From contig NC_087080.1 in NCBI RefSeq assembly GCF_026151205.1, forward strand, positions 13,089,337-13,153,336: a stretch of DNA of 64,000 bases, given 5' to 3'. A program made the translations under genes and the position numbers. Positions within the stretch are counted from its first letter, which is position 1, and every line of letters begins with the position of its first letter. The DNA is from Bolinopsis microptera. Its lineage: Eukaryota; Ctenophora; Tentaculata; Lobata; Bolinopsidae. The notes beneath the pieces were generated by a model, which searched no databases, was not told where the DNA came from, and saw only the letters and a program-made list of their open reading frames with translations. Shown here piece by piece: positions 1 to 64,000 of this stretch.

Positions 1-1
1 A

Positions 2-310
2 CGGATCCGTTCCCGAACCTTCTCTGACAGCGGACTACAAAAACCAAAGAGTATCCTGAAGAAAACCTCAGCGTATGCTCCTAGAGTTTCCAAAGTTTTT
101 GAAGCAGGAGAGAGCTCAACAGAGAGTTTGTTCAGTGTTGAACAACAGCAGGAAGAGAAGCGACAGAAGATGTTGTCTAATGAGCAGGAGTCTATCAGGA
201 CGGACAGTAGTACGCCGACAGCCGGGCATAAGAATCGTAGAGGGAACTTTATTGTCAGAGCCATCTGGAGCACCAAGAAGAAATTCAAATTTAGTTTGAT
301 CAAGAGGTGA
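2..310 (+). CDS. C-terminal end of an unidentified hydrophilic protein (partial, 5' cut by window edge)
   Basis: One frame stays open from base 2 to a TGA at 308-310, giving about 102 codons with no required start, so it looks like the last exon of a gene that begins outside the window. The peptide is rich in Ser, Lys, Glu and Gln. A central stretch is Gln/Glu/Lys-rich (SVEQQQEEKRQKM), and the last 25 residues are strongly basic and end in KKKFKFSLIKR. No domain is recognised and no membrane segment is present. A cytoplasmic tail or regulatory extension would fit, but that is a guess. The alternative is a chance open frame; its length in AT-rich DNA argues mildly against that. Confidence 0.4.
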   Translation, partial: RIRSRTFSDSGLQKPKSILKKTSAYAPRVSKVFEAGESSTESLFSVEQQQEEKRQKMLSNEQESIRTDSSTPTAGHKNRRGNFIVRAIWSTKKKFKFSLIKR

Positions 311-1339
311 AGATTTACTGAGTGTGGATCGGATGTCGATATCAGATATGATAATGTGAATGTTTAAAGAAATTACCACCTGATCTCTTTAGAATAGTTC
401 ATGTCCATGTAATGTTACAGTTACTACCAGAAGTAGATGAACCGAAGAGAAAGTATTGACAATTAAGGTGATGGTAACATTTAGGAATAGAGTGACTCTG
501 ACTTTAGCAGCATTTAGTAGTACAGTGCTTGAAGAGACTCAGATGTTTTTACGGCTCATCAGATCAGTTGGATTTCAGATGGATTGAGATTAGGGTTTTA
601 ATGAGTGCTCATTAAAAGAACTTTATATCTTACGGAACATATATTAGGACATTGACCTCCTAATGCTATTAACGTGAATAAAGGGACCGTTAAGGTAAGT
701 CAGATGACAGAATGTGTTGTTTCGTAAAGATTAGTGCAAGATATTAGACCTTCACTAGTTTGTAGCTGTGTAGACTGTAGACTGTAGCAGTAGATACAAA
801 ATGTGCCCTTATTGAATTACATTAAGTTATGACAATTATTAGTATCATTGATGAGATGGTCCAAGGACCAAGATGACACATTTGTGACTGTTTCGATTAC
901 TTTTCTTATTACTTGATGGACATATTATATTAGAGAATAGGAAAGTTGCTTGAAAGTAAAACAAGTTATGAGCGTATTGCTTGTAAATTTAGAAGTAGTC
1001 ATGGTGCCCGCACGTGATGTGATGTTGTAGAGAGATTCGGCACAACCATTGCATTTGCATAACATTTTAATTCGATTATGATATGTATTATGTGCAAACT
1101 AAATTCATTTTGTGGTATTATTAATATTTGAATAGTAAGTTATTTAATTTTTTAATAAAACCTACAGTCGCGTTTCTATTGCTTCCAAATATTTTTATTT
1201 GTTTGACCAAGGCGTGGGTGAAATACCAATTTAAACATGGACAAACGTTTAGTATTAGTTTTCTGACTTATCATCGCCATTTACAGTCGGACAAACCAAA
1301 ATATAGCACAAATTTGAGCGACCCATAGCCGTTAGCGAC
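311..1339. other. AT-rich intergenic stretch, nothing recognised
   Basis: No open frame with coding character and no clear repeat is seen. It lies between the partial plus-strand gene and the small inverted-repeat element at 1342. Confidence 0.4.
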
Positions 1340-1341
1340 TA

Positions 1342-1538
1342 CAGTAAAACCCCGATTTACTGCGCCCCGATTTACTAATACTATACCGCAAACCCCGATT
1401 TACAGCGGCTGTTTTCTTTCCCCAAATAGGGTTTAACATGCATAATGTGAACAAACAATACCCCGATTCACCGCAAACCCCGATTTACCGCGGTTGTTTC
1501 CTTCCCCCAAACTCCCGCGGTAAATCGGGGTTTTACTG
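1342..1538. mobile_element. 197 bp MITE, pogo/Tigger-like termini (CAGTAAAACCCCGATTTA)
   Basis: The left end reads cagtaaaaccccgattta and the right end is its inverted complement (taaatcggggttttactg). Both sit next to TA dinucleotides, as expected for Tc1/mariner/pogo-type insertion. The interior is built of repeated 'accccgatttaccgc' segments. Related partial copies occur at about 42645-42775 and 57355-57415. There is no coding capacity, so it is non-autonomous. Confidence 0.75.
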
Positions 1539-1946
1539 TAATAAGAAAAGCTCATTAAAAAATAAACTATTTTATTTTAGTCCAACCTAGCTTGTAGCTA
1601 AGCAATTTTACTATTCTTAGGTTGGCCATAGCAGAAATGTTAAACAGTATTGCAATCATTCGATTACTGCTCCATAATTGAGCTTATTTCTGAATATTCC
1701 CCAAAGGATACAATTTGTCTTCATAATAAAACTTGATAAAAGTGTAAAAATTGTACAAGACGTAATTTATAAGTATTAAGCGCGCAATAATAAAATTGTC
1801 TCATAAATCATAATTATAATGATCCAAATATAAACCACGAAATAAACCCGTACCAGTATTCAGTATTATGCAAACTTCAGTTCTTAGATTAAACCAGTAA
1901 ATCATTGATAACAACTATTATCTATCAACATAAATCTGTCCGGTTA

Positions 1947-4900
1947 TCATATCTTCGTTTCATCGCTATTCTTCCTGCTACTAAGTTTAGGAGATATCTC
2001 GGAAGGGGAAGTAGCACGATTATCTGACAGATCCTTCTCCATCTTCTTCTTTTTCTGAACTCTCTTCTTCAGGTTCTCCAGATGTAGGACCATGTTGGGG
2101 TTCTCCAGGTCCTCAGCTAAGCTGAAACAGGACCGCTCGTCATAATCCTGCGGAAGGAAAATAGAAATTTAGGTTACAGTGAATTCCAAGAAGATGTGTT
2201 AAAATGAGGTCTATAAGGGACGTTAATTAATCGTTCTGAGTCTCCCATTAAAATTGCAAGTTTAAAGAAAAAGACAATACTTATTAGCTCACCTTTGCTT
2301 GAATGTCAGCCCCATTCTCAACAAGACGTGTTAACATATCGAAATCATTGTTATACACTGCCCAGCATAGAGTTGAAACCTGGTCATAGTAGTATTATTG
2401 GTCATATGCTCCATCAATATTTTACATATTGCAATGTCGAAAGAAGAATCCATTCGGTTTTAGACACAACACTATACAATCAGGAATATCAGCTGAAAAT
2501 GAAGAATAAGCACAAGCACTGACCTCCATCTCTTTTGTCATGGATAGTTTAGCTCCTGCGCTCCTGAGATGTTTGCACACATTGTCGTGTTTATGCTGCA
2601 CTGCTTCAAAGAGTGGGGAGTAACCGAACCTTAGGGAGGTGACTCAAGTCAGAGCATGGAGGGTTTTAACAATTAACTTTAGGGTTTGTTGAACTACAGT
2701 ACGTGCATCGGACTACAGTACGTGCATCGGACTACACTACGTGTCGAACTAGAGTAATTGTACCGACTCAAGTGAGAGCATGATGTGTTACGGATCACAT
2801 TTATTGGGATGACAGTATTAAATTGGATTTCTTATAAGAGCACCAAGATGCTGTTTAGGGAATTTATTTTATTATCAATAAATTACAGGACACTTAATTG
2901 GCTTTGGACCGTCATAGAAATTCTCCCAACATAGCAGTTCTTTCCCAACATAACAATTGTACAACTACGTCATGTACACAGATATAAGGCTCAACCTGTC
3001 CAGGGCGTTAACATCTGCGTGGTTCCAGATGAGTAGTTTAGTGGACTCCAGGTCCCCAACAGAGGTTGCTATGTGGAGTGGGGTCCTGTTATCATAGTCT
3101 TTCACCTGACGGAACATTTGTAGTCAGGTAGATTATCCACTTACAGTTACAGATATCAATTAATAAGTTAATAGAAAAGGTGACAGTCGAGACTATAAAT
3201 TTGCCTTCTAAAAATAACGGTTTATATGGGTATTTTTGTCGTTCTGCGCATATGATGAGCTTACACACTGGAAATACTAAATCACCTCAGATTTATTTTT
3301 ACAATATGAATTACAATATAAAAAGTTTCCTTGTGTTTCAAAAACGCCAGTATAATACTCACGTTGAGGTCAAGGTCGAGGTGTATGAGGCGCTGGAGAG
3401 TGTCATGTTCTTGCATGTACACCAAAGCACATATCAGCGAGGGAACCAGTGCCTGGTGGGGTATTAAATATGTTACCATAACAACTAGATCTGTTGCCAT
3501 ATCTAATTTCTGATAACAACTGATAAATACAAGATCCGTTGTTACTCTATGCTACAAATTATAGCTTTTGTTAACGAGATGAAAGAAATACTTGCTGTTC
3601 ATGATGAAATAATGCTTAGACATTTAATTTTGCTATAAAAGGTGCTCAATACTTCTTACAACTAACATGAAACGGAAATGTGTATTTATTCAAACTTCAA
3701 ATAATCGCTAAAAAACAGCAATGACATGCTGTATAGCCGGTTGCTATAGCAGTGACATGCGGACGACATTCAGACTCACAGCGTTAACCGGGTCCAAATT
3801 TCTAGGCTTGATATCAAAACTATCAGCCCTCGTCAATAACGGGGTGGATTCTGTCTGAGATAATGATCTATTTGGGGTAAGGAAAATGCAATTTTAAGAG
3901 GTAAAGGGCTACTGATAAGATCCAGACTTGTACTTGAATAATAGGCCCGTTAACGCTGTGAGAAATCTAACTATAATTTTTTCGGTATGAAATATCGCCT
4001 CTAGATATGTTTATCCTCTTACGAAGGTTGATTTATGACAAGGTTTCTTATTGCATTTTGTAATTGCACTCCATCGACAAACTGGACAGTGCAAATATTA
4101 CAAATATCAAAAACTATAAAACTTACTGCCTCCATTGCTTCATCTTTTCTGTTTTCTTTAAGTAGAGCCATGAGAACTGTGGAGATCAGATCAGCGTCTA
4201 GGTGCTTAGCAGCAATCCTGAAACAATTTGGGGATAAGAAAACAAAATCTTTAATGTGTTTTGAACTTTTGAATGCAAAATATAGTCGATTATAAGATAC
4301 TTGAGTCTTTATAAAAAATGAAACATTTGAATTATAAAAATGGTTAAAATGGAGGTGAAGTAGGAACAGTTCCTACTTCATTTCCATTTTAACCATTTTG
4401 AGAATCCAGCTAAGGAACCAAGCAACTGTAAATTGAGCAAACCTTGCAGCCCGGATTGGTTGGTAGGGGAACTTGGTCTCCATGTACTCCGCAACATTTG
4501 GATTTTCTATAACTAAACTGCCAAAGCATTCCATCGGCGTGTTGCCCCATCTATCTGCGAAGATGTTAACTTAAGTGTTTTATTATAGAAAGTGCTTTAC
4601 AGAAAATGGAGAAATAAAACAGTTGATGGTACATTAGGTTCTGATAGAAATATTTCTGTTTCTGTCGACACAGCAACGTCACAACCAACCACTTAGTTAT
4701 TCATTTTTGGTTTTCGAATCGCAGTTTGTATTGCTCTTTAACTTTTTTTTCGACAACACCATGCACTATGCAGCCTATATAATAATTGTAGCGCGGACCA
4801 GTAGTGCATTGCACAACAAGCATCTTATAAATAATCGATCGGTCGTTCAATCAATCAATTTACATTAACGTATTAACTAAAGTTATGATCGATTTAAAAT

Positions 4901-7900
4901 CCATAGGTAAATGCTGAAAAACCAAAAATTGCTCTAAACTTTATTGCAATTCGACATTTTTGAGACTAGTTAAGCATTAATTTTATATTTTATAATTCGT
5001 TGTCTGAGAAAGTGATCTGTGTTGAAGCTAGTAATATATTAATATATAGGATTCACGATTATTTTACTCGTCCGAAAAGAATGCATGGTATGAGCCTAAA
5101 TATCAAAAAGCGAACCTTTCAGTTCCTTATTGGCGCTATATGTCTCCAGGATCTTCATAGCCGTTCTGTTCTTCCTCGAGTACGCAATGTGCAATGCTGT
5201 TCTGTTGTCATAATCCCGTAAACTGCAGTCCACTCCACATTGTAGCCAAACCTGCTCAAAAAGGGTCTTTCACATATTACTTAATCACTACCTAATAAAT
5301 GACGGAATATGTGACGGAATATGTGACATAATAGGTGAGGTAATATTATATCTGAGGCTTTATTCGTATCCATTTCGTAATGCAACTAGCAAGCATTAAG
5401 TATAGGCACCCACAATAGAAACCTTGTTCATATATTTTATATTATTCATCCATTTATTTTATACTATATTTATTTTACATATATATCATATATTATGTAT
5501 TATCATGTAATATATTTATTATATTCATTTATATCAGCTCATAACACCTACCTCAAGAAGATCATGGTCTTCGTTGTAAACTTGGTAACAGAGAGTTGAT
5601 GCGATCGCTGTTTTAGGCAAATACACTTTACCTGAAAATGGAATGAAGTAACAAAGTTTATCCAATGTTTAATGTTTATCTAGTGTTTATATCTAGAGGA
5701 GTTTAAACAGATACTAAGTACTGACCTCTCTAACAAGTATTATCATAACATTGATTAGTGTTACGATGTTAGAGCTAAAGTGACAGCTGTGTCAATAGAT
5801 TATATAAAAAGTAGTTAGTTTAAAATAAACTTGATAAACATTAGCCCACCTCCTTTGGAGTGAATAAGTTTAGCGAGCTCGGTGTTTCCTGCCTTCAAAG
5901 CGTCTGATAGCGGAGTATTACTGTAGTTATCTTTAGAGTTGACATCAGCGTTCCAGCTCAACAGGAGATTTACCACATCCTGGTTGTTCTCTGCTGCTGC
6001 TATGTGAAGAGGGCAACGTCCATCGTAGTCACTGTAAAAAAAGTTTGCAGTTGACTCTAGACCAGATTTAAACGAAAAAGCAACTTAATGGAAAATTGTT
6101 TAAATAAGTTTGTTCGACTTCCGATAAGGGACATTAATTAGGATAGAGCGAAATGCTTCAAAACCAAAACATACTAGTACATACAAGTAAAGGCGCCAAA
6201 AACTCATATACAATTCGTAGTACAATCAAAAACACATACACAATTATTGTGATCACATGAAACAATTATAATGTTCTAGTTGAGAATCTTATTCTTATTT
6301 TTGAGGAACTCGGCTGACATTGCTTGTTTGTCCTCTTTTCGTATTCTCAAAGTTTCGTGTATGTTCCAGATATTGTTAAAGACATTTTGCATCTGACGCC
6401 CCCGGGCAACCCTCAACTGAAAGAAACCGGACAATTTATTAACTTCTCCACTTTCGCCACGGTTAAACACTTTGACGTTTGGACAGTCCACCACTTTCTT
6501 CCCCGCAGCTTTGAGTCTCAAAAAGAGATCCTTGTGTTCCATGATCTTCAGCTCCTCACTCCAGCAGCCAACCTCTAAAATATCAGCTGTTTTCGCCATG
6601 AAAAAGTTGACGGCTGTATCACATCTCGTGCAAGATGGAAAACCAGGGATTGTTTCGTTGGCATAGTAACAGGCCCCTTCGTAATATTTCAATTTTTGCT
6701 CACTTGTTCGTTGGTCGTTTTCGTCAAGGGAAGTAAACCATAAAAATCCAGAAAAGTATTTTGTTCTATGAAATTTACCACCGACCAGGGATGCATCTGT
6801 AGTGTCCAGAATCTCTGCCAAAAGTTCTATGTCAGTTCTGTTGTATACAATGAAGTCGTCATCAAATAGAAGGAAATATTTCGTCTGAACTAGTTTCACA
6901 GCTAGTGTCCTCCCTAGGGATATTCCCAGATCTGACTTGTCTCCAATTATATACTGCAGATTAGGGAAAGAGGCTATTTTACTCATCATTTCATCTGGAT
7001 ATGGGCCAACTCCATCATCATACGCGATCATTGGAATATCGTAGCCTTTGGTGTCTCTGATGGATCGAGCAAGTCGTAACACAAGATGAGGCCTTCTAGC
7101 AGTTTTGATCACTGCAGTAACACACTCAGATAAGTTGTAACACCTTTTTACCTCGCTAGAAGGGAGTAGCTTCACAGGGGGTGGTCTCTTGTTTATATTG
7201 CAAGCAGGAAAGTTACAGTCAGGATTGTCTGCTGGTGCTGGCTGCGAAAGAGCTTTTCTTCTGGCGATAAAGTTGGTCTCTTCTAGAAGGGTTACACGCG
7301 ACAGAGTCTCAATGCAGTCTCCGAAAAAAACGGGTGATTTTTCGGAACGTTTTTCAACTGTCTTTCCTGTAAATTCTTTGCGAGAAACACAAAACTCAGC
7401 CCCATGAGAACTATCAATGAGCTGAAGGTATGATTCGTTCACAACGCGAAAGCTAGCTGCAGTTGAGCATTCTCCCAACTTTAGGGGGCGTGGTTGAATT
7501 TCTTCCGTTGTCAAGGTAACGCAGAGTCCAGAGCTGGAGTAAGCTAATTTACCATCTTGTAGGAAGTGAAATGTATGATGCTGAGTGGGATCACAGAATG
7601 CGTACTCCAGATTGGACCCATTTGATGATATGATACACTTCCCATCCTCGACTAGTTGGATCCGAAAGTGGGGGTTTGCCCCGTCCAATGGTATGTGTGA
7701 GATGTATATGCCATAACTTATTTGCCCTTGAATCAATAGGTGGATCACTGACGGAAATGAAATTACTATATAGAGAAGAACAAATAGGAAGATTATTTTC
7801 TTGGCAGTCGTGGATCTGAGCCTCCCTGCCATTTTCTGCTGAATTGAAAATTTATTGATTACTGGCGACGAAATGAAAGTCTCCACTCACTATTAAACAA

Positions 7901-10900
7901 AATAAATCATTTACTGTCGAAGGTTCGTGTGTTACAGCTAGGTAAAGAGTTATTTCAACGTTCGTCTATGAAAAAGGCATGAACATCGAAATTACAACAT
8001 TATGTAAGTTCCTGAAGTACCATCATAACAAAACAGCAGCACGACTTTCCGCAAAAAACCGTAAAAGATATATATTAAGTACAACTTTTTTGAATGGTTC
8101 AAAATAACGTTAAATTTTGATAATCAGCAGTCCTATTTGATTGGGCACTATAAAACAAAGGCAAGAAAAGAAACAACGAGTAGGAGGTAAAAGTATATTC
8201 CCTGCCCACCCAAACAGCGAGTGGGAGGTATTTAAGTATTCCTTGCCCTCCCAAACAGCGAGTGGGAGGTATAAGTATTCCTTGCCCTCCCAAACGGCGA
8301 GTTCGAGGTATTAGTATTCCTTGCCCTCCCAAACAGCGAGTGCGAGGTATAAGTATTCCATGCCCTCCCAAACAGCGAGTGCGAGGTATAAGTATTCCTT
8401 GCCATCCCAAACAACGAGTGCGAGGTATAAGTATTCCTTGCCCCCCCCCCCCCCCCAAACAGCGAATTCGAGGTATAAAAATTGCTTGACCACATCAAGG
8501 CCCCCTCTCTAAAATTGTATAGTACCGATTTCTTCTCAAGAAACACATTGTTATTGTTCATCGTGTCTTGTGAGGTAGTCACAATACTCACAATCAACAA
8601 TGTTCACAAATTTCAAACTCATAATACAAGTACAACGTGAGTGTACCTCATCACTTTATTCTTTTATTCCTACTGAGACTCGTGTTTGTAATACAAGAGA
8701 ACCGCAGGGAATTGTATGATCTGTATAATGAACTGCGAGAGAAAAGTTTCCCTGACCTTGCAAAAGGTCGAAGAAAAACCTAACCACTCTGTTGTACCTT
8801 GTCTAATAAAAAGTAAAGAATGATAAAAGTAAAATTCTAATCAGTTACCGCACTTAAATTTAAGGGGGGGGGGGGGTTCACCCCGAAAAACCAGGACCGG
8901 TGACCGAACTTTTGAGGGGGTCCCGGACCCCAACCGCCAAACGGTGCCCGCAGGGCAGCCACGCCCATATTTGGTCCAAATCAGGCCCAATTTAGCCAAA
9001 TACCCTGAACATGCCCAAAACCCAGATTTTAGGTGCTCTTCTTGTAGCTAGTGGTCCCCTGAACTCGTATATGAATTTTCATCAAGATTGGACAAAAATG
9101 ACTGAGTTATGAGCCAAAACCCATATGACCATAATTGGGCATACGCACCAAATTTGATCGATTTTGGCTCATAAGTTGGTCAATATTTTTGAATGAAACC
9201 AACTTTATATGGAAGGTAAGCCTATACTACACATTCTCTATGATTATCAGCTCAATATCTACCTAACTGTTTGCCCGGCAAATTTCAGAATTTGGCCGCC
9301 AATTTTTTTTAAAGGCCTAACTCAAAATTCTAATACAAAACTTAAGGTCATGAGGCGATTCTACGTCGATTCTGAAAATTTCATGAACAAATATATATGA
9401 AACCCTATTGAGTTCTATTGTTTTGAGCGAAGTCAGTTTTGCAAATATCGCGAACTGAGATATGGGCGATTTTGTTCATTTTTTGCAACTATTTGAACAC
9501 AGAATCCACAGTTAGGTAGATATTGAGCTGATAATCATAGAGAATGTGTAGTATAGGCTTACCTTCCATATAAAGTTGGTTTCATTCAAAAATATTGGTA
9601 TTTGACCAATTTATGGGCCAAAATCGATCAAATTTGGTGCGTATGCCCAAATATGGTCATATGGTTTTTGGCTCATAACTCAGTCATTGTTTGTCCAATC
9701 TTGATGAAAATTCATATACGAGTTCAGGGGACCACTAGCTACAAGTAAAGCACCTTAAATCTGGGTTTTGGGCATGTTCAGGGTATTTGGCTAAATTGGG
9801 CCTAATTTGGACCAAATATGGGCGTGGCTGCCCCGCGGGCACCGTTTGGCGGTTGGGGTCCGGGACCCCCTCAAAAGTTCGGTCACCGGTCCTAGTTTGT
9901 TGGTCAACTACTATCTCGAAACTAAGTTTCACAAAAAAATCAGGGTGAACCCCCCCCTCCCCTTAAAACAAGTGTTCTCACATAAAACAAGTGGATCCTG
10001 CTGATACGGGACTTGAATTCGGCTTGAATCCTAGACTACTAGATGAAACCTTGATATAATGACAAGTAACGAGTAATGAATGAGATTAGATAGTACTCTT
10101 TGGACATGTATTGAGATTTGGTATCTCTAAACTTCTAGAATACTGGGACTTCACCTTGAATTCCCAGCTTGACGTGAAATCCTATTGATTTGTGGTTACA
10201 ACAACTTGAAACTGTTACTGCTGACATGTTGGTTCATGTGGCGGCTATGACCGTGTTCAGAGGCAACATATTATAAGTGTGGCAAAATGTTGCGAAAAGT
10301 GCGTTTCCGCACTTGCCTAAATTTGCTTAATGTGCGGCGAATTTGGCGAAAAGTGCTGCTCAAGTGCAGCGAGTTTGGGCCTTACGGGTCTGGGCCTAGC
10401 TATAAACGTCTTCAAAAATGCTTGTAAAAATGGCCAAAAACTATGAACACTCCCTAACAACAAAAGAGCAACTGATAAAAGATATGATTATTATGACTCT
10501 GATCGGGAACCGGACACGATTTGACGGCAAGATTATATTCCATTTCTATGTTTTATCAAAAGATGACTTTTTGGCGCTCTGGTCGGAATATACAAAATAT
10601 TTAGTATCGAGATAAACGATTCATTAAGTTAATCTAGCCAATATTTTGAGTTTTTAAAACAAATTGTGTGAAAAAGTGCGGAAAAACGACTGTTTATAGT
10701 GAGAATCAGTGCCACCGTATTTATATGTTGCTTCTGAACGTGTTCGCTGATTTTTCGGTGTATTGGTTGAATAATCGATGGCTCCAATTTTTCGACCTAT
10801 CAGTACAGTGCACAGTTAAATATTTATCATATCAAAGTACACAAGACCTTTAGTACCTCGATAGGAATTCCGATTACTGAAAAATAAATGAGAAGACCGG

Positions 10901-13900
10901 TGCTCTAAGTCAAAGTTTGTCATTACCCGCATATTTAGTTGTCTTTCTTAAATACTATAGCTAAAGGCTTTAAGTTTAAGAACTACTGCGTTCACTAGGT
11001 TTTTACAACTTTAACAGCTGTGAGTGCTTAAAAACTGTATTTAGAAAATATCATCAACATGCAGCTGCAATCAGTATCACCACATGCAGCTGCAAATATT
11101 TATCCCTGAGTCCAGTTTGAGGGGGCTGAATTTGTCCATTATCCGGAGGTATGGCTATCTTCAGTGAGGGCGGTTTGAGCTCTCCTGACATCTATGTTGG
11201 AGTATCTTGTATATGTCTTTCCATCCTCTGTACAGTCCTCAACTCCTTGGTGCTCCTTCGCAACTACCACAAGAACAGTTCTGTAGCCAGGAGTCTCTAC
11301 ATCTGTCTGTGTGTTACAGATCTTCTCACAGCCTGGGTCTTGCTGGTTCCTTACTCTGTTCTCAAGCGCTTAAAGAGCCAGATATCCAGGGTGAAGACAG
11401 TGAAGGGGTATCTAGCGATCAAGAGGACATTAAGAGAAGGTATGTTGCAGATTTGTCAAATAAGATACACCATATTATTGGCTGGACAGTTTCTTTGGCT
11501 CCAAACCATGTCACCGCTTTCTTAGCCATGACCCGCTACTGTCAAATGAAATATCCTTTTCAGCCGATACGATCAAAACATGTCATGTTAGCAGTTTTCT
11601 TTTCTCTAGCTTGGATTCCAGTGGTTATGAGCTTCTCGTTATTTATTGAAAGAGAAGGAACCGAAATAGACATTTTAAAACTTCATAATGCAGTCATGAC
11701 CGCGAAAGATGCGCATATATTTGGAATTGTTACTACAATAAAGATCTACCAACTGATAATCAATACTCCGACAGTCCTGCTCCAGCTCTGTGCTATGATA
11801 TCTTCTATCTTTACTATATACGTGATAATCAAGTCATTCCTAAAACCAGCAGCTGGTGGACGTGGACGTTGCAATACTAAAAGCACCGTAAGAATTCTCA
11901 TAACAAATTTGGGAAGTTTTATCGCTGTATTATCTTACGCAAATGTGATAAGCGCAGGAGATAACGATGACCTTAACGAATTATCACTTGGAACAGGAAT
12001 AAGGGTTCTTGTTACCACTTTGATTGTCCCATCACTATTGTCTACCATCAACCCAATAATTTACATTATTTTCGCGTCTGGATGTTCATTCAAGTTCAAA
12101 ATCATGCCGGAAAGAAACGTTTAAATTTGCGTATGGAGCAAAGAAATAAACTCTTTTGAACTTTTTAGTTAAATTCTAATGAAATTTCTAAAAGTCTAAT
12201 TCTTTATTTGATGAAGACAGTCGCGTTAAGTTTTCTCCTCACACGACAATTTCATGATAGGGCACTTATTTGATTTAAAGTCTTGTTCTTGACTAAATTA
12301 TATTTTGCACATTATTAGATGTACCTTATCGGATCTTATCTGAACGGACATTAAATTAGCGCTAGAGGCCCTAACGTTCATCTTAATGTCCGTTCAAACA
12401 TCAAATAAAGTTCGTTCATTTAAGGTTCGTCCAAGTTAAAGTCCGTTGAATTTTTTTCAATAATGTTTCCATTTCGAACTTTTTGTCCAGAATATGACAT
12501 CTATGAGAACTTTATTGTGCCGTAAGTTAACGACGGAAAGGTTCTCCTTGGTCTGCCGGAGGCACTGAAAACTTTAGTAGTATATGATGTTTTCGAGGGT
12601 CACTTGGCGGAAAAAGTCAACGACATTATGGCACTCAACAACATAGTTCATGAGCTATTGAGCTAGTCCCCGCCAACATGACAAACTTGTTCCAACCTCT
12701 AGATATTACGGAAAACCTCTAGATATTACGGTAAATCGTGTTGCCAAGGAAATTGTCCGACGTTGTTATAGTTCATATTACTGCAGGGGAGGTAATGAAA
12801 CAGTGCTAGGAAAGCTCCATGTGATGTTAAGGTTAACCTAAAGTTGTCTAAGATAAAACCACTTCACGCCGAATGGCTTGTAAAAGTTAACACTGAAATG
12901 CAGCATTGAAAAAGGTTTCCATAATTAAGCTAGAAATCACTGATGCTTTAAGCATGGACTATTTCATGCACGAAAACCCATTTGATGAAGATGATATGTG
13001 ATATAAGACACTGATCATGTACACATGTTTTAACATTTTTACTGTTTAACGACTGTTTTTTCTTACTTACTGTATAAAAATAGATTTAAAAATCATTTGC
13101 TGAAATAAAAAAACGTCAAAAAATGAAATAAATTCGGATTTTTGATGGTTTTAAATGCCTTCTAGTTCATATTAATGTCCGTTCATAATTATGTCCGTTC
13201 ATTTAATGTCCGTCCAAATAAGGTCCGATAAGGTATCATATCTTCTTCTCTGTAAATCAGTTACCATTTATACTTCTGAAGAGCTATCTATGTTTGAATC
13301 CCTCCAAGAAATTCAGTGTTATGATGGGGACGGGGTAATCTAGGAAATTTAATAAAAGATGTTTTTATGACCTGCTAAAATGTTAGACTGAATTTTTCAT
13401 TCAGTATATTCATAATCATACAGTGTACAACCGTATGGCTAAATCATTTGGTGCGTTAAGGTTGAGTAACATCAAATGAATTTGATGAGTATTGAATACG
13501 ATCATATCCAATATTTTTTATTAGAAATGTATCTTATGCTACGCAGATATATTTGTCTCAGGGAGTCTGGGTCCCCCTCCCCAGTATTTAGTTTTAAACA
13601 TATCCTTGAAACCATATTTAACCCCATCTCTATCGCCTCGTTTAGAATTTCCGTTGCCTGTACTTTTTGAAACACTAATCTAATGATAAAAGGATTAACA
13701 TATTTTTCAAAATCATTCTCAATCTGGTTGAAGTAGAAGAAACCGTTGACGACAACCAATCACCCGAGGATGCAGGGATCATGGGTCCGTCCGACGGACC
13801 CATGATCCCTGCCGTCCGTCGCCCAACTAATACTTAATAGTAATGATGAATACTACAAAGTTTAATTTCTGTTGTTATTCTCCCTATACTAATACTGTTA

Positions 13901-16900
13901 ACGAAATTAGAAGAATGTGAAATATATTTGTAGGTGAAGTTCGTGATTAATGAATTGTGACCCCAATCCACTTACAAATCTGCTAATTAACCACCCATGA
14001 CCTGCATCATCCACTTTACCATCTAGGGCCTGCACAATATGGACCAGACTGAATGCAGAGTGAGATCTGCGTACGACTATAGTTCCCTATGGAGAGTGGA
14101 CGTGTCGCTACGCTGTAATAAAGGAACTCTAAGCAGGTTTGGTGACTTGTAAAGAGGGAGTTTTATACGTTTGAGGAAGTCCCTTCTTGTTTTACAAACC
14201 ACGTAGGTGGATTTTCTAAAAAGATCTATATCTACTTACAACTGAGCCTATCAACGACAAGTAAAACTAACGGTGGTTTAGAGAAATTATTTTCACTTGT
14301 TGCTGTACGTTTACGATCCTAGTCGTATTTTAGTTGCTCCTAGTTGTATTTAAGTTGAGCACTTGTAGTAATCACGACTAAAAATAACACGGCCTTGTTC
14401 GTGTTCCTGAGGCAAGGAATTCATCAGACAGAAGAATGTACGTGATCAATTTTGACAGCTCCGATATCAAAACTTTTTTATAAAAGTAAATCTATAATTA
14501 GGTTACAAGGCCCATATCAGTATCACTGATAGAGGGTGTTATAAACTTTACAATTATTATTTAATTATAGTACCTACCAACGATATCTTTGTCTTACTCA
14601 CGAGTACGCCCTTTAACGTTGACAGTTGACACATCCTTGCTTCACTGATATCACGGGCAACTAAAATCAAAGTTTTAATGAAAAGAGGCCTTGCGAGAGA
14701 ATGTCTACCTGTCTAATAAAGGAACGTTTTATAACACCCAACGTGAAATATTGGCTCCTTGAGGTGACGATAATAATCGCGAATTCTTGACAGATGATGA
14801 CTTGTGGCGTATAATAACCTGCCATGTTTCCTCTGTTTTATTGCTTTCAGGTAAGGAGTGACTTTCAATTTTGTTGACTAAATGGCTTGTCTGCAGAAAA
14901 AACTTTGACATAGACAGCCACTGATGGGATCTCACGATTGAGCAATCGGAATCACTACTTAGATGATGATTTTTTGATTCCCTCGTGTATTTTAAGTGTC
15001 TGATTGCAGCCTTGGGTTGCTATTAAGACGCTGGCTACCGATTTAATTTTCTTGACCATTCGTTCAATTGATTCCGATTTAAACGGTTCCTGCATTTTAA
15101 AAAGTTTTAAAGACAGCAGACATACAACTGAAGATTCAATAAAAGTCTAGCCGTCAAAAATTGAATGCTGAAAAAATGATGCTTTAAACGGTACACGTAC
15201 TGAAGTTCGACATGTATCCAAGTTCGACACGTACCGAAGTTAGATAAGGTTGATTTCATGCGAACTTAAGTGAAGGCGAACTAAAATGAACAGAATCCGA
15301 TCATTTCGATTTTCTGTTCAATTATATCAGGACTGTAGCTAATTATATCAGGACTGTAGCTGTTCTGTTTGAAGATTGCGTTTACTCAACGGGTTTAGGC
15401 TTGTATTACGTAATGCAAAGTCCGTTTTAAATACGATTGTTGATTAAACAGAAGAAGGGCTGTCCTCTTTATAATAATCATCATCATGATGATTTCCTCT
15501 ATTTTAAGGAACGTTACATGTGTACCTCGTCAGGTGCGACATGTCGTAGTGCACAAAGGGCAGAAATTAATCCAGCTGAGTGCTGATTCATACGGACAGC
15601 TTGTTCTCTTTGACAAAAGGCGACTCTTGGCAAATCAATAACTTGTCAAGCTAGATTACAATCCCTCGACAGATCGAAATTGAGCCATTTTAGGTTATAC
15701 ACATGTTAGCGCATTACACACAATGTGTTGGGATATTATATCGTAAAGTTATAATATTGAATACTATATGCCTCAATTATGCTCATTATCAGCTCTACTA
15801 GCCCCTGTCGTCCTGCCCATCTAATTGTAAACCTTTTGTGACGGTTTTGTTTCGGTTTTTTTGTTTTGTTCAAGGAGAAAACTTGTCACATACTAGTGAT
15901 CATACTCATAGGTCCAGGATCGAGATCAGAATATACAGGGAGGCCCAGAGTTAATGACCACCCTATATATCAGACGATTAGGCAACGTGATAGGAGACAC
16001 ACTCAACTACCACTATGTATATATTGTATAATATATCATCTTGCGATTATTGATTTTTGCGAGACCACTGAGTGAACATGTGCTTTGTTGAGTAGAAGCT
16101 TTGTCGAACTTGAAATATTAACTTGAGCGATTATTATTCACGGATGAGTTTATGTTTTCTTTGTTATTTTGCAATTGTTTCTGCGAATAACGTTTTGTCG
16201 ACTAGTTCGAATACTTCGCACATGATATTGATGCTATATTTTCGGTACAACAAGCAATTCTAATATTGTTATCCATCATTACTTATTTTGCAATTCAGCT
16301 CGCCCAGACGTCTGACGAGGTATAGTAACGACAAATTTAATTTAAATTAACACCGATAAATTGATAATTGATTATTAATAATAACTTATTTGATAACAAA
16401 AGAACAAGCGAATTAGGAGCTGTTTGATGAAATTTGTAGCTTATTAAATTAACTTTACAATTATTAACCTAGTTAACTTGAATAGCTTATTGAACTAATA
16501 CCTTGAGTTAGGGGAAGCTCCGTACTCCAGCAGCTTTTTAATGGACTTCGAGTTCCCGTTTTTAGCATACGCGCACATCAGCACTGGTAACATTGACTTC
16601 TCAATGCTTTGTAGCTTTTGAGGGGACAAATCCTTGTACTCTGCCAGAGATGTGCTCATGTGAAATTGCTGAAATTGGTGTTGTGTTATGACTTGTGTAA
16701 TCTTGTTTAAGGCTAAAAGTTTGTTCCGTTTTTGATAACCGTTAAGATTTTGTGAAAGATTTTGTGTCAGTGTGACCATGTTCACTGTTAGTGTTATAAA
16801 TAGAGCAACGACACTGTTTGATAGTGTTCGTTTGCTTTATAAATTCAGAACGACCCTAACGAACAGTATCACAACATCAAATGGCGCCAAATCAGCAGAT

Positions 16901-19900
16901 CACGTGGCACCATTGGAACTGTGATATTGAAAGGGCGCAGATGGATCCATTTCATAGGATCCGTTAGCGCCATGATGTTCTTTTTGGAAATACCACGGGG
17001 TACCTTCAGCTTCGCGCGCATTTTATAGCCATAAACAATTGGAAAGCGTTTTATAATGATTACATTTCTGTTATTTCGTGAAATTATTTGGACAGGCATA
17101 TTTAGGCAAGTTCCACTGAATCTGATACGCCTCAATATTTTACCAAATTTTAATTTACAAGTACTGACCTTGATAACAAGTTTAGAGAGATAATATCTCC
17201 TCAAATGATCCTCAGGAACCGTAAGGTCAACCAGGTTAACAGGTATCAGGCTAGGGAACGAACCAGCCGTCATGTAGCAGATGATACAGACTATAGTTGC
17301 AGGCAGGGCAAACCAATTAATTCCTGGATGGGATTTTACATGAAACAATCATAATTCATAGAGTAAGAATCGTAACAGAAATATTATTCAGTTATTCGGT
17401 CATTGGTTTCAATGCGCGCTTTAATTAAAAAGTTATGGGTATCAATGTCAATCTTCAGTTACAAGTAACTATTTTGATAATACTGGAAACTTACCGAACG
17501 GCTGACAAAAGCTTTGAACTGCCATGTTCAATATCGCTGCAGTCATCACAGCCACTATGCCCAACACCACTGAAATAAATTATACTTTCATAAATACAAC
17601 AAGAATATCAACCAATAGCAGATCGAAACTATTAACTAGTGATCAGGAGAACAGTGAACACGTATCAGAGGTGGAAAACAAACAACTCCAAAAATAGGGA
17701 CACAAACCTGAAGCAAAGTTCAGCAAGAAGAAGTTGCCGACAAGAACACTGCTGGTAATACTGGAGTTGATGCCGTACAGTCCCAGCCTCATAGAGACAA
17801 CATCCCACTTGGGTCTGAGGAAGGCGACGGTACTGATGCCGACAAAGGAACCACACCATGTTGTTATCAGCATGATAGGAGAAGCACTTGCCAGCCCTGG
17901 GAGGGAGGCAGTGAGTTGGATGGAGGCGGTGAGTTTATTTCAGCCACCGGGTTTTAATTGGATTATTTTCTAAGTTTAGTTCACTGTGTAATCATTCATT
18001 TTGAATCTCTGATCATTTTAACAAACAACAACCAGACTGCTAGTTATAGCTGAACACCATACCTATTGAAATAGGGATGGCACTCCAGATTGAAACGGAG
18101 AACTGTAACATCGCCACTCCGTATATTATCTCTATTCCGTATTCGTATCTGTAGGAGTAAACAGCTGGTATTCAACCTTTAGATAAACTCAAAATACTAC
18201 GTATTTTACTGCCTGCAGGGACTGCAAAACACAAATTTGTGAATCAAAATCAATCTGTTCTGAAACATTTACAACTTACGGGGATACGTCAAACCAGTCC
18301 CGTCCCGCAAAAGTAATGTTGTCTGTAGCAAAATCAGTTAAAGGAGCAACCAGACTGGGCGTGACTGCGTTAGTGTAGAAACTGTAGGACTTCCTGATGG
18401 CAAGGTGCCAAGACATTCCCAGGGTTAGTCCTGATAACATCATAGGAGTAACGTTCAACCTGGTAACATGGTTTGATTGAAGTGGCAAAGTTATAAAAGA
18501 TATTCCACAATTATATCATGGTGCTACGTAAAATAAAAATTCCTATACATGTTAATTTTGGAAAAATAATAAACCTACTGACCTTTTCACAAAAACACTG
18601 CAGAGGGCCTCGAAGAAGATAATGTTGAAGAACAGCAGTGGGATGAGTATTATAAGCTGCATGAGGCATTGAGGGTGGAGTGCAGCACCGTACGTTACAT
18701 ACATCGCGTACCCCACTATTATTCCTGGTGTCACAAAATGTAGATATCAACATAGTTTTGTCAGATGTTGTATGAATCTCTCATTTTACAATGTCAGATG
18801 TTAGATTTTATCCTTATATTAGCTTTGAACCCTTTGGAGTACCAAGATCTGATCTTTTGTATCACATAATTATGCGATAAGAATTTACCTTGAGATGGGT
18901 AAAGACCGTTTAAGATCAGTTCTTTGGGTATTCGGAGGTAGAAACACCAAATCATACTCCATATAACCGACCAAGACAGGAAAACAAAGTTGTACCTGGA
19001 TTAAATTCAATATTTTATACTGGAAAGGACTATACTACTACAGATATTGCCAGAAGTACTTGTCTTTTCAATCTCAAATTTACTGAATAGAATATTGGCG
19101 TCGCTCCAATCTAAACAATTCTAAAAGCTCAATAGTTAATTTGGATGGAAGTCATTTGTTATAAAAAGCTGCTAACCATGAGTCACAGAGTGCAGCAGCT
19201 AAACCACACAGTCCCATAAATGGGTTACTTATTCCGTAGAACATCCCGACGGACCTAAAAAACGCGAAAAAAACTGAAAAAGAAAATAATTATTGATCGG
19301 AGATTATTGAAAGATAAAAAGGTCTCACATACAGATCGCAGTTAAGTTTGAAATAAGACTTCAGGGTTAGCGTACGGACAGACTATACTAGACAATCAGT
19401 TTCAAGGGAAACACAGGAATACCTCGGTACCAAACTATCAATATCATAAGAAATAGCCACTTCAAAACATTAAAGACGCAAAAACCACCGACCTAAAGTG
19501 ATAGGGAACTTCTGAAGGTAGTGATGAAAGTCAGACATGGTCCCCATGATGTAGCGGTAGAAGGGCTTGTCCACCACTTTGTATTCCTGGATATACTTAG
19601 CATTCCAAGGTGAGATTTCTTGGTAGTCAGAGTAGATGTTTGTTCGGTTACCTTGCGTGTTCCCCGCTCTGAAAGGAATTAAGATTTAACATCAAGTGCA
19701 TGAGTTTTTGAGGTTAGACGGTTTACATGAACTATGGAGAATCTTGTGATAGAATAATCACTTGTTCATCAACAGGTTTAAGTTGTCAGTATGTGAATTA
19801 AAGTTGTTTTAATTTTAAGGAGAAGGTTACATTGCCGGACTGAAATCATCAAGGTTCTTTCTCGACAATCTCCGCTCCATTTCTGTAATCAGGAACCCCT

Positions 19901-20854
19901 TCCAGCCCTTACAAACTGATTAGTGTTGTTAAGAGGAATATATAAGAGCAAGAAAAAGCAGATCGGGAACAAAATGTTAGAATTTAAAATTGTACTGCAG
20001 TAAACGCGAGGTAGTAAGCTTCGTGGAACTGTACGGTTACTTCAAAATCAAACAGGAATAAAACACGAAATGAAACTGGCACTATGTCCACTAATATATC
20101 ACTGCATTGCAATGCAGTACATAAATGTATTTGTCAACAATATTTGATCAGTATTCAGTACATGGAAGTAACTTGGATAAACAGGTTGGGTCGGTTCATT
20201 AATACAATCAATGAGTACACTCTAAAATTATCCTATCACTATTATCCTATCACTCATCAACCAACATTGCCTACAATTACTAATTAGATGAAAAACGTAA
20301 CCTCAAACGTACACGGCACAAGCTTATTGAACTGTAACCCAAGTAAGTGAACAGACAAGGGTTCGTGTATCCAGGGTCGGAACTCAAACAAACGGCGGAC
20401 CGGAACACAGGAAGTTAAAATTAAGCTCCTTCAACTTCACCTTTACTACCAATCTAAGTTATTCACGATTAACCCTTAACATGCATGTTTACGAAGATAT
20501 TGTGTAAATAGAGTTCAATACCACCCAATACCACCCAATCAAGATTTCATTAATCTAAACAGCCACAATATCTTGAAAGTTGGTTATGATGAGGAAAAGC
20601 TGGAAATCTCAATTGATGGTTGTTAACTTTCTGTTTAAAACTTGCATGATGAAAATATCATAGTTGGTCAGTACGCACTGTACGAACTTTTAAAAGGTGC
20701 CGAACTGTACGAATTTTAAAAAGCTGTCGAGGAATTTTTACCGAATTTTAAACCACTTACCACCGATTTGAAAAACCTTAATCATTTGGCTTCGTCAGAT
20801 ATTGTCGGCACTATTTGGGCACTATACAGAGTACAGACAGACAGACACTAGACA

Positions 20855-20889
<35 letters not shown>

Positions 20890-21849
20890 TTATTGAGATT
20901 ATTAGTATATATTGGTTATAATATACTAGATTCGTTCGTTAATAATACTCACCGATTATAGCGAGGAAGAAGTCAATAGCTAAGATGGCAAGTACGTACG
21001 GTACAGGGCTTTAAGTACGTACGGTACAGCTACTTTTAAAGGTACCGTACAGGCCCTATAGGGTACAGACTTTTTTGGGAAAAAAATGTAACTTTTTTCA
21101 AAGTTAGTGGAGTACTTGCAATGTTCCTAGTTAGTATTATCATAATTTTATTTGAGGTAGTAGTCGAAGAGGAACATGAATTATTAAGATAGTAAATTAA
21201 CAGTGAGAGATAAAAATGAACAGTGACAGATAAAATCAGTATCACATTTTAATGTGCTTATTGGAGTAAATAAACACTAGTTTTTCAGCAAGCTGAAGCT
21301 TCAGCCTCAGCCTTCTTTTATTCATATAATAAGATATTCATATAATAAGATATTCGTAGTCTCTAAAGTTTGTTTCACACATTAATGAGGATGCGCTAAA
21401 AATCGCGTAAACAACATCTGCCAACTTTTTCAACCAACATAATTCAAAGCGCCAAATCCAATGTCACATGGTCCAACCCTTCTTGCTTCTGGAACATTCT
21501 TGTACAACTGCTCTAAATCTAATGGTATAAATTGAAATGCAGCGATGAGCGAATTCAGCTTCCATGAAAGTTGTCGTGTGAACGTGGTTTTTGTGCATCT
21601 TTTTGCAATTGCAAGCATTGTACCTTTCAGCCCAAGTTTAAAAGTACGTACCGTACAGCTATTTTTAAAGGTACGTACCGTACGTACTTGTCATCTTAGG
21701 TCAATAGCAGCGATTATATTTATATAGAGCACATAGTTTTCCCAGCCCAAAACATTTCCAAGTTCAGTGATGTTCAGTCTAGGGATGTAGTGAACAGTGT
21801 TACTGTTACTTGTCACGGAGGGAGGCATTCTTGCCTTGGTAAATTGCAT
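1947..21849 (-). CDS. SLC14 (urea transporter)-like membrane protein fused to C-terminal ankyrin modules; 23 exons
   Basis: Exons (high to low): 21849-20953 (split by the MITE at 20980-21699), 19915-19831, 19668-19493, 19273-19177, 18995-18889, 18724-18583, 18459-18280, 18148-18063, 17896-17708, 17569-17495, 17323-17169, 16668-16502, 6031-5850, 5631-5552, 5251-5116, 4554-4443, 4217-4127, 3854-3780, 3452-3363, 3105-2996, 2629-2524, 2379-2293, 2147-1947. Every junction is GT-AG and every codon phase matches. Without the MITE the model is about 965 aa from ATG 21849, or 958 from ATG 21828. Exons 3-11 follow the SLC14 fold in order: HYLQKFP before TM1, GISNPFMG (compare VNNPVSG), GLYPSQGIIVG, then in the second half GLYGINSSITSS (compare GxWGxNSxL). 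Exons 12-23 encode four ankyrin doublets, each with DYDxR, and a Lys-rich tail. The expected role is urea or small-solute passage across a membrane. The MITE introduces an early TGA, so this allele may be disrupted. The join of exon 12 to 13 across 10.5 kb is the least certain step, although phase and ankyrin register agree. Confidence 0.8.
4337..4400. repeat. Near-perfect hairpin, about 30 bp arms
   Basis: The arms aaaatggttaaaatgga and tccattttaaccatttt pair with only a few mismatches around a tiny loop at gaacagttc. It lies in an intron of the transporter-ankyrin gene, 40 bp from the splice donor of the exon at 4443-4554. It could be a short MITE or a structured intronic RNA. Confidence 0.7.
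6276..7832 (-). CDS. Beta-1,4-N-acetylgalactosaminyltransferase-like type II Golgi enzyme with N-terminal lectin-like region
   Basis: Single exon, 518 aa from the ATG at 7832; the reading frame stays open further upstream but without an ATG. Residues 12-32 are one hydrophobic anchor after a basic N-terminus, typical of a Golgi type II enzyme. Residues about 40-185 look like a ricin-type beta-trefoil (repeated G-K-C/G-L-C units). Residues about 235-470 match the B4GALNT1/2 (GM2/Sda synthase) style catalytic domain: YDDG near 271, the metal-binding DDD at 324-326 in FLLFDDDF, LVGGKFHR near 350, and TAVNFFMA near 406. The inferred reaction is transfer of GalNAc (or a related sugar) from a UDP donor to a glycan in the Golgi lumen. 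It lies wholly inside the largest intron of the transporter-ankyrin gene, on the same strand. A splice-acceptor-like cag just before the ATG suggests a 5' UTR intron. It could alternatively be a broader GT2-type transferase with another donor. Confidence 0.8.
   Translation of the reverse strand: MAGRLRSTTAKKIIFLFVLLYIVISFPSVIHLLIQGQISYGIYISHIPLDGANPHFRIQLVEDGKCIISSNGSNLEYAFCDPTQHHTFHFLQDGKLAYSSSGLCVTLTTEEIQPRPLKLGECSTAASFRVVNESYLQLIDSSHGAEFCVSRKEFTGKTVEKRSEKSPVFFGDCIETLSRVTLLEETNFIARRKALSQPAPADNPDCNFPACNINKRPPPVKLLPSSEVKRCYNLSECVTAVIKTARRPHLVLRLARSIRDTKGYDIPMIAYDDGVGPYPDEMMSKIASFPNLQYIIGDKSDLGISLGRTLAVKLVQTKYFLLFDDDFIVYNRTDIELLAEILDTTDASLVGGKFHRTKYFSGFLWFTSLDENDQRTSEQKLKYYEGACYYANETIPGFPSCTRCDTAVNFFMAKTADILEVGCWSEELKIMEHKDLFLRLKAAGKKVVDCPNVKVFNRGESGEVNKLSGFFQLRVARGRQMQNVFNNIWNIHETLRIRKEDKQAMSAEFLKNKNKILN
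8171..8490. repeat. Minisatellite, about 39 bp unit, about 8 copies
   Basis: The unit is caaacagcgagtgcgaggtataagtattccttgccctcc with point differences between copies. One copy boundary has expanded into a run of about 16 C. It lies in the large intron of the transporter-ankyrin gene, just upstream of the glycosyltransferase ORF. Confidence 0.9.
8861..9966. mobile_element. Foldback element, 0.4 kb inverted arms around a 235 bp centre
   Basis: The left arm (about 8861-9272) and right arm (about 9507-9966) are inverted copies: aaggggggg and cccctt at the ends, ccggtgaccgaacttttgag against ctcaaaagttcggtcaccgg, and tctacctaactgt against acagttaggtaga next to the centre. The right arm has about 50 extra bases near its outer end. 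There are no coding frames of substance, so this is a non-autonomous long-TIR (foldback) element in the large intron. Confidence 0.85.
11151..12124 (+). pseudogene. Class A (rhodopsin-like) GPCR with a frameshift after TM2
   Basis: TM1-TM2 are read from ATG 11151 (IYVGVSCICLSILCTVLNSLVLL, RSLYICLCVTDLLTAWVLLVP). TM3-TM7 are read one base back in another frame that stays open to TAA at 12122-12124. Motifs: AMTRYCQMKYPF at the end of TM3 in place of DRY, and STINPIIY (NPxxY) in TM7. The sensible switch point is about 11365-11385, and no usable GT-AG pair can explain it, so one base is missing or two are extra. It could be a young pseudogene, a sequencing error or a polymorphic null. The gene is intronless and lies antisense inside the 10.5 kb intron of the transporter-ankyrin gene. 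The ligand is unknown. Confidence 0.75.
12145..12150 (+). promoter_or_regulatory. Poly(A) signal candidate of the intronic GPCR
   Basis: AATAAA lies 21 bp downstream of the receptor stop codon. The very short 3' UTR is plausible but untested. Confidence 0.4.
12324..13233 (+). mobile_element. Decayed pogo/Tigger-like DNA transposon, copy 1
   Basis: Inverted termini ccttatcggatcttat and ataaggtccgataagg are flanked by TA on both sides. Subterminal 'acggacatta' motifs repeat at both ends. The interior holds the end of a DDE transposase with stops and frameshifts (NDIMALNNIVHELL, then CSNL with a QPLDIT-like region), the pattern of the pogo/jerky group in which PxNxTxxxQPLD precedes the last catalytic Asp. 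It is an internally deleted relic, about 910 bp. Confidence 0.75.
13772..13812. repeat. Perfect 41 bp palindrome (20 bp arms, 1 nt centre)
   Basis: gcagggatcatgggtccgtc is followed by one c and then its exact reverse complement. No decay is visible in an otherwise drifting intron. Confidence 0.9.
20857..20888. repeat. (AC)n microsatellite
   Basis: A run of about 15 ac units, in the intron just 3' of the first coding exon of the transporter-ankyrin gene. Confidence 0.95.
20980..21699. mobile_element. 720 bp hAT-type MITE inserted in a coding exon
   Basis: Termini ctaagatggcaagtacgtac and its inverted partner gtacgtacttgtcatcttag are flanked by the exact 8 bp duplication gtcaatag (20972-20979 and 21700-21707). 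Eight-base target duplications are characteristic of hAT transposons. Inverted gtacgtaccgtac motifs recur inside. Removing the element and one duplication copy restores an open exon that ends in the right phase at the GTGAGT donor, so the insertion interrupts a formerly intact exon. Confidence 0.85.
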
Positions 21850-22029
21850 TATAGGAGCGACCCCTGATCACCTGATGTACAGTGGTATAAAAGTCAGTCA
21901 CAAACCGATGCCGACTATTTGGAGTATAAAATTTTAAAAAATCTCGGTTATGTAATTCTCGTTATATAGCACCACGCAGGAGAAAATAACGCGTCTACAT
22001 CGTAAGTTTGACGCAGTTAAACTAATATA

Positions 22030-25000
22030 TATATATATATAATGGCAATAATATACCCTCTCACAGGTTGAGATGTATCGGGAGTGGGAATACTATATGT
22101 AATTATAATCTGCTTTACAAAGTTGTAGATCTCTTTTAAATTGCACGTTCATCTATAAAAGTTCAGCACTGAATTTTCTAATTTTCGATGTGCTGTGCAC
22201 CTATGGAACGGTTGTTTTAGAAACAGCTTTTCAATTCAATTAAATAACTTTAAAATCTGGTTTATAAAATGCAATCGTTAAATGAATGCTGTAGCATCAA
22301 TCCTGATCTCTATGATATATTAGTAGTGATATCGCAAAGAAATCCAATTAAAATGAATGATATTGCGTCAAATGAAAATTATTTTTAGTGGTCGCTTTCT
22401 TTGAACAAAATTCTTAATGATTTTAAACCATAAAATAAATCTTGACTCATATCTGATTTCGTGATAATAGTACTGGTAGATAAAGAGTATTTTAACCTCG
22501 CTAAAAGCACCGGTCGTTTGAAAAGGTACTTATCTATCAAAGGCCTGACATCTGAGTTAATTTAAGTTCTTTCGATTAAATCCAAGTTCGAAAATTTATG
22601 AGGCGAATTTTTCCCGAACTAATCCCGAACTGAAAAAAGGTGCCGAACTGTACGAATTTTTTACGACTTTTGTACGAACTGACCAACTATGGAAAATATT
22701 TACATGATAAGGGGAATATTTCAAGCTAACCGCATCTTTGAAAATGAAATTTGGAAAGTTAGCGTTGAGTACCTGCACTCCTCAATCAATCTGACATGGT
22801 TATAATATATAGCTGCTGAGTGTAAAAATAACGACAAAACTCTTCAACTCAACTTGTTTTCAGTTTTTCAATATCTTTGGCAAGTTTTTAAATGCAAAAC
22901 GTGTCAAATAAACACTTATAGAATCATCTCTAGCAGATTAATTCGCCCGGATTCAGTCTGGTGACTTAATGGGCATGATGTTAACAACGAGTCTTCAGGC
23001 ATGAAGTATTCAGCTTATAGTTGCATGACAGTTCCGTATGAAAATGTAAACATCACTTTTAACTGAAATTATAATCATTTCTGACGTAGGAGCTACTATT
23101 GTATATTATTATTTGGTAATCGCAATAAAATGTCAACTTTTTCTCCCATGGTTTCAAGAAATATAAAGTCACTGAATTTTAAAGATTTGAGTTTTGACTA
23201 TAAATACGATTATTGAAATGCTTCTTTGCTCCTTCGCTAACCGTTTAGTAGTAATTGACTTATTCCTCGACTTGAGAAATTCCTTCGACTCTTCGCTAAC
23301 AGTGGTTCATTGAATCCCAGTTGCAGGATTTAGGAATTTAATTAAACAACTCACGATTATTGCATTGGCGTTATTCCGAAACATTCAAATCCCTAAAGTG
23401 TTCTAAAGTTATTCTTACCTAACTTGGTGTTTAAAAGTCAATTTTTAAACTCTTCTTGCTCTCAAATCTGAGCTGCTTCTAAGTTCTTACATCAAGACTA
23501 AATTATTGCAATATTGCAATATATCTACATTCTACCTGCACTGCACTACGCCGACATGAAACTAACTAGATATATGAGGCAATTACAATTACAGCAAATT
23601 AGATAGAGACTATGATTGGACGACATTCATGCTCATTATTTGATAGCGGTGACTGCAGATGATGCGTCTTCTAATGTGAAGGCTAAAAATGTTGCGAAAT
23701 TCAAAACCCAGTTCAACGCTCTCAATGCGTCTCCCAGTGCTATAATCTCTGTTTACCTATCTAGTTAGTACGCAGCATTAGGATGTTAATTGGTGAAGCA
23801 ACCCCTGGTGTAGTGTTGTTACAGGTGTAAAACCATGTGAAGTCATTGTTCATGCAGGAACTGGTTAGCGTATGCAGGCAAATCATGATCGTGCGTAAAC
23901 TTCACTATCCTAGATGATAACTGGACTTAGAGAGTTCAGCATATCCGGCGTTTAGTTTGCCGATTGCAGAAGTTGCGAATATCCCGATGACCGATGCGGA
24001 ATAATGGTGATCATTGTTTAGCTTCTGTGTTCTGTCTTACAAGTTAGTCAGAAATCGGTATCATTTACCGAGTAACTTGTTCACTCGAACTATTGGGTAC
24101 TTATATTGCTTAGATTTCGTTAATTGTTTAACTTTTTTTAATTTATTGATAATTAACCATTAGGAATATTATTACTATATCTGCCGTTTTCTGACGAAAG
24201 TGCATATAAAAATCCACTAAACAAATTGAGGTTATAAGTACCTTTGTCACAATTATGGTTCATCTCAGCATCATCCCTCTCAAAAGAGGGGGTTTATATG
24301 GGGGTTGGTGATTGGTTCCGATGGTTCCTGATGGTTCCTGATGGTTTTCAGGAATAGTTCTTAGCCCAAAAATAAAATGTGGATAAAAGAAATCAAAACC
24401 TTTAAAATGAGTGGTAGAGTAGAATCTCGACGGCATAACCATGTCATATAACCATGTCATAACCATGTCAAAACCATGTCGCAACTAAAAAGTGGTCACT
24501 TAAATTGGCGTTTTAGCACATTGGTCAAAAAACGACAGATATCTGCATGTTATAAACCTATTTTGGATATTTCGTAACTTTTCGCCTGGCAGTGCTAAAA
24601 GCCTGGTTATAGTGCTACGATAAAAATTCTTATCAGTTCAACTCTTTGTAAACAGAACATTACAAGATCGACCTATAGATCCTACTTCATTCTGAGCAAG
24701 TTTTTTTCGGTGTCCCACGTTGTTGAACCTTAAAGCAGACTAACTTAATGAGTGCCAGTGGTACACTTAATTAAGTACTTGTAACCATGTGGGTCGTAAG
24801 ATCGCGATTTAGTGTGCCTGGTGATCACCATTGTAAATTAGCCCAAGATTCGCGGAGATCTAACTAAAAACGCAAATTGGCCGTTGGACTGCTGCTGTTG
24901 CACGAGTTTTAACTGAATGCAATTAACTCTACTTGTCCTTTCATTGACAGCGCTTATTCGAGAATTATGCCCTCATCTGCTCATAAGTACTAGTAGGGCC

Positions 25001-25960
25001 GGTCACAATTTGGGCAGATCGTTGTTTAGTCACAGTTAGGGTTAGGGTTAATTGTATTAAATTATATTGTCGGGGGGTCAATTGTCGTGGGGTCAATTGT
25101 CGCCCACCCATAGTGGTATGATGTTAACTTGACTAATCCATAGAACTGGGGTTTACATTTGATTAGCTCTGCTTAACTGTTTGTGTTGTGTAATCAGTAC
25201 AGTATAACTTAAGAGAATATACTATGTGGAAGAATGAAAACTCATTCGATTATAATCAGTTGTTCTAGAAGGAAATATTAAGATAAAAGAGATTGTGGTA
25301 AACAAAGTGTCTTAGCACACAGCTGCTAAAAGTGCCTTACCAAACAGCTGCTCTTCAGAGTGTATCTGATTAAGGGAGACTTAGTAAATAAAATTAGAAC
25401 TGAATTGTTTCAAGAATGAAGAACTACATGATAATCCGATAATACCTTCACGACTCGTGAAGGTACATGGTTCAATGCTTCCTGTAGTCTTGCTAACGTT
25501 TCATGATTCATGCTGGTTTTATGAGTCGAATTTTATTCACCTGGCTGTTGCACCCTCCATTATTTACGCAATTGTTGTTTTTTGACAAAAACTGCTGTTG
25601 AAAATCTGAAAATGCTTTCAAAGTGGAAATGAAATAAACATAATATTGTACATTATATTTAATCAATGAATATTGTATTCTAATGCAGACGAAGGTGTCA
25701 AACGATTAAGAGATTTTACCTATTTGCATTGACAATGGTATTCTTTGGCAGCAATACAGGCAACCATTAAAAATCCATTTCAATGGAACCATTTATTCAA
25801 CCACCATTGACCAACCAAACCCTAGAATTCCTATCACGTGTCAAAAAATATGCCTTACCTCCCCACCAGAATCCACATTTATAGATCCATTAAATCGCGA
25901 TGCAATTTGTTCGCACCAATCTCTTAATCTTATGACACTCTTGCATTTTTATTCTCTGTA
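22030..25960. other. About 4 kb AT-rich stretch without recognised genes
   Basis: It contains a short (TA)n run at about 22023-22041, a TTAGGG-like trace at about 25035-25050, and tandem 'ataaccatgtcat' repeats at about 24430-24480. No exon-like frame with splice sites was found. Confidence 0.4.
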
Positions 25961-25968
25961 TTACTTAC

Positions 25969-26052
25969 CTTTGACTTTTGCTTTTACGATTCAAAGCCTT
26001 TTGAGCTTTTCTCAGCATATAGTCGATGTACGGGGAGTTTATTCTGTAGTTA
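25969..26052 (-). CDS. Candidate 84 nt coding exon (possible 5' exon of the transporter-ankyrin gene)
   Basis: It is bounded by tttatcag and gtaagt. The only open frame reads a basic amphipathic peptide (INSPYIDYMLRKAQKALNRK). It starts and ends in phase 2 and joins in phase to the candidate exon at 32983-33020. Its link to the exon at 21849 needs a weak acceptor at 21829-21831, so membership of that gene is tentative. Confidence 0.45.
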
Positions 26053-28452
26053 CTGATAAAACAAGTAAGACGAACAACCGTTCATGCAAGAAGTAAGATT
26101 AGCGCGAATGTGAAGAAGACTGGCAACTGAACGAGAGATAGCTTGAAATATCTTGAAATGCTTCTCCCGAAGACACGGCTAATTTGTCTTCGAACAAACA
26201 TACTGCTTAAGATGGAAGATTAGAGCTAAGTGTCAAGTAACTTCCAGGCACCGTAAGATATGGCAATATCCGTCTCAGTTTTAAGGTAGCAGCTAACCCT
26301 GCAAGAATTAAGATTGATTAATTGAGCTCTAAAACCATACGTTTGCTGCCGTCCTATTTTCAAGCAATCTTATGATTGCTTATTAATTAATTAATTATGA
26401 TACGATCGTGCGTATGAGGAATCTTAAATTGAGCAATCTTTATTAAGTTATTAAACAGAGCGTCCACAATCCCCATGGACTCATTGTGCAATTTCAGTCC
26501 AAGGTTTCATAATCGTCAATGGACACCCACGTGTTCCTTTTATGACAATATGGGGACTGCTGAATCCATTGGATAAATACTTAAATACTCTGACGCAGGT
26601 ATAAACATCATAATATCACAGTGGATTCAAGGGTTACTGAAAATTATTCATCGACCTTAAGGATTGATGGTAACAAAGGCTGAACTACGCCCAATGGCAA
26701 TATGTGATTTAATGATGTTAATGAGTTAATGGATCATCATTGTTTGTTTGGGGACCAGCTTTTGATCGTGGCCTATGTTCACAGTTCGCACCACTGTAAA
26801 TAAGTACCTTCTCATCCCCCTCCTTATGTCGAAATTCTAAACAGCTTACTTTTAAAACTTTTCGATTGTAGACTTTCAGAATAACCAAGGTTAAAGAATA
26901 ACTTCTGATTAATTAACTGTTGATATTTGGTTAACTATCGTGCTGGAATGCTTCCAATGCGATACTTAGTAGCGAGCCTGATTTTTAGATGTACGGTCTT
27001 AATCGGTCTTTGCAAGATGTAATCATTTCTTGTTCGACAATTTTTTTCCTGATCCACGACTCTTGTGCCGTAGGAACAAAAGTGGCAAGGACTTGGGTTG
27101 GCGAAAGAGATGTTTCTTGCAATTCATTCAATTTCATACCATAAAACCATGATACCAAGAATACCGGACCTAAAATAATTTGGCATTGGGTCCGGGCCAA
27201 ATTGTTGCCCGCAGCCCGACCACTGACCAGTACCCCACTTCATGATTATAATTGATTTCGCTGGATATTGGTATGTTTAATTTAGCTCATGTTCTATTAT
27301 AATACCGTAGTGGTTTGGTTCCCACTTCAGGATGACCCCACATTATTTTTTATTACCGAGTAAGCTTAATGTGAAGTTTTAGGATTACAATTCTAATGTT
27401 CTAGTATTAGTGCCCCGATAAAATCTCGAGGCAGCTGTAATAACAAAAAGGCTAGCCAGCAACGACTTAATTATAAAAAACAACGACAATTTGACCCAGA
27501 CCCAATGCTGAATTATTTTAGGTCCGGTATTCTTGGTATCATCACATTTTGGCTTACTTTGATTGAGCATGATCCTTGCCCAACAATTTGGCTCGGTTTT
27601 TATCATGCAGTGGTTATCTTCTAATCACTCCGTCTTCGAGTACATAATGTGACGAGTCGGCAACTGTGAACAATTTGCTGTTAGCAAAAGACCCTTTGAC
27701 CTTAAGAAACTGAAATTTTGAAAAAATGTTGTTTCGCAAGACGCAAATATGCTGTGGGCCTGGCCCATTAAGAGAGATACCCAATAAAAATAAAATAGAT
27801 CATTCTTCAACTCTTTAAATGTTTCTGGACACAAAGCAAGTCATCTTGCATCTTTGAATAAATGCTATGTCGCTCATGAGTCTTTAGGACCTTTCTAGTT
27901 ACCAGTCCAACAGCACATTGCATTTGTAAGTATTTTCGGCAAAAATCTGTTTTTCAGCCATATTTCCGAAAATTAACATTTAAAGGTATATTTAGCTCCA
28001 TTAGTTGTATATAAATGTGACCATTTGGTACAATTTGGTGTATCCGAATAGTTTCTACGACCTCTCAGGCAGAAATACCGAAAATCACGGAAATAATGAA
28101 CTGCGTCAAGCCAAAAACCGTTTTCGGCCATACTACTGAAAATAAGCATTTTAAGGTATATGCTGCTTTCAAAGCCAGGTTAAATTTTGAAAAAATTCTA
28201 GTGAAAATTTAATCTGAAGGAAATTTAACTTGAGAAAGGTTAACTTAGCCTGTTTTGACTTTTGAAGTCCCTAAGATTAATAATATTGATCATGTTGCTC
28301 CAAATCATCTCCAAAGCCTGTTCTGGCTCCCTATTTAATTATTTTTAAAGCGTTTCTAACTGCATCAAACTTGTCTGTGGCGCCTCTAGGTGGGTATTTT
28401 AGAATGGTTTTAAGGCACAATATCTCAAAAAATAGCTCCGCCTCTAGCTATT

Positions 28453-31441
28453 TTGCTCCTCCGCACATGGAGCTATATATATATATCTTGTCAATTGAGA
28501 TACTTACAGACTACGAGAGACCACGGTAATATCCCTAGAGGTATTGCTACTCAAATCAATTTTAGGTGTGCAGTTAAAGACACTTTTTATGTAGAATCCT
28601 GTAAAGCGCTTAACCAGTTACAGAAATCAAGAATGCTAGACTTAGTCATAGATAATCAAGTAATCAGGTCTCAGACTTTGCGTAAAAGCTTTTATAGTTT
28701 CAAAAACTGCATCAAATCTGCACTTCCCCCATCAGATCATGAAAATTTAGAGAATCATTTATCTAATTTAATGCACAAGGAGAAACTTGAACTAACCAAG
28801 CGTCATGAATCTAAGTTGAAGAGAGATAAGGACTATGCTATTTATGTTGCACCTTCGTATGTGGATAATGCTAAACCTGCGAAGAAGAGGAGAAGAAGGA
28901 AGAGAAAAAGATTAATCGTACCACATCCCACAGACATCAGAGGACGTTAATCAAAGGTACTCTTCCCAAGGTTGAAGACTTGTCAATGGAAAACATGTCC
29001 AGAACAGTTGTAAATCTTACAGACAAAGAGCTTAGTAAAGAGCAACTCTATGTCTTTTTCTTGTCTCACAAGTTTGCACCTACACCTCCCCTACCAGATC
29101 TAAGCCGCTTCGAGAACGATTTGTGTAGATGGTTTTCTAAAATGAGAGCTAAAGTTGTATTTGATAGCTTTAAATGTGGACCCAACAAAGCAGATAAGAG
29201 AGTTAGTGACATGGAACGTTGTCTTATAAAGACTGATGCATCACGTACTTTCGAATCTTGTAAAAACCCTGCACTTGAGGCGTTTATAAAATGCTGCAGA
29301 GCAGAAGTAGACCTCCACAGGCCAACTCAGAAATTCGTCTCACCAGATAACATCGCTGCGCCCATCAGAGCAGCTCTCAAAGAAGTCAAAGGTTGGAAAG
29401 ACATTGTTATCAGACCATTCGATAAAGGAGTAGGATTCTTCCTTCTTAGTGAAGAAGATTATATTCAACGAATAGGTGTACATTTAAATGATAGATCTGT
29501 ATATAGTATTGTAAATAATGTAGATGATTTAGTTGTAGAATTGATTGATAAAATTTCGAATTGGACGATTGAGTTTAAAGATGAATTAGGTATGTCCAAG
29601 AAGGTCAAGGAGTGGGTTATTCCATGTACTGAGCTTAACCAGCCTGGAAACATGTACCTGAATCCCAAGGCACACAAACCACCTTTGTATCCTGGGAGGA
29701 TGATTACCACCGGCTGTGGTTCATACATTGAAAACCTTTCTGCCTTGACTGCGTATGAATTGAAGAAGGCTACTTTGAATTATAGAATTATTGATACCCC
29801 TCACTTTCTGAGGAAGATTGATAGCCTGAACGAGTCTAGCATATTGTTGGGAAAGGAGGTTATACATGTTGCCATCGATATATCTAACATGTTTACCAAC
29901 ATTCCTAGGGATATGGGGATCCAACAATGCACTAAGCAACTGAATAAAAGGAGTAGTGGTGATCAATTGTTTAGTACAGAATGCATTATTAGTGCACTAG
30001 AAATTACTCTTGATTACAACATTGCTTCATTTAACGGTATAACATACCGCCAGGAGCGTGGAGCAGCGATGGGTCCTAAGAACTCATGTGAGTATGCTGA
30101 TTGTGCTATGGATAAGATTGATATCTTAGTTAACGAAGGAGATCTAGAATATGGCCCGCCACATAGACCAGCATTCTGGGGTAGATTACGTGATGACATT
30201 TATATGGCTTGGCCCGGTACTGTTGAGGAACTATTACAATTCATGAAATGGCTCAATAGTATCCACCCAAACCTTTTGTTTACTTACGACTACTCTAGGG
30301 ACGGCGTTGAGTTTCTAGACACCTATGTCTATGCTGTTGGTGATGTTGTCCACGCCAAACTCTACTCTAAACCTAGTGACACCCACTGCTACCTTATCCC
30401 CACGTCATGCCATAGCTGAACCATGTTGTAAAAAACATACCTTTTGGAGTGGCGAGGCGGGTGAGACAGAACAACAGTGAAGACACTAACTTCTTGGAGC
30501 AGAGAGAGGTCTATACACGTTACCTTCTAGCCCGAGGTTATCATTCCAGTATTATAGAAGATGGCTTTAACAAATTTAGTGATATAGCTAATAGGAAAAA
30601 CTTGTATACCCTTAAAGACAAGGATGAGTCGACTGCCTGTTTAATACCCATGGTGATGGATAAAAATCCAGCACTTCCCAACATGGGGGGCATTATCCAT
30701 AAGTATAAGCACCTTCTCAACCTTGATCCGGCCCTGAAGAAGCTGGTACGTGCGGACAGTGTATTCGTGAGTCATCGAAAGAATCAAACTATCGGTGGCA
30801 TGCTTGTACACAATAAGTACCGTGCCAGTGGAACTTTAAACTGTGACAATGAGAGAGAAACAACTGCAAGTCAGATCCAGGAACCAGACTCCGAAAGTCT
30901 AAGGGCGGTTCCCGGGGCTGTCGACCCAGGGTGCCATGCTTGTGGTAAATGCTATGTTTGTAAGCAAAATTTCCTGTCCCCCTGTTCCAACTTTAGTAGT
31001 CACCATTCTAAACAAGTTTTCCCTATAACTAAGTATATATCTTGTCAGAGTTATAACCTCATTTATTTAATGGAGTGTAAGACTTGTAAACAGTCGTATG
31101 TAGGATATACTACCTCAAATCTCCCTAAGAGATTCTCTAACCATAAGAGTCACATAAAGAAAGGTATAAGAAGTTGTAAATTAGTTAACCATTTTTTAGA
31201 TATTGATCATGATTTAGATTTTAGTACCATAGCCTCCTATAATTCCTCACTTAGTAAGCACCTTTCTGTCATTATAGTAGACGCTTTAGTATTTGAGCCT
31301 AATATTAGTAAAGCAGACAAAGAAAAGGCTATGGAAGCTAGAGAGGGGTTCTACCAGACCCAATTGAAAACCCTTGAACGGTTTGGGGGTATGAACACCC
31401 TTGATAGTAACCATATACTTTTTAAATCTGCCGGAGCTTAG
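28453..31441 (+). pseudogene. Penelope-like retroelement, reverse transcriptase plus GIY-YIG endonuclease, frameshifted
   Basis: Three open segments in three frames (28453-28950, 28980-30419, 30449-31441) make up one element. The middle segment is the reverse transcriptase: motif A DISNMFTNIP near residue 299, AMGPKNS near 362, and the catalytic RDDIYMAW near 403. The last segment carries a Cys/His cluster (CHACGKCYVC) and a GIY-YIG-type endonuclease core (YLMECKTCKQSYVGYT, near 205-220). That combination is diagnostic of Penelope-like elements, which copy RNA into DNA at target ends or nicks. The first segment is a Lys/Arg-rich N-terminal region. The frame breaks near 28940 and 30417 mean this copy is probably dead. 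An AT-rich tail runs on to about 31800. Confidence 0.9.
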
Positions 31442-31838
31442 TTTTAGTTTTAGTATATTTTGTAGATTTTATTTAGTTATACCATTATTCCAGAGACGTG
31501 CATACTACATTTTTTACTTAAGTATTAATTTTACAGGTTTTTTGTTGTGATTTTAAGTGATTTTCCGAGAATCAGTTATCAGTATTTAGATAAGAGATAA
31601 GATAAGAGTACATTTTTAACGGCTTTCAGTTTATTTTTTAAATTTCAGTTCATCAGATTTCCCCACTGCTTTTAGTTTGTATTTATTCTCAATTGTATAT
31701 GATTCGTATTTGTTGTAGTTACTTTAATGATATAATTTCTCAGAATTGATGTAAATAAATGATGCAAAGACTTTCGATGATCTAATCACAACCGCTTTCT
31801 TTTATTGTGTAGAAGTCCAGCCATGAAATATATATATA

Positions 31839-32727
31839 CCTTGTCGGACCTTATTTGGACGGACATTACATGAACGGACATAATTATGAACGGACATTAA
31901 TATGAACGCTCGAAGGCATTCAAAACCATCAAAATCCGAATTTTTTTCAATTTTTTTGACGTTTTTTAAATTTCAGCAAATGATTTTTAAATCCATTTTT
32001 TCTACAGTAAGTAAGAAAAGCAGTCATTGAGCAGTAAAAATTTTAAAATATATGTTCATGATCAGTGTCTAATATCACATATCATCTTCATCAAATGGGT
32101 TTTCGTGCATGAAATAGTCCATGCTTAAAGCATCAGTGATTTCTAGCTTTATGGAAACCTTTTTTATCAAACTACCCCGGTCCTGCATTTCAGTGTTAAC
32201 TTTTACAAACCATTCGGCGTGAAGTGGTTTTATCTTAGACAACTTAAGGTTAACCTTAACATCACGTGGAGCTTTCCTAGCACTGTTCCATTACCTCCCC
32301 TGAGTAATATGAACAATAACAACGTCGGACAATGTCCTTGGAAACACGATTTACCGTAATATCTAGAGGCTGGAACAAGTTTGTCATGTTGGCGGGGACT
32401 AGTTCATGAACTATATTGTTGAGTGCCATAATTTCGTTGACTTTTTTCCGCCAAGTGACCCTTGAAAACATCATATACTAGTAGAATTTTCTGTGCCTCC
32501 GGCAGACCAAGGAGAACCTTTCCATCGTTAACTTACGGCACAATCAAGTTCTCAAAGTTGTCATATTCTGGACAAAAAGTTCGAAATGGAAAAATTTTTG
32601 AAAAAACTTCAACGGACTTTAACTTGGACGGACATTAATTGAACGGACTTTATTTGAACGGACATTAAGATGAACGCTAGGGCCTCCAGCGTTCAAGTAA
32701 TGTCCGTCCAAATAAGGTCCGATAAGG
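31839..32727 (-). mobile_element. Decayed pogo/Tigger-like DNA transposon, copy 2
   Basis: Ends ccttgtcggaccttatttgg and the inverted ccaaataaggtccgataagg are flanked by TA. Same family as 12324-13233 but in the opposite orientation. A 65 aa minus-strand frame at 32277-32474 keeps the transposase core ELVPANMTNLFQPLDITVN, where the final catalytic Asp of the DDE triad sits, followed by RRCYCSYY. Most of the transposase is gone. Confidence 0.8.
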
Positions 32728-32982
32728 TAGCTGTTGTGTCGCATTATAGTTGTCAGCTTTCCTTGCACCATTCGCTTAAGCTGCTTCGTTTAATTTGTAG
32801 TACCAACAAACATTTTCCCCATACATCAACTCTGTGCTGAGACTAAGTCAAATCCCTCGCTATAGTCGCCTATGATAGGTTAATAGTGAGCAGTCGACTC
32901 TGATCGTCCTAAGAACTCAAAGAAAAAGGCATTTAAATTTAATTATCAAATAATTGATATCAGGTTGCAGAATTTTAATTAC

Positions 32983-33020
32983 CTGTCGGTGGAGTGCTGA
33001 CCAGGCCCTTCTTTTGTCAT
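32983..33020 (-). CDS. Candidate 38 nt first coding exon (MTKEGPGQHSTD)
   Basis: ATG at 33020 leads to a GTAATT donor in phase 2, which joins in frame to the exon at 25969-26052. It is short and the signal is weak, so this is offered only as a possible start of the long minus-strand gene. If real, the pogo-like and Penelope-like elements sit in its first intron. Confidence 0.3.
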
Positions 33021-33039
33021 CTATTCTGAATTAAAAGGT

Positions 33040-36000
33040 CAACTTAATTAAATTTAGGATATTTTCTTCGATATGACGTAACGATCAAGCAAAACCACGA
33101 AATTTTTTGCTTAACAGAACTACTAACTGAACTGCAAACGTTCAATATATGCAAAAATGAGAATTCCGAACTGGATGTTGAAATTGTTGATCTGTAAAAA
33201 TGGGTTTTACTTTTAGTGGAAAGATTTAGGCGAGGTTCGTAAAATAATGCCTTAAGAAGCTTTATATAGCAACAGAAAATGTCGATAACGTTTTTGACAA
33301 ACTGAAGCCCATGACACATTTGACATCAGATCTTGGCCGTCTGGCCGAAAAAGAACGAAATGTACCCACATCTGGGCTGTTAATATTCTTGATAAAAAGC
33401 AACAGACGTTGAAATAATTGTTCGAATGTCGGCAAAAATATCAGAAAAAGTAAAATATCCTCTTGGTTTACGTGATTGGCTTTTAAATCTGAATGTTAAA
33501 AACGATTTATAAATTGTAATGCACGAAAGGACTTGGCCAAAGACACCAAACCACTGTAAACTGAATTATAAATACCGACCCTGATCTTGGACCTAATTAA
33601 ATAACATAGACTGACAGTTCCAAACCTACTAAGTATGAATCAAGCTGGAAGAAACAAAAACAACTCGGGGCTGGGATAAGAGAACAATCGAAATCTATCA
33701 GCAGCTGACAAATAAGAGAGATACCGTCTGTCAGCCTTGTGGTGGTGTGTGTTTGTACACTGCATACCGTGTAAAAACAACCTGTACTTTTAACTTCACA
33801 CAAACAGTCTATCAAATAACAGAGCAGTAGCTGTTGTGCTTGTCGGCAATGTGTGATCGTGCGATGAGGATGGGATAAGACTGTGGTTGAATATAATATT
33901 TATGATCACCACACAATTGCTTGTGTAGAGCAGCTCTAAAAGTGTTTTAAATATCAATCAAACATTATAAAGTCGTGATATTATGCGACAGCTCACCAAA
34001 AAAACACACGAACACATACTTAATACGTGTTGTCTATATACCAGGAAGACACCTTGCTACAGTTAGATATTATTAACCTGATAGAGTTAGTCACTGTCTG
34101 CAATTGTGCTGTCCTATCACGACTAACTAAAGCTGAGACGTCAATATTGATCACAGATACGCTGATCCCTTGCACCCACTCCACCGTCCCCTCCACCGCC
34201 CCTCCATTTTATCGCTGAGATAATGGATCGTTATTCGTGGGAACACTTGTGAGCAAGGTCGGGTAGCGTCTGATAAATGGTTGATGCAATGTCAGTTTAT
34301 GGAAGTCACCGTTACTGTTAGTTCATGCCTAAAGTTTAAAGGAAAGTTTGCCATTTTTGGTCACGAATTATGGCGAATTAAAGCAAAATAACTCATCCAT
34401 TTAGAAATGCATATCCAGCCTTCCCTTCAAGTTATTACATCTAAGAATTCATTTGTTGATGGGTCACAGAGAGACCTTTTTAATTCAAAAATCGGATATT
34501 TATTGGCCTTTAATCAGGTTCCATATTTGTCTACAGTAGGCATTTTTCAATTTCTAATATAAATCTTCAAAGGTCTGTAAAACCTTCCCATTTAAAATCT
34601 GTCTCAGGTTGTTAAATATAATAGCCTATTTAAGGTCCGTTATTTCGGAGACCACACGTAAATATGTAGGCTGGAGTTATATCCACCAAGTGGATTGCAA
34701 TTTTATTTAAAATATAACGCTGGATACGAGTGCAGACCTCTCTTTGTCAAAATGGAAGTTATTACACCTTTTCTTAAAAACTGCAGGTGCTTAGATCTAG
34801 GGAATTAATTTATAAAACCTGGTCGCCTTTAACAAAATTATATTGTTTAGAGTATAGTCATTTGATGATTAATGGTTATAGACATCTTTCTTATCAAACT
34901 CAGAAATTGAAGTACAGAATACAACATTATTAGGGTCACCTGATGGCGGGGCAATGCTTCGGATCCAAAATGTCTGGCTAAGATTTGTACAAAATATCTT
35001 CAAATAAGGTAAGTTGAATGCATCTCGAACCTGCAATTTTAACGATGAGTAGTAGTAGTACTTCTAAATCTATAAAATAATGGGATACCGACATCAGGGC
35101 AGCTCCGGCTGGTATCAATATCAGGACTGTTTATATGGTGAGCTTACCGAGATAGGATTCCGGAAACAAAATTCGAAATTTGGGTTGTATATTCTAGAAG
35201 GAATTCTTTTTAGCGGTGCTATGTTTTCAATGATGTAATAACAGGGTAGTGGCCTGATGAGGTGATCAGTAGATAGGTCAGGGAACTGCCCTTTTTCTCA
35301 TCCTCTATCAACGTACCAGGTACTAAAGCTCATTTTATATGGAACGTTCTACCAAACGTTGCTCAATAATCAGCTTCAACCTTTCCTTTCTAGACCGTTC
35401 TAATTTACCTCTATTTATAAAATTTATAAAGTTCTACGTACTTCTACGTTACCCTACTCCTTCAATAGCTTCAACCCTTGTTGCTGCAGTTCGGCATGTA
35501 CATAATGATTAATGCGGGAGAGGAGGGGAATATGAGGATCCTATGATATAAAATATGTCGTGTCCTATTCCTAATATTAAATTATTATTACAGTTTAATA
35601 ATGCGTATTAACGGTTTTGGTAACCGGGGTAACACTACAAAACTGCTCCAAGAATGTGTCTGCATTATAAACAGTTCGATTTTTTTGAAGAATTATACTC
35701 ACAGCATTTTACGTTTTTGGTATCGTTACGCAGTACGATGAACATTTATTAGTCATTCTAGCAAGCTAAAAGCTGGGCACTGCTTTTTAATATCTCCTTA
35801 TTCATCTACGTGGCATTGGTTCAGTTGTTAAGCTGCCTAGGGCATCTAATATAACCGTCCAACTGCTCCTTCACACATATTCTTCAATATTATAACCGTC
35901 CAATAAACCTCCATGAAGTAGTTGTCAGCGGATCTTGATTGTCAGCTCCATAAACCGCAGTGATCAGGTCAAATATGTCAAGTGAGGTTTGCAACTTAAA

Positions 36001-37218
36001 CTAATCACACACACTCTGAGTCTTGTCTTTGCAGTCGCTGTTATTGCTTTTGCTTTGTGAGCTTCAGTATAATAATACTGAAGGCTCCTAATAACTTAAT
36101 AAGATTATAATCGTTTTGATATTGAACAATTGGAACGATTCGAAGCTCACGATTAGACGATTTATCAAAACGACTATCATGAGTTTCGCATTTGCTCCAT
36201 TTACATTATTTCAAAATAATTGAATTTCTTTTTTTTTAAATATTGACGGATTAATATGAGTATGTGAGGGTTAAATGAGTAGCTGTGCTTGATCAACACA
36301 GCGAAGCCTCGGGCGAAGAAAGTGTGGCATAGTGCCTTAACCGTTGCTGGCCTTAGGAACGATCCTTCGGCTTCTTGTAAAGCTCTTACTTGAAAGTGCT
36401 GGTTTACATTGTAATGCAGGTAATGCCGAAGTAAAATAACAAAGGTGGTCGACTCATTCGATGGCCTTGTTGCGTCGCAACGAATCCTCATAAGATAAGA
36501 AGATAAGATAATAAGGTAATGCCGGCAACTATATTGATCTATATTACAGTATATTGGTTAATAATTCCGCTCCACCTGTGCACTGGAAAACAGAAATAGA
36601 AGTTTCGCTTCCATTTTCTAAGGCTGTATAATCGAATTAATTACATTTACAAGGTGCAAGGTGGCATTTATGATGGTGAAGGTGACAAAATTCTTGTGAA
36701 CGCTTCACAGTCGACACATAAAAGTCAAAACTCAAAATGTCAGTCGTCGAAATCCTTCGTCAGTATCATCTGCAAGTTTATTACCGTTCTTTGAGCTTAT
36801 TACTCTCTGAATGCTTTTGATCAAAATATCGAAATTTAAGTCCCATTTTGAAATATACTTACGTCAAAATGTAATGTTATTACTTATTAAATAGCAGATA
36901 AGCTTATTGAATTCTTCCTCCCATAAAATTGTGATACGAACTGTAGGCCTGCTGCCATCAAGCAAACATTGTCGTCATAAAGTTGAAATATGAGGAGACC
37001 AAAAATTACTGTTGCTTCTGTAATAAAAAATTCTGAATAAATTTGTTCGTACCTTTTGATGAAATATTGAGTCGTTTTGTGCAGTTCTAAGATTAGTAAT
37101 TTGCTCCTTGTTCTTTTGTCTATCTGGAATCGTGCGAATTTTGAAAATTAGTATTTTTAGTTCTTATTTTTCGTAATTCCACGGATATAGTACTCTCTTT
37201 ACTTCTTTATTACACAAA
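33040..37218. other. Gene-poor stretch before the first receptor of the pair
   Basis: No convincing exon was found. The longest minus frame (36201-36491) has no recognised domain. It overlaps a segment that on the minus strand ends in an A-rich run at about 36228-36240, so a SINE-like repeat is possible but not established. Confidence 0.35.
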
Positions 37219-38805
37219 ATGTTCCAATTCTCATTATTTCTCGCAGCTAGTGTTCTGATCCTCACAATGATCCTCTTCTGGAACAACACCTACTACCAAG
37301 GTCTCTCCTGGGACAACAACACTCGGGACATGTTCGAGCCTATCCCGACATACTACTACGTCATCAACTACCTGGTCGGACTGGTCTTCATTTCCTCTTT
37401 GTTTGTCGGGGTGGGCCTGAACCCCTTTATCATCATGTTTAATTGGAGTAAGAGACAGAGCTCCGTGTCTCTTCTCTTTGTCATAACTGCCTGTAAGTTA
37501 TTATCACCACTTGTTTATTTAAACACTTCTTTATCTCATTTTAATTGCATCATTGAACCGTTTATCATTAAAGATACCCATAGTTTCAGAGTTTACGAAA
37601 TGTACTTTTCTTCGCCTGCTCTAAAATATAAATAACATTTTGTTTTCATAAAACATTAAGTCTCATAATTTCAGGTGCTGATACCCTGGTGTGTATTCTG
37701 ATACCTACATTCTACGGAGCCCTGATGGTGCAACCCAAGATTGTATTCTACGACTACATGTACGAGATGTACATTGTGTGCATTATGTGTACATTCGGGT
37801 GCACTTCTCAGGTAATTATCAACTTGTCACCTCTAGACACTATAATACTGTTAGTAAGAACCACCAATATACAAAGGTGCACTTAATGGAGCATATGTTC
37901 ACTTTCTAAGTTACTTCACAGGTAACCTTAAATATCACATCTGCCATGAGCTTGGTCATTACTTAATTAATTAATTATTAATTTGCAGGTAACCACAACA
38001 CTTCTGGGGGTCTGCAGGTTCATCAAGGTCATGAACCCCTTCTACAAGATAAATAACAGCTACATTATCATTTACCTGCTGCTCCATGTCGGCTATATGT
38101 TCGTTCAGGTATGTAAGAATAAATAATTTTTCCCATTTCTAATTCGGAATAGAACTTTAAAATCCTGCTTCAGTCGTCATGGAATCTTTTAACGCTGTTT
38201 ATCCCGTGATGAAAATCTTCCGATTTAGTTACCCGAAATGCCGCACGTTTACCGACTTTTTAATAACGCTGTAAATCACTATTCACTACCCTCCTCAGGT
38301 AATCTTCATAATCCTGCTGATCCTTGGAAAGATAGAGAACACCAACAACATCCAGTTTAAACTGGTCATGGCCTGCTTCATCATCAGCGCCCTCCACTGC
38401 GTAGTTGGGTCCGCATGCTCTGCCTTCACCGTCTGCAAGCTCTACAAAAGCGCAGGAGGGACCGAGGACGAAACTCTCATCTCGGAGAAAAGGAGGAGCT
38501 CTGTTACCATCCTCCTCATGAACCTACCTCATTTCATCACTGCAGGGTGCATCTTCACTTCTGTCATCTCCCCTCAAGGCATCTCCTGGTTCGACATCAA
38601 CTTCATCTTCTGTCCCATCCTGACGGGGACCCTCAACCCCCTCTTTATCGTAACAAGGAGCACCGCCATCAGGAGGATGATCCTGAACTACTTCAGGAGC
38701 GCCAGGAGATACGTCACCTCAGAGCCTGGTGAGAGCATGAAAACAAGGAGTATGAGTGGGGCTAACGAAACTGGCAGTACCATGATCAAGTCTGGTACCC
38801 TTTGA
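37219..38805 (+). CDS. Rhodopsin-like seven-transmembrane receptor A (four exons), paralogue of 49283-50812
   Basis: Exons 37219-37492, 37675-37811, 37989-38109, 38299-38805; donors GTAAGT, GTAATT, GTATGT, all phases consistent (1, 0, 0). About 346 aa. The extracellular start has NNT sites. TM1 is YYYVINYLVGLVFISSLFVG, TM2 carries the conserved Asp in CADTLVC, and TM3 ends in GVCRFIKVMNPFYKI with CRF replacing DRY. TM6 has LLMNLPHF and TM7 ends TGTLNPLFIVTRS in place of NPxxY. The tail is Ser/Arg/Lys-rich. An ATG 48 bases further in (MILFWNN) is an alternative start and matches the paralogue. Expected role: G-protein-coupled sensing at the plasma membrane; ligand unknown. The family looks lineage-specific. 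Confidence 0.85.
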
Positions 38806-38979
38806 GGATTCCGAGCATCTTTAGAAGCGCAGCTCAAACCCGATGCAACGGTAATGGATCATTAACCAGATTTTGCCCATTGTTGTGAGCGTAGTGGATA
38901 TTCCTTTGACTGATCATTTCCAATTTGAACTAATGTTTTCATAAGTAGAGTAATAACACTGTACTTCAGTCGTGACCAT

Positions 38980-38985
38980 AATAAA
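38980..38985 (+). promoter_or_regulatory. Poly(A) signal candidate of receptor A
   Basis: AATAAA lies 175 bp after the stop of receptor A. Confidence 0.45.
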
Positions 38986-38999
38986 GCATTGATCTATCT

Positions 39000-41900
39000 C
39001 TGTACGTTCCATGATTGAATATTGTAATATGTTTGTTAGCTGCAGATTTAATAATTTCGTAACAATTTAAGAAGCATTAATCTTAATAGTAATATTTTAT
39101 GATTTCTATCTTCTAAGAAAGATTGCCGTTTTCAGTTTTGATTGGTAAACCTTAGATGGGAAATCCCACGAAAAATCTCTCATCGAGTTATTGTACGTTC
39201 CGTAGAAAAGTTCAAGTATTAAGTTCCATTGCAATACATTAGCACCTTAAAAGGCTGCAGTAAACTTTAATTGTCTAAAATTATGAAGTTAAATTGCTTA
39301 ACCACAATACGATTTAAAAATTGGTTTTATGAACTTAGGAAAATCGTTTTAGATTTAAGTTTAGGTTTTGAAGTTTCTGCAAGATCCCCTTTTAAAATAA
39401 TGTGTGGCTTGAACACTTGATTGAAAATATTTATTTGTTATTGTTTTCCAGATTTTCATAGCATTGTCCAGTTAGTATCTGATAGCTCTTGCCTCCTGTT
39501 CTTATTCCGTTTATTAAACAGTTTTCAAATTCAAATTTCGTTACATTCCCATCACATTTTCATAAATTTGCCATATCATCTGAGTGCAATAAAATTGAAT
39601 TCAGTATAATGATTGATGGAATGTTGATTACATCTACCCAGATATTTGTATTGACAGATATTTGCTTGACAGAATGGTCTGTTTTTACCAATAAACAACC
39701 CGGCCCTCATCTTATAAAATTATTCATTTCTTAAAGTATGCAGCTTGCTTGGGCGTAGTATTTCGCAGTTAAGTTAATTTTGTCAAACTATAAGGCACAA
39801 GTTTAGTGGAAGACCCCAAAGGACATGGCAAACCCCTTGTAATGCGGACCCTTTTATGACGAGGTGTTTTAACTGTAATTGCAATCAACTATTGCAAATT
39901 TGTTTGCCGTCGTTTATTTCTTGAGCTCGGACTAATTCTGATGCTTTTTAGCCTTTCAATGATATTCGGAACGTATAATCCAGAGTTCAGTATCTTAATG
40001 TGCGAAGCTTTACAAAGTGGTTCAAGTTTTACACCACTTCTCAAAACAAATTTGATCATAGCTTCGCTTCTCCCTATGCGATTGATTTGTTTTAATCATT
40101 TCAAGTTGTTTGTTAATTATTTTAAGATACCAAGGTGTAAGATATGAAGGTGTTAAAAATCAAGATGGTAAGAGATTTAAGTGGTAAGTTAAATCCTTGT
40201 ATCAATTATCCTAAATATTGATAAGGACTTAAATTGTTTGTTTGTTACATATCAGAGTTCAGAATATCAATTAATGTGATTTACCGACCCAAATCGCCGA
40301 ATGTTAAATGCATCGGAATTGTTTATTTTTAAAATGTTAAATGTAATTCTGATCGATATTTTTCGAAAATTATATGTAATTTCACTAAATCAAATTCCCA
40401 TTTTCATTTCCAGGTGTTTCATTCGATGAATAAAAACTAACTTACATGACTATTGACCATACAAAGACTGCCGGATAGTTTAATCTTATTTCACTAGACT
40501 GTTTGATAAAGCATATTGATTATTGTCACCTCTCCTGACCTTAAATTTGGTAATCTCTGATGAGAGCGACGTAAATGAGTCTTGTTTGATTAAAAAGTTG
40601 ATTGAAAGATCTATTCATGACTAATTACATATTTGGTATATATACCAAATATTATATAATAATAAGCTTATAAATATTATATATAATAAGCTATGAATTC
40701 TCCTCTGAAGCTCCAATACCACTAGGTTTAACTTTCAAGGAATCTTCCACTGCCTGTATCAACCGACTTTCCAAGAATCTTTGTTTCCAAGAATCATTGT
40801 TGATAAAAGGATCAGGTACAGAATACAAATGAATTGCAATCAAGATATCAAAATAGATAAGAGATGTAGCCTGTTACCTGTATAGCAAGGTTTGCTATAG
40901 AGATACTAAATAACTGTTACATTAATTCCGTTATTTATATAGCAAATGATACTACTTTACCAGAGCACATGCTTTATTAATTGCCCACGAAAATTTAAAA
41001 CCACATGCTTACCAACTCCACGCAGTTCCAATTTACACGATTAACGATACGATGAAAATGGAGCAGCTGCTTTTCACCAAATTTGATCCAGTTTTGGGAC
41101 AGCCTTGTATTTCATATGAAGCATTTTCCTCGCAGTATAAAAGATTCAGGCTTGTTCACGCATTTTTAGTTAACAACAAACAAATGTTATTATTATTATT
41201 GGCAATCACTGAACATCAATATTAACCTCATACAATACGAATATTAACCTCATACATCACTCTTAGGGGGTTTTAGACATATTTTCGATTATATATTGTG
41301 TACGGGTTCTCAACTTTACTTTTCACATTTTGTTTTCTTACTTATATGGCTTTTTGATGTGTTTTTCCCGAGTTGATTCCTCCCGAAAGCCGCAAAAAAG
41401 CGGGTATTAATTATACGAAAAAATAAGCCGCTCTTTGGCCTAATTGACTCGTACTCCTGCTCAATTAAAATTCTATCGAGTGAGACGTACCTCAGCCTGA
41501 AAGTAAGTATGTGAATTTCGTATGCTTTTCTATTTTCTCACTTTAACGGGTGCACATGCATCCGTGACTGTCGCGGCACGAAAGCTTCTCCTTTTTTGGT
41601 TTGTTCTAGGAGAAGACACCGTTGTAGAAAATATGAAAAAAACGTAAAAGATAAGTAAAACTTGCTCTTATTATACTTCATCGTCCTGCACCGGACACAG
41701 AATCAGCACTTAATCTTCAGAAGCGCCATCTGTCCACAGTTACATAACTCAGATAACTGTGGACGGTTATTGTATTACAAGCATCCTTTTAGTTCGTCCA
41801 GCTTAATCGATAAAAGCGCTGCTGAGAATTTAAAGTTTTCGGCAGAACTCTAAGTTAAATAGTGATGATTTTTTGTTAGCCCTGTTATATTAACTGCAGC

Positions 41901-42640
41901 AAAACAAGAACACAGTTCTTAATTTATATTCGATTTTTTACATCGCGTAACTGTGTAAACTACTGAACCAGCTTGCAGTTATAACAAGCTGCTTCTTAGA
42001 ACTGTTGTAGAACCTGTTTCCTATTTAAGTATTTACGATTGGTTGCGCGGTGATCACGAAACCTTGTTCTGCATTCGGTGATAAATATTAAATAGAACAG
42101 TCGCAGTGGAACTTCTGTCCCCGCTAAATTTTACTTTTATGGTAGCAAAATAAGCATTTTTGATGCATTAAACCTAAAAATATAAATTTTAAAATCATAT
42201 AATGTTGAATAAATTGGTCCGAGCATCATCATTTGTGGGTGACAAATGACCGGCATTTTCTGAATCTTGGATCAATTTAAGCGTTATTTAACGGGCGCAT
42301 GTTTCGACTAAATAGGCACGCTTTTTGTTGATCAAAAATGTGCATATTTTCAGTTGCTTGAACTGAGTCACTGTCAATGTCATAAGAAGCTATATTGTAA
42401 TCCCTACTTTCTGCTTTCACAATAAATCGCTGGAGCTATGTACTAATGTGCTTTTACTAACTTCAATCAAGCAGCACTTAACCATGATCCTTTGAACGTG
42501 GCGTGATATTAGTAATAGTATTAGTATGTCCATTTTGGTTAATGTAAATTAAGTATAACTTTATAATGTACAGCAGTATTTGTAGCAGATTTTGGTATCG
42601 CATGACCATTGTTGAGCATGCCTACTATACACACTGCACA
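39000..42640. other. Gene-poor stretch, nothing recognised
   Basis: Only short AT-rich frames without domains or splice context are seen. A small palindromic AT tract (tttggtatatataccaaa type) lies near 40630-40650. Confidence 0.35.
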
Positions 42641-42644
42641 GGTA

Positions 42645-42775
42645 CAGTAAAACCCCGATTTACCGCACCCCGATTTACCGCAAACCCCGATTTACCGCGG
42701 CCATTTCCTTCCCCAGAACAAGGCTTAACGTATATAATGTAAACATTAAAACCCCGATTTACCGCATTGGCGTAA
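42645..42775. repeat. Partial copy of the CCCCGATTTACCGC repeat family
   Basis: Starts tacagtaaaaccccgattta, like the intact MITE at 1342-1538, with four 'ccccgatttaccgc' motifs, but lacks the opposite terminus. Confidence 0.7.
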
Positions 42776-43359
42776 CGTTGCCTGCCCCGCTGTAAAAGCG
42801 CCCCCCTGTTGGTGCCCCTCCCCTGTTGGAGCCCGGCCCTCCCTAAAATTGAACAAATTAGGTGATTTTAGACTTTATAGAGGATACATCGGTAAAATCT
42901 TTAAGTTTAAATGTTAAAAAAGTGTGTTTCTACTTCTAGAGCAAAGCCAAACGCGCAGTTTTCTGTTTTGCTAGTATTAATTAAGTTTTTCAAAATTGTC
43001 CCACATTCAAACGAGGATTTGGCGCCCCCCTAAGATGGCACAGCGGGGTACGGTCAGCATAAAGATTCGGTGGAATGCAGGCTGAGCGCCGCCCAGTAAT
43101 ATATTTATAATTATTATAGTGGCAGTGCAGTAACAAAGAGATACTGCATTAGTAGTGCTAAAAGGACATATTGAACTTGAAGGTGATATAAATGCACCTG
43201 GTCAGTGGTCACACTGACTGCTGTAGCTGACTGCATGGGGTAAGTGGCAGTGGCACAATCACCAGGTCTCATTTTTAGTGGCGACTTATATTGCTATTGG
43301 TTTCCGGACCACTTTTTCAATTAAGAATCCTGTATTTCAGCTATTGGACACTTATATTA

Positions 43360-45560
43360 TAGTAAATATAGCCAATCACGTGACTAACACAGATCACAAC
43401 TCCTCAGGAAAGCGTATTACTATTACTATTAACCCTTGTCATGGGGGTGTTTTGGAATCAGCTCGTACAAAAATACAACGTTCTATGGTGTTCCTTTCAT
43501 AATATTATGGCCAGGGCCCTTCTATAATATAAGATTAAGTGTAAAAAATTAAAAATCCTTGGCGAGTGGACTTGGAGATGATCTGGAAGCAGCGCTTAAA
43601 AATGTTCTGATTCAACTTTCAAGTTAAATTATAATAGCTTCCCTCAAATAACCGTCAAAAGACTGAGTCCTTTTTTGGTTTTTATTGGGTTGAACTGCTC
43701 ATGTAACCGACACCTACCAGTACCAGTGATTATACCACAAGTTATTCGGGCTCTTACTTGGAGGACTTCGCCGCTTCGACGCGCCGCGCAAACTAGCATT
43801 CTTGCTTCGCATCGTCGATCGTTGCTCTGCGAAGCAGAGGAACGATCTCGATGGGTTGACACCGTCAATCAATGCTGATTTTACTAATTCGCTCGCCCAA
43901 CAATTTCACGTGACTTTGGTTTTTATGGTTTTGCAGCCGTACAATCTAGGTAAACTATAGGTAAAATATAATATTAATCATAAGCTAAAATGTACTAATC
44001 TTTTAACTAAACAGTTTTACGTCAAGTTAAACCCTAATCCCAACCCTAACCCTAACCATAACCCCGAAGCTATCCATATAACCCTTACCACGACCCTAAC
44101 CCTAACCCGAGCGAAGTCATGTTTTACTAGCCTGTCACGTGACCAAAACGGTTTTTTTGCCCATAACTCTCCAGGGAAGCATTTTTACCCTAGGTCATGG
44201 GGGTTGATTCAGAATCAGGGTTCAAAAATACACGGATTTAGATCAATTTCATACCCGAAAGGCTTTTTCACAACAATTTTCTTAAAATTTGGGCGAGCGA
44301 TTTAGTAGGAGCGAGTTATTTGACCAAAACGGTTAAAAATAGACAACCCAACTAGGTCTAGACTAAGCAATAACCTAAAGTTAAACTGATAGTCAAGAAA
44401 CTATTAGTGGTGCTAAAAGCTATCAGCAAGTTATTATAACACTCGACATGTTCTGAATTGACAACTTGCAACTGTCCGTGTCATGTTTCACGTGTTTATT
44501 GATAGTTCTGCTCGGATCTCGCATTTGATTGGGAGCTGGTAGGATATAACGTTTATTTTAAAAGCAGCCACATTATTGACAATTCCTTGTTTATAAGAAT
44601 CAGATGAGTAGTGCCGAGTTTATATCGAACTGTTGTCGTTCACTTTCCAGTTCCGGTGTTATTATACTACAACTTCTAAATAGATCTTTCGTCTGACAGA
44701 TTGAAAGAAGTACTAGCGATTACATTTGCTCCTTCACACTGTCATAAAAACTAACGAGCATATCATAACCTCATTTTGGACCGTGCTGACTAGGTATTAC
44801 TTAAGGAATCAGCTGCTTCGTTGTTACTAACTTTGATATTATACTTATAGTGCAGAAATAAAGTTAAGAGACTCGCTGTTCAGATTGCCGCGTCCATTGG
44901 TTCATCAATTAAATATCTAACCAATTAAATGAGCAGAACCAAATCTATCAGAACTAACTGATAGATTAAGGTTCGGCTATAACTACCCGGCAACTTCATA
45001 ACAACCATAACTATATGCATCTATCCAGAGTGGCCAAGACCATCTGGCTTAAAGATATTTTCCATCAATGACTATAAATTATATAATTATATCATATTGA
45101 TATACGAAGAGAATTGATACATGTTACGGCTTCGCGCGCGAAAAGTGGCATGCAACGTATGTCAAGAAGAGAATTATAGTATAATTCTTTTCGTATATGA
45201 TCGCCGCCGATAAAAAGGGCCCCGACAGTTGAAACCAACTTGAATTGGTGTATTTTCGGATCATCTCCATGACTGATAACATAAACGGTTCCACTTAAAA
45301 TCAATCACCAATGAAAACCAAAAAAGGACTCTTTTGACGGTTTATGTTTCAGTTTGAGGGAAGCTTATATTATAACTTGAATCAAAACATTTTTGAGCGA
45401 TGCTTCCACTTCCAGATCGGCAGACACCATACGATTTTTTTTCGGACACTGATTCCAAATGATCACCCCACATGACATTGGGTTATAATAATAATAATAT
45501 AATGCTGCGATCCCCTGGCGAGATATTGGCGAAAAACTGTCTTGATCACGTGATATGACT
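43360..45560. mobile_element. Composite foldback-like element with inverted arms of a few hundred bp
   Basis: Left arm about 43380-43700 and right arm about 45300-45550 match in inverse: atctggaagcagcgcttaaa against gagcgatgcttccacttccagat, gaccgtcaaaag-type segments next to cctttttttggttttt, and cacgtgact against gatcacgtga. The centre holds degenerate CCCTAA-like repeats (44027-44108) and another arm-like segment near 44140. No coding region is recognised. Confidence 0.6.
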
Positions 45561-46195
45561 ATGAGTTATAAGTATGACCGTATCGCCATCGGTATAAGGA
45601 AGTTGGTATAATTTCTATAATTAAACTAAATGTGTTCGAAGCTACAAAAATTTTGAAAATCCGGGCAAGTTTATTTTTACTGGGCCGCGCGCTCAGCCTG
45701 TCATTCCACCTTTTTATTCGGCGTTTATAATATAACATGATAGCCTGAGGTCCCCAGGTAACCGGATTGATCTGGACGGATATGACCTGTTTAATAAATT
45801 TAGTAAGCTTGCCGGAACAGCTCTAGTATAAGTAGCGCACGCGTACGGAGTAAGGACAAGGTGGCTTTATTCATATATTACTATCATTAGTCATTAGTGA
45901 TTTGTAACGAGATGCGTTACTGGGCCGAGATGCGTTACTGGGCCGCGAAATACGCTACTGGGCCTCGCCGAGCTGCGATGAATTGACATCGTCAAATAAT
46001 TAGTGATTAGATTGTAGATCATATTATTATTAAATGAAGCAACATATATGCTCTAGAACATATTTGCAGTTCCTCTTTATATACATAAATTCAATATAAA
46101 CGGTTTTGTTGTCCGTTGAGCGGTGCATGCAGCGTACTTTATATAAAAATTGAAACCATACTAGTACTATAATTATTTATAAATATAGCTTATAC

Positions 46196-47673
46196 TCACA
46201 GTGCTGGGAAGCACGAACATTAAGATTTATACCCCCTTTACCATTTACTATTATACCCCTCTATATAGACTGAATATGCCACTTTATACTCATTCAAGTT
46301 GGCATTAAATTCATATATAATGACATTAAAAAGCAGAATTTGTTGGAAATCACGAATGAGCAAAATTCTCACTTTTCGCACGTGCAAACTTTGAGCGGAC
46401 GTTGCGTGCGCATCCAATATTGAATCGCCGTAAATTTTTGCGTGTAATTGTTTTATATATAGCTTGATAAGCATGCAAGGTTTCAAAGTATTTCAAGAAG
46501 AACTGTAATCACAACGGCACTCTAAAGTTGACAGAAAATGACGAAAACAGCAATTTTCAGTGATTTTAGCAATTTTCTATCAATTTGGGCGTGTCCCCAC
46601 GTGTGCAACTTTTCGATTTTCAACTTTAAAACTAGCCTAATGCACAATTTATACCTATAGGAAGCAGAACTGAGCTCCACAACCCAAGGCATGGCCCAAC
46701 ACCAGAGAATACTAAATCGCAAAATTGACGTTTTTATAAAATAATTCTTCAAAAAAGCACAAACTTCAATCACGAATATCTTTATGAAGGAGCAAGCTAG
46801 AAAAACTTTCCGGTAGATTTTCAGAATGCTTGAACAATTATCTAAGGTAAAAATTTCCTCAGATTTTAAATTCAATTACTTTTTAATGGTGTAAAATCAT
46901 TTTTAAAAGTTATTACTTTGTCAAAAATCAAGTTTTAAAAACGGTTAACTTGATGACGTCATCAAGGGGTGTTCATGACGTCAAATAATTTGTTTATACA
47001 ATGTAAACTATAAAAGTGTAAACAATTATTTTCAAGACCTGTGGTCGGAAATTGCTGTATCTTTTATACTTTTGAATCTATGGACAATTAAAAACAGGCT
47101 ACATTTGACTGGCAAAGCGTCTATCCCTGAATATATGTATGTATGTATGTATCACGACAATCTATCGTAAAACAGGGGTTCTAGAAAACCCATTTCCCGA
47201 TGATCCTGAGACCTGAAACTTTTTTTGCAGTCGATTTGGTCAACGTCTAGACGCTCTGAAAAATGTCAGATCTCTAACTCGATTTTAACATGGTTATTAA
47301 GGCTCCTGAATATGGCGATTTTGGGTTTTTTACCGAATTTCGTATAACAGTGCTGGCGAGTATTTTATGCAAATTTCTTAAAAATCTCAACATAACTATT
47401 TTTTATTCCTGTCATCTTTGACATCAAATTAGAATGTTTTGAACTAAAATTAAATCTGCTGAACGACTTCCGATGAGTCTTAATGCCTGAAAAACTCCTG
47501 CCGGAGGCGGCGGCCTTCGGCCGCCTCCTCCGGCCGGAGTGCACGCTTCGCGTGCACGAAAGAGGCTTGTAACGTGTACCAAAGGGGGTATAATAGTAAA
47601 GGGGGTATAATAGTAAAGGGGGTACATAGTATACCCACAATAAATGCACCGGTCGTGCTTGCCAGCACTGTGA
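46196..47673. mobile_element. 1.48 kb TIR element with internal GC-rich hairpins
   Basis: Termini tcacagtgctgggaagcacg and cgtgcttgccagcactgtga are inverted repeats, with further inner inverted motifs (accccctttaccatttacta against tagtaaagggggta). Near the right end a GC-rich block (about 47490-47560) contains two tight hairpins, ggcggcggccttcggccgcc and gtgcacgcttcgcgtgcac, unlike the AT-rich surroundings. No transposase is recognised and no flanking duplication is clear. The CACAG/CTGTG termini are hAT-like, but that is only suggestive. Confidence 0.65.
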
Positions 47674-49282
47674 TTCATTTTATATTTCATATTTATCCTC
47701 AAGCTCTGCACAAGCATTATTTTATACTTTTATAATATATTTTGACAGGAAAACATTCATCAAATAACAGCTTATACTCTATTTAATATAATTTATGTTT
47801 AATAATAATTTCAAAATCTATGAAATTAAATTTTCGTTACACTGCACACTGGACCGGGACGTTCAGATTTGTGCCAAATGATAAACTTAAAGGCCACTGC
47901 CATTCAGCCAGTGCAGTGGATTTAAAAACATTTCCGAGAAATTTGCGTGTTTAATCGACCTTGAGAACTTAAGGTACTGCTAAAAAATGTTTCTCAGCTT
48001 TATGTGTGTTACTGTTAGTGTTACTGTTAGGCCCTAGGCATAACACACTTAGGGGCCATCATGTATATTATTATTAGTACTTAGGACGTCCGCCAAAAAT
48101 CTCGGATTTGATATGATTGTCTGTTAATTAAATTGTCTGCTAATTGAAGCTCACTGTCGCCCATTTAATAGTATTAGTACTAGTATTTCTCAACTCGTTC
48201 CGACAGACCTAAGGCTAAATTAAATCGGCGCGGCGGAAGATCATTCGAATTCAAAACTTTTCCTGATCCTTGCATTAGTGCACAAATTGTTTGCCCCCGG
48301 ACTTTTTATATAATAACGAACCTCTTATGAGTTTTTCTTGGCCGTCAAGTAAAAACCTAGTTCGATTATGATTATGATCAGCAGCACCAATATTGACACA
48401 CATATAATTGTCTTTTAAATACTTCCTTGGAGAATCATGTGCTACAAATCTACTATACTGACGTGTTTCTCTCAGTATTATGGTAAGAAGAACACTTTAT
48501 TAAGGCATAGTTCGAAACAAGAGCAGTTTCTGGTAGTGGTAATGGAAGGTCAGCATTTATCGTATCTTCATATCTGTTTATTTTACCAGTATGGTGTTGA
48601 CTGTTGATCCATGATCTATCTACATTTTGTAGTACTAGTAAGGGGGAGGGGGTTTCCAAATGATTACGCTAGCGTGTATAATTTTGACACAATAGCTATG
48701 TGTAAAACTGATTACGGAGGGGGAGGGGGTTAAAAATTTTCTAAAAAGTGATTACGTATTATACGGAACGATCCCTAAGAATGCTATTTTCGTATCCAAT
48801 GACTTCATTATAATGAAAAATATATCTGCTGGATTAGTAATAGCAGCTTGATTAACCAAACCACTATAAAGGCTGCAGTATGTGGTCATCTGCTTCAATA
48901 GAATAATATCATCTTGACATATAATATGTAGGGCCTGTCGTGATTATCACGACTCGTGATATCGTGGTTCAAATTAGTTCCACTGAGATTTGATAGTTCT
49001 CATCATTCTGCGGTCTCTATGAGTCTATGACTATATATTGTCATATCGTTCAACTCCTTAAGAAAAATAGGTGCTGGGCATGTGAAAATTTACAGTTTTT
49101 CAGATATTTATTTGGTTAACGAGGTATCCTACTGATAATATGCGAGCTTTAGCTTTTACGAGATAAAGATTAATAGTGAGAAATGGTAGCTCTTTTTAAC
49201 TAAGCCACAATTTCTCCAAGTTAGCAATCCACGTTTTTATTTTTTACCATTAGTATTCGTTTATTAAACTCTGATTTTAGCG

Positions 49283-50812
49283 ATGATACTGTTCTGGAAC
49301 AATACCTACTACATGAGTCTGGCGGCGGACAACAACAGCATAGCACAGTTCCAGCCACTCCCCACCTACTACTACATAATCAACTACTTGGTCGCACTGG
49401 TTTTTATGTCTGCCTTCTTCATTGGGACCACCTTGAATCCTTTTGTTATCAAGTTCAACTGGAGCAAACGCAAAGTCATCATATCTCTTTTGTTTATATT
49501 TAACGCCAGTAAGTCAGCAAAAACATGGATATCTTTTGAATTGCAACCTAATCAGTTTATAGTTATAAGGTTATACTGCCAGGGGTAAGTAGAGAAAGGG
49601 TTGTTATGACAACAAAATATTATCATCGTTATATTTCAGGTGCTGATATGGTAGTGTGTGTTCTGATACCACTGTTCTACGCTTACCTCATGGTTCAGCC
49701 CAAGATAGTGTTTTACAACTACCACTACGAGCACGTAATAGTGGCTATCATGTGTACCTTCGGGTGTACTTCACAGGTATTATGTAAGCACGTGATCTAT
49801 AAAGAAGTAACTAACTAAGCTAACTTGTTGTTTAGCATACAAATATCCCACTTAGTTCTTTATATATGAACTAGTCCACTCTGAGTAAGTTTAAAATGTT
49901 CTACAATAATCAAATGCATGCAAAACGCATAGTTCTGAGTTGCTGTAATCGTACATTTCTTATTAAAAACGCATGTTTTCAGGTTTGTACGACCTTACTA
50001 GGGGTATCTCGGCTGATTATCATCGTGTCTCCGTTCTTCAAGATCAACTCTAAGAAGATTTTGTGGTATCTCGGAACTCATCTCTTCTACATGTTCTTTT
50101 TGGTGAGACATAGATATGAGAATTAACTAATTAGTTAATTAATTAGATTTGGGAAAAGCAAGATTTTATTACATTTACATTTGAACAAACGCATAAATAT
50201 ATCGAGTTTTTTTAGTCCTTTCAGAAAACGTCTCCCCTCCATTATAACAACCTCTCTCTCTCTCAGATCATGTTCGTGATACTGATCCTAACAGGACACA
50301 TTAAACAAAACATCCTCCACGAGCTGATCCTAGCCTGCTTTTCAGTTACCTTCCTCCACTGCATCATCGGGTCCGCCTCATCTGCCATCACTGTTGTAAT
50401 GCTCTATAAGATCTCCTTCAGACAAGAAGACAAGCAGTTGGTTAGAGAGAAACGAAAGAGTGCTATTACCATCTTACTGATGAACCTGCCGCACTTCGTT
50501 ACCTCTGCATGCATCTTAACTTCCATAGTCTCTCCTGGAGGCATCTCCTGGTTCGACATCAATTTTATCTTCTGTCCAATCCTGACAGCCACTCTCAACC
50601 CTCTTCTGGTCGTTACGAGGAGTAATGCTGTTAAACAATTCATCAAGGATAAGTTGCACGTGCAATTAGAAAAACTCACCAAGGTGTACCACAGGCCCAT
50701 CATTAAGATGAATATAAAGGGCCCTCGGAAGCAGCTTAAAGCTACTAAGTCTATTTCCGTACCTGCTACTGGAGCCACGTTTAAGAATGCATCTTACATG
50801 ACTTCTGTCTGA
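49283..50812 (+). CDS. Rhodopsin-like seven-transmembrane receptor B (four exons), paralogue of receptor A
   Basis: Exons 49283-49508, 49640-49776, 49983-50102, 50267-50812, with the same intron positions and phases (1, 0, 0) as receptor A 12 kb upstream. About 342 aa. Shared signatures: MILFWNNTYY at the N-terminus, SADMVVC in TM2 with the conserved Asp, CTFGCTSQV in TM3, GVSRLI in place of DRY, LLMNLPHF in TM6, GISWFDINFIFCPIL before and within TM7, TATLNPLLVVTRS at its end. The tail is longer and more basic. The sequence similar to receptor A continues a few codons upstream of ATG 49283, but an in-frame stop limits it, so the MILFW start is preferred. Arose by tandem duplication; ligand unknown. 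Confidence 0.85.
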
Positions 50813-50934
50813 GATAATGTCAATGACTGTACCAGCCTAGGTCAGTGATGTTATGATTTCTATTGTCTAATGATATTAGTGTTATGCTGAACCACACCAG
50901 TATTATTGTTTTCCGAACAAAGCAGAACCGATCA

Positions 50935-51110
50935 ACCGAACTGAATTTATGCAAACCGAAGCGAGCCAAACGTACGAAACGATCGAAAACTGAACCGAGC
51001 CGAACAGAACCGAACCGAACCGAACCAAACCAAACCAAACCAAACCAAACCAAACCAAACCAAAAGGAGCCAAAATGAACCAAATCGAACCGAACCAAAA
51101 CGAACCGAAC
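50935..51110. repeat. Pentanucleotide array (CCGAA / CCAAA)n
   Basis: About 25 degenerate 5 bp units change from accga-type to an almost pure aacca run (51025-51062) and back. It starts about 120 bp after the stop of receptor B, so it is probably in its 3' UTR or just beyond. A possible poly(A) signal follows at about 51442. Confidence 0.9.
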
Positions 51111-52274
51111 TTTTGGAAGCTTATAATATAAATTGCATGTGACAAATTAGGATGGAAAAAGTCTCGCGGTCCACGAGGATTTTTGTGCTGCAATGCTGCA
51201 ATGACCCTAAATTTTGAGATGATTATAACACATAAATGTAAAATTATTCTCAAAGAATGATAAACTGAAGTGTTTTTCAGGAACCTCTGTTTTAAGGCAG
51301 ATTGTGATCGTGAAGTATGGATGTTTAATGTAAATATTATATATATATAATTACATAACTAGTACTAGCGAATGAGAACGCCTTAGTTTTACAATTTGAT
51401 CTTGTAATCGTATTATAGAACTTTATTATATTATGTTATAGAATAAACAAAAAAGGGTGATGTTTTTGCAAAATTAAGAGATTGGCAGAACTGGACAGTT
51501 TTAGTGTCTTCTTCTTCTTCTTTAAAACCAAAATAAAGCGCATTAACGTTTCCAAATGACAATGAGAATTAGAGACACTAACCAAGTACAGATTTACTCA
51601 ATTTTTGGGTTTTGAAAAATGAAAAGCAATTCCTTCAATTTTAATTATTCGTTTCATAATCATAACAATATTTCAACCATAAAAATATTTCAACCTGTTT
51701 AAGCAGATGAAGGGATGGTCGCATTTAACCTTTTAAAGTTACTATAAACAGATATAACGACAATTACAAAGAGATTTCAATTACAAAATTATCTTTTTTT
51801 TACAAAGAATAACATCTGAATATTCAAAAACTCAAACTGTAAATTTAAATTTCACTCATCTTTCAATAAAAACAATGAACATAAACGAAACACTCTATTA
51901 AAACATTTCGGCCCTCAGTTCTTTGGCCTTTTGTATACCCAGCCGTAACTATTTCCCCATAAAAAATGCCCAACATTTCAATTTCAACTATTTTACAAAT
52001 TTTGGTCTTTTTGCTATAAACGGTGAATAAATCCGTATTTCAAATTAGGCATCTATTCAGGTTCAACTATTCCCGTTAAAAAAATCTCAATTTTCGCTGC
52101 AAAAAAAGACATGCAATATGATTAATAAATGTCAAAATATGGCAGCCTACAGTGTTTCGGCGGCCTTTTGCTTTTTCGGCCAAATACTGATAAATAACTT
52201 CGGGCCGGGGTAATCAGCGCAGACAAAATTAAACCTCTGATAATGTTAGTAATTACTCAAAAACACATCTAGAG

Positions 52275-55200
52275 CTATTGCGGGCTCTGAAGAAAGTCCC
52301 TTTGGTACTCTACAAAGAACTCTAGAAGACAAGCAGAGGACCAAGCCTGAGTAGGGCAGCTCCCCGGGCAATGCTGTCCTCCACCGTTAGTTAGCTCTGT
52401 TAGACCTGGTGGGAGCTTGTTAGCATATATGGTATCTCACTACTGTAGAACTAGACATTTTAGTTTTTGCATTGAGTTGAAGTTAAAAGGTCTACATTCA
52501 ATGGAGATTGAAATTAAGTCCCCTTGTAAAACAGGACATATATAATGTTTTTAAAAAACGATGTATTTAACAACCTCGATATGGTTCAGCTGCAATCATG
52601 GCACGATGGAAGGTGAGAATGGTCGCAAAGAACTGATCTATCTCCTCCTTGCTTCCAACCACCTCCTCTCTATCTTGCTTGATGAACTCTGAGAGCTTGG
52701 CACGTAGATAGAACCCCATACACCACACCCATTCGGGGCCCTGTGGATAAATTAAATAAACTTAATATCATAAATATTTGCATATTAGTCAAACTAAAGT
52801 TCTATACGTTGGTGTACTAATGATTCCAGGTCCAATTAAGTAATAACAAACACCTGGAATATTACAGGACCATGCTTTATTGTTCCTCTTATTTCCTTCC
52901 TTACAAAAACTAGTACCGTTTACACGATCACTAAGATCGGTAACTACCAACATCCACTCAGACAAAATTAGAGCAAGTAATCATCGTCAAGTTGGGCAGA
53001 TAACTGGTGGAGGAGTATCGTAAATATCGACAAACTCTAAATCATCATTCATAGTCCCTGGATTGACTTGAACCTGCTAAGTTTAAGTAGTATTTGCGTT
53101 ATTTAAATGAGTGGTAGGAGCAGACCTGGTGTAAATACTTCCTCCTCTCACCCTGGTAATGTGGCAAATGTGCCGGCCACCCATTGGAGCAATGTCAAGC
53201 ACTATGTAAGTATCAGATTATGTTAATCCTGATACTAAAGGCCGTTAAAATGAAATGTTAGAGATCTGAATACTAGTTGTGATATTGATAGTATGTCGAT
53301 CAAGATTAGCGTTCCTCCTTCAGTCAAGGTAATGGACAATGTTTGTGGTTAGATGTATGTTTACAAATTCATTCCAGCTATAAACAGATAAACTGATCAT
53401 TTGTCTTCTATAGATGCTGCCACTTTGGATACAGCAAGCCCGGAATGTGAACAAGATCAAGAAAAAGAAGAAAAAAGTGTTGACTCTCAAAGTATAATCT
53501 GACCTAAATTCATTTTTCGTTTGACTTCATAGTTCATAATAATCTGTTTATCCGATCAGTCATCAATGATATACGCATATTAATTAATAAACTCTAATAC
53601 CTCTAAATTGGCCTCTAAATCACTGAAATGTTGACCCTGGTAACTGGTGGCAGCAAAGAGCGGAGCTAGAGGAGGAGGTATGTAAAGACACACTGGACGA
53701 GACGCAAAGTCTGGTACACGAGCTCGAAGAAACCGCCGAGAGAAGATCAGAGTCCATCTACTCTATCAACACCAGGTACACTGTCTTGTGATGATTATGT
53801 TAGCACCCAGGGAGACACCAGGGAGACACCAGGGAGACACCAGGGAGGCGGGGGGGGGGGGAGAGTGAGCGTTTATATGTAAACTATGTGTGGAGAGCTG
53901 GTTACAATATGCTCCACCACAACGTAGTTATGAAATAGTAATATGAAGCACATTTTCCACACCAGGCTGATAGTAATGGAGGAGGCGACGAGGAAGCTAA
54001 ACCTGGCCCACCCTGATCCTGAGTTTACAGCACTACAACTATATCTGCTACTGTTAACAGTGCTGCTGGGAAGTGGGGCGGCAGTGCTCTATGATATGAT
54101 GGTGGTGGATGAGGGGGAGAAGTTGAGGTGGATAGACACTGCTGGATGGGGATCCTGCTAATGAACATGCATTTTTGGTAGACTAATTATTTGGTTTTTT
54201 AAAGATATCGCCATTTCGACGAACTCTTAAAATGCGCATGTGATGTACAATGTACATGTTCAAATTACCAATATCACCATTTCAGAATAAGTTACTATTT
54301 ATTGACTTCATTACCTGATGATAGTTAAGACCATGTGCGGTCCTGAAGTTACTCCCATTATCACTAGTATCATACTGAGGCTCGTAATCCTCGTCACCGG
54401 GGCACAGAGTTGACATTCCCAATAGTCCGGCCAACTTGGCTCCAATGTTTCTCAGGGCCAGGGTCAAGTGTGACTCTTCAAACAGTTCTGATAAATACAT
54501 TGTGAGGGATAAATAATAAATATGATATATATTGGATATTTGTCGCCAAGAGTTTCAGAGTGACACACTTGTAGAGTAACATCCGTTAGTTCTCAACTAA
54601 ATCTTAACTTAGAACAGATGAGATGACGAACAGTTCGAAATAGTATCCACTAATAATTGCTGGTACTTACCAGGAGCGATTACCATGGCAAATGTCTGAT
54701 TGGGTCTAAACTTTTCGTCGCACCCAGACTCACTACCAACAGTGTCCTTGTAGTAACCGGAAGTGCTCCAAAACATCTCGTCAAAACTATCTTTGATCAT
54801 CTTAGACCACTCTCTCAGGGTAACAACCCTGGTGGATGTCCCTGTTGTCATGGTAACCTCTGAAGTGGTCCCCACGCCGATCTCAAACAAGTCTGCAAGC
54901 CAAGAAACAGTTTGGTAACCCATAGCAACCAGTTCTATTGCGCTACCGTCGCGTGGGGTCGCTGGGATTCCTTTGTTACCTGAAAAATAAAAAGTTTTGT
55001 CTCAGTATGGACACTTCAGTGGAGTTTAAAAACGAACCAGTTTGATGAGATCGAAAAATACAAAATTTTGAATTAAAATATTTACATAATGGATTCGGCC
55101 ATTTAAAGTGAAAGAAAGTACATTCGAAAGAATGCAATCTGCGGGTATTCTTGAAATATGCCAATACTCGGGTATTCTGAATATTGTAAATATGTTAATA

Positions 55201-58200
55201 TATATTCTGACCTGCTCTAAGACTGCTCCCCACCTTGTCCATCCAGGTCCCACAGTTGTGTTTAGAGCCCCCTCTCACAAACCCGGTCACATGGTTCACT
55301 CCTGCACACATGTTGAAACCTGCGTCTAGTAGATGCTCGTCTAACTGCCGCCCTGGTCATTGCATGATTTAGTTTAGATATGGGTCCATATTTAGTTTCA
55401 ATGTGGAGATTTCTGGTTTTCCATTTCATGCATTGAGCACTCCACGGATTATTAAGTCACTAATTAAATTGATGAATAATCACTATTTTTACTATGTTAG
55501 ATTTGTAAGTTTTTAATTCAAGATACGCTATAAAGGGTTTAAACCGGCATTTTCCTCCCTAAATTGGATTCCAGCCGCATGCCTTCTCAGTACTTCATTG
55601 ATAATGTCCAGTACTGTGCAAACCTGCGGGATTGTTGATCACTTAAAACACACCACATAATATAGAATAACTTAAACTCTGGGCCGTATGAACCATGCTA
55701 TTACACAACACATTAGACAACCGAAAGAAATTCAGACAATAATCTTACAAAGGAGGATTTAGCGGCAACAGGGGTATCGTCAGTGTTGTACAGACGATAT
55801 ACTGACTCGTGGAGAATGGATGGAAGATGGTCATACAGTAACTTCACACTCCTGCACCACCTGCAGGGAGCTGTGTTAGTTTTACTATTGAGTTACATAT
55901 TGTAATCACTGTATTCGTAGAGGACGTTGCGGCTGCCTTTCTTTCTGCCAGGAATAAACTCGATGGATGAGGAAGACATAGTGGTATAAGATAAACACAG
56001 GCGTTGCAGGTTTATATATTATTCCCGCTAGCTGATTGAGATACCGAGCATGTGAAGGTTCACATCACTGTATTGTCGTATAGCAGGTCATTATGGATGA
56101 CTTGATCCGAACCAGTTCTCGTTAGGGCTCCTCGTTGCGTACGTAAGTCTGTGGATCACATGTCTGCCAGGCCCCATAGCAAGCACTCCATGAGAGCCCC
56201 GGCTCAGATCACGTCATGATATTAGAACTAGTGAACTAAGATCATCTGGTAGGGATTGAGGTATATTTTCGGACTGAATCTCTACCGGACTAAATCACTA
56301 CCAGTAGTGATATTTGGGTGGTAGTGATTCCGTCCGGTAGGGATTCAGTCCTACAATGAACGGACCGAATCACTACATGACTGAATCCCTAACGGACTGA
56401 ATCACTACCAATCACTATTGGTAGGGAATCTCTACCGGACTAAATCACTACCAGTAGTGATATTTGGGTGGTAGTGATTCCGTCCGGTAGTGATTCAGTC
56501 CTACAATGAACGGACCGAATCACTACATGACTGAATCCCTAACGGACTGAATCACTACCAATCACTATTGGTAGGGATTGAGGTATACTTTCGGACTGAA
56601 TCACTACCGGACTAAATCACTACCGCTAATATCTAGACCTAACCACTTTGATGTGATCCCTACTGAACTTTGCAATAAAGGCATAATTATTCGTATTTCA
56701 TTAGTTAATTATTAGTTCTCAGTAGTAGCTGCGAGGGTCTTCATTTTAGACTTGGAGCGGTGGGCTGCAATTTCTGCTGGTTGAGATTCGTGATCATGAG
56801 GGGTAGCAGAACAGAAGGTGTCCTGGACAAGGATCAGGCGGGACTTGCACTTGTTGCACTTCCAGTAGGTCTTGTCTTCCCTCTTTCTGTTAAGGTGGTA
56901 GAGGTGACCATCGTAGAGGACGTTGCGGCTGCCTTTCTTTCTGCCAGGAATAAACTCGATGGATGAGGAAGACATAGTGGTATAAGATAAACACAGGCGT
57001 TGCAGGTTTATATATTATTCCCGCTAGCTGATTGAGATACCGAGCATGTGAAGGTTCACATCACTGTATTGTCGTATAGCAGGTCATTATGGATGACTTG
57101 ATCCGAACCAGTTCTCGTTAGGGCTCCTCGTTGCGTACGTAAGTCTGTGGATCACATGTCTGCCAGGCCCCATAGCAAGCACTCCATGAGAGCCCCGGCT
57201 CAGATCACGTCATGATATTAGAACTAGTGAACTAAGATCATCTGGTAGGGATTGAGGTATATTTTCGGACTGAATCTCTACCGGACTAAATCACTACCAG
57301 TAGTGATATTTGGGTGGTAGTGATTCCGTCCGGTAGGGATTCAGTCCTACAATCACCGCGGAGAATTGATTGAATTCTCCGCGGTAAATCGGAGTTTTTA
57401 GTTTTACAGTAAAATGTTCCAAAAATAAAGTAAAACACCTACCACCATACAGCATCTCTACAGTTGTATCTGGGCTTGTGTCCTCTCTCGCTCAGCAAGT
57501 TGGGTATCAGACCATATCTTAGAGTCCGAGCAAACCCAACCACCAGGTCTCTGATGGAGCCGGTAGTTAAATATCATCTAATTAATTAATATTTGATTAA
57601 TTAATTAATTAAACAGAGAAGGAGATTAAGTGTTACATTAACTACGTTGCGACGAGGTTTCCAGTGGGAGACTTTTAACAGAATTCTACTTTAAGAGTGA
57701 GAGATTTTGATGATTTGATAGACCATCCCGCCAAAATACCAAAATAGACACTAACATCATGAGATGCCAAACTAGAGTTTACAACTTAAAGCCTCACCTG
57801 GCATCTTCAAGTCGCCCAGTTGCAATAAGCAAGCCAGGGAGGGAGATGAAGGTGTCTCTACCCCAGCATCTCATAAAACCATGCGAGAAATGCGGCAATC
57901 CAGCCGCCATGCTCACAACAGGATCCTGAGAAAATTAGCAATAACTTTAATTCACCCTGTAGCGACTGACCCCTTGGTTATGTAACCTAAAGAGTTACTG
58001 GTGGGTCCACCGGAGTTCACTGATATGTTTTCATATTTCCTGTATATCGGGCGGTGCGGAATCAGATTGTGGAACTTATTCATTACAGAGTGGGCTAATT
58101 TATTCATCACTGGAAAATAATATGACCGAATATAGAATAGGGTAGTGTGCGGATTTATACACATCAGGTTAAATGACAAATTAAGTTTTACAGGTATCGA

Positions 58201-61200
58201 TGTTTTATTTTTGGTTTTGAAAACAGAGTCGGATCATCTTTATTTTAATTTTTGGGACCAAAGTACAAGACGATTGTTGCATGATAGAACATAGAAGTAT
58301 ACGATTCAAAAATGTACAGACTCCCTTATATAACACAAAAATTAATTCACAAACGTTCAGAAGGTTTTGAATTCTGAAGCTTTAGTGCTCACCAGTGCCT
58401 AATCTTGGTTTCATGGCAACAGTGTGTCTCTGTGTAATCTGACAAGGCTACAACCAAATAACCGAGCTTGCCAAACGTGGCTACTTCTCCGCTCTATCTG
58501 TGGTATAACTTGATCGGAACTCCATTTAGAGGGCGTACTGTGATATTCCCCATCCTTGGAGGATCTTTTATTTCTGGATGTGGGTTCACAAATTCAAACC
58601 TTCTGAATATGTTTGAGAGAAGGATTTTCATCTCCAACATGGCAAAGTTTTTGCCGATACAATTTCTCAGGCCAGCTGAGAAAGGCATGTACGTAAATGG
58701 TCGGATGTTTTTACCAGACTCCCCGGAGAACCTATCTGGAGTGAACACTGAAGGGTTCTCCCAATACCGACCATCATGGTGAATAACATCTATAGGGATA
58801 ACAAGTTTGGTTTCTTTCGGAAAGTGCACACCTTCAATCGTAATATCATCGTTCTTACAAACTCTCCACGTTCCCATAACTGGCCCTCTCATCCTGAGAC
58901 TCTCCTTGATAACATTCTCCAAGTACTCAAACTTAACAATGTCCTCGTACTCCAAGCACTCCTTCCCCTCAAACACCTCATCAACCTCCTCCTGTACCTT
59001 TCTACACTCTTCCGGGTGGTTAGAGAGAAACTGGACAACTGTTGCCATGGTGATAGCTGTCGTCTCCATTCCTGCTACAAGAAATATTGAGTAATCGTCT
59101 ACCAGGTCGTCAATGCCCAGTTGGTCTGAACATTCGTTTGCTCTGATAATGTGAGACAGTATGTCTCCGCTGTTGTCATTTTTCATCCTCATCTCAAGGT
59201 GGGTTGTCATGGCTTTTTTGACAGTCAGTGCAAGATTTTTATATCTCAGCTTTAACGCTTTATCGTTCCAAGGCAGGGAAAATTCGAAAGGTTGTTTGAT
59301 TGCGATGGCAATGACCTCCACCATCAAATTTGCCAGATCTTGAGCGTTCTGTCCTTGTTCTTCAACCAACTTTTGGTTCCAATCAAATCCGCAAATAGAA
59401 ACAGCCATCATAGCACTCCTGCCCAAATCGCTTGTAATATCAAACACTGTCCCACCCTTTTTGTTTTCAAGACCTTTCACCAAGTCGAGGGCCACTTCGT
59501 TCATGCCCACCATGATGTTCCTAAGGAAGCTTTTCTTGAAGGCTGGGTCGATGATCCTACGTTTTACCCGCCAGATTTCCCCTCCTTCAAGGGCTAGTAT
59601 ACCGTACCTCCCAGATAGTTTCTCACCGCAGGCCTTGTTTATAACATCGAATGCATCCAGGAATTTTCTGTCTTTCGGAAAATTAATTGCATCAGTCATA
59701 ATCTTTTGGACAACGCTTAAATTCGCACAGAATACGATATTCACATGAAAAAAGGACAGCCTAAACATGTCCCACCGATATTCCTTGTGGTACTCCGAAG
59801 TGAGTTGAATCAGGTTTATGTTAGGAGATCTGGACTTTCGTGCATTCAGATCAGGGAGATGCCCCATAAACCAGATCCAAGAGAGAGGTATAGGTGGGGA
59901 GGGGATGTGTCGGTATTTGGACCGCTTGTAGAACAGATACAAGTTCAGGAGCGTGTAAGCCAGAGCAAGGAGGAATACAAGCTTCAGTAGCAAATACATG
60001 CTGGTTCAGGGATGAATCTGGGATTCGGTTTAGAGTTAATAGTGAGAATTCCCTCTTGACTTTAAACGATAAAAACCATGGTCGTAGAAGAGCGTAAATA
60101 ATTCATATTGAAATAACGTATTAGTTTGATGACACGGTTTTTGTCAAAAAGTAAGAAATTAGTTTTCTAATAAAGAAGAAAGTGTAGTGTCCTCAAAGTT
60201 AAGAGAGCAGTCCCACAACCAAATAAGAACTGTAACTTGTCCTCTTAAAATTTTACAAGAATAAGTTAAATAAGAGCAAACTTTCAATTTTGAAGAAAAA
60301 GAAGCATTTGAAACAGTGAACCAATTTTTGTAGCCCAAACTTGTTCCTTACGCAATGAAACTACCGGACCACGATGTATGCGGGGACTTGCCACCCCATG
60401 GCAACATTATATCATGTTTCAAGGTTCAGGAGAAACTTCACAATTGAATTAGGTAGAAACCAGATATGAGATCACATGGTTAGGTATGTACACGAAAAAT
60501 TACGTGCGCAATGAAATGTTTTACCAAGAGGCAAGAACACAATTTCCAACAGAGTGTAAATCAATTGTGTAACAATTGAATAGTGCGAAGTTTTAAAACG
60601 AATTGACCATCTGTAAAGTAGGTTATAGAACTCCTGACCCAACGAGTGTCAAGAGTTCTGTAACGTGCTTATGGTACGCCGTACGGCACAAGACAACAGT
60701 CTTGGGGGACATTGTCCAATTAATCTTAATTTTGGGGACCAATGTATGAATGTATAAGACGATTGATGCATGATAGAATATTTAAATCGGATATAACTGT
60801 TCTATATATTATCCATAAGTTAATTTTGAGACATTTAATAATATTAATAAAGACCGGTGCTCAAAACTGAAACTACTTCTACTTCATTTAACATTTAAGA
60901 GTGTACTCAGTATTCTCCCATGATCATAGTATAATGTATAAATGTCCGTTATGTAAAAGTTGTTCTCTCACTCTTGTTTACGCTAATATAATGTAACTTG
61001 CCCATGTAAGAACTACCCATGCGATAACTACATGTTATCGCATGGGTCCTACATTTAGGCTGTGATTAACAGGTAAATAGGGGTGTGATAACTCCTGATA
61101 GTGATATCCCACTGGTGTTAACAAATGTTGAATGCCGAACGAATGTTGTAATTAGGACTAACCTAGGTATGATATCTAACGAAGCAATGAAATATACAGA

Positions 61201-62181
61201 AAAGCAGATTAATTTCATTCATGGTAACTAAATAAACTGAAAGCTTTAGGATGTCACATCAGCATTTGTCGATGCAAGCGCAACAAATTCATAGCCAAAT
61301 GATTATAACCAAAGCACATTTGATTAAACGAAGTTCTCACTGCAGTAATATAGTTCCTTATCAAAACAAGATAAGGATGCGTACTCTAGAAAGTTTGACT
61401 CTGGAATATTATATGTAGTAATATTATCGGTCATTATTTTTCGATGTAAATGCTGCGTTCGCTAGCATCATTTCGTAGATCATCGGAGAATGCATTTACA
61501 TCACTGCTTGTCGTGTGATAACATGAGTTACATAACTCGTCAAACTCGTTATGTAACTCGTTTTATCCAACTCGTCAAACTCGTTGAATAAAACATGTTA
61601 TCACACTCCAAGCAGTGATGTAACTGCTTACTCACCTTTTCATACGGGGAAACAGGTATCCCAGTGTCTCCCACCTTTCCCATCATCTGAATTGACGTTA
61701 GAACAAGCTGCTCCACAAACCAAGAATTAGTTTCTCTTTCTGTATTGCTTAACCAGGGAATGAGTGTATCAATCTGTCGGAGACAGGCCGAGTAAACAGA
61801 ACTGATGACAGCGTCAAACACTCGGGGTCTGGTGTGGTTAGGTACTGCTTGAAGAGACGAGAAAACCTTCTCAAGGAAGAATCCTGCAATTAAAATAGTT
61901 TTTAGTTGGAAGCACCACGGCTATAAGCTCGACAGACAGGGCAAATAACTGTTAAAACTAAAAATAAATCATCGACGTTTGAGTCGTATTATCTCAGATT
62001 TGAGCAAATAAAATAATTTGAAAACAATGCTAGAGAGTGGGAAAGTTACCTAAATTAATGTCTTTGTTCTTCAATCTGTTAACTGAGTATTCAGCCTGCC
62101 ACCAGCCATCACACAAGTTACGACAAAGAGCGTGCCCCATGTTATTCTCCCTCTTTACTTCTTCCAGCACGTGTAAGAAAC
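52275..62181 (-). CDS. AGL: Glycogen debranching enzyme, C-terminal part (11 exons, 5' exons not found in window)
   Basis: Exons (high to low): 62181-62050, 61883-61636, 57925-57798, 57550-57443, 55860-55749, 55623-55545, 55352-55212, 54979-54671, 54487-54315, 52740-52575, 52405-52275. All junctions are GT-AG and in phase. About 543 residues cover the end of the middle region and the GDE_C amylo-1,6-glucosidase domain: [120 protein letters not shown]. The enzyme removes alpha-1,6 branch glucose from glycogen in the cytosol. Full AGL is about 1500 aa, so about 1000 upstream residues must lie beyond 64 kb or be lost. The introns contain a P450, a FLYWCH ORF and a small antisense gene. Stop TAG at 52277-52275. 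Confidence 0.9.
53107..54161 (+). CDS. Unrecognised four-exon gene: basic coiled-coil protein with one C-terminal membrane segment
   Basis: Exons 53107-53205, 53414-53491, 53654-53775, 53966-54161, all GT-AG and in phase, give 164 aa. The N-terminus is Ser/Pro-rich and polar. Exon 2 ends in a Lys run ([13 protein letters not shown]). Exon 3 is a Glu-rich helix ([21 protein letters not shown]) that looks like a coiled coil. Exon 4 has a hydrophobic stretch ([20 protein letters not shown]) near residue 130, then an acidic C-terminus ending [10 protein letters not shown]. The layout suggests a membrane protein with a cytoplasmic coiled coil. The gene runs antisense inside the intron of AGL between exons at 54315 and 52740. 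No family is recognised. Splice choices are by eye; the end of exon 2 uses a weak GTATAA donor. Confidence 0.55.
53810..53862. repeat. 11 bp tandem repeat followed by a G run
   Basis: Four to five copies of agggagacacc, then a run of about 12 G, in the third intron of the small antisense gene. Confidence 0.9.
55915..56357. repeat. 443 bp direct duplication, copy 1
   Basis: Appears identical to 56911-57353 at a constant offset of 996 bp, with no indels seen. It contains the first part of the FLYWCH reading frame (about 20 codons, minus, ATG at 55978) and the ctaccggac-type repeats. It lies in an AGL intron immediately upstream of the exon at 55749-55860 on the minus strand. Confidence 0.85.
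56270..56630. repeat. Nested direct and inverted repeats of 'ggactgaatcactacc'
   Basis: A unit of about 145 bp is repeated in tandem, and each unit contains ggactgaatcactacc and its inverse ggtagtgattcagtcc several times, so the region can fold extensively. There is no coding frame. Confidence 0.75.
56712..56975 (-). CDS. Small FLYWCH-type zinc-finger ORF (87 aa)
   Basis: ATG at 56975, stop at 56712. The reading frame opens with [20 protein letters not shown], then [23 protein letters not shown] and a final HDHE, fitting the FLYWCH pattern (aromatic/Gly-rich start, YWxC, Cys, H-x-H) that binds zinc and DNA. The C-terminus is basic (HRSKSKMK). FLYWCH fingers occur alone in animal proteins and also in MULE-type transposases. 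Here no transposase is seen, so it may be a host gene, a retained fragment or part of a mobile element. It sits in an AGL intron, and its 5' part is duplicated at 55920-55978. Confidence 0.6.
   Translation of the reverse strand: MSSSSIEFIPGRKKGSRNVLYDGHLYHLNRKREDKTYWKCNKCKSRLILVQDTFCSATPHDHESQPAEIAAHRSKSKMKTLAATTEN
56911..57353. repeat. 443 bp direct duplication, copy 2
   Basis: Partner of 55915-56357. Immediately after it comes a partial CCCCGATTTACCGC-family end (57355-57415, ending gttttacagtaaaa). Confidence 0.85.
58494..59999 (-). CDS. Cytochrome P450, intact single exon (CYP46/CYP4-clan-like)
   Basis: 501 aa from ATG 59999. Residues 2-24 form the N-terminal ER anchor, followed by the Pro-rich hinge (SPPIPLSW). 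I-helix AGMETT at 309-314, ExxR as ESLR at 366-369, PDRF at 421-424, and heme loop [10 protein letters not shown] at 440-449 with the ligand Cys447. All catalytic landmarks are present, so it should be a working monooxygenase on the ER membrane that uses NADPH via P450 reductase. The substrate is unknown; the overall pattern is nearest to cholesterol 24-hydroxylase-like and CYP4-clan enzymes. It lies entirely in the 3.7 kb AGL intron (57926-61635) on the same strand and lacks introns, which suggests arrival by retroposition or ancestral intron loss. A TTTATT at about 58238 could be its poly(A) signal on the minus strand. Confidence 0.9.
   Translation of the reverse strand: MYLLLKLVFLLALAYTLLNLYLFYKRSKYRHIPSPPIPLSWIWFMGHLPDLNARKSRSPNINLIQLTSEYHKEYRWDMFRLSFFHVNIVFCANLSVVQKIMTDAINFPKDRKFLDAFDVINKACGEKLSGRYGILALEGGEIWRVKRRIIDPAFKKSFLRNIMVGMNEVALDLVKGLENKKGGTVFDITSDLGRSAMMAVSICGFDWNQKLVEEQGQNAQDLANLMVEVIAIAIKQPFEFSLPWNDKALKLRYKNLALTVKKAMTTHLEMRMKNDNSGDILSHIIRANECSDQLGIDDLVDDYSIFLVAGMETTAITMATVVQFLSNHPEECRKVQEEVDEVFEGKECLEYEDIVKFEYLENVIKESLRMRGPVMGTWRVCKNDDITIEGVHFPKETKLVIPIDVIHHDGRYWENPSVFTPDRFSGESGKNIRPFTYMPFSAGLRNCIGKNFAMLEMKILLSNIFRRFEFVNPHPEIKDPPRMGNITVRPLNGVPIKLYHR
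60110..61490. other. AGL intron sequence upstream of the P450, with one perfect hairpin
   Basis: No exon is seen. A hairpin at about 61014-61046 has 14 bp perfect arms (acccatgcgataac / gttatcgcatgggt) around tacat. Confidence 0.5.
61497..61621. repeat. 125 bp multi-hairpin (cruciform-like) element next to an AGL splice donor
   Basis: Outer arms tacatcactgcttg...gataacatg and catgttatc...caagcagtgatgta (29 bp each) enclose two inner hairpins, gagttacataac/gttatgtaactc and gttttat/ataaaac. aactcgtcaaactcgtt occurs twice inside. It ends 15 bp from the GT donor after the AGL exon 61636-61883. Probably a small MITE. Confidence 0.75.
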
Positions 62182-62380
62182 CTGGTAAATAAGTCACGTG
62201 TAAAAACCTGGCGAATAAGTCACGTGTAAAAAACCTGGCGAATAAGTCACGTGTAAGAAACCTGGTAAATAAGTCACGTGTAAAAACCTGGTGAATAAGT
62301 CACGTGTAAAAACCTGGCGAATAAGTCACGTGTAAAAAATTTGGTGAATAAGTCACGTGTAAAAAATCTGGTCAATAAGT
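62168..62380. repeat. 26-27 bp tandem array (8 copies) overlapping an AGL 3' splice site
   Basis: Unit cacgtgtaaaaacctggcga plus ataagt. Copies 1 and 4 are identical. Copy 1 includes the first 14 coding bases of the AGL exon 62050-62181 and its acceptor, so each unit repeats a ccag|gttt acceptor-like sequence on the minus strand. Confidence 0.9.
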
Positions 62381-62940
62381 CATGGTTGTCAGGTTGTGAC
62401 TTCATAGTTATGACCTTATTGTTGTGACCTCATGGTTATAAGACCATCATAACCATTGGTTATGATGTTCTTATAACTATCTTCTACAAAAGTATTGTAA
62501 ATTTTCCTAACCTCAAGGTTGGCACCCAGGGCTGAAATTTAGAAATAACAAGAAAATTGTTACGAAAACTTAAGCACTTCCCAGTTCACATAGCATTTCA
62601 TCTATACTTTTTAGAATTAAAAGTCTCATTTCAGGTGTGTGTAATTAGATATTAGATAAGTATTTGAATTGAAAACACGATATATTTTCATTTACAATTT
62701 GTCTTAACAAACCACTGCAGAAGACGTAAATAATTAAAATTGAACAGTCTTTATGATCAAACATGCCTAGTATTGTTAATGATTACGGAAATAAATATAA
62801 TATTTAAATAATAAACTTGAAGGGCAGTTATAAGCAGTTTTTATCTCATCATTTCATCTTATCTTAGTGATCATGATCAGATTACCAAAAACTAGCTCAC
62901 GTAACGTGAAGTGTCATATTTACAATTTAGAGTTTCTATT

Positions 62941-64000
62941 TCACTGATCTTCGCTTACTTGTGGCCCTTCGTTCACCAAAATAGTGGCGGCGGGTGTTAC
63001 CTTTCCCGCGCACAAGACGTTTCTGAGATGAAAACATTTGCAAATATAGTCCAGAGATTTAACACAGCCCAGGACTCGCTGCCTGAATATAAGGTCCTGA
63101 CAAAGAACAGCGAAGTCTAGCAGTGGAGACAGACGTAGCATCAGGATCACGAACTCTTCCCCTTCTCTATCCACTGATCCACTGAAACCAAGAGACTTTG
63201 GTGAGTTTTTAATTTTTATAGATAATATCTTTATCATATGTATTTTCAGTAAACATTGGCTAGCACTTCGGGCCAGTCCCCAATAAAAAAAGAAACTTTC
63301 GGATACCAAACACGACACACGTGTAGTCCAACTCCTCTATGCTATAAAAGTTGTCAATTTTGTGATACAGACTGAGGTTTCAGTGTATTTTCATAATTCC
63401 ACGTACCTGTTAGCGGAGGACACGAAGAGCATACACACGTAGGGTATCATCACACAAATGTTGACTAGAGCAAGTAACGAGTTTAGCTTTAAATCTGCTG
63501 CATGAGTCTCAGCATTAACATAAAGTGATGTCTCTTTTCGTTGTTGCTGAAGAAGATTAACACGAGTTTTTCTAAAGTACAACTTGTTATAGCGATAGAT
63601 TTTTCCAGAACCCCTTCAGCTCGAATCTCGACAGATAAAATCACGACGCGAAACCATAAGACGACATTTTCCCAAATCAGAACATTTAAGACTATTCTGG
63701 CAGGTAGTCACACTAACCTTGACAAGTTTGTCTCCGAAGAGACTGATATGACGAGCTTCCTTCTGGAGTACTGTGTCCTCTTTTTGAGCTGAAATATTAA
63801 AACATCATAACCGAGAACGTGAAAGACACATAACATCTTATTATACTTTGAAACACCAAGAAATAAACGATATTTCTAACGGTGGTTCAACCAATGCAAC
63901 TATGTAGAGGGAACATTTAAAGATTACCTGAGTAAACTTTGAGGGTAAGAATGGCACTGAAGACACACGTGAAACCCAGTGATGTAGCGATGAGTATTAG
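62941..64000 (-). CDS. Seven-transmembrane receptor, last four exons (5' cut by window edge)
   Basis: Exons 64000-63928, 63788-63718, 63582-63407, 63181-62941, in phase (1, 0, 2). The order matches TM5 (LILIATSLGFTCVFSAILTL), a long polar third loop (KEDTVLQKEARH, then LLQQQRKETS), TM6 (LNSLLALVNICVMIPYVCML) and TM7 (FVILMLRLSPLLDFAVLCQD) with SPLLDF in place of NPxxY, then a Cys-rich helix-8-like tail ending VSEDQ. It is read as a class A receptor; the N-terminal half is outside. The acceptor at 63583 is pyrimidine-poor and chosen for phase. It is on the same strand as AGL and upstream of its first visible exon. Confidence 0.65.

What the first reader, a model, noticed from the sequence alone, without database searches (positions are those of the whole stretch)
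1947..21849. Urea-transporter (SLC14) domain fused to a large ankyrin region
Twenty-three minus-strand exons join with matching phases at all 22 junctions. The first half follows SLC14 through both internal halves (GISNPFMG, GLYPSQGIIVG, then GLYGINSSITSS). The second half is ankyrin. As I know the family, vertebrate and bacterial urea transporters lack ankyrin repeats. An ankyrin tail could tether the channel or gate it. Exon 12 itself encodes the first half of an ankyrin unit that exon 13, across a 10.5 kb intron, completes in register (GASPNS + DYDGR), which makes an accidental join unlikely.
Basis: partly seen in the sequence, partly recalled or inferred. Interest (0 to 1): 0.9.

Follow-up and report, generated by a model that had tools for sequence, protein, structure and literature searches.

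The report
Urea-channel relative with ankyrin tail
An animal genome carries three related genes that each join a urea-channel-like membrane protein to a long ankyrin-repeat tail, so the fusion is real, but the channel has lost residues that known urea channels use, so what it carries is open.

Summary
The fusion is real. On the minus strand 23 exons (19880–1947, not 21849–1947) splice in frame into 921 residues: a full UT/SLC14 domain (66.6–71.4 bits, cut-off 25) followed by two colinear ankyrin cassettes. Decisive are two paralogues in the same genome (C9:3187233–3166066, C5:18200268–18188806) with the same order. In C5 single exons run across both places where the window gene has introns, so neither the UT–ankyrin join nor the join over the 10.5 kb intron is accidental. 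All three UT loci found carry the tail. That intron holds other genes, one an intronless glycosyltransferase on the same strand.

The urea part is weaker. UT-B pore residues Gln68, Gln232 and Thr339 are Met, Met/Tyr/Ser and Ala in the three proteins. Long bacterial UT frames, M23-fused in the one tested, also lack both glutamines (0 of 22 keep them) and often Thr339 (Ala in 15 of 22). I read it as a UT-fold channel of uncertain substrate with a cytoplasmic docking tail: a new variant of a known family. Ten searches of held papers found no description.

The parts
19831..19880 (-). exon 1 (proposed start codon at 19880), ends in phase 2
   Evidence: phase matches first exon of paralogue C9b; no sequence likeness to it and no transcript evidence
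19493..19668 (-). exon 2, N-terminal stretch (SPWN, GTMSDFH)
   Evidence: conserved in both paralogues
19177..19273 (-). exon 3, UT first half (RSVGMFYGISNPFMG; Gln68 equivalent is Met)
18889..18995 (-). exon 4, UT (ends GLYPSQ)
18583..18724 (-). exon 5, UT
18280..18459 (-). exon 6, UT
18063..18148 (-). exon 7, UT second half (Gln232 equivalent is Met)
17708..17896 (-). exon 8, UT second half (GLYGINSSITSS)
17495..17569 (-). exon 9, UT
17169..17323 (-). exon 10, UT end (Thr339 equivalent is Ala; PEDHLRRY invariant in the three paralogues)
16502..16668 (-). exon 11, UT-ankyrin junction and first ankyrin-like unit
   Evidence: the homologous stretch is encoded together with the UT end in one C5 exon (18194502-18194296)
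5850..6031 (-). exon 12, ankyrin cassette 1, after the 10,470 bp intron
   Evidence: in C5 one exon (18194183-18194063) spans this join
5552..5631 (-). exon 13, ankyrin cassette 1
5116..5251 (-). exon 14, ankyrin cassette 1
4443..4554 (-). exon 15, repeat start DRWGNTP after cassette 1, and linker
4127..4217 (-). exon 16, variable linker
   Evidence: may be one exon with 4081-4023, the 45 nt between is open in frame
4023..4081 (-). exon 17, variable linker
3780..3867 (-). exon 18, variable linker
3363..3452 (-). exon 19, start of ankyrin cassette 2
2996..3105 (-). exon 20, ankyrin cassette 2
2524..2629 (-). exon 21, ankyrin cassette 2
2293..2379 (-). exon 22, ankyrin cassette 2
1947..2147 (-). 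exon 23, last repeat, Lys/Ser-rich end and stop codon
6276..7832 (-). intronless glycosyltransferase family 2 gene nested in intron 11 (not part of the protein)
   Evidence: Pfam PF00535 5.5e-10; 83 matches to it in this genome

Best explanation
This is one gene for a membrane protein of the UT/SLC14 fold whose C-terminus continues into a long soluble ankyrin region made of two copies of a cassette of about five repeats. SHOWN from sequence: the join, its presence in three diverged paralogues, the cassette duplication, and a protein-coding pattern of conservation across the join. INFERRED: the protein forms the usual UT trimer with N- and C-termini in the cytoplasm, so three ankyrin arms hang under each trimer. 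The tail serves as a docking arm that binds cytoplasmic partners, holding the channel at a membrane site or in a complex, comparable in layout to the C-terminal ankyrin domains of plant SKOR/GORK potassium channels (cytoplasmic side recalled). The pore is probably still a passive conduit for small neutral molecules, but its filter differs from that of the known urea channels compared, so the substrate (urea, ammonia, water or another small molecule) is not settled.
For: Single in-frame model of 23 exons, 921 aa; Pfam UT and five ankyrin models in one protein. Two paralogues with the same domain order. C5 exon 8 carries the UT end plus the first ankyrin unit, and C5 exon 9 spans the window's 10.5 kb intron position. 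17 of 22 introns shared with C9b, 11 of 22 with C5. Identity among the three is 42-56% over the junction exon, 45-48% and 51-56% over the cassettes, 36-47% over UT, 11-25% over the linker. Codon positions 1-2 are more conserved than position 3 in UT, junction and cassettes in all pairs. Cassettes 1 and 2 align without gaps over 163 aa, 31% identity, E 1.2e-29. No hydropathy peak over 1.6 after the UT part (window maximum 1.57). SKOR's ankyrin domain matches 168 contiguous residues of the tail and is the first natural protein listed for a 77-residue piece, after 17 rows of designed proteins. UT-B termini are intracellular (PMC3869693, passages).
Against: No transcript or protein data. A complete same-strand gene sits in intron 11, which could suggest two genes. 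Docking, trimer formation and topology are inferred; the simple hydropathy scan found only 4, 7 and 4 helices above threshold in the three proteins where ten are expected. The Thr339 position, needed in tested UTs, is Ala in all three. The likeness to SKOR is not exclusive: ankyrin-1 scores higher in total and latrotoxin-type proteins match stretches of 169-182 residues. All evidence comes from one genome; no other animal genome could be searched. No structure was predicted.
Confidence: 0.68

Rival explanations
1. Two neighbouring genes, a UT gene (exons 1-10) and an ankyrin gene (exons 11-23, with an ATG in exon 11), wrongly joined by the model.
For: Exon 11 contains an in-frame ATG; a complete same-strand glycosyltransferase gene lies in intron 11; no RNA data.
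Against: In paralogue C5 the UT end and the first ankyrin unit are in one 207-nt exon, and the next exon spans the position of the 10.5 kb intron. C9b keeps the same two introns, in the same place and phase, at 179 and 622 bp. The nested gene has 83 matches elsewhere in the genome, on many contigs, as intronless frames, so it is likely a later arrival in the intron.
Confidence: 0.04
2. The UT fold has been turned to another use: it no longer passes urea but another small molecule, or it acts as a membrane sensor whose message leaves through the ankyrin arms.
For: Gln68, Gln232 and Thr339 of UT-B fall on Met, Met/Tyr/Ser and Ala in the three proteins under three alignment modes, whereas those positions are Q in 56, Q in 55 and T in 55 of 56 close bacterial UTs. 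Valine at the Thr339 equivalent brought urea flux to background in the UTs tested (PMC12171576, passages). The second Asn-Pro site is also lost.
Against: In a wider bacterial sample the same positions vary: of 30 loci, position 68 is Q in 6, position 232 is Q in 6, and position 339 is T in 14 and A in 16. Thr339 exposes only its backbone to the pore in one simulation (PMC3869693, passages). Ala is not Val. UT-A2, UT-A3 and UT-B also carry water and NH3. Substrates of the variant bacterial UTs were not looked up.
Confidence: 0.4
3. The ankyrin tail gates the channel directly, folding against the trimer and opening it on binding a partner, rather than only tethering it.
For: The cassettes are at least as well conserved as the pore domain; the stretch between the UT end and the first repeat is short and conserved.
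Against: No contact residues, no structure and no ligand known; I recall no UT gated in this way.
Confidence: 0.2
4. A decaying gene or assembly artefact.
Against: 22 coding exons from 19668 are open with canonical borders; three diverged copies keep frame; codon positions 1-2 are the conserved ones.
Confidence: 0.03

Closest known systems
SLC14 / UT family (UT-A, UT-B, bacterial UT; Pfam PF03253)
   Same: Whole-length profile match, both halves, conserved NP of the first half and C-terminal TxPE motif
   Different: Ankyrin tail; Gln68, Gln232 and Thr339 replaced; second NP site lost; 15-20% identity to UT-A1 and UT-B; below the NCBIfam yut equivalog cut-off (30.6 vs 274.6 bits)
Bacterial UT fused to an M23 peptidase-type domain (Pseudomonadota)
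   Same: UT domain followed by a large C-terminal domain, with altered filter residues
   Different: The extra domain is M23 (Pfam 9.2e-11 in the one tested), not ankyrin; 16 of 22 long frames show the HxH-type motif searched for, 0 of 22 the ankyrin motif searched for
Plant SKOR/GORK outward potassium channels
   Same: Membrane channel with an ankyrin domain towards its C-terminus; 168 aa contiguous match of the tail to SKOR 551-716 of 828
   Different: Unrelated pore (a K+ channel, recalled); no second cassette known to me; other ankyrin proteins match as well (ankyrin-1, latrotoxin-type), so the likeness may only reflect general ankyrin similarity
Kidney-type glutaminase and ankyrin-bearing asparaginase tails
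   Same: DYDGRTxLH...DRWxxTP style repeats; a glutaminase-like gene in this genome has PDYDGRTALHLAVCGG...DRWNSTPLDD (enzyme names by eye and recall)
   Different: Soluble enzymes; no membrane domain; no homology test made beyond the shared motif

Membership tests
SLC14 / UT (PF03253) | Profile match over the curated cut-off | tested here: met
   66.6 bits, 71.4 bits for the UT part alone; cut-off 25. All 3 paralogues match at E <= 0.01 (scores of the other two not shown)
SLC14 / UT (PF03253) | Both internal halves present | tested here: met
   Profile of the three aligns to both UT-A1 domains end to end (positions 29-391 and 20-393). Direct half-to-half blastp in the window protein was negative (best E 2.0)
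SLC14 / UT (PF03253) | Two filter threonines (human UT-B Thr177, Thr339) | tested here: not met
   Thr339 falls on Ala in all three (3 alignment modes). Thr177 falls on Pro, on Leu/Leu/Ile, or on Met/Phe/Gly depending on the alignment, so it is unresolved; a nearby Thr-Pro is invariant in the three. Among 30 wider bacterial UTs position 339 is Thr in only 14, so this does not define the Pfam family
SLC14 / UT (PF03253) | Pore glutamines (UT-B Gln68, Gln232) | tested here: not met
   Met/Met/Met and Met/Tyr/Ser; not invariant in all UTs either
SLC14 / UT (PF03253) | Passive urea transport by a homotrimer | not testable with these tools
   needs flux assay and structure
Urea transporter equivalog TIGR03441 (NCBIfam) | Score over curated cut-off | tested here: not met
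   30.6 bits vs 274.6
Ankyrin-repeat proteins | Tandem ~33-residue repeats matching Ank models | tested here: met
   Ank_2 128.5 bits, Ank 107.5, Ank_4 106.1
Two-gene rival (UT gene plus ankyrin gene) | No locus encodes both in one exon | tested here: not met
   C5 exon 8, 18194502-18194296, encodes both

The most novel reading that the evidence does not exclude
In this animal every UT-fold gene has become an ankyrin-armed channel with a rebuilt filter, an old and duplicated family that passes, or senses, something other than urea and reports or anchors through its cytoplasmic arms. UT-fold channels would then be modular platforms, with M23 domains in bacteria and ankyrin here, rather than only urea pores.
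Probability: 0.35. Interest if true: 0.72.

Novelty: new variant of a known kind. Interest (0 to 1): 0.52.

Why it matters
Urea channels are known mainly as bare pores (recalled). A family of them with large arms in an animal gives a natural case for asking whether UT-fold channels are placed or controlled by partners. The changed filter gives natural variants for asking what sets urea selectivity. The genome looks like that of a comb jelly (a guess from its size and 13 large contigs); if so, it bears on how early animals handled nitrogen waste without kidneys.

Tried and rejected
Start at 21849: rejected because that frame stops after 52 codons and I found no in-frame path to 19668. The piece 20979–20953, tried as an exon, ends in phase 1 by its open frame while the next exon needs phase 2.

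First splice choice between exons 2 and 3 (19489/19254) was replaced by 19493/19273 because it matches the paralogues in length and phase.

'Filter residues are invariant in UTs' was my first reading from 56 close bacterial relatives. It was dropped after a wider bacterial sample showed variation. The 56 are 65–89% identical to the query; one of them stops after 42 codons, which explains the single gaps counted. In one search only the 30 best-scoring loci cut out were compared, of 56 genomes with a match among 398 searched; one of the 30 (L070) lies in the genome of L014.

SKOR as the closest ankyrin relative: weakened on recheck. In one search it is not the longest or highest-scoring natural match (ankyrin-1 totals more bits, latrotoxin-type proteins match 169–182 residues), so I use it only as a likeness in layout.

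Origin from bacteria: a scan of prokaryote genomes with the trio's profile gave 29 pattern matches but no relative. A plasmid search found one very distant bacterial UT (20% identity, E 8e-3).

NCBIfam matches to secreted ankyrin effector models (best 103 of a 600-bit cut-off), to MzaA and to TRP channels are all far below cut-off and taken as general ankyrin likeness.

Literature: ten searches of open-licence papers; two searches returned none. 16 papers hold both 'urea transporter' and 'ankyrin repeat', and by title and abstract start none is about such a fusion; I did not read those 16. Three papers were opened, passages only: PMC12171576, PMC3869693, PMC6687202. Subscription papers and protein databases were not searched, so the fusion may already be listed as a domain architecture.

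Full report
WHAT WAS CHECKED. The window lies at G000:C9:13089337–13153336 of a 264.65 Mb eukaryote genome in 232 contigs. I rebuilt the gene from the sequence by choosing splice sites by hand and joining exons in a script. From 19668 to 1947, 22 coding exons with GT–AG borders join without a stop. With a first exon at 19880–19831, and one splice site moved, the model has 23 exons and 921 residues. Pfam finds UT (PF03253, 2.7e-18, 66.6 bits, cut-off 25) and five ankyrin models (Ank_2 1.5e-37) in the same protein (on the 899-residue earlier version). All 9 PDB matches of the membrane part and all 12 are urea transporters.

WHERE THE REAL JOIN IS. Both sides of that join are already ankyrin. The join that makes the fusion is one intron earlier, 17169/16668, between the UT end (...TVPEDHLRRYYLSKLVIK) and an exon with its own in-frame ATG. 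On the window alone a two-gene reading was therefore still possible, the more so because a complete glycosyltransferase-2 gene on the same strand (6276–7832, PF00535 5.5e-10) sits between the ankyrin exons 11 and 12.

THE DECISIVE TEST: PARALOGUES. Searching the own genome with UT and ankyrin pieces found two further loci where UT exons are followed by ankyrin exons on the same strand. I cut them out and built full models: C9b, C9:3187233–3166066, 22 exons, 842 aa; and C5, C5:18200268–18188806, 16 exons, 811 aa, first exon not found. In C5 the exon 18194502–18194296 (207 nt) encodes the UT end and the first ankyrin-like unit without interruption. The next exon, 18194183–18194063, runs across the position of the window's 10.5 kb intron. 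C9b has introns at the same two places and phases, 179 and 622 bp long. Overall 17 of the window's 22 introns are shared with C9b and 11 of 22 with C5 (same phase, within two alignment columns). So both joins are real, and the large intron most likely grew by taking in other genes. The searches found three UT loci in all and all three carry the tail; they score only the best candidates exon by exon, so a missed fourth is possible. Weak matches on C12, C5 and C10 (28% identity, one stop each) were not counted as UT loci.

CONSTRAINT. Pairwise identity of the three proteins is 35.5–46.8% in UT, 42.3–55.8% in the junction exon, 45.0–48.4% in ankyrin cassette 1, 50.9–55.8% in cassette 2 and 10.9–25.0% in the linker between cassettes. 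Codon positions 1 and 2 are more conserved than position 3 in the UT part, junction exon and cassettes in all three pairs (for example 0.48/0.75/0.35 in the junction exon, window against C5). The linker shows this more weakly (window against C9b: 0.26/0.48/0.30). PEDHLRRY at the UT end is invariant. The cassettes are thus kept at least as well as the pore domain.

THE TAIL. Cassette 1 and cassette 2 of the window protein align over 163 residues without a gap (31% identity, E 1.2e-29). A hydropathy scan finds no peak above 1.6 after the UT part (window maximum 1.57), so the tail should be soluble. The same scan finds only 4, 7 and 4 helices above threshold in the three proteins where ten are expected, so topology is taken from the family. 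Among the best 60 PDB rows for the tail (of 402 matches), most are designed ankyrin proteins. Natural ones include ankyrin-1 (highest total), the plant potassium channel SKOR (168 contiguous residues) and latrotoxin-type proteins (169–182 residues). With a 77-residue piece SKOR is the first natural protein listed, after 17 designed ones. I use SKOR as a likeness in layout, not as evidence of descent.

THE PORE. In human UT-B two threonines, Thr177 and Thr339, form the central filter. Valine at the Thr339 equivalent brought urea transport to background in the UTs described (PMC12171576, passages; the two threonines also in PMC3869693, passages). In three alignment modes Thr339 falls on Ala in all three proteins; Gln68 falls on Met in all three; Gln232 falls on Met, Tyr and Ser; and the second Asn-Pro is lost. 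Thr177 cannot be placed with certainty. In 56 close bacterial UTs (mostly Rhizobiales) positions 68, 177, 232 and 339 are Q in 56, T in 55, Q in 55 and T in 55; the remaining cells are gaps. That looked like a loss of function until I widened the sample. Among the 30 best loci from a search of 398 genomes of the same phylum (56 with a match), position 68 is Q in only 6, 177 is T in 6 and S in 23, 232 is Q in 6, and 339 is T in 14 and A in 16. The variants are mostly long frames: of 22 frames of 480 residues or more, none has Q at 68 or 232, all have S at 177, and 339 is A in 15 and T in 7; among the 8 shorter ones Q, T, Q and T stand in 6, 6, 6 and 7. The one long protein I scanned has a Peptidase_M23 domain (9.2e-11), and 16 of the 22 show the HxH-type motif I searched for, none the one ankyrin motif searched for. 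So a changed filter is not unique to the ankyrin proteins, and UT fused to a C-terminal domain exists in bacteria. I conclude that descent from UT is firm and urea as substrate is doubtful.

HOW IT MOST LIKELY WORKS. Shown: one gene, UT family by profile, two ankyrin cassettes, protein-level conservation across the join. Inferred from the family: trimer, cytoplasmic termini (UT-B termini are intracellular), three arms below the membrane. Most likely use of the arms: docking to cytoplasmic partners so that the channel is held in place. Direct gating is less likely, because I recall no UT gated in this way. The substrate may be urea, ammonia, water or a related small molecule; UT-B, UT-A2 and UT-A3 pass the first three.

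NOVELTY. Ten searches of open-licence papers gave nothing on a UT–ankyrin protein by title or abstract start. Protein databases that list domain architectures could not be searched, so 'not in print' is limited to this library and these terms. I rate it a new variant of a known kind.

ORGANISM. Nearly all matches lie on contigs C1–C13 (one on C62), and the genome is 264.65 Mb. The listing of PMC11797021 gives a karyotype of 13 and 248 Mb for the comb jelly Mnemiopsis leidyi (abstract start). I recall a similar figure for Bolinopsis. This is a guess and nothing above depends on it.

Noticed in passing
window 6276-7832 (-): Intronless glycosyltransferase family 2 gene inside intron 11; 83 matches to it across the genome at E <= 1e-10, itself included, many of them long open frames, so a large intronless family.
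   Followed up: partly
window 11189-12124 (+): Open frame of 311 aa on the opposite strand in the same intron that looks like a seven-helix receptor by eye; no Pfam match at E <= 0.001.
   Followed up: partly
L007 7675-8427 and 9139-9903, L008 425-1177: Three intronless sulfotransferase-type genes (PF17784) on the same strand nested in the 9.4 kb intron 8 of paralogue C9b; intronless genes inside introns recur in this family.
   Followed up: partly
L005 9349-9930 (-): 193-aa Lys/Gly/Asp-rich repetitive open frame inside the 3.3 kb intron after the first modelled exon of paralogue C5.
   Followed up: no
   Followed up: partly
L005, about C5:18193290-18192900: Tandem copies of the end of a coding exon together with its splice donor in paralogue C5, which could give alternative exon lengths.
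   Followed up: no
C9:3172084 (paralogue C9b, exon 11 donor): A GC-AG intron at the homologue of the window's 10.5 kb intron.
   Followed up: no
window 28875-31441 (+): Retroelement-like pair of frames; the second has a GIY-YIG domain (31.9 bits), the first has no Pfam match at E <= 0.01; likeness to Penelope-like elements is recalled.
   Followed up: partly
window 58494-60005 (-): Intronless cytochrome P450 gene, PF00067 4.6e-78.
   Followed up: no
L073-L098 (Pseudomonadota genomes): Long UT frames with altered pore residues make up 22 of the 30 loci compared; one tested has an M23 peptidase domain and 16 of 22 the HxH-type motif; their substrate was not looked up.
   Followed up: partly
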